From positions 1 to 35,209 of IMG/VR virus record IMGVR_UViG_3300025083_003558: a stretch of 35,209 nucleotides of DNA, one strand, 5' to 3'. The stretch is from a virus. The position numbers and the translations under genes were made by a program. The notes beneath the pieces were generated by a model, which saw only the letters and a program-made list of their open reading frames with translations, searched no databases and was not told the DNA's origin. Numbering within the stretch: position 1 is the first letter of the stretch; every line of letters begins with the position of its first letter. This document shows positions 1 through 35,209 of this stretch, piece after piece.

Positions 1-1484
1 TTATTCTTCTCGTTAGTAATCTCTTCTTCGAAATATTCGTTGAACATACAAATAGAGTTAGAGTCAAGCTTACGAAGATAAGTAAGAAGCTTACTATTAA
101 GCAATTCAAGAAGTTTATTAACGATGAAAGACTTTACTCCTTCTTCTGAAACAACATACTTAACAATATCAAGCTTAGAAAGATCCTTACGAAACTTCTC
201 TACTTTATTCTCAACTTCAGTAAGACGTTTATTAGACTCAATAATAAGATCATCGAAGTCTGTACTAGTACTTTCTACTTGCTTAAGATCAATCTCGAGC
301 TCAGCCAACCACTCATCAAGTTGATTAATGCGTTGAGCAATACTCTTCTTCTCTTGATTAGCTACCTTAGCAGAAGACAACTCGTTATTCTTAGCTTGAA
401 TAGCTTGCTGTACTTTAATCTTAACCTCATTAGCTTTAGCAACTGACTCAGCTACTACTTTGATCTCTTCCCCAAGAGCAATAAGCTTTTGCTTAAGAGT
501 CTCTTTCTCTTTCTCCATATGCTCAACATCATGAGCATCCATTGGACGTAAACATACAGGGCAAGTATCTTCATCAGTACCAATCTTCTGATATGACTCT
601 TTACTATGCTTTAACTCAGCCTTCTTAGTACCAGCTTCAACGTTACGTTCAGTAATCTTCTCGTCAACAGTAACAAGCTTACCTTTAAGCTCCTCAATAT
701 TAGTCTCAATCTCAGAAGTATCTCTATCTTGGAAGGACTCTAGCTTCTCCGCTAGTCTCTCTTTCTCTGAGAGGTTATTAGCCTTTCTCTCTAAGTATAC
801 TTCTTTCTTCTCAGCACGCTTGGAGAGAGTAGCCTCCTTTTGAGAAACATAACTACTATTCTGATTCTTTACCTCAACTAAAGTAGCTTGAACGATATCA
901 TGCTCACGCTTTAGTTCGTTATATTCAACACGAAGTTGAGTTAACATCTGAGAGAAGACTTCCATGCCAAAGATATCTTCAATAAACTTACGCTTCTCGA
1001 TCTTAGACTTAGCCATGAAAGGAACTGCATTGTTAACAGTCATGATAACGCAGTTCTGGAAGATAGAAGGAGTAGCAGAAGTTACATCACAGATAAATTT
1101 GTTTGTATTACCAATACTATCACGAGTAACATCGACACCATCTTTAAAGAGCATTACTTTAGAAGGGTTAAGGTGACGAATAACTTTATACTCGTTAGTT
1201 TCATTACCAGTAACAACCTCAAAGTCTAACTCAACATGAGTCTTACCTCCAGTAATGTTATTAGGAATAAGATCTTTCTTCAACTCACGAAGAGTATCAC
1301 CAAAGATAGCAAAGTAAATGGAATCAGCAATAGTAGATTTACCAATCGCATTACGACGATCAGGTTTATCTTTATTAGCTCCAGTAATGACATGAAGTCC
1401 CTTACTAAAGGACACTTCAACAGGCTCTTCACCAACCGAAAGGAAATGCTGAATAGCTACTCGTTTAAAATTTACTTGTTTCAT
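1..1484 (-). CDS. 46: gp46-like recombination endonuclease subunit (SbcC/Rad50 family), 3' end cut off
   Basis: Large ATPase subunit of the T4-type gp46/gp47 exonuclease, which resects double-strand ends for recombination-dependent replication and host DNA breakdown. The frame is open for 494 codons from an ATG at 1484 to the left edge; a TAA at bases 1-3 is out of frame, so the gene continues outside. Residues 34-51 form the Walker A region, unusual in having an insertion between the TGAN start and the GKST end. A CPVC zinc hook lies at residues 308-311 inside a long charged coiled-coil region, as in Rad50/SbcC. The start overlaps the gp47 stop codon (ATGA), so the two are translationally coupled. 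Identity is firm from the hook, the P-loop and the gp47 neighbour. Confidence 0.93.
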   Translation of the reverse strand, partial: MKQVNFKRVAIQHFLSVGEEPVEVSFSKGLHVITGANKDKPDRRNAIGKSTIADSIYFAIFGDTLRELKKDLIPNNITGGKTHVELDFEVVTGNETNEYKVIRHLNPSKVMLFKDGVDVTRDSIGNTNKFICDVTSATPSIFQNCVIMTVNNAVPFMAKSKIEKRKFIEDIFGMEVFSQMLTQLRVEYNELKREHDIVQATLVEVKNQNSSYVSQKEATLSKRAEKKEVYLERKANNLSEKERLAEKLESFQDRDTSEIETNIEELKGKLVTVDEKITERNVEAGTKKAELKHSKESYQKIGTDEDTCPVCLRPMDAHDVEHMEKEKETLKQKLIALGEEIKVVAESVAKANEVKIKVQQAIQAKNNELSSAKVANQEKKSIAQRINQLDEWLAELEIDLKQVESTSTDFDDLIIESNKRLTEVENKVEKFRKDLSKLDIVKYVVSEEGVKSFIVNKLLELLNSKLLTYLRKLDSNSICMFNEYFEEEITNEKN

Positions 1485-2539
1485 CGCTTGCAACGCTCGT
1501 ATAGACCAAGAGTATACTCGATTATAGCCTTAGAATTTTCTAAATCCATCGTTCCGATGAAATCTTCAATGGCTTGCTCAACGTCAACACCAGACATGTC
1601 TTCGATATCCTCACGGTCTTGAAGGATGCGATTAAAGTTAATATCATAATCAACAGACAACTGTTCTGGAGCAAACTTATTAAACACTCTTAAGAGAACA
1701 TCCATGTCATCTTGAGAAATATTCTTGTCTACTTTAAGCTTAACAATATTATTGTTTATTTTATTTTGTACAATAGGAGTTATATCTCCTTCTTCAACCA
1801 ACTCACTAAGGAATACTTTCTCATAGCGAGGTGATACAGTATTTTCATAGAACTCATACTCCATAGTATCGAGATCTAAGATGTGATAACCTTTAGAGTT
1901 ACCAGCATCACCGAAATCCATCTGGAATGGGTTACCACAATACAAGATAGTACCAGCACCAAACTGCTTCTCATGTCTTGTATGGAAGTGACCACTAATA
2001 GTAAGAGGAGCCTTCTTAAGAAGGTCTTTTACTTTAACACCCTCTTCACAAAGCTTGAAGCCAGTCATCTTAAAAGTCTCAACTTCGAAGTGACCAAAGA
2101 TAACATCAGAGTCTTCAATAACTTTAGTAGGAGTATTCCATGGACATAAAGAAATCTTCTTATCAAATGCTTCTAGAGTCTGATAAGTCTCTAGGATGGT
2201 TACATTCTTTCTATTCTTGAAGATAGATAAAGAGTTAACATCAGTTCTATGCTTGTAATAGATATCATGGTTACCACAAATAGCGATAAGATTGAAATCG
2301 GACATCTTATCCAAGATCTCAGCACTCACTTGAAGAGTGTTAACAGAAATCTCAGAACGGTTATGATGCCAATCACCGCAGAAGATAATATCCTCGATGC
2401 CTTTCGCTTTACACTCTTCGACAAACCAGTCAGCCCATTCAAGAGCATACTGATGCCACTTAGTGCAGTTCGAATGAACACCAAGGTGCAGGTCACTAAA
2501 GATAGCAACCTTAGACTTTTTAATACTGGGAATCATCAT
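1481..2539 (-). CDS. 47: gp47-like recombination endonuclease subunit (Mre11/SbcD family)
   Basis: Metallophosphoesterase subunit of the gp46/gp47 nuclease. The full metal-binding set is visible: SDLHLG near the N-terminus, then GDWHHNR, GNHD, GHFE and SGHFHTRH, the order seen in Mre11/SbcD. About 352 residues, close to T4 gp47. The frame extends to a TTG at 2542, but two ATG codons follow at 2539 and 2536 and I take the first. The gene overlaps the end of gp55 by about 20 bases and the start of gp46 by 4 bases. No own promoter is evident; it is probably read from the gp55 promoter or from uvsY. Confidence 0.95.
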   Translation of the reverse strand: MMIPSIKKSKVAIFSDLHLGVHSNCTKWHQYALEWADWFVEECKAKGIEDIIFCGDWHHNRSEISVNTLQVSAEILDKMSDFNLIAICGNHDIYYKHRTDVNSLSIFKNRKNVTILETYQTLEAFDKKISLCPWNTPTKVIEDSDVIFGHFEVETFKMTGFKLCEEGVKVKDLLKKAPLTISGHFHTRHEKQFGAGTILYCGNPFQMDFGDAGNSKGYHILDLDTMEYEFYENTVSPRYEKVFLSELVEEGDITPIVQNKINNNIVKLKVDKNISQDDMDVLLRVFNKFAPEQLSVDYDINFNRILQDREDIEDMSGVDVEQAIEDFIGTMDLENSKAIIEYTLGLYERCKR

Positions 2540-2942
2540 CAACAGGCTTTACATAAACAGTACCGTGAGTGTTATCTGGATCACTCATATACTCCTCATA
2601 AACCTTCTCCTTATAGGAGGTAATGGTAGCGTGGTGCTTCTTTTCCTTCTTAATACGGTTAATGAAGGCGTGGTAAGCAATTGTCGTGAAGTACGAGAAA
2701 GGATTAGACTTAGTCTCAAACTTATACTTCTTATATTTCAGGGCAGCATACATCTTAATCAATGCGTCGCCGATCATATCATCTTTGTACGAATAGTTAA
2801 TAAAGGATCCGTTATAGCTCAAGCCATAAGCGATCTTTTTAATATTCATAGCCAGGTCGTCAGTCAAGACGTCGGAGTCATAATACTTCTTTAGACTCGC
2901 CTTGAACTCTGCAGGCTTAATATAATACTCTTCTTTAGACAT
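2520..2942 (-). CDS. 55: gp55-like late-transcription sigma factor
   Basis: A 140-residue homologue of T4 gp55, the minimal sigma that directs host RNA polymerase to late promoters together with the sliding clamp. It is recognised from a central block containing IAYGLSYN, a KDDMIGDALIKM segment, NPFSYFTTIAYHAF and the basic NRIKKEKK, which parallel the T4 gp55 region-2-like core. It is shorter than the T4 protein (about 185 residues), with most of the missing length at the C-terminus. It has its own TTGATC-N16-TATAAT promoter, which overlaps the end of uvsW, as expected for an early or middle gene. Its expected targets are the TAAATA sites listed elsewhere in this window. Confidence 0.88.
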   Translation of the reverse strand: MSKEEYYIKPAEFKASLKKYYDSDVLTDDLAMNIKKIAYGLSYNGSFINYSYKDDMIGDALIKMYAALKYKKYKFETKSNPFSYFTTIAYHAFINRIKKEKKHHATITSYKEKVYEEYMSDPDNTHGTVYVKPVDDDSQY

Positions 2943-2974
2943 TCTACCTAATTATAGCCTACAGTTCAGGAAGA

Positions 2975-4414
2975 TCAACTAATTTCTGTGATCTTGTATT
3001 GAATCTTCTCCTTATCATAAATGGCCATGCGCTTTTCGCAATGAACTTGACCATAGTTGAGCTTATCACACATATCAAAGATGATTAGCTTGGACTTTGA
3101 GTCATGCTTACGTAAACCACGACCAATTGACTGCACTGTTCGAATAAAACTCTTACCTCCTGATGCAAAGATGATGTTATGAAGGTTCTTAACGTTAACT
3201 CCTGTTGCAAAGATGGCACTAATGGCAATAACTACAACATTAGTTTCTGTTTCCATGATTTGTTTGATTCTTTCCCTCTCTTCAACATCAACTGAACCTT
3301 GAATGAAGTAAACCTTCTTACCTTCAATCTTTTTTAAGTACTCTTCTACAATTTCACCATGAGCAATGTGATTAACCATAATAAGAGTATTATTAGGCAG
3401 CTTGCTAACAAGGGATTGGATAATAGTATTGCGTCGATCATGGTTATAAATGTATTCAAGTTCATCTCTATAGCCTGTTGGACCACTAAAGTGTGGTTTA
3501 GGGCTGTAGTTGATGTTCATTATCTTAACATTGACATTAGTAAGGAAGTTTTCCAATCGAAGCTCATAAGAGTTCTTCTCATAAATGACTGGACCAAGCT
3601 TTCCTATGATTGACCATTTGTTAAGTTGGTCTTCTGGAAGGGTTCCAGTAAATCCAAACTTGTTAGGTGTTTTAATCTGCTGAACAATCTTTGAAATCTT
3701 ATTACCAGCAGTAATTTTGTGACACTCATCAACAATAAGTAGGTCAATATGTCTTAACCAATCGTTCTCTTCAAACCTGCTTTGAATAATGCCAATGTTT
3801 GCAATGATTACATTAGAAGTAAAGTCAGGTTTGGTCTTTCCTGTCCATTTAGTGCATTTGTAGTTAATGCCTACATTAATAAATTCATCAAACGTTTGAG
3901 TAACAAGACCTAAGTCAGGTACAAGCATAAGACACTTGAAAGTTTCTGGGTCATTACTTGCTCTATAGAATTGCTCAATTAGAGCTGCAGTAGTAAACGT
4001 CTTACCAGCACCAGTTCCAAGTACACATGTACCAGTTCCAAGTTTGATTGCCTTCTTAATTACTTCTTCTTGATAGTTACGAAGAGTAAACTTAAAGTCA
4101 GTTACAATCTCTGTATCAGTTCCAACTTTAAGAGCTTTAGCAAGTGCTGGTGTTATTTCAATTGGCTCATTAATTTGATTCTTGATTAAGTATTGTCTTA
4201 CTTCCCAATACAAACCAAGCTCACAAGCTCCAGTAGGAGTTATGACATACTTTCTTCGAGGAGCAAATCTTCCATACCCTCTTGCGAATCTAGCTCCAGT
4301 ATTCTCAACAGAGAAATGCTCTCGCATAGTTTCAAACAAATCCGTATCAGAGCATCTAATAAGAAGCTTAGTGGGTTGCTTTGGAGTTGCTTTCTTGACG
4401 TCAAACTGAATCAT
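2975..4414 (-). CDS. uvsW: UvsW-like superfamily 2 helicase
   Basis: RNA-DNA and branched-DNA helicase that in T4 unwinds R-loops, branch-migrates recombination intermediates and shifts the phage from origin- to recombination-dependent replication. Length 479, similar to T4 UvsW (about 500). Walker A GTGAGKT at residues 133-139, DECH box at 229-232, a GFTGTLP motif III, and a C-terminal motif VI with QSIGRGLRKHD. The first 110 residues form the small N-terminal domain typical of UvsW. The ATG overlaps the uvsY stop (4 bases), so the two are coupled. Gene order uvsY-uvsW-55-47-46 resembles marine T4-like phages. Confidence 0.93.
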   Translation of the reverse strand: MIQFDVKKATPKQPTKLLIRCSDTDLFETMREHFSVENTGARFARGYGRFAPRRKYVITPTGACELGLYWEVRQYLIKNQINEPIEITPALAKALKVGTDTEIVTDFKFTLRNYQEEVIKKAIKLGTGTCVLGTGAGKTFTTAALIEQFYRASNDPETFKCLMLVPDLGLVTQTFDEFINVGINYKCTKWTGKTKPDFTSNVIIANIGIIQSRFEENDWLRHIDLLIVDECHKITAGNKISKIVQQIKTPNKFGFTGTLPEDQLNKWSIIGKLGPVIYEKNSYELRLENFLTNVNVKIMNINYSPKPHFSGPTGYRDELEYIYNHDRRNTIIQSLVSKLPNNTLIMVNHIAHGEIVEEYLKKIEGKKVYFIQGSVDVEERERIKQIMETETNVVVIAISAIFATGVNVKNLHNIIFASGGKSFIRTVQSIGRGLRKHDSKSKLIIFDMCDKLNYGQVHCEKRMAIYDKEKIQYKITEIS

Positions 4415-4806
4415 AGTTGCTCCATCTTCTGTAGTTCAACAATGTTCTTAATATCGAATCCCATTTGCGACATTGTCTTTTCTACTTTCTCAAGATACTC
4501 AATAACAAGATCAAGCTCTTTAATCTTAGCAGTCAAAGAAGCCAATGACTCATGACGTTCAGCAGCTTGTTCAGCAGCAGATTGGGACAACTTAACAGGT
4601 GAAGTTGCGATTACTTCTTTAGTAATGTTCTTCTTAAGAGCTTTTTTCTTCTCAAACGTAGCATTACGCTCAATCTTAGACTTAATAAGTTGAGCTACCC
4701 AATAATGCTTACGAGCAGGTAAGCGCATTGATTGCTCTTTAATGTTAAAGTCATCGAGTACAAGATCCTTACCGACCTCTTCGATATACTTCTTGAGTAA
4801 CTCCAT
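4411..4806 (-). CDS. uvsY: UvsY-like recombination mediator
   Basis: A 131-residue protein matching T4 UvsY (137 residues), the mediator that loads the UvsX recombinase onto single-stranded DNA covered by gp32. The similarity I can see is weak overall but clear at the C-terminus, where MGFDIKNI and a following leucine/glutamate-rich helix parallel T4 UvsY RGFAIKHI, and in the overall all-helical, charged composition. Position directly upstream of uvsW supports the call. It is the first gene of the leftward operon and has a TTGATT-N16-TAATCT promoter lying inside the start of the divergent gene at 4827. Confidence 0.8.
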   Translation of the reverse strand: MELLKKYIEEVGKDLVLDDFNIKEQSMRLPARKHYWVAQLIKSKIERNATFEKKKALKKNITKEVIATSPVKLSQSAAEQAAERHESLASLTAKIKELDLVIEYLEKVEKTMSQMGFDIKNIVELQKMEQL

Positions 4807-4811
4807 ACCTT

Positions 4812-4839
4812 AGATTAAATACTAATATGGAGAAATCAA
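4812..4839 (-). promoter_or_regulatory. type I promoter for uvsY operon
   Basis: Read leftward: TTGATT (4839-4834), 16 bases, TAATCT (4817-4812), then AAGGT and the uvsY ATG at 4806. The gap between -10 and ATG is 5 bases, so the transcript would be essentially leaderless. It overlaps the late promoter of the divergent gene. Confidence 0.6.
4816..4821 (+). promoter_or_regulatory. late promoter for the 4827 gene
   Basis: TAAATA six bases before the ATG at 4827, matching the T4 late core TATAAATA. It shares two bases with the -10 of the divergent uvsY promoter. Confidence 0.5.
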
Positions 4840-5111
4840 CTAGTAAGTTTGCTAAGTACTTCTACAAAGTTATTGAGGAAGATATGACAGCAGCTGGTGC
4901 AGCAGGTGCTCTTGGTCCTGAAGCTGCTGGTAGTTTTGCTCCAAATGCTTCTACATCTACCGATTCTTATGCTCCAGGTGATGCTAGAGTACCTAAAGCG
5001 CTTGGCAAAGTGCAGAGACGTGCTGATGTTGATCCAAAGAAGAAGAAAAAGAAGAAGAAGAAGGCTAAAAAGACAAAATCCATATTTAGCGGGCAAATTA
5101 AGGAGGCATAA
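4827..5111 (+). CDS. small Ala/Lys-rich protein with candidate capsid-targeting N-terminus
   Basis: 94 residues, not recognised. Three parts are visible: an N-terminal segment (about residues 1-19) with aromatic and basic residues ending in VIEED; an alanine/glycine/serine-rich low-complexity middle; and a very basic C-terminal third containing nine consecutive lysines. The N-terminal segment resembles T4 internal-protein capsid-targeting peptides, which are cut by the gp21 protease after hydrophobic-x-Glu. The basic tail could bind packaged DNA. A TAAATA late promoter sits just upstream. The stop codon overlaps the next start (TAATG). Virion location is inference. Confidence 0.6.
   Translation: MEKSTSKFAKYFYKVIEEDMTAAGAAGALGPEAAGSFAPNASTSTDSYAPGDARVPKALGKVQRRADVDPKKKKKKKKKAKKTKSIFSGQIKEA
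5100..5106 (+). promoter_or_regulatory. strong Shine-Dalgarno for the GIY-YIG gene
   Basis: AAGGAGG four bases before the ATG at 5111, inside the last codons of the preceding gene. It fixes that start, and it stands out because many genes here have no room for such a site. Confidence 0.6.
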
Positions 5112-5536
5112 TGGATTTAGGTCACTGGACATGTGACGAACAATGGGAAGAACTCCCATTCGGCTTCGTATATTTGATTACCAACACGGTAACCGGTATG
5201 AAGTACATTGGAAAGAAGCAAATTGAGAAGAGAACCAAGAGACCTCCACTAAAAGGTAAGAAGCGCAAGAGAATCATTGTAGGAGAGTCGGATTGGAAGA
5301 CATATACTGGGTCTTCTGATAGATTAAACGCAGATATTGCGGAATTAGGTAAGGATAAGTTCAAATTTGAGATAATTTACAGTTGTGGCACTAAAAGTGA
5401 GCTGGCTTACATGGAAACCCTCTACCAATTTCAGTCTGAAGTGTTAATACGTGAGGATTACTACAATGGCATAATGAATTGCCGTATTGGTCGTGTAAAG
5501 TTCACTAAAAAACCACCAAAGTTGTTGCTTTCGTAG
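5111..5536 (+). CDS. GIY-YIG family endonuclease (Seg-like)
   Basis: 141 residues. The GIY-YIG core is visible as GFVYLITN followed by a KYIGKK block around residues 17-36, then a basic stretch, a SDWKTYTGSS segment and a conserved glutamate in AYMETLYQ that would be the catalytic Glu of the family. Proteins of this exact layout occur in many T4-like marine phages and are usually annotated as putative Seg-type homing or repair nucleases. No separate DNA-binding domain is present, so a free-standing homing role is not shown. Start fixed by a strong ribosome binding site. It follows the small late gene at 4827 with a TAATG overlap. Confidence 0.8.
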   Translation: MDLGHWTCDEQWEELPFGFVYLITNTVTGMKYIGKKQIEKRTKRPPLKGKKRKRIIVGESDWKTYTGSSDRLNADIAELGKDKFKFEIIYSCGTKSELAYMETLYQFQSEVLIREDYYNGIMNCRIGRVKFTKKPPKLLLS

Positions 5537-5553
5537 TGAAGGTGAGCTATAAT
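5525..5553 (+). promoter_or_regulatory. sigma70-like promoter for the 5616 gene
   Basis: TTGCTT, 17 bases, TATAAT. The predicted start near 5560 would give a leader of about 55 bases, unlike the near-leaderless promoters elsewhere. The leader holds a C-run and an AAGTATA/TATACTT inverted repeat. Confidence 0.45.
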
Positions 5554-5586
5554 AGTGTAGTTGCCCCCCAAAAGTATACTAAAAAG

Positions 5587-5592
5587 TAAATA
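5587..5592 (+). promoter_or_regulatory. possible late promoter before the 5616 gene
   Basis: TAAATA 23 bases before the ATG at 5616; further from the gene than the other late sites, so less certain. Confidence 0.35.
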
Positions 5593-5615
5593 TACTTATA
5601 CAAACTTCACCTAAA

Positions 5616-6122
5616 ATGTTAGACTCTCCTACAAATCTTAATCAACCTAAGCTTAGGAGCTATTTTGACATAGAGAATAATGTAGAGTACATTAATCTTG
5701 GACCTTATCTTGATGATTCATTTAGATCCTATCAATATTACGTAACTGAGAATGAGTTGCATAATATATCTCAAAAAGAAAAGAATCAATTAGGTACACA
5801 TTTTATTTTAAATCAGATTCTTATTATTTGTCAGATGTCAAAGCGTAAGAAGTGCTTCTATTATGAGTTGAAAGAAGAATATACTATTGAAAAGGTTCTT
5901 ATTGAACGTATTTTTAAGGTACTACCATCTAAGATTATCTATGGTGAGGTTGATTTTGAAGAGTTTATTCAGGAGCAGCGTGAGTTTCAAGCTTATACTC
6001 CCATTGATACTAGTAAGATTTCATGGAAGAAGTTCAAAGAGTTCTTGAAGAAGAACAACCTTACCATGATTGAGAATAAATTTACCAAAGATATTAATGT
6101 AAAGCTGAGCCTTTTGCATTAA
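5616..6122 (+). CDS. hypothetical protein
   Basis: 168 residues, no family recognised. It is rich in aromatic residues and lysine, mildly acidic in the first half and basic in the last third, with no signal peptide or membrane helix. Unlike its neighbours it lacks the capsid-targeting type of N-terminus (it starts MLDSPTNLNQ), and it is preceded by an 80-base gap with its own promoter signals. It may therefore be a regulatory or early protein embedded in the virion-cargo run. The stop codon overlaps the late promoter of the next gene. Confidence 0.7.
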   Translation: MLDSPTNLNQPKLRSYFDIENNVEYINLGPYLDDSFRSYQYYVTENELHNISQKEKNQLGTHFILNQILIICQMSKRKKCFYYELKEEYTIEKVLIERIFKVLPSKIIYGEVDFEEFIQEQREFQAYTPIDTSKISWKKFKEFLKKNNLTMIENKFTKDINVKLSLLH

Positions 6123-6125
6123 ATA
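6120..6125 (+). promoter_or_regulatory. late promoter for the 6131 gene
   Basis: TAAATA whose first three bases are the stop codon of the preceding gene; ATG follows five bases later at 6131. Confidence 0.55.
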
Positions 6126-6130
6126 TTGGT

Positions 6131-6634
6131 ATGTCCAAATTTCTTAGTCTTGTAGAAGAGAACACCCCACTTGATACCTCCGAGGTTGACGAGTTTACCA
6201 AAGAAGGTTTAGAACAGCTTGAAGGGTATATGGCTCAAGTTGAACTTAATCTTGGTTATGCTGGTGAATTACTTGTTGACCTTAATGATCCTATTGTTGA
6301 AAAGAGAGCTGGTGAGCTTGGTGCTAAGATTCAAAAAGATTTGCACAACTTTATGGACAACTTTGGTGGTACATCTGTTGAGGATTCTGAAATAGAAGAA
6401 ATGCCTGCTGAAGATTATGAGTTTACAGATAATGGCCGTCAGAAGAAACTTGATAAATTTAATAAAGCTTCCGGTAACATTACTGGTACATTAGCTGCTG
6501 CAGCAGAATTACGCAGCGCTGATCCAGATCCTAAGAGACCTTCCCGTGGTGTTCAGAAGATTAACAAAGAGGTTGATAAAATGGGTAGGGCAGTTGCCAA
6601 GAACATTGCTCGTGTAACTAAAATGATCAAATAA
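6131..6634 (+). CDS. hypothetical virion-type protein with candidate capsid-targeting N-terminus
   Basis: 167 residues, family not recognised. It begins MSKFLSLVEEN, a short hydrophobic segment ending in L-V-E, the hydrophobic-x-Glu pattern cut by T4-type prohead proteases. The middle is acidic and helical, residues about 85-105 are a very acidic linker, and the last 60 residues are basic with heptad-like spacing (lysine/arginine-rich around KRPSRGVQKINKEVDKMGRA). It has its own late promoter and is followed within two bases by the next gene. Packaging in the head is inference from the leader and the context. Confidence 0.65.
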   Translation: MSKFLSLVEENTPLDTSEVDEFTKEGLEQLEGYMAQVELNLGYAGELLVDLNDPIVEKRAGELGAKIQKDLHNFMDNFGGTSVEDSEIEEMPAEDYEFTDNGRQKKLDKFNKASGNITGTLAAAAELRSADPDPKRPSRGVQKINKEVDKMGRAVAKNIARVTKMIK

Positions 6635-6635
6635 T

Positions 6636-6959
6636 ATGAAAACAGAAAAACTTTTTAAATACTACAATTCCTTTCTTAACGAAAATGTTGAGGGTGGAGA
6701 ACCTGATGCTACAGACGTTGCAGAAATGCCTGCTGATGCAATGGCACCTGATCCATCTGAAATGACATCAGAGGGTGAGAAGGTTATTGTCGAGCTTCTT
6801 GTTCAAGCATTCTTACACGAGCCACCATCTGATGATGCTGCTATTGCTAAAGAGCTTCAAGCTGACATCGAAACAGATCCTAAGGTTGTTATTGCAAAGA
6901 TCAGAAACCTCCTTCAGATGAGTGAAGGGGATATGAAAGAGACACTTGCACAAGCGTAA
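6636..6959 (+). CDS. small acidic protein with candidate capsid-targeting N-terminus
   Basis: 107 residues, not recognised. The first 16 residues are basic and aromatic (MKTEKLFKYYNSF) and end in L-N-E, again a candidate prohead-protease site. The remainder is strongly acidic, with a proline/aspartate-rich linker followed by two predicted helices. It lies two bases after the 6131 gene and just before the type II promoter of the nuclease-like gene. No enzymatic motif is visible. Confidence 0.6.
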   Translation: MKTEKLFKYYNSFLNENVEGGEPDATDVAEMPADAMAPDPSEMTSEGEKVIVELLVQAFLHEPPSDDAAIAKELQADIETDPKVVIAKIRNLLQMSEGDMKETLAQA

Positions 6960-6975
6960 GGAACTCTTATATATT
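6960..6975 (+). promoter_or_regulatory. type II promoter, nuclease-like gene
   Basis: GGAACT, 4 bases, TATATT, followed 7 bases later by the ATG at 6983. The GGAACT begins right behind the previous stop codon. The -10 is the least canonical of the eight copies. Confidence 0.55.
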
Positions 6976-6982
6976 GGTGATT

Positions 6983-8407
6983 ATGAGATTGGAAGATATC
7001 TACAGTAAGCAAATCCTCAATGAAGAGGTTGAAGTCGTATTCACCACAGCTGATGGTAAGAAGGAAACATTCACGTTGGATGACTCTTATGGTAAGGTTG
7101 TAGCAAGACAACTTAGATTGAATCAAGATCCTGGCTTTGATGAAAACATTGTATCTATCTTTACTCAAGGTGATTGGGTAAGTAAAGGTAAGGATCAAAA
7201 GAATGCTAAAAACAAATATAAGGAGATTGTTACTAAGTCTCAATATGATGAAGGTGTGTCTTTAACTGACTACCTTGCTAATAATAAAGAGACACTTCTT
7301 AAGCTTTCAGATTGCCCAGTTGGTAGAGTATTTAACTTTGCTCAAGCCATCGCAAGTAAGCTTCCAAGTGAGCTTGTAAATGAAGACTTGAATGTGTTTA
7401 TTCAGAATGTTCATTTAAATGTTATTCCAAAGGCTTCAACTGGAGTTGGTCTTGGTGAGTCTACCTTTTCAATATTTGGTACTGCTGCAAAAGGTACTAG
7501 TGGTGACCTTCAATGGGATGGTAGTGAGGTAGAGATTAAGACTAATGGACCTAATAAAGGTTCAGGTGCTATCTTAGGTGGTGATGGATACATTAACAAG
7601 ATTACAGATAGACTTGAAGCAAAGTCTGATTATGTTAACCTTAATGCTAACACATACGAGCGTTATAAAGATCAGCTCGTTGAATTAATCAACACTTATA
7701 CTTCACAAGGTAAAGAGCAAGCCCAAGCATTATACAACCAGTTTGTGAAGGGTTCTGATCAGCTTAAAAACATGCTTAAGAATGGTAAGATTACTGCTCT
7801 GCTTGATAATACTAAAGATGTTGAGGAGTTTATGAATACTGTATTGTCTTCCAGCTCCTTCCAACCTCTTAAGAAACAAACTGGCTCAGTTGGAGTTAAT
7901 CCAGATAACCTTCTTCCGAATAGATTACTTGCTCGTATTATGTACGAGATTAAGAAAAGTAGTGAGCTTGAAACTAACTTACCAGGTCAACTAGCTTCAC
8001 TGTTAGGTGCTGATGCTACTGTTGAAGATTATGTTAATGTATTCTCTGAGATGAAGACCTATGCTGATTCATCAGACATTACAGATCAGTTGAATGCATT
8101 CTTCCAGTCAAATAACTTTGCCGATTTTAATCCAAAGACAAATTATAACAACTTCCAACGATTGGTTGGTACAATTGCTATCATTTGCTATCAGGAGAAA
8201 GTTGGTTTTGACTATATTACCTCCGGTAATGATGATAATATGACAATGGCTATATTTGATACTAAGAATCCATCAATTACTAACCTATATAAACAGTTAG
8301 AAGATGTTCCTGAAGTGAGTTTTGACTTAAATATCGATACTTACGAGGGTGGATCATACAGATCACAGACAGTTATTGCTAAATCACCAAGGATCGTGCT
8401 GAAATAA
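6983..8407 (+). CDS. PD-(D/E)XK nuclease-like virion cargo protein
   Basis: 474 residues from the ATG at 6983; upstream TTG and GTG codons are in frame, but they leave no distance from the promoter. The N-terminus MRLEDIYSKQILNEE ends in L-N-E, a candidate prohead-protease site. Around residues 155-190 the sequence reads VGLGES, then GDLQWDG, then EVEIKTNG, giving E159, D175, E184 and K186, the spacing of a PD-(D/E)XK nuclease core (Asp on one strand, ExK on the next). A glycine-rich loop follows (GAILGGDGY). The C-terminal 270 residues are helical and unassigned. Similar proteins occur in T4-like marine phages without assigned function. Nuclease activity is inferred from motif only. Confidence 0.6.
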   Translation: MRLEDIYSKQILNEEVEVVFTTADGKKETFTLDDSYGKVVARQLRLNQDPGFDENIVSIFTQGDWVSKGKDQKNAKNKYKEIVTKSQYDEGVSLTDYLANNKETLLKLSDCPVGRVFNFAQAIASKLPSELVNEDLNVFIQNVHLNVIPKASTGVGLGESTFSIFGTAAKGTSGDLQWDGSEVEIKTNGPNKGSGAILGGDGYINKITDRLEAKSDYVNLNANTYERYKDQLVELINTYTSQGKEQAQALYNQFVKGSDQLKNMLKNGKITALLDNTKDVEEFMNTVLSSSSFQPLKKQTGSVGVNPDNLLPNRLLARIMYEIKKSSELETNLPGQLASLLGADATVEDYVNVFSEMKTYADSSDITDQLNAFFQSNNFADFNPKTNYNNFQRLVGTIAIICYQEKVGFDYITSGNDDNMTMAIFDTKNPSITNLYKQLEDVPEVSFDLNIDTYEGGSYRSQTVIAKSPRIVLK

Positions 8408-8409
8408 AA

Positions 8410-8425
8410 GGAACTCCGTTATAAT
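8410..8425 (+). promoter_or_regulatory. type II promoter, KWDG gene
   Basis: GGAACT, 4 bases, TATAAT; ATG at 8436 after 10 bases. Confidence 0.6.
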
Positions 8426-8435
8426 TAACATAGAA

Positions 8436-9653
8436 ATGAAGAACTTCAAAGAATATTACCAAGCTCGTACATTAATTAACGAGGCTAAAGCAAATACTCA
8501 CCTTACACACCTAGAAGAGCTTGTTCTCACTCAAGGTGAACGTGGATATGGCATTGCTCGTGGTATGGTTGCTGATCTTTTAAGTCATCTTCAAGGTAAA
8601 TCGAAGAGAAAGGTTAATACTTCAGTCAAATGGGACGGTGCTCCTGCTATTTTCTGTGGTAAGCACCCAGAAACAGGCCGCTTCTTCGTTGGAACCAAGT
8701 CAATCTTCAATAATGAACCTAAAATTAACTACACTGATGCAGATGTAGAGATGAATCATGGTCATGCTCCTGGTTTAGCTGATAAACTTAAGAAAGCTCT
8801 AAAGTATCTTCCTAAATTAGGTATCAAAGGTATCCTTCAAGGTGACTTTATGTTTGATTCTTCTTCTTTGAAGCCAATGATGGAAGATGGTAAGAAGCAT
8901 TTGACATTCAAGCCTAATACAATTCGTTACGCTGTTGAGTCTGACTCCGAGTTGGGTAAGGAGATTGGTAACTCTGTCTTTGGAATCGTCTTCCATACTG
9001 GTTATGCTGATCTAAAATCTCCACCTCAATACAATATCTCAGTTAAGAACCTCAAAAAGGTACCTGGTGTATGGGTTGATGATGCTGTCTTTACTGATAC
9101 TACCGGTACTGTTACCCTAGATCTTGATGAAGCTAAGCAAGTTAAAGATATGCTTAAGCTCGCTGACAAGGTTAAGGTTAACTACAAAGGTCTTCCTCTT
9201 GAGTTGCTCAACATTTATGCTAACTCTGAGATTAGAGAGGGTAAGTTCTTAGATGATGCTGAGACTTCATACAAAGGCTTCCTTAATTGGTTCAATGGTC
9301 GTAAGGAGAAGGCTATTGCCAAGCTTAAATCCAAGGCTGGTAAGATTAGATCAAATGAAGCCTACAGTAAGAAGATGGCTGAGATCAAAGCTGAAGAGCA
9401 GAACATCATTGCAGTGTTCAAAGTAAGTAAGTTGCTTGCTCAAGCTAAACAAATTTTCGTTAACAAGTATAACAACGCAGTATATAACACCAAGCACTTC
9501 TTAGATAGTGGTGATGGTACTCTTAAAGCTACTGCACCAGAAGGTTATGTAGCAGTATCAAGAGCGGGTGATGCAGTTAAGCTTGTTGACCGTTTGGAAT
9601 TCAGCCGCGCTAACTTCAGTGATGGTCAAACCTCAACACCAATCACTAAGTAA
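8436..9653 (+). CDS. ligase/nucleotidyltransferase-like protein with KxDG motif, candidate virion cargo
   Basis: 405 residues. The N-terminus MKNFKEYYQARTLINEA matches the T4 internal-protein leader in style and ends in I-N-E|A, the classic gp21 cut. At residues 65-68 a KWDG sequence, followed by AIFCG and FFVGTKS, looks like motif I (KxDG) of ATP-dependent DNA/RNA ligases and capping enzymes. LQGDFMF at 134-140 could be motif III and TFKPNTIRYAV part of the next strand. This family is widespread in T4-like marine phages, where I recall it as a domain of unknown function (DUF6267, from memory). The C-terminal 150 residues are lysine-rich and helical. Ligase-fold membership is inference. The stop overlaps the next ATG (TAATG). 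Confidence 0.62.
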   Translation: MKNFKEYYQARTLINEAKANTHLTHLEELVLTQGERGYGIARGMVADLLSHLQGKSKRKVNTSVKWDGAPAIFCGKHPETGRFFVGTKSIFNNEPKINYTDADVEMNHGHAPGLADKLKKALKYLPKLGIKGILQGDFMFDSSSLKPMMEDGKKHLTFKPNTIRYAVESDSELGKEIGNSVFGIVFHTGYADLKSPPQYNISVKNLKKVPGVWVDDAVFTDTTGTVTLDLDEAKQVKDMLKLADKVKVNYKGLPLELLNIYANSEIREGKFLDDAETSYKGFLNWFNGRKEKAIAKLKSKAGKIRSNEAYSKKMAEIKAEEQNIIAVFKVSKLLAQAKQIFVNKYNNAVYNTKHFLDSGDGTLKATAPEGYVAVSRAGDAVKLVDRLEFSRANFSDGQTSTPITK

Positions 9654-10195
9654 TGAAAACATTCAAAGAGTATTTCGAGAATCAAGAAGACACAGAAGCA
9701 GTAGCTCTTATGCCTGGTGGTTATAAGCCACCTACAAAGGGTCACTTCGGCGCTTTTAAATATATGCTCGAGGATGCTACAAGTGGTCTTATCGTAATTG
9801 GTAACAAGGATCGTGACGGTATTACAGCTGAGCAATCAAAAGCTATCTGGGAGATCTATGCCAAGTATATGGGTAAGCCAGTTGAAGTTGAGCTTGCTCC
9901 TATCTCTCCTGTTAAGTCAGTATATGACTATGCAGATGCTAATACAGAGAAGAAGATCATTGTAGGTGCTGGTGCCAAAGATGAAGATGTAAAGCGTTAT
10001 GCTTACTTTGAGAAGAATCCTGAGAAGTATCCATTTGTTCAAGTGATTAAGATACCTATTCAAGAGGATGGTATCTCAGGAACTAAGACAAGAGCCCTTA
10101 TTGCTTCTGACTTAGATAAGGCTATAGAATACTTTGTACCTAATGAGCTTTCAGAATCTGATAAAGATGCTGTAAAAGCAGTGCTCCAGGCATAA
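9653..10195 (+). CDS. TxGH-type nucleotidyltransferase, candidate virion cargo
   Basis: 180 residues. Opens with MKTFKEYFEN, the leader style of this cluster, although a clean hydrophobic-x-Glu cut site is not obvious. The body is a HIGH-superfamily nucleotidyltransferase: PPTKGHF at residues 26-32 gives the TxGH nucleotide-binding motif and ISGTKTR at 141-147 matches the ISxTxxR signature. These two motifs define NMN/pantetheine/glycerol-phosphate-type cytidylyl- and adenylyltransferases. The substrate cannot be told; NMN adenylyltransferase-like NAD metabolism is one option. Similar proteins occur in T4-like marine phages. It overlaps the preceding stop and is followed by a late promoter. 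Confidence 0.75.
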   Translation: MKTFKEYFENQEDTEAVALMPGGYKPPTKGHFGAFKYMLEDATSGLIVIGNKDRDGITAEQSKAIWEIYAKYMGKPVEVELAPISPVKSVYDYADANTEKKIIVGAGAKDEDVKRYAYFEKNPEKYPFVQVIKIPIQEDGISGTKTRALIASDLDKAIEYFVPNELSESDKDAVKAVLQA

Positions 10196-10198
10196 ATA
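10193..10198 (+). promoter_or_regulatory. late promoter for the glycine-zipper gene
   Basis: TAAATA (extended CATAAATA) overlapping the preceding stop codon; ATG five bases on, at 10204. Closest match here to the T4 late consensus. Confidence 0.6.
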
Positions 10199-10203
10199 TA
10201 TGC

Positions 10204-11115
10204 ATGAAGTCCAAACAGAACGATGCTGAGCTTATTGCTGAGGCTTATACAAATGTAGAGCCGCTTGAGGTTCAAGAAGAGATGCTTGGTGCGATCGCAG
10301 CAGGTGCAGGAGCCGCTGCTAGAGGAGCTGGTGCCGCAGCAAGGGGTGTTGGTAAAGCACTTACAAGTGAGCCAGCTAAGAAGATTTATAAAGGTGCTGG
10401 TAAAGTTGTTAAGAAGACAGCTGAGACAGCAGGTGGTGCTGCTCTCGGTGCTCTTGGTGGAGCCGCTGAAGGTGCTGCTAAGGCTGTTGGTGGGGTTGTT
10501 CAAGGTGCTGTAGAAGGTACAGTTGGTGCTGTACAAGGCGCTATTGATGGTGCTACTGGTGGTATTGGTAAAGCTGCTAAGGGTGCAGTTGGTATGGAAG
10601 ATGGTGAGCATGAAGGTGAAGATGCACCAATGAAAAATGTTACTAAGCGTAAGTTAAGCAGTGAGGAAATTCAGGCAAAGCTTGGTAAGGCACCTACTGA
10701 AGATGCAGAGATTGTAAGTGATACAGATGGTGCCGAACACGATGCTCCAGTCGAAGTTGACATGTCACAAAACCCAGATCCAGAAAGCTTGGAAGTATCT
10801 AAAGAGGTTGAAGAGCCAGCTGCATTAGCAATCGTTGCTCCTTCTATTCAACCTTCTATTGAAGGTGAGCGTGTTAATCACGAAGACGACTCTGAAGTTA
10901 AGATGGCTCTTGCTGAACTTTATAAGATTGAAAAGTATGCATACGCTCTCGGTCTTATGATGAAGGAAACAAAAGCACTTGAAGGTTGGACTGCTGCTAA
11001 AATTACAAAGGCTGCTGACTACCTTGGTTCTGTTTTCCATAAACTCGATTATGACTTCCACGCTGATGCAGAAGATCACTCTGACATCACTCCTGAAGAT
11101 CACGAAGGTCATTAA
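10204..11115 (+). CDS. glycine-zipper/Ala-rich candidate virion protein
   Basis: 303 residues, function unknown. The first 16 residues, MKSKQNDAELIAEAYT, contain L-I-A-E|A, almost the same cut site as the FIAEA of T4 internal proteins. Residues 30-130 are extremely rich in glycine and alanine in GxxxG and AxxxG repeats (glycine zipper), interspersed with lysine, a composition that can insert in or associate with membranes. Residues 130-220 are an acidic low-complexity linker. The last 80 residues are a compact helical region with a histidine/aspartate-rich tail. It has its own late promoter and is followed at once by the protease-like gene. A role in membrane crossing during DNA ejection is possible but untested. 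Confidence 0.65.
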   Translation: MKSKQNDAELIAEAYTNVEPLEVQEEMLGAIAAGAGAAARGAGAAARGVGKALTSEPAKKIYKGAGKVVKKTAETAGGAALGALGGAAEGAAKAVGGVVQGAVEGTVGAVQGAIDGATGGIGKAAKGAVGMEDGEHEGEDAPMKNVTKRKLSSEEIQAKLGKAPTEDAEIVSDTDGAEHDAPVEVDMSQNPDPESLEVSKEVEEPAALAIVAPSIQPSIEGERVNHEDDSEVKMALAELYKIEKYAYALGLMMKETKALEGWTAAKITKAADYLGSVFHKLDYDFHADAEDHSDITPEDHEGH

Positions 11116-11116
11116 T

Positions 11117-11560
11117 ATGAAAACATTTCTACAGTACATTGAAGAGAAGTCTGTTCTTGGACTTATTGAATTCTTCAACATTGAAGGCATTGGTAAAGTT
11201 GCTGCTAAATTGGACAGCGGTAATGGAGCTTACAATGTTATTCATGGTGAAGACATCCAAGAGCAAGGTGATAAAGTTTTCTTCCGTACTGTAAATGGTC
11301 GTACACTAGTCGTACCAAAGGTAGATGAGATCTCAATTAACGTAGGTGCTGGCAACATTGAGCACCGTCCTGTTATTGAACTTGACTTTACTATTGGTGA
11401 AAAGGAATATACAGGCATTAAGTTCTCTATTGGTAACAGATCATCAAATTTGTACAAGATACTTGTTGGTAAGGACTTCATTCAACAAGATCTTGATGCA
11501 CTTATCGATGTTAGCCAAGAGAACATTGCTGATAAAAACGTTGAAGCGGAAGTAAAATGA
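11117..11560 (+). CDS. retropepsin-like aspartic protease (RimB/PF05618-type), candidate virion cargo
   Basis: 147 residues from the ATG at 11117, one base after the previous stop; the longer open frame upstream overlaps the previous gene and is not used. Leader MKTFLQYIEEKS ends in Y-I-E-E. The body shows AKLDSGNGAYNVIHG at residues 30-44, the D(S/T)G active site with the following helix-cap seen in the ATP-dependent zinc protease/RimB family, then a RPVIELDF strand and an NRSSNLYKILVGKDFI segment corresponding to the conserved lxxR...LiGR region. As a single-domain retropepsin it would work as a dimer. It could trim virion or host proteins. Ends inside the start of the next gene (ATGA overlap). 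Confidence 0.68.
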   Translation: MKTFLQYIEEKSVLGLIEFFNIEGIGKVAAKLDSGNGAYNVIHGEDIQEQGDKVFFRTVNGRTLVVPKVDEISINVGAGNIEHRPVIELDFTIGEKEYTGIKFSIGNRSSNLYKILVGKDFIQQDLDALIDVSQENIADKNVEAEVK

Positions 11561-12291
11561 AATCATTTAAGTTATTTTTTGAAAGTCAGTTTTATAATGA
11601 CACTTTGCACCCAGCTTTTTGGGATGCAGCTAAGAACTTTGACCAAGACTTGAGAGAAAAGCTTCTTACCATTGCACAAGATGTATCTGAAGGTGCAGGA
11701 GTTAAGACTGATATCATTGATGACATTCAGTTAACTGGTTCAATGGCCAATTACAACTATACTGACTTCTCTGACCTTGATGTTCACATTCTTCTAGACT
11801 TTGCAAAGATCAATCATGATGAAGATCTTGTAAAGAAGGCATTAGATGGTAAAAGATTTGTTTGGAATCTTAGACATGACATTAAGATGGGTGGTCATGA
11901 TGTTGAAGTTTACTTCCAAGACACAGAAGAGCCTCATAAAGCATCTGGTCTCTATAGTATTCTTAATAATGAGTGGATCAGAGAGCCAGAACATAATGAG
12001 CCTGAGGTAGATGAGAGAGATGTTGCTGCTAAAGCTGATAGACTTAAGGGTGAGATTGCTGATCTTGAAGTAGCTCTACAAACAACCCCTGTTGAAGAGC
12101 TTGATGACCTTGCTGAAGCAGCTGATGCACTTCGAGCTAAGGTTGCTAAGATGAGAAAAGACTCTCTTGAAGCTAATGGTGAGTTTGGTATTGGTAATCT
12201 CGCTTTCAAAGAACTTCGTAACAGTGAATACATGGGACGTCTTATTGATGTTGCCAATGCAATTTACGATAAAAAGTTCACCTCTGAGTAA
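11557..12291 (+). CDS. pol-beta-type nucleotidyltransferase, candidate virion cargo
   Basis: 244 residues. Starts MKSFKLFFESQ, like the neighbouring leaders. The catalytic signature of the DNA-polymerase-beta nucleotidyltransferase superfamily is clear: GS at 61-62, FSDLDVHIL giving Asp73 and Asp75, and a third acidic strand HDVEVYF (Glu117). Residues 155-205 are a charged coiled coil. The family includes CCA-adding enzymes, MNT-type AMP-transferases and cGAS-like synthases; the short size and lack of other domains do not allow a choice. It is the last gene of the cargo run; about 250 bases follow before queD. Confidence 0.72.
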   Translation: MKSFKLFFESQFYNDTLHPAFWDAAKNFDQDLREKLLTIAQDVSEGAGVKTDIIDDIQLTGSMANYNYTDFSDLDVHILLDFAKINHDEDLVKKALDGKRFVWNLRHDIKMGGHDVEVYFQDTEEPHKASGLYSILNNEWIREPEHNEPEVDERDVAAKADRLKGEIADLEVALQTTPVEELDDLAEAADALRAKVAKMRKDSLEANGEFGIGNLAFKELRNSEYMGRLIDVANAIYDKKFTSE

Positions 12292-12506
12292 AAATACAAC
12301 TTTTTCCAACTTTCTCCCCGAAACACTTGCATTTTGGGTTTGAGAAGAATAAATGATAGTAGAGAGCGTAAATGAACCTATGTCTCTGGTCTCTATTATT
12401 CTGTAATACTATATAATCTGGTTTGTCTTTATATTTTACTAATATATCTGACGTCTTTAGGATATTCGCAGATAATAGTTAAACGTAAATAATTTAAAAA
12501 AAGTAG
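12292..12506 (+). other. AT-rich intergenic region before queD
   Basis: About 215 bases without a convincing gene. Scattered TATAAT-like hexamers are present (for example near 12410) but none with a partner at the spacing used elsewhere. I looked for a preQ1 or folate riboswitch fold ahead of queD and saw none; the queD promoter at 12507 leaves no room for a leader. Confidence 0.4.
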
Positions 12507-12534
12507 TTGATTACAGTAGATTGTATGCCATAAT
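12507..12534 (+). promoter_or_regulatory. type I promoter for queD
   Basis: TTGATT, 16 bases, CATAAT; ATG at 12544 after 9 bases. Confidence 0.65.
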
Positions 12535-12543
12535 AGGTATAAG

Positions 12544-13290
12544 ATGAAGTTTACAAGCAATAAAGTAATTAACTTAGGTTCAGCTGCATTCCGTCAGTGG
12601 AGAAGTACTCATAGTCATTGTCAGTATATTCACGGCTATAACCTTACAGCTGATATTACATTTGAGGCTGATGAGCTTGATGAACGTAACTGGGTAGCAG
12701 ACTTTGGTGGTCTCAAAGATCTTAAGAAGACTTTGGAACATACATTTGATCATAAGTTAGTTGTTGCTGCAGATGACCCTCAGCTTGATCTCCTTAAGCA
12801 GCTTGATGAAGCAGGAGTAGCTCAAGTTGTAGTACTTCAAGCTGGTGTAGGGTGTGAGAGGTTTGCTGAGTTTGTTCTTAAAACTGCTGATACTTTCATT
12901 GATGAAGCTACTGATGGTCGTGTAAGAGTTAAGTCTGTTCAAATTAATGAGCATGATAAGAACTTTGCTACTTGTCATCGTGCTGACTATGCTCTTGAAG
13001 CTCTTATAAAAGCTTCGAAGAGTGAAGATGCTCTTGAAGTAACCATTACACAAAGTGAAACTAAACCATCAGAGATTGAAGCATTTGAAACTGGTGAGAA
13101 TCGTATCAATGTCATTGGCAAGAATGGTAATGATGGTGAGCATTATGATAAAGAAGGTCTTCAAGATGTTCATGGACCTATTGCTACTGAAGCAAAGGAA
13201 GAATTTAAAGGGTCCGCAGATCAAGCAGCTCCTGTTAAGCCATCTACTAAGACTAAAGGTGGTTGGTTTGAAGGTACTACTTGGGGCTAA
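12544..13290 (+). CDS. queD: QueD-like 6-carboxytetrahydropterin synthase
   Basis: Second step of 7-deazaguanine synthesis: dihydroneopterin triphosphate to 6-carboxy-5,6,7,8-tetrahydropterin. Residues 1-160 carry the 6-pyruvoyl-tetrahydropterin synthase fold: SAAFRQW, SHCQYIHGYN with the catalytic cysteine, VADFGGLK, FDHKLVV, and a late CHRADYALE. It belongs to the variant with AFRQW and HGY in place of the usual AAH and HGH, so the zinc ligands are not the textbook three histidines. Residues about 165-248 are an added acidic, low-complexity tail absent from ordinary QueD (about 120 residues). queE and folE2 lie 4-6 kb downstream with the same promoter type, supporting a shared pathway. Confidence 0.85.
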   Translation: MKFTSNKVINLGSAAFRQWRSTHSHCQYIHGYNLTADITFEADELDERNWVADFGGLKDLKKTLEHTFDHKLVVAADDPQLDLLKQLDEAGVAQVVVLQAGVGCERFAEFVLKTADTFIDEATDGRVRVKSVQINEHDKNFATCHRADYALEALIKASKSEDALEVTITQSETKPSEIEAFETGENRINVIGKNGNDGEHYDKEGLQDVHGPIATEAKEEFKGSADQAAPVKPSTKTKGGWFEGTTWG

Positions 13291-13293
13291 ATA
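13288..13293 (+). promoter_or_regulatory. possible late promoter before the 13318 gene
   Basis: TAAATA overlapping the queD stop codon; the ATG lies 24 bases downstream, so a true leader is possible here. Confidence 0.4.
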
Positions 13294-13317
13294 AAAAATC
13301 TAACATAAAATAAAAAA

Positions 13318-13614
13318 ATGGCTAGCACAAAACTAAAAAGAGCTTATATCAAGCTTGTTAAAAACAAAAAGGCTCGCACAAACTCCTCGAAGCAGTATTT
13401 TCAAGTATTTGCTGAAGGTGGCGAAGCATATCTATTCACAACAACCGATATGGAGAAGGCTGCTAAGAGAGCAGATAAGAATCCAGAGGATGTTTATCCG
13501 GTTCGCTTTGAAGAACCAGAACCAGAGATTGTTGTTAAAGAAGTAATCAAATATGTTGAGGTTAAAGCACCAGGCCTCTTCAAGCGTATTTGGAAAAAAC
13601 TTACTGGTAAATAA
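13318..13614 (+). CDS. small basic hypothetical protein
   Basis: 98 residues, not recognised. The first third is lysine-rich; the middle (about residues 22-60) looks like a small mixed alpha/beta unit (YFQVFAEGGEAYLFTT then DMEKAAKRADKNPEDVYPV), followed by a proline/glutamate stretch, a valine-rich strand and a basic amphipathic C-terminus ending KRIWKKLTGK. The preceding 27 bases are nearly all A and T with a late-type TAAATA. It is followed by an inverted repeat and the tRNA gene. Confidence 0.6.
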   Translation: MASTKLKRAYIKLVKNKKARTNSSKQYFQVFAEGGEAYLFTTTDMEKAAKRADKNPEDVYPVRFEEPEPEIVVKEVIKYVEVKAPGLFKRIWKKLTGK

Positions 13615-13618
13615 TTTC

Positions 13619-13677
13619 ATCTATCTGTCTTGTTGTTTTTGTTGTGTTGTTTGTTGTAAACAATTAGACAGATAGAT
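13619..13677 (+). repeat. 12-bp perfect inverted repeat with GT-rich loop upstream of tRNA
   Basis: ATCTATCTGTCT (13619-13630) and its exact complement (13666-13677) enclose 35 bases made almost only of G and T on this strand. The right arm ends three bases before the tRNA. It could be a stem-loop of the precursor transcript, a terminator-like element or a recombination site. Confidence 0.65.
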
Positions 13678-13680
13678 AAC

Positions 13681-13755
13681 GCCTCCTTAGCTCAGTGGTA
13701 GAGCAGCTGATTTGTAATCAGCAGGTCGTCAGTTCGAATCTGACAGGAGGCTCCA
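13681..13755 (+). tRNA. tRNA-Thr (anticodon UGU), CCA encoded
   Basis: A full cloverleaf can be drawn: acceptor GCCTCCT pairs with AGGAGGC, the D arm carries AGCTCAGTGGTAGAGC, the anticodon arm GCTGA-TTTGTAA-TCAGC has TGT at 13713-13715, and the T arm has GTTCGAATC. The discriminator base is T, and the 3' CCA is encoded at 13753-13755. It reads ACA codons. There is no visible intron. It lies between two hairpins, in a short non-coding block of about 215 bases. Confidence 0.95.
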
Positions 13756-13759
13756 TTTT

Positions 13760-13793
13760 AAACCCTTACGTAGCCCCAGATGCGTGAGGGTTT
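13760..13793 (+). terminator. terminator-like hairpin after the tRNA
   Basis: Eleven-pair stem AAACCCTTACG/CGTGAGGGTTT with one G-U pair and a 12-base loop, followed by a pyrimidine-rich but not pure T tract. It probably ends the tRNA transcript. Confidence 0.6.
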
Positions 13794-13808
13794 CCTGTCT
13801 TCTCATAA

Positions 13809-13824
13809 GGAACTCTCATATAAT
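13809..13824 (+). promoter_or_regulatory. type II promoter, 13830 gene
   Basis: GGAACT, 4 bases, TATAAT, then TAAGT and the ATG at 13830. Confidence 0.65.
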
Positions 13825-13829
13825 TAAGT

Positions 13830-14135
13830 ATGACTTACAAGAAAGCTGAGAAAATACCATGGCTTGATAGGAATAAGCTTAAAGCTGACATTCAAAGCCT
13901 TGCAGAAGAGATTAGATCAGGTGAAGAAGATGTTATGGAGGATTATGAGCATGCTGTTCAGCAATTTGCTGATATAACTCGTAGTCAAGCACCAGCATCT
14001 GTAACGGATCCCGTTGCTTGGGATGAATTTTGTGAGGATTGGGGTGGAGATCCAGGTGAAACCATACAATATGGTGGAAAAAGACCGATGAATTACCTAG
14101 AAATGGTTAAATGGCGACGCGGATACTGGAGATAG
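13830..14135 (+). CDS. hypothetical acidic protein
   Basis: 101 residues, no family recognised. The N-terminal half is predicted helical and charged; the C-terminal half is rich in tryptophan and aspartate (VAWDEFCEDWGGDPG, then MVKWRRGYWR at the end). No metal-binding or nucleotide-binding motif is visible. It has its own type II promoter with only five bases between the -10 and the ATG, and is followed by another type II promoter, so it is a single-gene unit. Confidence 0.6.
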   Translation: MTYKKAEKIPWLDRNKLKADIQSLAEEIRSGEEDVMEDYEHAVQQFADITRSQAPASVTDPVAWDEFCEDWGGDPGETIQYGGKRPMNYLEMVKWRRGYWR

Positions 14136-14140
14136 TAAAA

Positions 14141-14156
14141 GGAACTCTGTTATAAT
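14141..14156 (+). promoter_or_regulatory. type II promoter, DUF932 gene
   Basis: GGAACT, 4 bases, TATAAT; ATG at 14179. The only type II copy with a sizeable leader (about 15 bases), which holds a purine-rich possible ribosome binding site. Confidence 0.62.
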
Positions 14157-14178
14157 TAAAGAGAAGAAAGACAATATT

Positions 14179-15009
14179 ATGGGATTCATTACAGAAATTA
14201 GCTCACTAGAAGAAATCGACGCATTTAAAGTTGAAAAGGAACCAGTATTTTTCAACGACAATGTTCGAGTACCGGATACATTCTCACTCCGTCGAGTAGA
14301 TGATGGTCGCCATCTTGGTATCGTTGGTAAGAACTACCGACCTATTCAAATGGAAGAAATGATTGATGTTCTTGATAAGGCATCTAATCGAGTTGGAGAT
14401 ATTGAGCACGTTGGTTATACTACATCACGTGGAGGTCGTAAAGTCCTCATTCAATCCAAGTTGGCTGAAGATATTAACATTGAAGGAGATGTTATTGAGC
14501 CATATTTCTATACCGTTATCGATAATACCGGTATGGGATCAAACAAGACCTGTCCATCTACTAAGAGGATTTCTTGTGACAATGCTTTTCATTTGATTAG
14601 AGACGAGTCGACTGCACTAACAAGTCGTCATGCAAGTAACTTTGATGATCGTGTTAACTTAACCATTGATAGCATTGTTGGTTCTATCCGGTCTGCTCGT
14701 AGGTTCAGTGAGACAGTTGTTGATCTCAAGAGTCAAAAGTTTAGTCGTGATCAAATGGTTAAGCTTACTGAGACTCTCCTCCCAGTTAATGAGGATGAAT
14801 CTACAAAGCGTGTGCTTAAGCGTGAGAAACTTGTAGAGTTGTATGAGAGTGGTCTCGGTAATGCAGGTGAAACTAAGTGGGATGCACTTAATGCCCTTAC
14901 TGAGTATGAGTCTCACAATGGAAGGCAGAGTTCTTCTAAGCTTATTCGCAATCTTGTTACTGGAGGTAATCAGCTGTCACAAAGAGGCTTGAAGCTGCTT
15001 GCCGCGTAA
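14179..15009 (+). CDS. DUF932 family protein
   Basis: 276 residues matching the DUF932 phage/plasmid protein family, seen in the early LGIVGKNYRPIQ block, the central PYFYTVIDNTGMGSNKT and KRISCDNAFHL region, and the C-terminal KWDALNALTEYESHN motif that is typical of the family. The biochemical role of DUF932 is not established; members are frequent in phages, plasmids and cyanobacteria and often sit near DNA-processing or anti-restriction genes. No transmembrane segment or signal. It is transcribed from its own type II promoter. Confidence 0.8.
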   Translation: MGFITEISSLEEIDAFKVEKEPVFFNDNVRVPDTFSLRRVDDGRHLGIVGKNYRPIQMEEMIDVLDKASNRVGDIEHVGYTTSRGGRKVLIQSKLAEDINIEGDVIEPYFYTVIDNTGMGSNKTCPSTKRISCDNAFHLIRDESTALTSRHASNFDDRVNLTIDSIVGSIRSARRFSETVVDLKSQKFSRDQMVKLTETLLPVNEDESTKRVLKREKLVELYESGLGNAGETKWDALNALTEYESHNGRQSSSKLIRNLVTGGNQLSQRGLKLLAA

Positions 15010-15010
15010 A

Positions 15011-15026
15011 GGAACTACGTTATAAT
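15011..15026 (+). promoter_or_regulatory. type II promoter, 15033 gene
   Basis: GGAACT, 4 bases, TATAAT, then exactly six bases to the ATG at 15033, which puts the predicted +1 on the A of the start codon. Confidence 0.66.
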
Positions 15027-15032
15027 TTAGGT

Positions 15033-15590
15033 ATGAATATTTTTACAACTAACGATTGCCCCGTTATCTCTGCTCAAGAGATGTGTGATAAACATGTAGT
15101 CAAGATGATTGTTGAGTATGCTCAGCTAATGTCAACTGCTCATCGTGTTCTTGACGGTGAGCAGTATGAAGGTCGTACTAAAGCTAATCGTCGTATTAGG
15201 CGTTGGCTGCACCCAGATAAGAATATGGAAGAGGTTCTTTACAAAGCTTCTCATATCAACCACCCTTCTGGTCTATGGTGTCGCACCACTACTGCTAACT
15301 ATGAGTGGTTGTATAAGCATTTCTTGGCATCATGTAAAGAATATACTCTTCGTTATGGAAAGGTTCATGCTACTGAGACTAAGCTAGCTGAAGTATTCAA
15401 AACTCCGCCTAAGAACCTTCCCAAAGGTAAGCAGACAGAGTTTGCTGTAGCTATTGCTGCTAATCAGACATGTAGAAAGCTTCCTGGTTTCAATAAGCTA
15501 TCTGTTGTAGATAAGTACAAGCAATATATTCGTTGCGATAAGCCTTTTGCTAAATGGACTAAAAGAGATAAGCCTAGTTGGATTTACTAG
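15033..15590 (+). CDS. conserved phage protein of unknown function
   Basis: 185 residues. It matches a family I recognise from many phages, with the opening pattern of a short strand, two prolines/serines and then CDKHVVKMIVEYAQLMSTAHRVLDG (positions about 18-42, quoted here only by its start CDKHVVKM), followed by HINHPSGLWCRTT, NYEWLYKHF and a RYGKVH block. The conserved His/Cys/Trp positions suggest an enzyme, but the activity is unknown to me; some databases place such proteins near pyrimidine-dimer glycosylases, which I cannot confirm. Single-gene unit with a type II promoter. Confidence 0.7.
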   Translation: MNIFTTNDCPVISAQEMCDKHVVKMIVEYAQLMSTAHRVLDGEQYEGRTKANRRIRRWLHPDKNMEEVLYKASHINHPSGLWCRTTTANYEWLYKHFLASCKEYTLRYGKVHATETKLAEVFKTPPKNLPKGKQTEFAVAIAANQTCRKLPGFNKLSVVDKYKQYIRCDKPFAKWTKRDKPSWIY

Positions 15591-15618
15591 TTGATTTAAC
15601 ATTTTAATATACTAATAT
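15591..15618 (+). promoter_or_regulatory. type I promoter for the 15628 gene
   Basis: TTGATT directly after the preceding stop codon, 16 bases, TAATAT; ATG at 15628 after 9 bases. Confidence 0.55.
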
Positions 15619-15627
15619 ACCTTTGCG

Positions 15628-15846
15628 ATGATATCGAAATTAATTACATTGATCACTTTGATCTTTGGACCAGCAACAAACGCACCACCTCTTGGTAGTT
15701 ATGATGTACCACCTGCTACGTCAGGTAAAGGAGCTAAAGCAGTAATTCCAAAAGAGATTACTCCTAACCCTCTTGACTACCCACCAGGAATTGATCCTCC
15801 TTACTACCCACCAGTACCAACACCTCCACGTATTACAGAACTTTAA
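15628..15846 (+). CDS. small proline-rich protein, possibly exported
   Basis: 72 residues, not recognised. The first 14 residues (MISKLITLITLIFG) are hydrophobic after one lysine, which could be a short signal or anchor. The rest is strongly proline-rich, with YPP, DPPYYPP and PTPP runs, and unlikely to fold as a globular domain. It lies immediately upstream of the PEP-CTERM gene, 54 bases apart, and could be a partner in the same surface function. It has a type I promoter. Confidence 0.55.
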   Translation: MISKLITLITLIFGPATNAPPLGSYDVPPATSGKGAKAVIPKEITPNPLDYPPGIDPPYYPPVPTPPRITEL

Positions 15847-15900
15847 ACAATTTTCGGCCCCTGACGAAGACACAAACCAAAAAACAAAAACAAACAAAAA
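15847..15900 (+). promoter_or_regulatory. A/C-rich leader of the PEP-CTERM gene
   Basis: 54 bases with a GC-rich start (around CGGCCCCTGACG) and a final 30 bases of almost only A and C up to the ATG. No Shine-Dalgarno. This composition differs from every other gene start in the window and resembles untranslated leaders I associate with Verrucomicrobiota genes. Confidence 0.4.
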
Positions 15901-16548
15901 ATGAAAGTATTAAAACTACTACTAGCCGGCGCTCTTGCAGCGATTTCCTTCAACGTTCTAAATGCAGCAACTGTTCTCGTCCTTGACCAGCCGCATGTAA
16001 CCTCTGACCCATCTTATGAGATGACTCTTACATTTGAAGAGACTACTCGTGCAAATGAAGTTAAGGTAACATTCAAAGCTGTTAACGTTGGTTCCCATTA
16101 TGTTGATGGTGTTGCTCTTAACCTTCCAGAAGGAATTAACTACCAGCCAATTCAACTTGGTGGTGTTACTGCTGAAGAAGGTTTCTTCCAAGCACCTAAC
16201 ATGCTTAAGCAAAGGGACAACCTCATTGGACCTAATCAAGGTAATCAAGGCATCTTCGATATCGGAGCTGGATTTGCTACCGGTCGTAACAAGCCATCTA
16301 ATGTGCTCTTCACTACTGGTGACTCTGTTTCATTCCTCGTAACCAGCACACAAGGACCTCTTAGTGTAGAAGATCTTGCTGAGACATTCGATACTCCAAC
16401 TGATACTTGGGTCGCAGCTGCATCAGTTGTTACTGCTCCTGGATATTGTGCTTGGTACACCACTGATGGTGGTTCACCAGTTCCTGAGCCTTCATCTGCT
16501 CTCCTCGGACTACTTGGACTTGGGGCACTTGCTCGTCGTAAGCGATAA
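15901..16548 (+). CDS. secreted PEP-CTERM (exosortase-sorted) protein
   Basis: 215 residues. An N-terminal signal peptide (about residues 1-23: two lysines, a leucine/alanine core, LNAA cleavage region) leads to a beta-rich domain of about 165 residues with no recognised family. The last 23 residues are a textbook PEP-CTERM sorting signal: V-PEP-SS at about 194-199, a leucine/glycine hydrophobic stretch (ALLGLLGLGAL), and a terminal ARRKR. Such proteins are exported and then processed by a host exosortase in Gram-negative biofilm-forming bacteria; the form PEPSSALLGLLGLGAL is frequent in Verrucomicrobiota. No exosortase is in the window. The gene has its own A/C-rich leader and a strong terminator, as expected of a cassette taken from a host. 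Confidence 0.88.
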   Translation: MKVLKLLLAGALAAISFNVLNAATVLVLDQPHVTSDPSYEMTLTFEETTRANEVKVTFKAVNVGSHYVDGVALNLPEGINYQPIQLGGVTAEEGFFQAPNMLKQRDNLIGPNQGNQGIFDIGAGFATGRNKPSNVLFTTGDSVSFLVTSTQGPLSVEDLAETFDTPTDTWVAAASVVTAPGYCAWYTTDGGSPVPEPSSALLGLLGLGALARRKR

Positions 16549-16570
16549 TAATAAATAACAATAAACGAAA

Positions 16571-16602
16571 AGAGCCGCTACAATTGTAGCGGCTCTCTTT
16601 TT
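16571..16602. terminator. strong bidirectional terminator
   Basis: A perfect 26-base palindrome (16571-16596, arms AGAGCCGCTACAA and complement) followed by CTTTTT on the plus strand and preceded by an A-rich tract that serves the minus strand. It lies between the convergent PEP-CTERM gene and phoH. Its GC-rich stem contrasts with the AT-rich surroundings. Confidence 0.9.
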
Positions 16603-16610
16603 GTTTAAAT

Positions 16611-17336
16611 CTAACCGAGTCTCTCGCAGATGTATCTTAAGATCTTACTACGAACAATCTCTGAGTTACCAAACTTGAATGTGTAGATACCTTTATCCTC
16701 ACATTCATGGCTATCAAATCTATCAAAGACGTTTTTAAAACCTGATTGCTTAACATCAGATTGCTTTCCATCACCAAGTACAATGTACTTACTATTACGA
16801 CCAAAGCGTGTAAGGATGGTTGTTAGCTCCCCCTTAGTAAGGTTCTGAGCTTCATCAACAATAACGCATGTATTGTTAAATGTAAGACCACGTACAAAGT
16901 TAACAGGTATAGCGTCAATCAATCCTTTAGACTTAAGCATACCACATGTACCTGGACCACATAGCTCAGTTACCTTCTCAATAAGAGGCATCATATATGG
17001 GGAGAATTTATCATCAATCTCACCTGGAAGGGAACCTAAGCTCTTGTCTGCCGACTCAACTACTGATCGGATATAAACAATCTTCTCAACATCCTCGCTT
17101 TTTAGCATTTCAAGAGCGGCATATACAGCAATATATGTCTTAGCAGTTCCAGCAAGACCATCTACAAAAGTCATTTGAGTTGTTGCCTCATGAATTGTTT
17201 CATAGAAGTCACGATGTTTTGGTTTCATATAGAAAGGCTTTCTAATTTTGAAATCCATTAACCATCCTCCATTAAAGATATCTTCACCGATTTCCGGGTC
17301 AATATCCACAGCTTGTTTCTTAGAACGTCTGCTCAT
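16611..17336 (-). CDS. phoH: PhoH-like P-loop ATPase
   Basis: 241 residues. PhoH-family ATPase, common in marine phages, where it is often listed as a phosphate-starvation auxiliary gene although its biochemical job is unclear (an RNA-helicase or nuclease-accessory role is discussed). Walker A GLAGTAKT at residues 60-67 and Walker B VIVDEAQN about 100 residues later, with a downstream LGDGKQSD block, match the family. Only the ATPase domain is present, with no PIN or KH domain. It is convergent with the PEP-CTERM gene and divergent from queE. Confidence 0.92.
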   Translation of the reverse strand: MSRRSKKQAVDIDPEIGEDIFNGGWLMDFKIRKPFYMKPKHRDFYETIHEATTQMTFVDGLAGTAKTYIAVYAALEMLKSEDVEKIVYIRSVVESADKSLGSLPGEIDDKFSPYMMPLIEKVTELCGPGTCGMLKSKGLIDAIPVNFVRGLTFNNTCVIVDEAQNLTKGELTTILTRFGRNSKYIVLGDGKQSDVKQSGFKNVFDRFDSHECEDKGIYTFKFGNSEIVRSKILRYICERLG

Positions 17337-17373
17337 CTATTAATACTTAGTCAACTTGATCGTGTAACCAAGC

Positions 17374-17393
17374 AACTATAAGTGACTATAGTT
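17374..17393. repeat. short inverted repeat in phoH-queE divergent region
   Basis: AACTATA, six bases, TATAGTT, midway between the two divergent genes. It could be an operator acting on both, but 7-base arms in AT-rich DNA may arise by chance. Confidence 0.35.
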
Positions 17394-17405
17394 TGCAGAT
17401 ATCAG

Positions 17406-17433
17406 TTGAATCTACAGAATACTAGGTTATAAT
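17406..17433 (+). promoter_or_regulatory. type I promoter for queE
   Basis: TTGAAT, 16 bases, TATAAT; ATG at 17443 after 9 bases. Confidence 0.68.
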
Positions 17434-17442
17434 ATAGTTGAA

Positions 17443-18201
17443 ATGGACTTAGATAAAGAAACTTTAATCCTGTCTGACGATAAAATCTTCTATACTATTG
17501 AAGGAGAAGGTGAATTCGTTGGTCAGCGATCCCTATTTATGAGGATGGCTATGTGCAACCTAACCTGTATTGGGTTTGCATCTGAAGACTCTCCTCACGG
17601 TTGTGACTCATTTATCTCTTGGAGTGTCAAGAATAAGATGACCTTTAACGAAATCTTTCAGATGATGGAAGATAATAACTGGATTGAGAAACTTGAGAAG
17701 GGTACAATCTGGAAACTAACTGGAGGTGAGCCTCTTATTCAGCAGAAAGCTCTACTCAAGCTTGTTGAAGCCTTTATTGAAAAGTATGGCTTTACTCCTA
17801 AGATTGACTTTGAAACCAATGCTACTCTCATGCCTGACCCACGTTGGAAGGAAGAGTTTGGTGCTACCTTTACTACTTCACCTAAGCTAACTACTAATGG
17901 TGATCCTGAGTCCAAGACTTATAAGCCTGAAGTACTCAGATATCATAAAGAGATTGGTTCAGGCTTTAAGTTTGTTATCAATGACCCTGAAGCAGATATC
18001 AAAGAGATCTGGAGTAAGTATGTTGAAGATGATGAAGGTATCAACGTAAGTCGTGATCGTATTTGGTTCATGCCTGTTGCTGGTTCTCGTAAGGAGCACA
18101 TTGAGAATGCTGCTGCTGTTGTAGAATATGCAAAGTCAATGCACGTTAACTTCTCAGCTCGACTTCACTTGTTAGTTTGGGATATGGCTCTCAAAGTTTA
18201 G
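17443..18201 (+). CDS. queE: QueE-like 7-carboxy-7-deazaguanine synthase (radical SAM)
   Basis: 252 residues. Radical SAM enzyme that contracts 6-carboxytetrahydropterin to 7-carboxy-7-deazaguanine (CDG). FYTIEGEGEFVGQRS at about residues 16-30 is the QueE signature, followed by the cluster cysteines C38, C42 and C54 and by LTGGEPL at about 94-100 (SAM binding). The cysteine spacing is CX3CX11C rather than CX3CX2C, a departure from typical radical SAM enzymes; other QueE subtypes also vary here. TSPK and INDP segments follow in the usual order. Promoter type shared with queD and folE2. Confidence 0.9.
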   Translation: MDLDKETLILSDDKIFYTIEGEGEFVGQRSLFMRMAMCNLTCIGFASEDSPHGCDSFISWSVKNKMTFNEIFQMMEDNNWIEKLEKGTIWKLTGGEPLIQQKALLKLVEAFIEKYGFTPKIDFETNATLMPDPRWKEEFGATFTTSPKLTTNGDPESKTYKPEVLRYHKEIGSGFKFVINDPEADIKEIWSKYVEDDEGINVSRDRIWFMPVAGSRKEHIENAAAVVEYAKSMHVNFSARLHLLVWDMALKV

Positions 18202-18212
18202 TAACTAATAAG

Positions 18213-18240
18213 TTGATAAACAAATTAAACACTTTATAAT
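18213..18240 (+). promoter_or_regulatory. type I promoter for folE2
   Basis: TTGATA, 16 bases, TATAAT; ATG at 18249 after 8 bases. Confidence 0.7.
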
Positions 18241-18248
18241 ATAGTTGT

Positions 18249-19289
18249 ATGTCAGATAACAAAAGTAACTACGAATGGCTCGGTGATGATGAACTCACCG
18301 GCGAAAAAGACGATATTGCTCGTGAGCTCATGGGCAGTGAATATGCTGAAGGTTATATTCCACCTTCACGTGTATATGATGATCAGCTAAAGACTGATAA
18401 GAAGTATATCTCTTCTCTTCCTGATCTTCAGAATGGACCTTCTAGCTTGATTCAAGGCGCTGCTGTACCTATTCAGCAGGTTGGTATTCACAACTTCCGC
18501 CTTCCTCTTACCTATAAGAAGCGTAATGGTGAGACTGTAACTCTTGAGACTTCAGTAACTGGTTCAGTTAGTCTTGAAGCTCATAAGAAGGGTATTAACA
18601 TGTCTCGTGTGATGCGTTCTTTCTACGATCACAAAGACGAAGTATTCTCTATTGATACTATTAAAGACGTTCTTGAGACTTATCGTAAGAACCTTGAGAC
18701 CTTTGACTCTCGTATCATGCTTAAGATTTCCTATCCTATCAAGCAGAAGAGCTTGCGTAGTGGACTTGAAGGCTATCAGTACTATGATGTTGTCTTCGAA
18801 GGTGACCTTACTAAAGAAGGTGAATTCAAGAAGTATATTCACTTTGACTTTGTTTACTCCTCCGCTTGCCCTTGCTCCTTCGAGCTTAGTGAGCATGCTA
18901 ATAAGTATCGTAACCGTGCTACTGTTCCTCACTCTCAGCGCTCTGTTGCTCGTGTAAGTGTTAAGTTTGAAGATATGCTCTGGGTAGAAGATCTTCAAGA
19001 GCTTTGCCTTGCTGCTCTTCAGACTGAGACTCAGGTAATGGTTAAGCGTGAAGACGAGCAAGCCTTTGCTGAGAAGAATGGTTCTTATCTTAAGTTTGTT
19101 GAAGATGCTGTTCGTCTTATGTTCGAAAAGCTTTCTGGTGATCAGCGAATTGTTGACTTTAAAGTCATTGCTTCGCATAACGAATCACTTCACAGTCACA
19201 ATGCTGTATCAGTAATCACTAAGGGTGTACCTGGTGGATTTAGTGCTGGTGTTGCTCGTGACGTATTTGAATCTACAGGGTTGCGTTAA
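18249..19289 (+). CDS. folE2: FolE2-type GTP cyclohydrolase I (type IB)
   Basis: 346 residues. Converts GTP to 7,8-dihydroneopterin triphosphate, the entry to folate and 7-deazaguanines. The family pattern is seen from SLPDLQN (56-62) and QVGIHNFRLPL, through TGSVSLEAHKKGINMSR (104-120), SACPCSFELS with Cys207 and Cys209, PHSQRS (227-232), to FVEDAVR and SLHSHNAV near the C-terminus. This is the zinc- or other-metal-using FolE2 family, not the usual phage FolE. I considered QueF because of length and neighbours, but the CPCS, HSQRS and HSHNA motifs are FolE2. The first 55 residues are an acidic extension. A hairpin terminator follows. Confidence 0.9.
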   Translation: MSDNKSNYEWLGDDELTGEKDDIARELMGSEYAEGYIPPSRVYDDQLKTDKKYISSLPDLQNGPSSLIQGAAVPIQQVGIHNFRLPLTYKKRNGETVTLETSVTGSVSLEAHKKGINMSRVMRSFYDHKDEVFSIDTIKDVLETYRKNLETFDSRIMLKISYPIKQKSLRSGLEGYQYYDVVFEGDLTKEGEFKKYIHFDFVYSSACPCSFELSEHANKYRNRATVPHSQRSVARVSVKFEDMLWVEDLQELCLAALQTETQVMVKREDEQAFAEKNGSYLKFVEDAVRLMFEKLSGDQRIVDFKVIASHNESLHSHNAVSVITKGVPGGFSAGVARDVFESTGLR

Positions 19290-19311
19290 CTCGTAGTTAT
19301 AAAAACATACT

Positions 19312-19344
19312 AGACCCTCTATTGCCTCGTGTGATAGAGGGTCT
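19312..19344 (+). terminator. terminator after folE2
   Basis: Eleven-pair perfect stem AGACCCTCTAT/ATAGAGGGTCT with an 11-base loop, followed by a TCTCTT tract. Confidence 0.75.
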
Positions 19345-19360
19345 TCTCTTGCACTTATAA

Positions 19361-19376
19361 GGAACTAATATATAAT
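19361..19376 (+). promoter_or_regulatory. type II promoter, HNH gene
   Basis: GGAACT, 4 bases, TATAAT, then TAGGT and the ATG at 19382. Lies directly after the folE2 terminator, marking a clean transcription-unit border. Confidence 0.66.
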
Positions 19377-19381
19377 TAGGT

Positions 19382-19987
19382 ATGAGAACAGGACAAGCTC
19401 TAGTACTAAATGCACACTACTTTCCAGTAGGCATTAATTCATACTATAATGTTCTTAGAAACCTTGCAGCAGGTACGCAATCTGCTCTCGATATACATTA
19501 TAAAATAAATGAAGACGGATCTCCTGATTTTGAAAATATTGAGTATTGGAATGTTGTGTCTAGTATTGACGACTGGATGGCTCTCGACGTGCGATCCTTT
19601 GATGGGTCTATTGGTACTACTGGCGGTAGTGTACGGCTTCCTTCTGTAGTTATTTGTAACAAATATAAGCAGATTAGAAATGCTCAAGTTCAATTTCCTA
19701 ATAAGCAAAACATCTATGAACGTGATAACAATACTTGCGTTTATACAGGTAAGAAGCTTAAAGAGTCAGAACTAAGCATTGATCATGTAATACCTAAATC
19801 TAAAGGTGGTCAAAACACTTGGGAGAATCTAGTTACTTGTGATAGACTTCTTAACTCTCTTAAAGGAGATAAGTCTGTAAAAGAAGCAAGACTTAAACTT
19901 AGATACAAACCATTCAGACCAAGTGGTAGCATTTTTAAGTTTAACTACTATAATGAGGAGTGGCATTCATTTGTTGCAAATCTTTAA
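19382..19987 (+). CDS. HNH-family protein
   Basis: 201 residues. An HNH nuclease motif lies at about residues 115-165: CVYTGKKL, then LSIDHVIPKSKGGQNTWENLVTCD, then LLNSLKGDKS. The catalytic DH, the asparagine and the final N are present, but the zinc-binding CxxC pairs usual in this subgroup are reduced to single cysteines (CVYT, CDRL), so metal binding must differ or be lost. The N-terminal 110 residues have no recognised fold. It may be a homing-type or DNA-processing nuclease. Single-gene unit with a type II promoter. Confidence 0.75.
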   Translation: MRTGQALVLNAHYFPVGINSYYNVLRNLAAGTQSALDIHYKINEDGSPDFENIEYWNVVSSIDDWMALDVRSFDGSIGTTGGSVRLPSVVICNKYKQIRNAQVQFPNKQNIYERDNNTCVYTGKKLKESELSIDHVIPKSKGGQNTWENLVTCDRLLNSLKGDKSVKEARLKLRYKPFRPSGSIFKFNYYNEEWHSFVANL

Positions 19988-19995
19988 ACACTAAT

Positions 19996-20001
19996 TAAAT
20001 A
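19996..20001 (+). promoter_or_regulatory. late promoter for the P-loop kinase gene
   Basis: TAAATA eight bases before the ATG at 20010. Confidence 0.5.
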
Positions 20002-20009
20002 TAAACGTT

Positions 20010-20777
20010 ATGCGCATTGCTTTTTCAGGTACAGCTAATTCAGGTAAGTCAACTCTCGTTAAGTCTTTTCTCTACACCTGGAAAGATTATAAAACACCAT
20101 CAAAAACATATCGCGATGTTCTTGAGGAAAAGGGTTTAGAGCACTCAACTAAGACTACTGTTGAGACTCAGACTGCCGTACTTGATCATTTGATCGATAC
20201 TATTCAAGGCAAGACTCTTAAGGATAAGTATGTCTATGATCGTTGCCCTCTTGATGCTGTAGCTTATACAATGTGGGCTAATGGTAAGGGTATTGAAGGC
20301 TTTACTGATGAGTTTACTGAGAAGCAAATCTCAATGTCTCGTGAGTCACTTCGCTCTCTTGATATTATCTTCATGACTCGTTTCAATGAGCAGACCATGA
20401 AGGTTGAAGATGATGGTACACGTGATGCTAATCTTGAGTTCATTAAGGAGATGGACAACATCTTCTACTCACTCTACATGCAGTATATGGTTCATGCTGA
20501 TGCTGATGTATTCTACCCTAAAGGTGATTCACCTTGTTTGATTCTACTTCCAGATGCTCCACAAGCTCGTATTGATCTTGTTCAAGAGTATGTTACTCCA
20601 GAAGGTACAATGTATGGTGAAGAAGAGTCTATTCTCAATCCTGATAATATTGAGCAGTTGGAGACTCTTGTTGCTGCTCAAGCTGATGCACTTGAATCTG
20701 AAAAGAAGCAGGAAGAGCTAATGAAGCAATTTGGTATTGAGCCTGAGCCTAAATTTGATCCTTATAAGATCAATTAG
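20010..20777 (+). CDS. P-loop nucleoside/nucleotide kinase-like ATPase (AAA_28/NadR type)
   Basis: 255 residues. Walker A GTANSGKST at residues 7-15, followed at about 70-76 by YVYDRCPLDAVAY, the DRxPxD lid/Walker B pattern of NadR-like and thymidylate-kinase-like enzymes, and a FMTRFNE strand. This suggests phosphorylation of a nucleoside, nucleotide or NAD precursor, but substrate residues cannot be assigned. The last 60 residues form an acidic glutamate/glutamine-rich tail. It ends in a 4-base convergent overlap with the tail-fibre-like gene on the other strand. A late-type promoter is unexpected for a kinase and may hint at a virion or late role. Confidence 0.7.
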   Translation: MRIAFSGTANSGKSTLVKSFLYTWKDYKTPSKTYRDVLEEKGLEHSTKTTVETQTAVLDHLIDTIQGKTLKDKYVYDRCPLDAVAYTMWANGKGIEGFTDEFTEKQISMSRESLRSLDIIFMTRFNEQTMKVEDDGTRDANLEFIKEMDNIFYSLYMQYMVHADADVFYPKGDSPCLILLPDAPQARIDLVQEYVTPEGTMYGEEESILNPDNIEQLETLVAAQADALESEKKQEELMKQFGIEPEPKFDPYKIN

Positions 20778-21358
20778 TGGCCATAAGCTTGCCATCTAAT
20801 GGCTGTATCAGGGTAGGTCTCACCATCCGAGTCATATTCGAAAGTGGCTCCTGTTGTTGTAGATGATACCAAATAGAGGCTTAAGTTACCACTATTGTGT
20901 TCTGCACGATCAATCTGTCCAACAATATTTAAACAACCAGTTGGAAATGCTAACGGGAAAGTAACTTCCTGAGTTTCTTGAAAGGCTGCTGTTCTTTCAG
21001 TAACACCCCATTGCATAATAAGGCCTGTAGGTAGAATTTGATATCCTGTTTCAGCGAGTAGTGCTGTATCAGAACCAAAGCCAGCATTATCAACAACAGC
21101 AGAAAGTTCAGCAACACTGGAGTCGATTGCAGATGAAAGTGAATCAACTTCTGAAAATACAGTAGCAAGATCAGCAGAGTGTTGAGTAATAGTTGTTCCA
21201 AACGTTGTATTATCCAAGCCGATAACAAAGTTATTGAAGTCCATGATGTTTGTACCATCATCTGTTTCAACAACTAGCATATCACCAGCAGCAATAGAAA
21301 ATGTCTCTGGAAGCTCTTTAATATTGTAGATGAGATTTTTATTATCAACGCAAGGCAT
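20774..21358 (-). CDS. tail-fibre-like protein, receptor-binding type C-terminus
   Basis: 194 residues. The N-terminus (DNKNLIYNIKELPETFSIAAGD region, then FNNFVIGLDNTTFG) matches short fibre or fibre-adaptor proteins of T4-like marine phages. A helical repeat with serine/valine/leucine heptads follows at about 60-100, likely a trimeric coiled coil. The C-terminal 90 residues (GLIMQWG, TFPLAFPTGCLNIVG, ending RWQAYGH) resemble the C-terminal tip domain of phage tail fibres. It is the only minus-strand gene between 17.4 and 35.2 kb and has its own late promoter. Confidence 0.7.
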   Translation of the reverse strand: MPCVDNKNLIYNIKELPETFSIAAGDMLVVETDDGTNIMDFNNFVIGLDNTTFGTTITQHSADLATVFSEVDSLSSAIDSSVAELSAVVDNAGFGSDTALLAETGYQILPTGLIMQWGVTERTAAFQETQEVTFPLAFPTGCLNIVGQIDRAEHNSGNLSLYLVSSTTTGATFEYDSDGETYPDTAIRWQAYGH

Positions 21359-21363
21359 GCTAA

Positions 21364-21369
21364 TATTTA
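21364..21369 (-). promoter_or_regulatory. late promoter for the tail-fibre-like gene
   Basis: On the minus strand CATAAATA ends five bases before the ATG at 21358. Confidence 0.58.
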
Positions 21370-21381
21370 TGTTGGAAACAG

Positions 21382-21409
21382 TTGATTCATACTCATTTTA
21401 GGTTATAAT
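21382..21409 (+). promoter_or_regulatory. type I promoter for the glycosyltransferase run
   Basis: TTGATT, 16 bases, TATAAT; ATG at 21417 after 7 bases. It is the likely start of transcription for the overlapping genes up to 24574. Confidence 0.7.
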
Positions 21410-21416
21410 ATAGGTA

Positions 21417-22256
21417 ATGAGTAAGATTGGTGTTGGAGTTATTACCTGTGATCGTATGGATATGTACCATGTCTGTATGGAGTCCATCAGAGAGTCTTGG
21501 TGTGATGAGCTTGTTACTGTTGATGATGGCAAGAAGGACTATGTACTTGCTCCTAAGGGTGAGTATATTAAGACTGAGGGTGGTGAAGGTGTAGGTAGAG
21601 CTAAGAATAGAGCTCTTAAACACCTTATGGATAAAGGTTGTGACTATATTGTTCTTGTAGAAGATGATATGAAGTTCTCAGGTAACCTCTTTGCTGAGTA
21701 TGTTAAGGCATATGAGACAACAGGTATTCAGCACTTCATGTTTGCTTATCATGGACCAGCTAACAAAGCAGGTGTAAGTTATGGTAAGCCAGTTCCTCGC
21801 CTTGTATTTGACTATGGTCCATTTGATGAATGTCGTATTGCTCTCAATCAGCATTGTGTAGGTGCTGTTACATTCTATACACGTGAGTCTTTAGAGAAGG
21901 TTGGTCTATATGATGAGAACTTCACCAATGCATTTGAGCATGTTGATCACTCATATCAGCTAGCTAAAAATGGCTTCAGTACTCCTTATTGGTGGTGGGC
22001 TGACCTAGCTAACAGTCTTGATTTTGTACAAGAGCAGAAGTGTTCAGAAGACTCTTCAGCTATCAGGCCTCGTTCTGATTGGCAGTCTAATATTCAGACA
22101 GCTGCACAATACTTTATGAAAAAGAATAATGTATCACCAGTAAGGGTTCCAGATACCCCAACCCGAGAGGTTGTAGATATCATTAAGAAGTACAGAAAGT
22201 TAATTGATGAAAAAAGAAAATCTAAAAGAAAAGCTGACGATCCTAATCGCGGCTAA
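21417..22256 (+). CDS. family 2-type glycosyltransferase
   Basis: 279 residues with a GT-A fold pattern: a first strand GVGVITCDR, a second with ELVTVDDG, the GVGRAKNRAL helix, and VLVEDDMKF containing the metal-binding DxD equivalent (EDD) at about 80. A later GAVTFYTRE and HVDHSYQLAKNG region fits acceptor-side elements of GT2 enzymes. Cytoplasmic, no membrane helix. Sugar and acceptor unknown. First gene of a five-gene stretch of glycosyltransferase and sugar-nucleotide genes; it overlaps the next gene by 50 bases. Confidence 0.78.
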   Translation: MSKIGVGVITCDRMDMYHVCMESIRESWCDELVTVDDGKKDYVLAPKGEYIKTEGGEGVGRAKNRALKHLMDKGCDYIVLVEDDMKFSGNLFAEYVKAYETTGIQHFMFAYHGPANKAGVSYGKPVPRLVFDYGPFDECRIALNQHCVGAVTFYTRESLEKVGLYDENFTNAFEHVDHSYQLAKNGFSTPYWWWADLANSLDFVQEQKCSEDSSAIRPRSDWQSNIQTAAQYFMKKNNVSPVRVPDTPTREVVDIIKKYRKLIDEKRKSKRKADDPNRG

Positions 22257-22977
22257 GGTTGAGCATGAAGATAGGTTGCGGAATATACGATCGACTTTGT
22301 CGTATCTCCGCTACCACTTTGATGTCAACATTATCATTAGCGAGCAAGATACGTCGAGTAAGCTGCACGACATGTGCAAAGCTTTCCACTGTCGACATAT
22401 TTATATTGAGACCGATGAGTTTTTTAACAGGCAGCGAGGTGTTAACCTTGCAGCAAGAGAGGCTACTACTCCGGTCATTGCTCATTATGACGCTGATATA
22501 CTCTTAAGACCGCAGCAAATTATTGGTGCTACTGAAGCTATTATTAGTGGAAGAGCGCAAATGGTTTACCCGTATGATGGTCACTTCTATGATGTACCAG
22601 AGAAGTTTTTTGATACTATTAATGAGACAAAAAATCTTACTAAGGTACCTCTAGAAGATTGTACTCTCTTTAATCCTCATTCAGTTGGTGGTGTAGTAAT
22701 GTTTGATAGAGAGCATTACTGGAAGTGTGGAGGAGCTAATGAATCATTTAAGAGTGTTGGTTATGAGGATAACGAGATTAATGAGCGCTTTAGAAAGCTT
22801 GGTACAAAGATTATGCGCACTCAATGGCCACTATGGCACTTGACTCATGCACGTGGTGAAACATCTTATAACCATAATCCACATATCGAACTTAACAAGA
22901 GTCTCTATTTGGAGATTGAGAGAATGTCTCCTGAGCAACTTAAAGCTCATGTCGATACTTGGGACTGGCACAAATGA
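22207..22977 (+). CDS. galactosyltransferase-like family 2 glycosyltransferase
   Basis: 256 residues from the ATG at 22207 (a TTG just before it is in frame). GT-A features: TILIAAKVEHEDRLRNI, a VNIIISEQD strand, and VIAHYDADILL with a DAD metal motif at about residues 91-95. The C-terminal half has GGVVMFDREHYWKCGGANESFKSVGYEDNEINER, which is very like the acceptor region of beta-1,4-galactosyltransferase-type GTs (GG..N..F.G.G.ED.E...R). It overlaps the preceding gene by 50 bases and the following one by 4. Confidence 0.8.
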   Translation: MKKENLKEKLTILIAAKVEHEDRLRNIRSTLSYLRYHFDVNIIISEQDTSSKLHDMCKAFHCRHIYIETDEFFNRQRGVNLAAREATTPVIAHYDADILLRPQQIIGATEAIISGRAQMVYPYDGHFYDVPEKFFDTINETKNLTKVPLEDCTLFNPHSVGGVVMFDREHYWKCGGANESFKSVGYEDNEINERFRKLGTKIMRTQWPLWHLTHARGETSYNHNPHIELNKSLYLEIERMSPEQLKAHVDTWDWHK

Positions 22978-23771
22978 TTACTTCTTCAAGAATAGGTAGG
23001 TATGGTAATACCTGCAATGCCATGTTTCAATTTGCTGCTGTAGTTGGTATGGCTAAAAAGACTGGTCATGGATATGTTATTCCTAAGCATGAAACATACT
23101 ATGAGCCAAGCTATGGGTGTATGAACACATCTATATTTGATGGGTTTGATATTACAGCACCTACATGTAATCTAGGGTCCTTTAAAGAGGTAGAGTTTCC
23201 TTTTGAGTATAAAGATATTCTTGTTGATGACTTTACAGACATGGTAGGCTTCTTTCAGTCTGAGAAGTACTTTGAAGATGCTGAACAGGAAATTAAAGAT
23301 CAGTTTAAGATTAAAGAAGTTCATAAGCAAGTTGTAGATGCTAAAATTAAATCAGGTGAATATCCTGACCCTCTACACTCTACTTCCTTACACTTAAGGT
23401 TAGGTGACTACACTCGTAAGAGAAATTATCACCCTGCAGTACCTGTACAATATTGGTCACAAGCTATTGAAGCAACTCATTCTGACAATGTTGTAATCTT
23501 TTCTGATGATGTTAAACAAGCGAGATCAATGTTTGGCAATGATTCTCGTTTGACATATTCTACTGAAAAGAACCCCTTCCCAGCCCTCTACCACATGTCT
23601 CTGTGCAGGAATCATATCATCTGTAACAGTACCTTTGGGTGGTGGGGAGCTAAATTAGGTGAGTGGAATAACCCAGTTGATAAAGTTGTGGTAGCACCTA
23701 AAATATGGTTCGGACCAGCACATGAGTTTAGCTCAAAAGATATAATTCCTGAACGTTGGATAAAGTTATGA
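22974..23771 (+). CDS. GT11-type fucosyltransferase (alpha-1,2-like)
   Basis: 265 residues; the ATG at 22974 overlaps the previous stop (ATGA). GT11 hallmarks are visible: GRYGNTCNAMFQFA at 8-21 (family pattern GxxGNxxFQ), LHLRLGDY at about 143-150 (HxRxGDY, donor binding), and NSTFGWWGAKLGEW near 219-232 (the NSTFSWWxA motif), ending in a P.W.g family-like tail. Members transfer L-fucose from GDP-fucose. In this cluster a related GDP-deoxysugar such as GDP-colitose is also possible. Ends in an ATGA overlap with the next gene. Confidence 0.85.
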   Translation: MITSSRIGRYGNTCNAMFQFAAVVGMAKKTGHGYVIPKHETYYEPSYGCMNTSIFDGFDITAPTCNLGSFKEVEFPFEYKDILVDDFTDMVGFFQSEKYFEDAEQEIKDQFKIKEVHKQVVDAKIKSGEYPDPLHSTSLHLRLGDYTRKRNYHPAVPVQYWSQAIEATHSDNVVIFSDDVKQARSMFGNDSRLTYSTEKNPFPALYHMSLCRNHIICNSTFGWWGAKLGEWNNPVDKVVVAPKIWFGPAHEFSSKDIIPERWIKL

Positions 23772-24574
23772 AGATATTTTTACAAGACTCAGCATTCGCT
23801 CATTGTGAGTTCTCTAACAACCCTTTACCTGTTAAGCAAAGAACAGATAAAGTTACTTGGGATAGAACTGATAACTATACTGAGGAAGATATTGTTGTAT
23901 GGACTGATGTAGACATTCCAAAGGCTCTTAATCGTAAGGGTCCTAACATTGCTTGGATGATTGAAGCTATGCCTTACCATCAGCAGATTTATAATTTTGT
24001 TGCAAGCAATCATGACAAGTTTGAGCAGATTTGGACTCACGATCAACAGATGGTAGATGCTTGCCCTAATGCTAAACTTCTTCCTTTTGGTGGTTGTTGG
24101 ATTGATAAGTGGGATTGGAAGATGCATAAGAAGACTAAAGACTTTTCTATCATTGCATCTGCTCATAGACACTTACCAGGACATAGACTTAGACATCAGA
24201 TTGTAGCTGGTACTCAAGGTAAAGTAGATCTATGGGGTAGAGGTTACAAAGAGATGGCAGATAAGATTGAAGGTCTTAAAGACTATCAGTATACTTTCTG
24301 CATTGAGAACTTTCGAAAGGATTATTGGTTTACAGAAAAGCTTATTGACTGCTTTGTAACTGGTACCCTTCCAATCTATTGGGGTTGTCCTTCAATTGGA
24401 GACTTGTTTAATGTTGATGGTATGCTATGCTTTGAAGACATTAAAGAGCTACCAGAACTACTCAAAGGATGTACTCCTGAATATTATGAGAGTAAGAAAG
24501 AAGCTCTTAAAGAGAACTTTGAACTTGCTAAGAAATATAGATTAGCAGAGTTAACTATCCCAAGCCTTTTATAG
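23768..24574 (+). CDS. GT10-type fucosyltransferase-like protein
   Basis: 268 residues from the ATG at 23768, overlapping the previous stop. The C-terminal donor domain has YTFCIENFRKDYWFTEKL followed by TGTLPIYWG (about 175-206), which is the signature of alpha-1,3/1,4-fucosyltransferases (family pattern FxxxFENS...YxTEK...PVxxG). The N-terminal half, with a WMIEAMPYHQ segment and FGGCWIDKWDW, is the acceptor side and is divergent. The donor would be GDP-fucose or a close analogue. It is the last gene of this overlapping run; a type II promoter starts the next unit immediately. Confidence 0.8.
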   Translation: MKIFLQDSAFAHCEFSNNPLPVKQRTDKVTWDRTDNYTEEDIVVWTDVDIPKALNRKGPNIAWMIEAMPYHQQIYNFVASNHDKFEQIWTHDQQMVDACPNAKLLPFGGCWIDKWDWKMHKKTKDFSIIASAHRHLPGHRLRHQIVAGTQGKVDLWGRGYKEMADKIEGLKDYQYTFCIENFRKDYWFTEKLIDCFVTGTLPIYWGCPSIGDLFNVDGMLCFEDIKELPELLKGCTPEYYESKKEALKENFELAKKYRLAELTIPSLL

Positions 24575-24590
24575 GGAACACTGATATAAT
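24575..24590 (+). promoter_or_regulatory. type II promoter, fcl/colC unit
   Basis: GGAACA (one mismatch), 4 bases, TATAAT; ATG at 24597 after 6 bases. It begins directly after the preceding stop. Confidence 0.6.
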
Positions 24591-24596
24591 AATATT

Positions 24597-25484
24597 ATGA
24601 AGATTTTAGTTACAGGTGGAACCGGAATGGTTGGGCAACACTTGCAAGAGTATTTGCCTGAAGCTACGTTTGTTGGTTCAACGGATTGCGATCTTAGAGA
24701 TAAGGTTGCTGTTAGAAGACTGTTTAACAATAAATATGATACAGTAATTCACCTTGCTGCAAAGGTTGGAGGTATTCAAGATAACATTGCCAACCCTTTA
24801 GAGTTTCTTGAGGATAACCTCATTATGAATACTAACGTGGTTAAGGCCGCGTACGAGAGTGGTGTTAAAAAGTTCATTGGTATTGGAAGCACATGTGTAT
24901 ACCCAGATACCTTACCTAAAATGTACTACCCAATGACAGAAGACATGCTCCATATTGGTGCACCAACCCCTACAAACTTTGGCTATGGTTATGCAAAGAG
25001 AATGCTTGCTGTACATCTTGAGACCATACGTAAGAGTAAAGGTTTAGATTACTTCACAATCTTTCCAAGCAACTTGTATAGTGAGTATGATAACTTTGAA
25101 GATGGTACAAAAGCACACTTTGTTACTGCATTGTTGATGAAAATAAAGAACTCTGATGGAACTGTTCCTCTTATGGGAACTGGAACTCCTATTCGTCAGT
25201 TTATTCATGCTGAAGATCTTGCAAAGGTTATCTGCGGTTGTCTTTATAGAGAAGTTAAGCAAGACTTTAATGTTTGTGATGATAGTAGATCAATTAAGAA
25301 CATAGCAGAAGCAGCTCTTAAAGCAACTAACAACGAGCATCTTAAGTTAGTGTTTGATCAGTTCTTTAAGAATGATGGTCAATTTAGAAAAGATTGCTCA
25401 AATGAAAAAATGATGAAGCTCTTTCCTGACTTTGTGTTTTTATCGCTTGAAGAAGGTCTAAAAAGAGTATATAATAAGTTATGA
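24597..25484 (+). CDS. GDP-L-fucose synthase / GDP-colitose synthase-like epimerase-reductase
   Basis: 295 residues, short-chain dehydrogenase. Nucleotide-binding TGGTGMVGQHL at 6-16; VIHLAAKVGGIQDN and the GSTCVYP catalytic block (Ser and Cys of the epimerase site); YGYAKRML containing the Tyr-x3-Lys pair; PSNLYSEYDNF; a KAHFV histidine; and GSGTP-like TGTGTPIRQFIH. This matches Fcl/WcaG, which epimerises and reduces GDP-4-keto-6-deoxymannose to GDP-L-fucose. ColC (GDP-L-colitose synthase) is a homologue, and the downstream ColD makes that product equally likely. The stop overlaps the next small gene. Confidence 0.85.
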   Translation: MKILVTGGTGMVGQHLQEYLPEATFVGSTDCDLRDKVAVRRLFNNKYDTVIHLAAKVGGIQDNIANPLEFLEDNLIMNTNVVKAAYESGVKKFIGIGSTCVYPDTLPKMYYPMTEDMLHIGAPTPTNFGYGYAKRMLAVHLETIRKSKGLDYFTIFPSNLYSEYDNFEDGTKAHFVTALLMKIKNSDGTVPLMGTGTPIRQFIHAEDLAKVICGCLYREVKQDFNVCDDSRSIKNIAEAALKATNNEHLKLVFDQFFKNDGQFRKDCSNEKMMKLFPDFVFLSLEEGLKRVYNKL

Positions 25485-25621
25485 GTGGAAGAGAATGGAA
25501 GTATAATACCTTTAAATTGAGTAAGGGTGAAGCAGTTTTGTTTGCTTTAGCACTACCTTTCATTTTTATTATCGGTACGTTTGGTGCGGCTATTTCAGCA
25601 CTCTTTAGTAAGAAGAGTTGA
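25481..25621 (+). CDS. 46-residue single-span membrane peptide
   Basis: A small gene starting at the ATG that overlaps the preceding stop (ATGA) and ending TGA at 25619-25621. It encodes a basic N-terminus (MSGREWKYNTFKLSKGEA), one hydrophobic helix of about 22 residues (VLFALALPFIFIIGTFGAA) and a lysine-rich C-terminus (SALFSKKS). Coupling to the epimerase gene and the start of a promoter just after it argue for a real gene. Function unknown; a membrane anchor or regulator of the sugar enzymes is possible. Confidence 0.6.
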   Translation: MSGREWKYNTFKLSKGEAVLFALALPFIFIIGTFGAAISALFSKKS

Positions 25622-25630
25622 TTTTCATAA

Positions 25631-25646
25631 GGAACTATGCTATAAT
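25631..25646 (+). promoter_or_regulatory. type II promoter, colD-gmd unit
   Basis: GGAACT, 4 bases, TATAAT, TAGGT and the ATG at 25652. Also has TTGATT 17 bases before TATAAT, so this copy combines both signals. Confidence 0.66.
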
Positions 25647-25651
25647 TAGGT

Positions 25652-26818
25652 ATGGCAATCAACTTAGTTTCTGATACTATCGACCGCGAAGACGCGTGTG
25701 GTATTATCAACTGGCTCGATCAAAAAGAGCTCCCCCAACTCACTAAAGGCCCTTTGACTAAAGAGTATGAGGCAAAGTTTTCTAACTGGCTTGGTACTAA
25801 GCACTCTGTATTTGTTAATAGTGGATCCTCTGCTATCCTTTTAGGTCTTACTGCTCTTAAGTTTGGAGGTAAGCTTAAGAATAATAAAATTGTTGTACCT
25901 GATTTGAGTTGGGCTACTGATGTTAGTACACCTCTTATTCTTGGCATGGATACTTTTCTTGTTGATTGTAACTTTGGAGACCTTTCAGCTGATCTCAACC
26001 ATCTCGAACAATTATTTAAAGAAGAGAGACCAGCAGCCTTTATTCTTGTATCAGTACTCGGACTTGTACCTGATATGGATCGTATTCTTGATCTTTGCAA
26101 GACTTACGATGTTCTATTAATTGAAGATACTTGTGAGAGTATGGGTTCAGAACATCATGGACAGAAGCTTGGTACCTTTGGATGTATGAGTTTCTTCTCC
26201 ACTTATTTTGGTCATCACATTTCTACTATTGAAGGTGGTATGGTATGTACTAATGATAAAGAGATTAATGATCTACTTCTTATGACTCGTTCACATGGTT
26301 GGGATAGAGATCTTGATCCGGAGACTGCAAAGAAGCATGCTGAAGAGGAAGGTGTTAGTGACTTTGATAGGTTGTTTACTTTCTATACTCCTGGGCTTAA
26401 TGTTAGGGCTACAGACCTTCAAGCAAAGATTGGTCTTAATCAAGTCGATAAGATTGATAAATTTTCGAAGATTCGTAATGAGAACTTTCTTCACTACAAT
26501 AAAAGATTAGCTTGGGCGAAGGATCTTTTATTTAGACCAGAACAATTGACTGGAGATTTTGTTTCTAACTTTTGCTATCCAGTTGTTAGTGAAAGTCGTG
26601 ATGATATTGTAAAGGAGCTTAAGGAAAATGATATCGCATGCAGACCTCTTATTGCAGGAGCGTTGAGTAAGAGTCCAATGTGGAAGAGATTTGGCGGTAT
26701 GGAAGTAAACAACTTTAAAGCATCTTTAGTTCATAAGTTCGGCTTTTATGTACCTAATCATCAGGGTATGACTACCGAGGATGTAGATAAGGTTTGCGAT
26801 ATTATTCTAAAGTATTAA
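25652..26818 (+). CDS. colD: ColD-like GDP-4-keto-6-deoxymannose 3-dehydratase (DegT/DnrJ/EryC1 fold)
   Basis: 388 residues, PLP enzyme of the sugar aminotransferase fold. In aminotransferases the motif S-x-x-x-x-K carries the PLP lysine; here STYFGHHISTIEGG has His188/His189 instead. E. coli ColD (also 388 residues) uses His188 in the same place to remove the 3-hydroxyl of GDP-4-keto-6-deoxymannose, so the replacement points to a 3-dehydratase, not to the perosamine synthase type. VNSGSSA at about 55-61 and LIEDTCESMG at about 156-165 are the PLP phosphate and Asp sites. The neighbours Gmd (substrate maker) and the Fcl/ColC homologue complete a route to GDP-L-colitose. Confidence 0.85.
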   Translation: MAINLVSDTIDREDACGIINWLDQKELPQLTKGPLTKEYEAKFSNWLGTKHSVFVNSGSSAILLGLTALKFGGKLKNNKIVVPDLSWATDVSTPLILGMDTFLVDCNFGDLSADLNHLEQLFKEERPAAFILVSVLGLVPDMDRILDLCKTYDVLLIEDTCESMGSEHHGQKLGTFGCMSFFSTYFGHHISTIEGGMVCTNDKEINDLLLMTRSHGWDRDLDPETAKKHAEEEGVSDFDRLFTFYTPGLNVRATDLQAKIGLNQVDKIDKFSKIRNENFLHYNKRLAWAKDLLFRPEQLTGDFVSNFCYPVVSESRDDIVKELKENDIACRPLIAGALSKSPMWKRFGGMEVNNFKASLVHKFGFYVPNHQGMTTEDVDKVCDIILKY

Positions 26819-26819
26819 A

Positions 26820-27809
26820 ATGAAAACAGCATTAATTACAGGTATTAACGGGCAAGATGGATCTTATCTTGCAGAGCTTCTTCTAGAGAAGGGGTATGAG
26901 GTATGGGGTACTATTCGTCGTAACTCATCTCCAGAGTATAACACTACCCGTGTTGATCATATTTTTAATCGAGTTAATCTCGTCTATGCTGACTTAACTG
27001 ATATGTCTTCTCTTGTAAGTGTATTACAGAAGTCAAAGCCAGATGAGATTTATAATCTTGCTGCTCAGTCTCATGTACGTGTTAGTTTCGATGCTCCAAT
27101 TTATACAGCTGAAGCAACTGGACTCGGTACACTTAACTTACTTGAAGCTATTCGATTAACTTGCCCTAAAGCTCGAGTCTATCAAGCTTCTTCGAGTGAG
27201 ATGTTTGGTAATACTATTGATGAAGATGGTTTCCAGAGAGAGACTACTCAACTCAATCCAGTAAGTCCTTATGGGTGTGCAAAAGTATTCTCTTACAACA
27301 TTTGCAACAACTACAAGAATAGTTATAACATGCATATTAGTAATGGTATTCTTTTCAATCACGAATCTCCAAGACGCGGTATTAACTTTGTAACTAACAA
27401 GGTTGTTAATGGTGCAGTAGATATTAAGCAAGGTCGTAAGAAGACTTTGACTCTTGGTAACCTTGCAGCAAGTCGTGATTGGGGTCATGCTAAAGACTAC
27501 GTTAAAGCAATGTGGTTAATGCTTCAACAAGACGAGCCTGATAACTATGTTTGCTCTACTGGTATATCGCATACAGTTCAAGAACTTGTTGATTATACTT
27601 TCGGCATTATGGGTGTTAATACTGATCTTGTTAAAACAGATTTACAGTTTGAACGTCCAGAAGAGCTTGAGCATCTTAAAGGTGACTCTACAAAGCTCAG
27701 AACAAAGTTAGGTTGGAAACCAACTTATACATTTGAAACAATGCTTGATGAGATGATCTTTGTAGCTGCAAATAAGCGTAACAAAGATGTTGATACCAAC
27801 AAGTTCTAG
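26820..27809 (+). CDS. gmd: GDP-mannose 4,6-dehydratase
   Basis: 329 residues. Converts GDP-mannose to GDP-4-keto-6-deoxymannose, the shared precursor of fucose, colitose, rhamnose and perosamine. Clear Gmd motifs: ALITGINGQDGSYLAELLLE (start of the Rossmann fold), YNLAAQSHVRVSF, ASSSEMFGN, a SPYGCAK catalytic Tyr-x3-Lys, NHESPRRGINFVT, and LGNLAASRDWGHAKDYV. Starts one base after the colD stop and is certainly co-transcribed with it. It is shorter than E. coli Gmd (373 residues), mostly through loop trimming. Confidence 0.95.
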   Translation: MKTALITGINGQDGSYLAELLLEKGYEVWGTIRRNSSPEYNTTRVDHIFNRVNLVYADLTDMSSLVSVLQKSKPDEIYNLAAQSHVRVSFDAPIYTAEATGLGTLNLLEAIRLTCPKARVYQASSSEMFGNTIDEDGFQRETTQLNPVSPYGCAKVFSYNICNNYKNSYNMHISNGILFNHESPRRGINFVTNKVVNGAVDIKQGRKKTLTLGNLAASRDWGHAKDYVKAMWLMLQQDEPDNYVCSTGISHTVQELVDYTFGIMGVNTDLVKTDLQFERPEELEHLKGDSTKLRTKLGWKPTYTFETMLDEMIFVAANKRNKDVDTNKF

Positions 27810-27817
27810 TATATAAT
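27790..27817 (+). promoter_or_regulatory. type I promoter for the DUF366 gene
   Basis: TTGATA, 16 bases, TATAAT; ATG at 27830 after 12 bases. The -35 lies inside the end of gmd. Confidence 0.65.
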
Positions 27818-27829
27818 AAAAAAGTAATT

Positions 27830-28411
27830 ATGATTATTAAACAATACCTGTATAACGGCGATCTTATTCACAAGCGCTTTGCTTATGAGTTCTTTCGTAA
27901 AGATGTATCTCCTGTCGGTAACGTTGTTGCCTTCCGTGCTCCTATGGATGTGACTAAGAACCTTATTGACCTTGAAGATACTCTCTCTAATGACTTCATT
28001 GCTTCTAAAGACGCAATTAACTTCTGTTGGGAGATTCCTAATCTTTGTCCTTTCGGTGCTGTATCATTCCAACGTCTATTCAATACTTCTATTGCTCAGA
28101 TCTTGAGTAAGTATATTGATGCTCCTATTGCAATGGATGGTGATGATCTTATGGTTCAGAAGACGTTTGTAGGTTCAGATGGCAAAGAACGTGAAGAGGG
28201 TAAAGTAAGTGTTTCAATTACTTATAGCCTTGAGAACGTTGCTGTTGGTCATACTGCAGTAAATATTGATGCTGGTCCAGATGCTCCTGGATTTGCTTAC
28301 TCTTCTCTCCTTAGTGATGAGGCTGCTGAAAGCTTTATGAATGAAGTTATTGCTTACTTCAATCATGAGGTCAAGGATCAATTTGTTGCTACTACTAAAG
28401 TAATCGTATAA
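27830..28411 (+). CDS. DUF366 family protein, candidate 7-deazaguanine enzyme
   Basis: 193 residues. The pattern KDVSPVGNVVAFRAPMDV, LIDLEDTLSNDFI, FGAVSFQRLF, MDGDDL, a KVSVSI strand and a VGHTAVNID block fits DUF366 as I know it (consensus FRGPMDV, MVDLEDV, QRL, GDDLY, KLSVSI, HxGxN). The family is uncharacterised. Because FolE2, QueD and QueE are in this window with the same promoter type, and no QueC is, a step on 7-carboxy-7-deazaguanine is a reasonable guess. A CDG decarboxylase (DpdL) has been proposed in phages; I do not know whether that is this family. The stop overlaps the next ATG (TAATG). Confidence 0.75.
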   Translation: MIIKQYLYNGDLIHKRFAYEFFRKDVSPVGNVVAFRAPMDVTKNLIDLEDTLSNDFIASKDAINFCWEIPNLCPFGAVSFQRLFNTSIAQILSKYIDAPIAMDGDDLMVQKTFVGSDGKEREEGKVSVSITYSLENVAVGHTAVNIDAGPDAPGFAYSSLLSDEAAESFMNEVIAYFNHEVKDQFVATTKVIV

Positions 28412-29241
28412 TGTTAGTCGGGTATTACGGAGTTAGTGATAAGTTCTGTGAGTGGAGCTACATACAAGGAGTCCTAAAGCATCTCAAGTTGGATGATAGC
28501 TTTAGAGTTTATATTGTTAGCACTACACAAGAGCTCGACTTTACTGATAAAGTAAAACTCGACCCTGATAAGAAGAATGTTATTATCAGTTTGTCCGATG
28601 AATGGTCAACTGATAACATTCCTCAAGAATGGAAAGATAACGCTACCGTGTTCAAGGCTTACCTAAAGCCAGAGCAAGAGAAAGGTAGCGTTCATTCTTT
28701 TCCATTAGGCTTTAATAATAAGCATAAGAAGTTTCCTAATAAGCCAATTAAAACAAGACCCATTGATGTATTCTTTGCTGGTCATATAGCCTCAGTAAAT
28801 CGCCTACATTACATGAGATGGGTGCTTGAATACTTTCAAGATATGAAAGAGAGTGAGAGGCCTAAATATGAGTTCGCTGTTTCAAAAGGTTTCAATCTTG
28901 GAATGAGTGGAGAGGAATATTCACAAAAGTTACATGATGCCAAGATTGTAGTTTGCCCTGCTGGTAATGTAAGCATGGAAACATTCAGGCATTATGAAGC
29001 AATGAGAAGTGGTGCTATTGTTGTATCACCAAAGCTTCCAGATGTAAAAATCTATAAAGATGCTGCTATTTGTCAGGTAGATGAATGGGAGTATAAAGTG
29101 GGTGATACAATTATGGACTTGCTATCTGATCTAGATATGTTACAATTAGTTCAAGAGAGACAGCAGCAGACTTATAACAATAGATTCGCTGCTAAGTCAG
29201 TAGCTAAATATATTCATGAACTTCTTCCAGATACAAAATAA
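28411..29241 (+). CDS. exostosin/GT47-like glycosyltransferase
   Basis: 276 residues with a GT-B-like donor half: VFFAGHIAS at about 117-125, then KIVVCPAGNVSMETFRHYEAMRSGAIVVSP (about 189-218), the pattern seen in exostosin-type and similar transferases (small-residue loop, then E..R.YEA...G.IPV). No membrane helix. Substrate unknown. It is coupled to the DUF366 gene by a TAATG overlap, which is curious, because it ties a putative nucleobase enzyme to a sugar transferase; it also overlaps the following gene by 26 bases. Confidence 0.7.
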   Translation: MLVGYYGVSDKFCEWSYIQGVLKHLKLDDSFRVYIVSTTQELDFTDKVKLDPDKKNVIISLSDEWSTDNIPQEWKDNATVFKAYLKPEQEKGSVHSFPLGFNNKHKKFPNKPIKTRPIDVFFAGHIASVNRLHYMRWVLEYFQDMKESERPKYEFAVSKGFNLGMSGEEYSQKLHDAKIVVCPAGNVSMETFRHYEAMRSGAIVVSPKLPDVKIYKDAAICQVDEWEYKVGDTIMDLLSDLDMLQLVQERQQQTYNNRFAAKSVAKYIHELLPDTK

Positions 29242-29596
29242 GCTCTTCTTTGCTAATAAGAAGACTCAACCTGAACCTCTTGATCAGGAAGGTGAACAGG
29301 CTTTCGTACCGTTTCTATTCAATAGATGGTTGACGATGTATAGTAAAGAGACTGTTGGCTTTGTCAATGAGACTCTCAATAAGTATTGTGGTATCTTTGA
29401 TACTGATAAGCAGAAGACTTATAAGCTATACTTCAATCTTATTCCTCGTCTTAAGTTCAAACGTATTAACTATATCAAGAAGGCTAAGAAAGATAAAGAG
29501 CAGAAGGAAGAAGAGACTAATCTCAAAATGATTGCTAAGAATAACTTTATGTCTTCACGTGAGTTAGAGCAGTATAAAGAGTTGATTAATTCCTAA
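29216..29596 (+). CDS. possible clamp-loader small subunit (gp62-like)
   Basis: 126 residues. The segment FVPFLFNRWLTMYSKETVGFVNE, followed by a spacer and LIPRLKFKRINYIKK (about 29-85), parallels the core of small clamp-loader subunits in marine T4-like phages, which I recall as NxGLSYFxDTV...NxM...KRFSKW. The match is in pattern, not in strong identity. The C-terminal 45 residues are a charged helix. If correct it would work with gp44 to load the gp45 clamp, outside this window. Starts inside the end of the glycosyltransferase gene. Confidence 0.45.
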   Translation: MNFFQIQNKLFFANKKTQPEPLDQEGEQAFVPFLFNRWLTMYSKETVGFVNETLNKYCGIFDTDKQKTYKLYFNLIPRLKFKRINYIKKAKKDKEQKEEETNLKMIAKNNFMSSRELEQYKELINS

Positions 29597-29603
29597 CACA
29601 TAG

Positions 29604-29609
29604 TAAATA
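29604..29609 (+). promoter_or_regulatory. late promoter for the gp31-like gene
   Basis: TAAATA five bases before the ATG at 29615. Confidence 0.5.
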
Positions 29610-29614
29610 ATAGT

Positions 29615-30013
29615 ATGGCTAATATTGATAACCTAGCAACTCATAAGCACTTGATCGACCTTTCGACTCACTCCGAAGGTGACATTGGCTTGACTGACGA
29701 TTTTGAGTTGACAATGATTTTTGATGATATTCTTCTCGTTGAGTATGTTGATGAGAACGAGCATGGTGAGATCCAGCGTAACGGAATTTATGTTCCAACT
29801 AATGCTGTAACTAAGGCTTGGCGTAAAGCTAAAGTTGTTCTTGCTGGACCTAAAGCACAGTACGCGAAGAAGGGTGATGTTGTTATCTTCCCAAGTAATC
29901 TTGGTGTTACAGTAGCTAATATCGACGTACAAGGTACGACAGTTAAGAAGGGTATCTTTTTGAACGAAGATCGTCTCTTTGGTATTTGTAACCTTAAGAA
30001 TGCAGATAAGTAG
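29615..30013 (+). CDS. 31: gp31/GroES-like co-chaperonin
   Basis: 132 residues. The GroES fold is recognisable: DDILLVEYVDENEHGEIQRNGIYVPTNA (about 37-64, the GroES barrel start with R..GIYVP), KAWRKAKVVLAGP, KKGDVVIFPSNLG (the KxGDxVxF motif) and a C-terminal KKGIFLNEDRLFGIC strand. T4 gp31 replaces GroES so that GroEL can fold the large capsid protein; a marine T4-like phage co-chaperonin is the natural reading. The N-terminal 35 residues are an extension. It overlaps the next gene by 14 bases. Confidence 0.82.
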   Translation: MANIDNLATHKHLIDLSTHSEGDIGLTDDFELTMIFDDILLVEYVDENEHGEIQRNGIYVPTNAVTKAWRKAKVVLAGPKAQYAKKGDVVIFPSNLGVTVANIDVQGTTVKKGIFLNEDRLFGICNLKNADK

Positions 30014-30374
30014 GTCAGGCCTTGACAACTTACTGCGCAGTAATGTTTGTGAAGTACGCTTTGTAAGACGTGATCCAAGACCTGGTGACGGTCCTACAAG
30101 GCGTATCCTTTGCACTAAGGATTTGAGTATCCTTACCTCTATAAATGGTAGAACAACTCTAAACTATAGACCACCTCGAGGTGGTATGCAAATTAATGAA
30201 GCAGCGCAAAACATATGCGTTGTGTGGGACATCATGATGCAGGACTATAGAAACGTTGCGATGGATAGTTGTACCTTAATACAATCAATTCCAGCAACTG
30301 ACTGGTGGGAATATTTTAATGAAAATATTTATCCAATGGCACCAGAACAAAAACTTAGCTTTATGAACTCATGA
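30000..30374 (+). CDS. Sm-like/SH3-barrel protein (WYL_2-type)
   Basis: 124 residues from the ATG at 30000. SNVCEVRFVRRDPRPGDGPTRRILCTKDLSIL resembles small phage proteins annotated as SH3-like, Sm-fold or WYL_2, whose core reads V.V.F.K.DGT.R.M.CT. After that, VVWDIMMQDYRNVAMDSCTLIQ replaces the usual end with a longer strand-rich region, and a tryptophan-rich C-terminus (DWWEYFNENIYP) follows. Role unknown; nucleic-acid binding or transcription regulation is a guess. The start overlaps the gp31-like gene, the end overlaps the next gene by 4 bases. Confidence 0.6.
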   Translation: MQISRSGLDNLLRSNVCEVRFVRRDPRPGDGPTRRILCTKDLSILTSINGRTTLNYRPPRGGMQINEAAQNICVVWDIMMQDYRNVAMDSCTLIQSIPATDWWEYFNENIYPMAPEQKLSFMNS

Positions 30375-30724
30375 ATATCTCAACTGAAAACTTCTCAGAT
30401 CACCTTAAACCTTTTCTATTACAGAAAGTAGCCATTTGTACAGATAAGAAAATTATCCGTAAAGGTAGGTTGAGGATTTTTCAGATTAAGCAGCACTATG
30501 CTAAGCTTACTTTAGAGGATGAAGTAAGAACACGATTGTATGAGATTCCATATCCATATGAGATGTCTTCAGATGGAAGAAAGCTTACTCTTTGCTATAA
30601 GCTTGATAAGTTTCTCAATGTAGGTGATCTTGATCTACAAGTTAAGTTCTTAGACTCAAGTAAGAGTTCTAAGCTATATGACTCTAATGTCTATATTCTA
30701 CCTTTGGAAGATGTTCAGTTTTAA
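30371..30724 (+). CDS. hypothetical protein
   Basis: 117 residues, family not recognised. Predicted mostly beta with a basic first half (KKIIRKGRLRIFQIKQHYAK) and a tyrosine/proline-containing central turn (YEIPYPYEMS), then strands ending in LPLEDVQF. ATGA overlap with the preceding gene indicates co-translation with the Sm-like protein. No motif for catalysis is visible. Confidence 0.65.
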   Translation: MNISTENFSDHLKPFLLQKVAICTDKKIIRKGRLRIFQIKQHYAKLTLEDEVRTRLYEIPYPYEMSSDGRKLTLCYKLDKFLNVGDLDLQVKFLDSSKSSKLYDSNVYILPLEDVQF

Positions 30725-30725
30725 C

Positions 30726-30753
30726 TTGATTATGCTACAATGTAGCCTATAAT
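30726..30753 (+). promoter_or_regulatory. type I promoter for the DinG-like helicase
   Basis: TTGATT, 16 bases, TATAAT; GTG start at 30761 after 7 bases. The proposed transcript begins at or next to the start codon. Confidence 0.66.
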
Positions 30754-30760
30754 AGTTATA

Positions 30761-32389
30761 GTGATCGGTTCAATAACAAACAACTTCCCCGAGGGCTATA
30801 CTCCTAATCCCTCACAAGTAAAGCTTCTAAAGAGTATTGATGAAGCTTTTGCAGCAGGTAAAAAATTCGTTATCTGTAATGCTCCTACTGGAGCTGGTAA
30901 GTCTTTTATCTCTAAGACTCTTGGTAATGCTTCAGAAGAAGCTCCTGATGAGTTTAGAGAGTTAGTTACTTCATATGCTGCTTTCAAGAGAGGCTCTTCA
31001 GGATATAAGTATGAAGAAGAGATGGAGGAGACAGCTCCTTTTGGTTGTACTGCATTAACCATTACAAAGGCTCTACAAGATCAATACAAAGAGCTATTTG
31101 ATGATGTTGAGGTTGTTAAGGGTAAGTCTAACTATCAATGTGTAGTAGATGAAAGATTTCCTGTAGATGTAGCTCCTTGTGTAAGCTCTCAGAACCTCAA
31201 AGCAGAGTGCTGGGCTAAGTGCAAGTGTCCTTACTATGAAGCTCGTAACAAAGCTCTAACTGCTCAGTTCAATACTCTTAACTATAATATGTTCTTTGCT
31301 CTTCCTGATCATCTTAAGAAGAGGCAGTTCTTGATTTGTGATGAGGCTTCTGAGCTAGAAGATCAGTTGGTAAAAGAGTTTACTTGTAAGATTGAGTATA
31401 AGTTTCTTGCTCGTATGGATATTGCTCCACGCATCTTGACTTCGAGTATGAATGCTCTTAAATGGTTGTCAGAACTACAAGTTGATCTTACTGATAAGAT
31501 TGATGATATCAAAGAGATACTTAAGACAAGCAAGACTCGTAATAAGAAGTCTTTGATGGACCTTACTACCAATATGCAGAGGTTACAGAACCTAAAAGGT
31601 AAAGTAGATCTTGTAACTGACTCTTGGAGTGAGAGTGAGTATGTCCATACTAAAGACAGGGAAGGTATTACCTTTATGCCTCTTAAGGTTAATAACTTGG
31701 CTAAGAGACTATTTGACTTTGCTGATCAAGTCATCTTAATGTCAGCTACTATTATTGACCCTGATAACTTCTGTAAGAGTCTTGGTATTACTGATTATCA
31801 ATATGTAGAAGCTGAGTCAAGCTTCGATCCAAAGAAGGCTCCTATCGTATGTAACCCTAAGTATAAGCTCAACTATCACCTTATGGAGAAGAACCTTCCT
31901 AAAGTGATTAGACAAGTAGCTGAGATTTGTAAGCATCACGGAGCTGATAAAGGTATCATTCATACTCATAACAATACTATTACCTCAAAATTGAGCACTA
32001 TGCTTTATGGTGATAGGTTCTTGTATAGAGAGCCTGGTATTAAGAATGAGGATATTCTAGATCAGCATATGCTTAGTAGTGAACCTACTGTATTAGTATC
32101 TCCTTCAATGTCTTATGGAGTAGACTTGAAAGGTGATCTTGCAAAGTTTCAGATTATTATCAAAGCTCCGTTCTTACCTACTAAAGATGTAAGGATTGAG
32201 AAGCTTATGAAGGCTGACTTTAGCTGGTATCAGAATAAGATGCTTTGTTCTTTGATTCAGTCTTGTGGTAGAGGAGTTAGATCTACTAAAGATGAATGTA
32301 TTACTTATATTCTTGATGGTACTATTGTTGAGAATATTGTAAGAGCTAAGCATAAGTTACCGAAATACTTCCTCGAACGCTTCATTTAA
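30761..32389 (+). CDS. DinG/XPD-type superfamily 2 helicase
   Basis: 542 residues with a GTG start, the only reasonable start between the promoter and Walker A. NAPTGAGKS (residues 40-48) is Walker A, CDEASELED (about 194-202) is a DEAH variant with serine, and QSCGRGVRSTKDECITYILDG near the C-terminus is motif VI. Between motifs I and II lie C127, C140, C150, C154 and C156, the place and number for the 4Fe-4S cluster that marks XPD, FancJ and DinG. The family unwinds 5'-to-3' at forks, R-loops or damaged DNA. T4 itself has no close equivalent; marine relatives do. It is followed by late virion genes. Confidence 0.88.
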   Translation: MIGSITNNFPEGYTPNPSQVKLLKSIDEAFAAGKKFVICNAPTGAGKSFISKTLGNASEEAPDEFRELVTSYAAFKRGSSGYKYEEEMEETAPFGCTALTITKALQDQYKELFDDVEVVKGKSNYQCVVDERFPVDVAPCVSSQNLKAECWAKCKCPYYEARNKALTAQFNTLNYNMFFALPDHLKKRQFLICDEASELEDQLVKEFTCKIEYKFLARMDIAPRILTSSMNALKWLSELQVDLTDKIDDIKEILKTSKTRNKKSLMDLTTNMQRLQNLKGKVDLVTDSWSESEYVHTKDREGITFMPLKVNNLAKRLFDFADQVILMSATIIDPDNFCKSLGITDYQYVEAESSFDPKKAPIVCNPKYKLNYHLMEKNLPKVIRQVAEICKHHGADKGIIHTHNNTITSKLSTMLYGDRFLYREPGIKNEDILDQHMLSSEPTVLVSPSMSYGVDLKGDLAKFQIIIKAPFLPTKDVRIEKLMKADFSWYQNKMLCSLIQSCGRGVRSTKDECITYILDGTIVENIVRAKHKLPKYFLERFI

Positions 32390-32392
32390 CAT

Positions 32393-32398
32393 TAAATA
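32393..32398 (+). promoter_or_regulatory. late promoter for the 32408 gene
   Basis: TAAATA nine bases before the TTG at 32408. Confidence 0.5.
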
Positions 32399-32407
32399 AT
32401 AGTAGCT

Positions 32408-33553
32408 TTGAAGAAATATACATACAACTTCGAGATTAAGGACTTGCTTACGCAATTTATTGCTGCGTTTGATGATACAGTCATTAAGCGACACAATAAA
32501 GATAAAGAGCCAGAGCAAGAGATTGCTGTGAGATACGTGATGGCTCCTAAGCAGCGTATCATGTATGACGTTATCAACAAAGCTCAAAATATAAAACTAC
32601 CTGTTGTTAGTGTCGATCTTACTTCTGTATCTTATGATACAGAAAGAGTATTCAATAAGCTCGATAACTTTGATAACTATGGTGCTGATACAGCTACTTC
32701 AATTAATACTCCTGTACCAGTTAACTTAGAAGTTAGCATGTCTATTCTTTGTAGGTATATGTCTGACATGGAGCAGATACTTTCTAACTTTATTCCATAT
32801 ACCAATCCATATATTGTACTTGCTTGGAGAGAGCCTGTTGAAGAATCATTGCTTAGTGGAGGTAAGCCTTACAATCCTATTGAGATTAGATCTGAAGTCT
32901 TATGGAGTAATACAATCTCAATGAATCCTCCAAAGGATACAACCTATAGTGAGAAGTTTAGGATTGTTGCTGATACCTCCTTCACTATTAAGGGTTGGAT
33001 GTTTAGAAATAAGAATGATAGATCTAATCCAATTTACTTTATTGATACTAACTTCATTAATGCTGATTCATCTTATAGCTTTACACCAGCTATTACAGCT
33101 CAAGACTATGAAACATTCTTTGATAGCTTAACAGCAGATGCTGATATTGAAACTGTATCACTTTCTGGATACCCCTTTACTGACTCTGTATTCTATAATG
33201 CTTCAGGATTCCCAATGCCTATTGATAGTCCAGTAACTATTACTACACAAGCTAAACAACTTAATAAAGGCACATTCACTCTTATTGGTCAGAACTATAA
33301 TGAGACTGAGTTTGTTCTCCTCTCATCTACTTCTGCTCTTACAGATACTCTCACATCAGTTGATACAACCTATACAGGTACAATTGAAGGTTATCTACTT
33401 CCACTTTCAAGCTATACTGTACAAAGTGATACAGTAATGAATATTAATCTCTCTAATCTAAACGCACCAGGAACATTCCAGGTAGTAGTCAAGAACCCAG
33501 CAGGGTGGACTTCTACAGGAAGCATCTCTGGAGTATCCTTTACAACTGAATAA
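32408..33553 (+). CDS. T4-like virion structural protein with C-terminal Ig/TIG-like region
   Basis: 381 residues from a TTG at 32408; no ATG precedes the conserved start. The first 220 residues (KKYTYNFEIKDLLTQFIAAFDDTVIKR, then VRYVMAPKQRIMYDVINKAQNIKLPVV, DMEQILSNFIPYTNPYIVLAWREP, RSEVLWSN, DTSFTIKGWMF) match a structural protein that lies upstream of gp20 in T4-like marine phages, usually annotated only as structural. Residues about 245-381 are beta-rich with TFTLIGQNYNETEF and APGTFQVVVKNPAG, typical of Ig/TIG-type domains, possibly surface-exposed. Late promoter in front; it runs directly into gp20. Confidence 0.75.
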   Translation: MKKYTYNFEIKDLLTQFIAAFDDTVIKRHNKDKEPEQEIAVRYVMAPKQRIMYDVINKAQNIKLPVVSVDLTSVSYDTERVFNKLDNFDNYGADTATSINTPVPVNLEVSMSILCRYMSDMEQILSNFIPYTNPYIVLAWREPVEESLLSGGKPYNPIEIRSEVLWSNTISMNPPKDTTYSEKFRIVADTSFTIKGWMFRNKNDRSNPIYFIDTNFINADSSYSFTPAITAQDYETFFDSLTADADIETVSLSGYPFTDSVFYNASGFPMPIDSPVTITTQAKQLNKGTFTLIGQNYNETEFVLLSSTSALTDTLTSVDTTYTGTIEGYLLPLSSYTVQSDTVMNINLSNLNAPGTFQVVVKNPAGWTSTGSISGVSFTTE

Positions 33554-33556
33554 ATA
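33551..33556 (+). promoter_or_regulatory. late promoter for gp20
   Basis: TAAATA formed partly by the stop codon of the preceding gene (GAATAAATA); ATG at 33564 after seven bases. Confidence 0.58.
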
Positions 33557-33563
33557 TATTAAG

Positions 33564-35209
33564 ATGGCAAACACAAATCCAACTAATGACGGAAGAGCAG
33601 CTACATTTGGTAGAAACCTTATGAACTATGTTTCAAATAGGCTTCCGTATGCTTCACAAGAAGATGATTCTCTTAATGATAAGTATAAGCACTTTGCTAA
33701 AAATGGTCAGCAGAGAGCAGAAGCACTTGTTAAGTCATCTGTAACATCTTCTAATCCTTATAACAATATCCCTATTGGTGACTTTGGTAAGGATGGCTCC
33801 TTCAATGATGTTATGTATGCATCGCTGGATCAAGACAAAGGTGGTCGTATGCGCGACTATCGTGCAATGGCTGCTAATAATGAAGTAGCAGAAGCTCTTG
33901 ATGAGATTTGTGATGAGATGATCAATGCTGATGAGACAGGTCGTGTTATCAAGATTGCATATGAGAACATCGAACTTGATGTAGATCAAAAGACAGATCT
34001 AGATAAAGAGTTTGATAAGTATGTTGACTTCTATGACCTTAAGTCGAAAGGTTGGCAGTACTTCCGTCAACTACTTGTTGAAGGTGAAGTTTACTTTGAG
34101 CAGATTCTTCACGAAGATTATGTTAAAGAAGGTGTTCTTGGTTTGATTAACATTCCTGCTGAGATTATTGACCCTGTTTATAATAACATTCAAAACATGA
34201 TTGTTAAAGGCTTCATTTATAAGAAGCCAATCTTTAGTGCACAGCAGCCTAATAAGGTTGAAAAGACTGAAATGGTTCCTATGGAGCAAAACCAGATTGT
34301 TTATGCTAACTCTGGTGTCTATAATGATACTAAAGACTTTGTTATTCCTTTCCTTGAGAATGCTCGTCGTCCTTATCGTCAGCTTTCTCTTGTTGAAGAT
34401 GCTATTGTTATTTACCGATTGGTAAGAGCTCCAGAACGTCTCGTGTTCAACGTTGATGTTGGTAATATGGCTCCACCAAAGGCTGAAGCTTATCTTCGTA
34501 AGCTTATTCAGAACTATTGGTCAAAGAAGACTTTTGATAGTGATCAGAACAATGTTGTTAACAAGTTCAATCCTCAGTCAATGCTTGATGCATTCTGGTT
34601 TGCTAAGCGTCAAGGCTCTGAAGGTACTTCTGTTACTCAGCTTCCAGGAGGTTCTAATCTTGGTGAGTTGACTGACCTTATGTACTTCATTAAGAAGCTT
34701 TACAGAGCTCTTAAAGTACCTGCTACTCGTATTGATCCTGAAGATCGTACAGTTGACCCATCTTCTATTCTTCGTGAAGAGCTTAAGTTTGCTAAGTTTG
34801 TTGTTCGTATTCAACAGCGCATGTCTTCTGCTATTAAGAAGGGATTCATTACTCACCTTAAGCTCAAGGGAGTGTGGGATGAGTTGAATCTTGCTGAGAC
34901 TAACATTGATGTAGCATTCACTCCTCCTACAAACTACTATGAGATGAGAGAGAGTCAGAAGCTTGAGCTTAAGGCTGCTAACTTCAATACTCTCGCTAGT
35001 AATGAATTCGTTTCAGTAACATATGCTCAGAAGAAGTACCTTGGTTGGAAGGATAGAGACATTCTTGCTAACAGAGAGTTCATGCGTAAGGATGCTGAAT
35101 TCCAATGGGAATTAGCTCAGATTCAAGCTGCTGGTCCAATGTGGAAAGAGCAACTTGCTGCAGCTGCTGATGCTGGTGCCGAGATGGGAGCTGAAGGTGG
35201 TGAGATGGG
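33564..35209 (+). CDS. 20: gp20-like portal vertex protein, 3' end cut off
   Basis: Portal protein of T4-like heads: a dodecameric ring through which DNA is packaged and ejected, and the site where the tail joins. 548 codons are present and the frame runs off the right edge. Recognised by MRDYRAMAANNEVAEALDEICDEMI (about 92-116), then GWQYFRQLLVEGEVYFEQI, IPAEIIDPVY, and RAPERLVFNVDVGNMAPPKAEAYL, LPGGSNLGELTDLMYF and FAKFVVRIQQRM, the conserved order of gp20. It begins with a 20-residue asparagine/threonine-rich segment. Its own late promoter lies in the previous stop codon. Confidence 0.95.
   Translation, partial: MANTNPTNDGRAATFGRNLMNYVSNRLPYASQEDDSLNDKYKHFAKNGQQRAEALVKSSVTSSNPYNNIPIGDFGKDGSFNDVMYASLDQDKGGRMRDYRAMAANNEVAEALDEICDEMINADETGRVIKIAYENIELDVDQKTDLDKEFDKYVDFYDLKSKGWQYFRQLLVEGEVYFEQILHEDYVKEGVLGLINIPAEIIDPVYNNIQNMIVKGFIYKKPIFSAQQPNKVEKTEMVPMEQNQIVYANSGVYNDTKDFVIPFLENARRPYRQLSLVEDAIVIYRLVRAPERLVFNVDVGNMAPPKAEAYLRKLIQNYWSKKTFDSDQNNVVNKFNPQSMLDAFWFAKRQGSEGTSVTQLPGGSNLGELTDLMYFIKKLYRALKVPATRIDPEDRTVDPSSILREELKFAKFVVRIQQRMSSAIKKGFITHLKLKGVWDELNLAETNIDVAFTPPTNYYEMRESQKLELKAANFNTLASNEFVSVTYAQKKYLGWKDRDILANREFMRKDAEFQWELAQIQAAGPMWKEQLAAAADAGAEMGAEGGEM

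Follow-up and report, generated by a model that had tools for sequence, protein, structure and literature searches.

Genes at positions 4827 to 12291 of a viral DNA of 35,209 nucleotides (IMG/VR record IMGVR_UViG_3300025083_003558; this whole stretch is referred to as the window) very likely form a cargo cassette that a T4-like marine phage expresses late, in which enzymes carry capsid-targeting sequences like those of T4 internal proteins (probability about 0.84). Genes are named here by their start positions. Proteins of the 9653 and 11557 types are reported to be packaged in other phages, and we infer that the window's own proteins are packaged, cleaved by gp21 and injected. The enzymes would most likely serve early takeover or counter-defence via NAD and nucleotide chemistry.

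Few ocean viruses are as abundant as T4-like marine myoviruses, and for most of their genes the role is not known. The leaders suggest that these viruses ship ready-made enzymes into their hosts. The genes of the run are:

4827..5111, + strand: leader MEKSTSKFAKYFYKVIEE (4827-4880), copy of the gp23 N-terminal arm and lysine-rich tail (gp23 alignment)
5111..5536, + strand: SegE-type GIY-YIG endonuclease (PF19835, E=5e-32), outside the cargo
5616..6122, + strand: protein without a leader (no match in family search)
6131..6634, + strand: leader MSKFLSLVEE (6131-6160) and variable body (strict T4-type pattern)
6636..6959, + strand: possible leader MKTEKLFKYYNSFLNE (6636-6683) and small acidic body (16 diverged orthologs keep a leader-like start)
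6983..8407, + strand: possible leader MRLEDIYSKQILNE (6983-7024) and 460-residue body (five close orthologs aligned)
8436..9653, + strand: leader MKNFKEYYQARTLINE (8436-8483) and DUF6267, ligase-like (PF19782, E=1e-94)
9653..10195, + strand: leader MKTFKEYFE (9653-9679) and NMNAT/cytidylyltransferase-like enzyme (motifs, weak profile support)
10204..11115, + strand: leader MKSKQNDAELIAE (10204-10242), glycine/alanine-rich variable middle and conserved C-terminal part (orthologs)
11117..11560, + strand: leader MKTFLQYIEE (11117-11146) and retropepsin-like PF05618-type domain (strict T4-type pattern)
11557..12291, + strand: leader MKSFKLFFE (11557-11583) and putative Pol-beta-type nucleotidyltransferase (motif, weak Pfam support)

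Leader sequences

Seven to nine of the 11 products begin with a leader of about 10-18 residues that ends in hydrophobic-x-Glu. A preliminary description of this DNA had proposed up to nine; all nine reading frames exist with the starts given there, but nine is a generous count and five a strict one. The leader ends it listed were found at those starts: VIEE (4827), LVEE (6131), FLNE (6636), ILNE (6983), LINEA (8436), LIAEA (10204, the same end as in T4 gp22) and YIEE (11117). The leader of 9653 has the end YFE|N, and that of 11557 has FFE|S. SegE (5111) and 5616 carry no leader.

The K-x-F aromatic pattern proper, with aromatic residues at positions 4 and 7, occurs in 8436, 9653, 11117 and 11557, and 6131 has S-K-F with F4 and L7. 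Aromatics at both positions are absent from 4827, 6636, 6983 and 10204, which have other sequence before the Glu and so deviate from the T4 pattern. To judge by sequence, leader status is no more than plausible for 6636, 6983 and 10204.

With residue classes that were picked after the leaders had been viewed, and with T4 targeting positions taken from published mutagenesis (IPIII, positions 4 and 7), aromatics at 4 and 7 are found in 4/11 run genes, where the background rate is 0.9% (P=2e-6). A stricter T4-like pattern, in which position 4 is aromatic, 7 and 8 are hydrophobic and 10 is Glu, occurs in two of the 11 (background 0.08%, P=3e-5). Either pattern is present in 5/11 genes of the run versus 0/33 other genes of the window (P=4e-4), and aromatics at 4 and 7 are likewise found in none of these 33. 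In 47 related loci the strict pattern occurs in 60 of 622 predicted genes, matches that are non-independent because orthologs recur; in 80 portal-gene loci from related phages it occurs in 0/839 genes. In S-SM1 alone, leader enrichment is non-significant (P=0.19). Readings of the leaders as signal peptides or membrane anchors were set aside because they have no long hydrophobic stretch.

Conservation and exchange in relatives

Aligned across relatives, as the preliminary description had suggested, the leaders drift, yet F4, the aromatic at 7 and the P3 and P1 cleavage residues stay constant, with P2 free. The P1 Glu is kept in ortholog leaders of 8436, 9653, 11117 and 11557. Among distinct orthologous leaders of 8436, F4 and an aromatic at 7 are present in 20/20 and E16 in 19/20; for 11117, F4, Y/F7, I/F8 and E10 are present in 10/10.

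One leader stands on various bodies in relatives, as does that of 6131. Relatives of 10204 have differing middles and retain the leader and C-terminal part. Searching with MKTFKE[F/Y] alone retrieved 53 unrelated body families, 26 of which also have hydrophobic-8 and Glu-10 (background 5%).

On a wider reading, to which we lean by a little, T4-type tags may be a general, exchangeable packaging code in marine T4-like phages by which dozens of protein families, often enzymes, reach the virion; the phages would also keep a lineage-matched gp23 arm copy on a basic protein that is anchored to the shell and binds DNA in the head. If true, the packaging tag would be readable, and candidate early effectors could be picked from sequence as signal peptides allow for secretion.

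Late-promoter cores and the prohead protease

We identified TAAATA late-promoter cores upstream of three run genes and, for comparison, of gp20:

4816..4821, + strand: TAAATA, 5 nt before the 4827 ATG (upstream of 26/26 orthologs, 5-nt spacing in 25)
6120..6125, + strand: TAAATA, 5 nt before the 6131 ATG (7/7 orthologs)
10193..10198, + strand: TAAATA, 5 nt before the 10204 ATG (28/30 orthologs, spacing always 5 nt)
33551..33556, + strand: TAAATA before gp20 (28/28 related gp20 genes)
33564..35207, + strand: gp20 portal; the record stops here, ahead of gp21

The promoter signal emerged only on comparing the upstream regions of orthologs; when the window was scanned directly, CTAAATA and TATAAATA showed no excess over chance.

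Downstream of gp20, relatives have gp4-like, gp21, gp22 and gp23 genes, and gp21 (PF03420) shares a contig (G012) with a relative of the run. The gp21 protease gene, which the preliminary description had suggested seeking downstream of gp20, is present in close relatives; in this phage it would lie outside the window, since the record ends first.

In the proposed mechanism, the leader, with its aromatics at 4 and 7, would dock the protein onto the prohead core. The gp21 prohead protease would cut after hydrophobic-x-Glu and free the enzyme inside the head, and the freed enzyme would enter the host along with the DNA. Bodies are swapped while leaders persist.

Predicted functions of the bodies

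From the cleavage site IEE|D onward, the 4827 product aligns with a related phage's gp23 (z=18); the propeptide cleavage-site region and the mature arm are common to both. Unlike gp23, it is without the capsid domain and has the lysine-rich tail in its place. One family member (L328) has the leader MKTFKEFVMQE, and an equivalent of 4827 is present in S-CREM2 virions according to virion proteomics. From its sequence, 4827 is probably a head protein that binds DNA or the shell.

DUF6267 is confidently identified in 8436 (PF19782, 318 bits versus a cut-off of 27, positions 1-373 of 376), and in the predicted model the leader lies outside the folded part. K65, D67 and G68 of a KxDG motif are invariant among orthologs. 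Ligases and capping enzymes top the fold matches (best E=0.4, non-significant), and a DUF6267 profile search of the PDB returned no match. The sequence suggests a covalent-nucleotidyltransferase/ligase-like protein; ligase function is unproven. A PD-(D/E)xK-like motif is visible by eye in 6983, for which a profile search gave no match and the AlphaFold model has a confidence of 40 (only five similar sequences); its candidacy as a nuclease is likewise unproven.

The motifs GYKPPTKGH (xxGH) and ISGTKTR (ISxTxxR) are directly visible in 9653, and profile matches are weak (PHROG E=0.001-0.002, PDB NMNAT E=0.08). It shares predicted enzyme type, DUF6267 neighbourhood and leader with the cyanophage NMNAT/cytidylyltransferase (T4-GC190), but is shorter and distant (two-sequence BLAST E=0.005; S-SCSM1_91, E=0.001). 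For the protease proposed earlier among the bodies, 11117 is the candidate: it has a PF05618 match that recurs in the whole family (10/10 members) but is weak (E=9e-6, 26.1 bits versus a cut-off of 27). PF05618 is the retropepsin-like 'ATP-dependent zinc protease' family, and 11117 also matches PDB 9g58 (E=7.5e-7). In 11557, a GS-x(n)-DxD motif is invariant in relatives and the PF01909 match is under the cut-off (E=0.02). Its profile weakly touches the nucleotidyltransferase part of DrrA/SidM (E=0.009), which backs a Pol-beta-type fold only. Leaderless homologs of 11557 begin at its predicted mature start.

The leader proteins might instead be parts of the prohead core or scaffold that aid assembly, with the enzyme folds used there or inert and none injected. 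We consider this unlikely. It would account for the mimicry of gp23 by 4827 and for 6131, 6636 and 10204, in which family searches recognised no enzyme domain, and T4 IPIII is known also to shape head form (PMC9026906). However, the NMNAT-like and nucleotidyltransferase motifs are conserved, T4 IPI and Alt function in the host once injected, and leader proteins elsewhere include a PolyVal-type ADP-ribosyltransferase on another contig (L277, PF18760, E=1e-23). That the leaders serve to dock some other partner (a late assembly factor, the membrane or a replication complex), with the Glu kept for docking and not for cleavage, is improbable: their residues agree one by one with T4 targeting and processing positions, IEE|D of 4827 corresponds to the gp23 cleavage-site region, and related leader proteins occur in virions.

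Related proteins in cyanophage virions

Published proteomics, which is decisive support for packaged cargo, detected NMNAT/cytidylyltransferase in virions of S-SM1, S-SCSM1, S-CREM2 and S-SZBM1. We found that these four proteins start with MKKFSAFLNEA, MKSFLQFLKEA, MKNFSSFLTEA or MRFRQFIIEA. The link to leaders is new. The virion proteomics papers searched contain no description of the NMNAT leader, and the text searched no report of a trimmed N-terminus. In a literature search, capsid targeting and cyanophages were named together only in a T4 review.

Few peptides were obtained for NMNAT, and two of the papers raise carry-over. It is nevertheless very improbable that the NMNAT-like and other virion proteins are lysate contaminants and the leaders unrelated to packaging, as NMNAT occurs in four independent preparations, abundant replication proteins are mostly off the lists, and all four NMNAT proteins have a T4-type leader. 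The leader tag offers a mechanism for the question of whether virion NMNAT is cargo or carry-over. The capsid-targeting leaders on enzymes proposed in the preliminary description are supported by position-specific conservation, exchange of leaders and bodies, gp21 in relatives and virion homologs with the same leader.

A homolog of 11557, S-CREM2_156, was detected in S-CREM2 virions and has no clear aromatic leader. Cyanophage DUF6267 is entirely without a leader, and in S-SZBM1, where it adjoins NMNAT, it is missing from the virion table. S-CREM2_156 and the leaderless cyanophage DUF6267 thus show that the tag does not occur throughout and is no strict requirement.

An origin of the leaders by chance or from composition, with M-K-x-F starts expected where genomes are AT-rich and proteins acidic, is ruled out at the level tested, even though MK starts are frequent and hydrophobic-8 with Glu-10 occurs in 8/77 MK proteins of the background, by the statistics and restriction to the run, the positions fixed amid drift, and the 53-family test.

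Comparison with T4 internal proteins

Leaders of IPI, IPII and IPIII were read from the T4 genome (MKTFKEFTSTTTPVSTITEA, MKTYQEFIAEA). The run shares with them a leader of 10-19 residues, aromatics at 4 and 7 and a hydrophobic-x-Glu end, as well as late genes, unrelated bodies on similar leaders and a gp21-type protease in the lineage. T4 internal protein bodies are small and basic, whereas those of the run are enzyme-like (NMNAT-like, Pol-beta-type, retropepsin-like, DUF6267). The run also differs in that several leader genes are clustered together. T4 Alt, a packaged ADP-ribosyltransferase, is a head-carried enzyme processed by gp21, like the proposed cargo. An Alt homolog was not seen in the run; the leader-bearing ADP-ribosyltransferase is that of L277.

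Leader sequences and their conservation

The window, which is the whole record, is a 35.2 kb fragment from a T4-like relative of the Kyanoviridae; no near relative was found in the named phage collection. Minus-strand genes before 4806 resemble UvsY, UvsW, gp55 and gp47. The plus strand then carries the run 4827-12291, and the gp20 portal gene is the last frame, still open at the window end. The leader-tagged proteins of the run are probably a variant of the known T4 packaging theme. The preliminary description, which proposed packaged enzymes with leaders like those of T4 internal proteins, was essentially right, and the theme reaches wider than it claimed. All nine leader N-termini that it listed are present as stated; SegE (5111) and 5616 lack a leader.

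Read from the T4 genome, IPII and IPIII start MKTYQEFIAEA, IPI starts MKTFKEFTSTTTPVSTITEA and gp22 starts MLKEQLIAEA. Residues 4 and 7 of the IPIII leader are needed for targeting, and residues 8 and 10 for processing (T4 review, PMC9026906). Both T4 formats occur in the window (slash, predicted cut): the short one in 11117 (MKTFLQYIEE/K) and 6131 (MSKFLSLVEE/N), and the long, IPI-like one in 8436 (MKNFKEYYQARTLINE/A).

Conservation in related phages had been suggested as a check, and key positions are indeed fixed in orthologs of 8436 and 11117. Leaders of 8436 (DUF6267) orthologs vary (MKNFKEYYQARTLINEA, MISFKKYFITHGLLTEA, MRSFKQFHLDSQLLTEA, MKPFKQYYNTIRLIEEQ), with F4 and an aromatic residue 7 in 20/20 distinct leaders and L13 and E16 in 19/20. 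The distinct 11117 leaders have F4, aromatic 7, I/F8 and E10 in 10/10, position 9 being unconstrained. Residues 1-21 are of low confidence in the DUF6267 structure model.

Leaders and bodies are also exchanged. Several unlike bodies follow one leader, MSKFLxLxEENTP, and exchangeable middles follow MKSKxNDAxLIAEAY. The 11557 body is leaderless in three related loci (L110, L112, L113), where it starts at the start of the predicted mature protein. At the same place, close relatives encode extra leader proteins, among them a cytidylyltransferase (MKSFKEYFTEG) and a DUF4112-like protein (MKKFKEYYTEG).

Frequency of leader-like N-termini

Melnitz, HTVC008M and S-SM1 together have 636 annotated proteins, two of which show the strict pattern (aromatic 4, hydrophobic 7 and 8, Glu 10): S-SM1_190 and Melnitz 12203, which adjoins DUF6267. 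Leader-like starts cluster in the homologous region of Melnitz (5/23 vs 1/193 elsewhere, P=5e-5) and HTVC008M (3/22 vs 1/176, P=0.004); clustering in S-SM1 was not significant (P=0.19). In the window, the strict pattern and a second one (aromatics at 4 and 7) occur in 2/11 and 4/11 proteins of the run, compared with 0/33 elsewhere.

Viral contigs were scanned independently with DNA encoding MKTFKE[F/Y] only, leaving positions 8-10 free. This recovered at least 112 proteins in at least 53 body families. Among the matches listed, 26/53 families have hydrophobic 8 and Glu 10, compared with 5% of background N-termini (P=4e-20); the frequency is 8/77 for background proteins starting MK. Seven of the eight contigs >50 kb among the matches listed also match the gp21 (prohead protease) family PF03420, six over the cut-off, which is only consistent with gp21 cleavage. 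One 104-kb contig (L243) has four such genes close together; these neighbours (L243:2357-3910) start MKTFKEYLEE or MKTFKEYIRE and have unrelated bodies, one HAD-phosphatase-like. Another contig encodes a PolyVal-type ADP-ribosyltransferase (L277:6037-6813; PF18760, E=1e-23) that starts with the leader MKTFKEFIKES and may correspond to T4 Alt, which is packaged.

Homologs in cyanophage virions

Proteomics papers report the putative cytidylyltransferase T4-GC190 in S-SM1 virions (Sullivan et al. 2010, PMC3037559), and NMNAT/cytidylyltransferases in virions of S-SCSM1 (PMC9602691), S-CREM2 (3 peptides, PMC10665884) and S-SZBM1 (2 peptides, PMC9146016). T4-GC190 of S-SM1 begins MKKFSAFLNEA, and relatives in the fetched loci retain MK[KS]FSAFL[NTSI]EA; the other three begin MKSFLQFLKEA, MKNFSSFLTEA and MRFRQFIIEA, respectively. 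In S-SZBM1 the adjacent DUF6267 protein lacks a leader; it did not appear in the accessible part of that phage's virion detection table. S-CREM2_156, homologous to 11557 (E=5e-36), is listed in virions with 6 peptides (PMC10665884); its own N-terminus shows no clear aromatic leader. We found no mention of leaders in the accessible portions of these papers, and in two of them the authors state that carry-over into virion preparations could not be excluded. The C-terminus of virion protein S-SCSM1_93 (L346:31627-31836), RTFKEFLEYIE, is a targeting-like motif.

By T4 precedent, the leader would dock on the prohead core and be cleaved by gp21, and the protein would be freed inside the head; injection into the host may follow, by analogy with T4 internal proteins and Alt. 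Our guess at the role is that the enzymes act on NAD or nucleotides as infection begins, or that they serve in counter-defence as T4 IPI does.

Protein 4827 and the gp23 arm

Protein 4827 aligns with a related phage's major capsid protein (gp23) from the cleavage-site region, IEE/D, through DxYAPxDARxPK (score 101, z=18), and ends in a lysine-rich tail in place of the capsid domain. Small basic proteins of this kind copy the gp23 N-terminal arm in several Kyanoviridae (window 4827-5111; L344, L056, L050, L049). Elsewhere, their best or equal-best match is the arm of their own phage:

S-CREM2_160: z=16; detected in virions with 7 peptides
S-SM1 GC426: z=9, with the S-CREM2 arm as an equally good match
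Melnitz 22687: z=5
HTVC008M 115347: z=2.5, weak

We infer that a head site recognises the mature gp23-like arm of 4827 and that the basic tail touches DNA.

Late-promoter cores and probable late expression

TAAATA is the T4 late promoter core. It lies upstream of orthologs of 4827 (26/26), 6131 (7/7), 10204 (28/30) and gp20 (28/28), compared with queD (0/23) and segE (1/33). Its spacing to the ATG is exactly 5 nt in 25/26, 7/7 and 28/28 cases for 4827, 6131 and 10204 (loci L002-L048), as in the window:

4816-4826, plus strand: TAAATA and 5-nt spacer, 4827
6120-6130, plus strand: TAAATA and 5-nt spacer, 6131
10193-10203, plus strand: TAAATA and 5-nt spacer, 10204

In three cases the TAA doubles as the upstream gene's stop codon; ATA and the spacing are conserved as well. 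TAAATA precedes the gp20 ATG by 6-7 nt, and given these short distances the late mRNAs of the cargo families and gp20 may be nearly leaderless. The motif is absent within 40 nt of gp22 and gp23, and so marks some late genes only.

Enzyme-like bodies and other genes

DUF6267 relatives were found in 451 phage records, mostly cyanophages, and 47 environmental viral contigs. KxDG is invariant in 8436, whose fold matches are dominated by DNA/RNA ligases and capping enzymes, none significant. Protein 9653 has the NMNAT/cytidylyltransferase motifs PTKGH and ISGTKTR (weak profile support) and 11557 the nucleotidyltransferase motif GS-x-DxD (weak Pfam support). The PF05618 match in 11117 is slightly under the cut-off; all ten members match. 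In two loci (L039:2932-4863, L040:3240-5270), DUF6267 and the NMNAT-like protein are apparently fused into one ORF that has just one leader, and the two may therefore act together.

Genes resembling queD, queE and queF (12544-19289) suggest, by sequence, 7-deazaguanine chemistry. The protein at 15901-16548 has a PEP-CTERM-like end (VPEPSSALLGLLGLGALARRKR), unusual for a phage. A block of genes resembling glycosyltransferase and nucleotide-sugar genes (21417-29241) lies between the replication and head genes.

Follow-up and report, generated by a model that had tools for sequence, protein, structure and literature searches.

A PEP-CTERM protein gene within an accessory module of an uncultured T4-like phage clade

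The DNA analyzed here (the window) is a virus record of 35,209 bases from the IMG/VR collection. It carries genes for a T4-type portal protein, a tail sheath stabilizer, an SbcC-like protein and a helicase (PHROG families phrog_213, phrog_227, phrog_77, and phrog_16), and also encodes PhoH, a DUF932 protein and a pyrimidine-dimer-glycosylase-like protein (Pfam). T4-like phages are the top matches of the portal protein among named phages, at approximately 30% identity, and the window phage is thus placed by its sequence in an uncultured T4-like lineage. Between the glycosylase-like gene and phoH lies an accessory module that contains a gene for a PEP-CTERM protein; the features of the locus are as follows.

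15033–15590, plus strand: pyrimidine-dimer-glycosylase-like ORF, the upstream neighbor (PF03013, 29 bits; cut-off 23)
15591–16610, plus strand: accessory module of 1,020 bp, GC 0.42, made up of a small secreted-looking ORF, a leader, the PEP-CTERM gene and a terminator
15628–15846, plus strand: proline-rich ORF of 72 aa with a signal-peptide-like start and no cysteine, the upstream partner
15847–15900, plus strand: A/C-rich leader, recognizable in contig L004, for which weak hairpin folding is predicted (−4.7 and −2.9 kcal/mol)
15901–16548, plus strand: PEP-CTERM protein of 215 aa, above the cut-offs of PF07589 and TIGR02595, with four full-length relatives in virus contigs
15901–15966, plus strand: signal peptide, residues 1–22, assigned by inspection
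15967–16470, plus strand: body, residues 23–190, a beta-sandwich predicted with modest confidence
16477–16545, plus strand: PEP-CTERM tail with PEP motif, hydrophobic helix and RRKR (PF07589, 29.4 bits in a six-frame search)
16568–16599, both strands: bidirectional intrinsic terminator, probably common to phoH (matches on both strands)
16611–17336, minus strand: PhoH, the convergent downstream neighbor (PF02562, E = 9.1e-49)

In some bacteria the PEP-CTERM tail is a sorting signal that directs proteins to the cell surface. PEP-CTERM proteins are defined, in the available text of PMC3237569, by a motif, a helix and a basic cluster, always with a signal peptide and always in a genome that encodes an exosortase. 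In a protein search the final 23 residues of the window protein (193–215) score 25.4 bits with PF07589, for which the cut-off is 20.7, and TIGR02595 matches the tail at 16.4 bits, barely above its cut-off of 16. The N-terminus, MKVLKLLLAGALAAISFNVLNA, is signal-peptide-like by inspection, as it is in all three distinct sequences of the protein, and the tripartite tail (PEPS, hydrophobic stretch, RRKR) is likewise present in all three, with PEPS, ALLGL and RRKR invariant. A helix is placed at residues 200–210 in a low-confidence whole-protein model (pLDDT 50) that was otherwise set aside. The architecture of an exosortase substrate, which the preliminary description had read from the sequence, is therefore upheld by a putative signal peptide (by inspection) and a tail above the cut-offs of both families. 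None of the five phage records of the clade (the window and L002–L005, all fragments) encodes a recognizable exosortase, so processing would need the enzyme of the host.

A secreted protein with a beta-rich periplasmic body and a C-terminal helix might alternatively span the envelope and act in lysis with no exosortase involved, in the manner of a u-spanin; u-spanins are one-piece envelope-spanning proteins that bear a lipoprotein signal with a cysteine. The overall layout is compatible with such a role, and a second small secreted-looking ORF lies directly upstream, but all three distinct sequences lack a cysteine in residues 1–30, and the missing lipobox and lipoprotein anchor argue against a spanin. 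This reading also leaves the PEP motif unexplained, and searches with Pfam, NCBIfam/TIGRFAM and PHROG recognized no adjacent lysis gene; we regard it as improbable, at roughly one chance in ten.

The full protein is encoded in four more IMG/VR contigs, at protein identities of 100% (L002), 100% (L003), 91% (L004), and 79% (L005), and the same four alone were recovered whichever part of the protein served as bait (4/29, 4/59, 4/31, and 4/41 candidate stretches in four scans). L002 is collinear with the window along all of its 13,618 bases at 99.7% identity and L003 along 8,763 bases at 99.8%. The worry that this interval is an assembly chimera or host contamination, for which it speaks that tblastn with the whole protein found no relative among named phages, is answered by five contigs at three levels of divergence that carry the gene at the same location. 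With the frame intact and collinear in five virus contigs, a chimera and a random reading frame are both excluded to the extent that sequence permits, and the probability that we leave to a chimera or contamination is close to nil.

Pairwise dN/dS of the PEP-CTERM gene is about 0.12 between the window and L004 and 0.27 between the window and L005, compared with 0.06 and 0.04, respectively, for PhoH. The gene is thus, on these substitution ratios, under purifying selection, yet evolving faster than PhoH, a pace that would suit a gene of accessory or surface function but also a weakly constrained one. By part, amino acid identity to L004 and L005 is 82 and 50% in the signal peptide, the fastest-changing part, which retains its hydrophobic pattern; 92 and 84% in the body, the best-conserved part; and 88 and 72% in the tail. 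These values bear on the proposal that the protein is a decoy, in which an abundant substrate would occupy the host exosortase and leave host PEP-CTERM surface proteins unfinished, altering the surface or weakening defense, and in which the body need not act. An intact tail joined to a body of no recognizable function is in keeping with a decoy, as are the leader and terminator of the module, which suggest good expression, and a fraction of C-ending codons that ranks second among the 43 window genes (counted over 40 codons only). However, the body is better conserved than the tail, which indicates that the body matters and argues against a pure decoy; we consider this explanation unlikely, at about one chance in eight.

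Among the best 80 of 295 PhoH-relative loci from virus contigs, PF07589 is above cut-off in four (4/45 and 0/35 in two batches), which are L002–L005; the window is also positive. Weak matches in L039, L040, and L063 (10.0–10.6 bits, below cut-off) were rejected, and the L039 frame has no PEP motif. In 13 sister contigs (PhoH identity 78–80%) the glycosylase-like ORF abuts or overlaps the end of phoH and the module is absent; for more distant contigs, absence was taken from a synteny table. An exact gene junction in 13 sisters points to gain of the 1,020-bp module where the two convergent genes meet, loss elsewhere being the less likely course. The proline-rich ORF of the module is also present in L002 and L003 (100%) and L004 (85%), whereas L005 begins too late to tell, and it has no family match in Pfam, NCBIfam/TIGRFAM, or PHROG. 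Between this ORF and the leader, L004 has approximately 160 extra bases (7787–8000 of that contig), in which there are two very short frames, each of about 25–28 codons and hydrophobic in appearance.

The A/C-rich leader noted in the preliminary description exists at 15847–15900; L005 starts 3′ of the leader region, and the comparison is therefore with L004 only. Upstream of the module there is no T4-type late promoter TATAAATA, a sequence with a single copy in the window, at 22398 on the minus strand. Downstream of the gene, a 26-nt perfect palindrome (16571–16596) lies within a predicted fold (16565–16605) of −23.1 kcal/mol (z = −6.4 against shuffles). L004 and L005 have the stem unchanged but differ in the loop. 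U-tracts flank the hairpin on both strands, and it is located between convergent genes, so it probably ends transcription of phoH as well. The terminator had been described as belonging to the gene itself; the palindrome and its fold bear this out as far as a terminator goes, but a hairpin that is terminator-like on both strands is probably not private to the PEP-CTERM gene.

No relative of the body was recovered outside the clade in the collections searched. Searches by tblastn with the body against plasmids gave no match, and a pattern scan of the bacterial genome collection returned 193 stretches but no relatives. A first profile (A1) matched in 23 of 27 genomes with the signal coming from the tail, and ten of the matched regions, when inspected, gave no convincing alignment of the body. 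A body profile (A2), which was built on three sequences and is accordingly of low sensitivity, gave one weak match of 34 residues (E = 0.0068) in 386 Verrucomicrobiales genomes and, at E ≤ 0.1, short pieces in 5/387 Verrucomicrobiota and 7/294 Planctomycetota (the Verrucomicrobiales and Verrucomicrobiota samples partly overlap). The matches in all three samples were rejected as chance; all are short pieces, and three have internal stops. With the body alone, NCBIfam gave only LruC_dom in L005 (14.9 bits; cut-off 36), the best match among PDB sequences had an E-value of 0.12, and PHROG had no match to the PEP-CTERM protein. A supposed likeness to a widespread type of PEP-CTERM body was dropped, as no search bore it out.

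The AlphaFold2 model of the body is a beta-sandwich (mean pLDDT 60.7, pTM 0.64). Foldseek searches of the model gave a best E-value of 0.013 (an adaptin ear) and nothing at or below 0.001 in PDB or BFVD, and the best VIA match had a Z of 7.2 (1gyv; rmsd 3.0, 105 aligned). In this model, the likeness is no more than the common Ig-like arrangement, and Ig-like appendage domains are no closer than many other folds. The absence of a body homologue in the bacteria searched leaves no function to transfer, nor does it favor origin as a host cassette. Of that earlier proposal, insertion of the module is supported by its absence from the 13 sisters, but capture from the host is not: the body has no convincing relative in the bacteria searched, and neither codon usage nor GC content of the gene gives a clearly foreign signal. 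Only the tail looks host-like, and the body is perhaps of the phage's own making.

The tail offers a clue to the host. A search of one genome per species, covering 84,980 prokaryote species, for VPEPSxALLGLxGL translated back into DNA yielded 29 stretches, all C-terminal and within 28 residues of a stop; 26 are in Verrucomicrobiales-type records and three in planctomycetes (two Verrucomicrobiales genomes supply two stretches each). The 26 come from records titled Verrucomicrobiales, Verrucomicrobiaceae, Akkermansiaceae, Akkermansia, Roseibacillus, Luteolibacter, and Prosthecobacter; lineage was checked for Roseibacillus and Adhaeretor, and the other assignments follow record titles. This pattern had been modelled on the window tail, and neither of the other two distinct tails fits its extended form, the L004 tail having IPEPS and the L005 tail an S in place of a G. 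Exosortase was above the Pfam cut-off in 48 of 57 Verrucomicrobiales genomes (an even draw). The host is probably of Verrucomicrobiota type, a link made through a short motif; to our knowledge, few phages are known for Verrucomicrobiota. Verrucomicrobiales PEP-CTERM substrates (VPEPS-x-ALLG-L-x-GL ... RRRR) share with the window protein the architecture and spacing of the tail, a signal peptide (by inspection in the window protein) and a similar length, whereas the window protein comes from a lytic-type phage and its body, as far as tested, is unrelated beyond the tail. Of the 23 PEP-CTERM proteins predicted for Akkermansia muciniphila, mass spectrometry detected nine, and the processing of such proteins by exosortase is described as little characterized (available text of PMC4960237).

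The window gene is one conserved case among several. In the virus collection, the spacing of the window tail (VPEPSxALLG) occurs in six stretches, three of the window clade and three chance frames. A commoner spacing, one residue longer, occurs in 27 stretches: 12 were set down to chance, and the remaining 15 lie at the C-terminal end of plausible ORFs, L101 and L123 encoding an identical protein. Nine of ten such proteins, a set without L108, passed the PF07589 cut-off, and L106 fell short by 0.1 bit. Terminase, portal or major head proteins were recognized with PHROGs (10 proteins) in five of the seven contigs tested (L098, L099, L100, L108, and L110; the test left out L097, L101, L106, L107, L111, L118, and L123); L105 had no PHROG match, and L116 matched only methyltransferase-type and unknown families. 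With at least six unrelated phage contigs that carry virion genes and this second motif variant, phage-borne PEP-CTERM genes are, by these sequence comparisons, recurrent, and the window gene is not unique. Like the window gene, those of L098, L099, L100, L108, L110, and L112 encode a PEP-CTERM tail, lie in contigs with virion genes and, except in L112, have an apparent signal peptide; unlike in the window protein, their tails have the longer spacing, their bodies are different and the phages are unrelated.

In L112, a 5.5-kb virus contig with further secreted-looking ORFs, the ORF at 618–2147 (minus strand) joins a tape-measure domain (PF20155, 72.9 bits) to a PEP-CTERM tail above the Pfam cut-off. 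By this precedent the window protein could be virion-associated, its body displayed on the particle or injected and its tail a membrane-binding end, perhaps as in the L112 protein. However, the window gene sits apart from the virion genes, amid genes of nucleotide metabolism, and its product has a signal peptide (by inspection) and lacks a PHROG match, which makes this reading quite improbable, more so than either the decoy or the spanin. Two further PEP-CTERM proteins, in L100 (3984–4586, minus strand) and L110 (13535–14182, plus strand), are 55% identical and encoded beside packaging or head genes; the terminases of these contigs are of different families (phrog_9 and phrog_979), and this PEP-CTERM family may move between phages.

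A full-text literature search, judged by titles and the starts of abstracts and with subscription papers outside it, found no paper with a phage PEP-CTERM protein as its subject. The statement that no phage had been described as coding for one holds in this sense, but it needs qualification by the unrelated IMG/VR cases above and by 13 virus-borne proteins of the TIGR03118 family from Yellowstone, reported in the available text of PMC11003980 as horizontally acquired and as having a putative exosortase-interaction C-terminus; these are likewise virus-borne but of a different family. The PEP-CTERM genes in the available text of PMC12642866 are those of Microcystis.

In bacteria, PEP-CTERM proteins are associated with extracellular polymer and flocs, and one such protein takes part in floc formation (available text of PMC9850573). 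PepA-type flocculation proteins (NF033554) have a PEP-CTERM tail in common with the window protein, but the whole-length alignment is weak (16.9 bits, far below the cut-off of 80) and the body alone gives no match.

In the reading that we prefer, by a slight balance of probability, the module is accessory cargo of one T4-like clade, and the host exosortase sends the body to the envelope or matrix, altering the surface of the infected cell. Export and sorting are proposed because of the signal peptide and PEP-CTERM architecture. During infection, the Sec system of the host would export the 215-residue protein. The PEP tail would then be recognized by an exosortase of the host, probably a Verrucomicrobiota-type enzyme, which would cut off the C-terminal helix, and the beta-rich body would reach the cell envelope or extracellular matrix. 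There, by analogy, the body most likely would change what is displayed outward, masking a receptor or the matrix so that competing phages are excluded, or altering aggregation; surface masking or superinfection exclusion as the benefit to the phage is a guess. Comparable proteins are T5 Llp and phi80 Cor, superinfection-exclusion proteins of small size that phages encode and that reach the envelope, as is predicted for the window protein; these, however, are lipoproteins or associated with the outer membrane and have no exosortase tail. A broader and more tentative proposal, to which we give somewhat less than even odds, is that phages of exosortase-bearing hosts have, many times and each on its own, taken up the PEP-CTERM/exosortase route of the host as a means of putting phage proteins on the infected cell, the window cargo having been kept through T4-like divergence with a body that is perhaps phage-made. 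If the preferred reading is right, viruses make use of the exosortase system, of which the purpose is poorly understood to date; the phage cargo would be a small, testable exosortase substrate, and for uncultured phages the type of tail would hint at the host, in this case Verrucomicrobiota.

Several other features of these phages were observed. A fucose-type glycan cluster at 21417–27809 of the window encodes GT2-, GT7-, GT11-, and GT10-like glycosyltransferases, an epimerase, a DegT aminotransferase and a GDP-mannose dehydratase; a link between it and the PEP-CTERM gene was rejected because sister phages that lack the PEP-CTERM gene share the cluster. QueD-, QueE-, and FolE2-like genes and DUF366 are located at 12544–13290, 17443–18201, 18249–19289, and 27830–28411; the set, in which the QueE label and the role given to DUF366 are our presumption, resembles the 7-deazaguanine pathway and perhaps serves DNA modification. 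A tRNA-Thr gene (anticodon TGT) is at 13681–13755 on the plus strand. In L026, adjoining ORFs on the minus strand (about 8190–8770 and 8880–9950) have almost identical initial 34 residues (MAKPFKSEFDLMAEAYATV...), and this repeated N-terminal unit is present in further relatives too.
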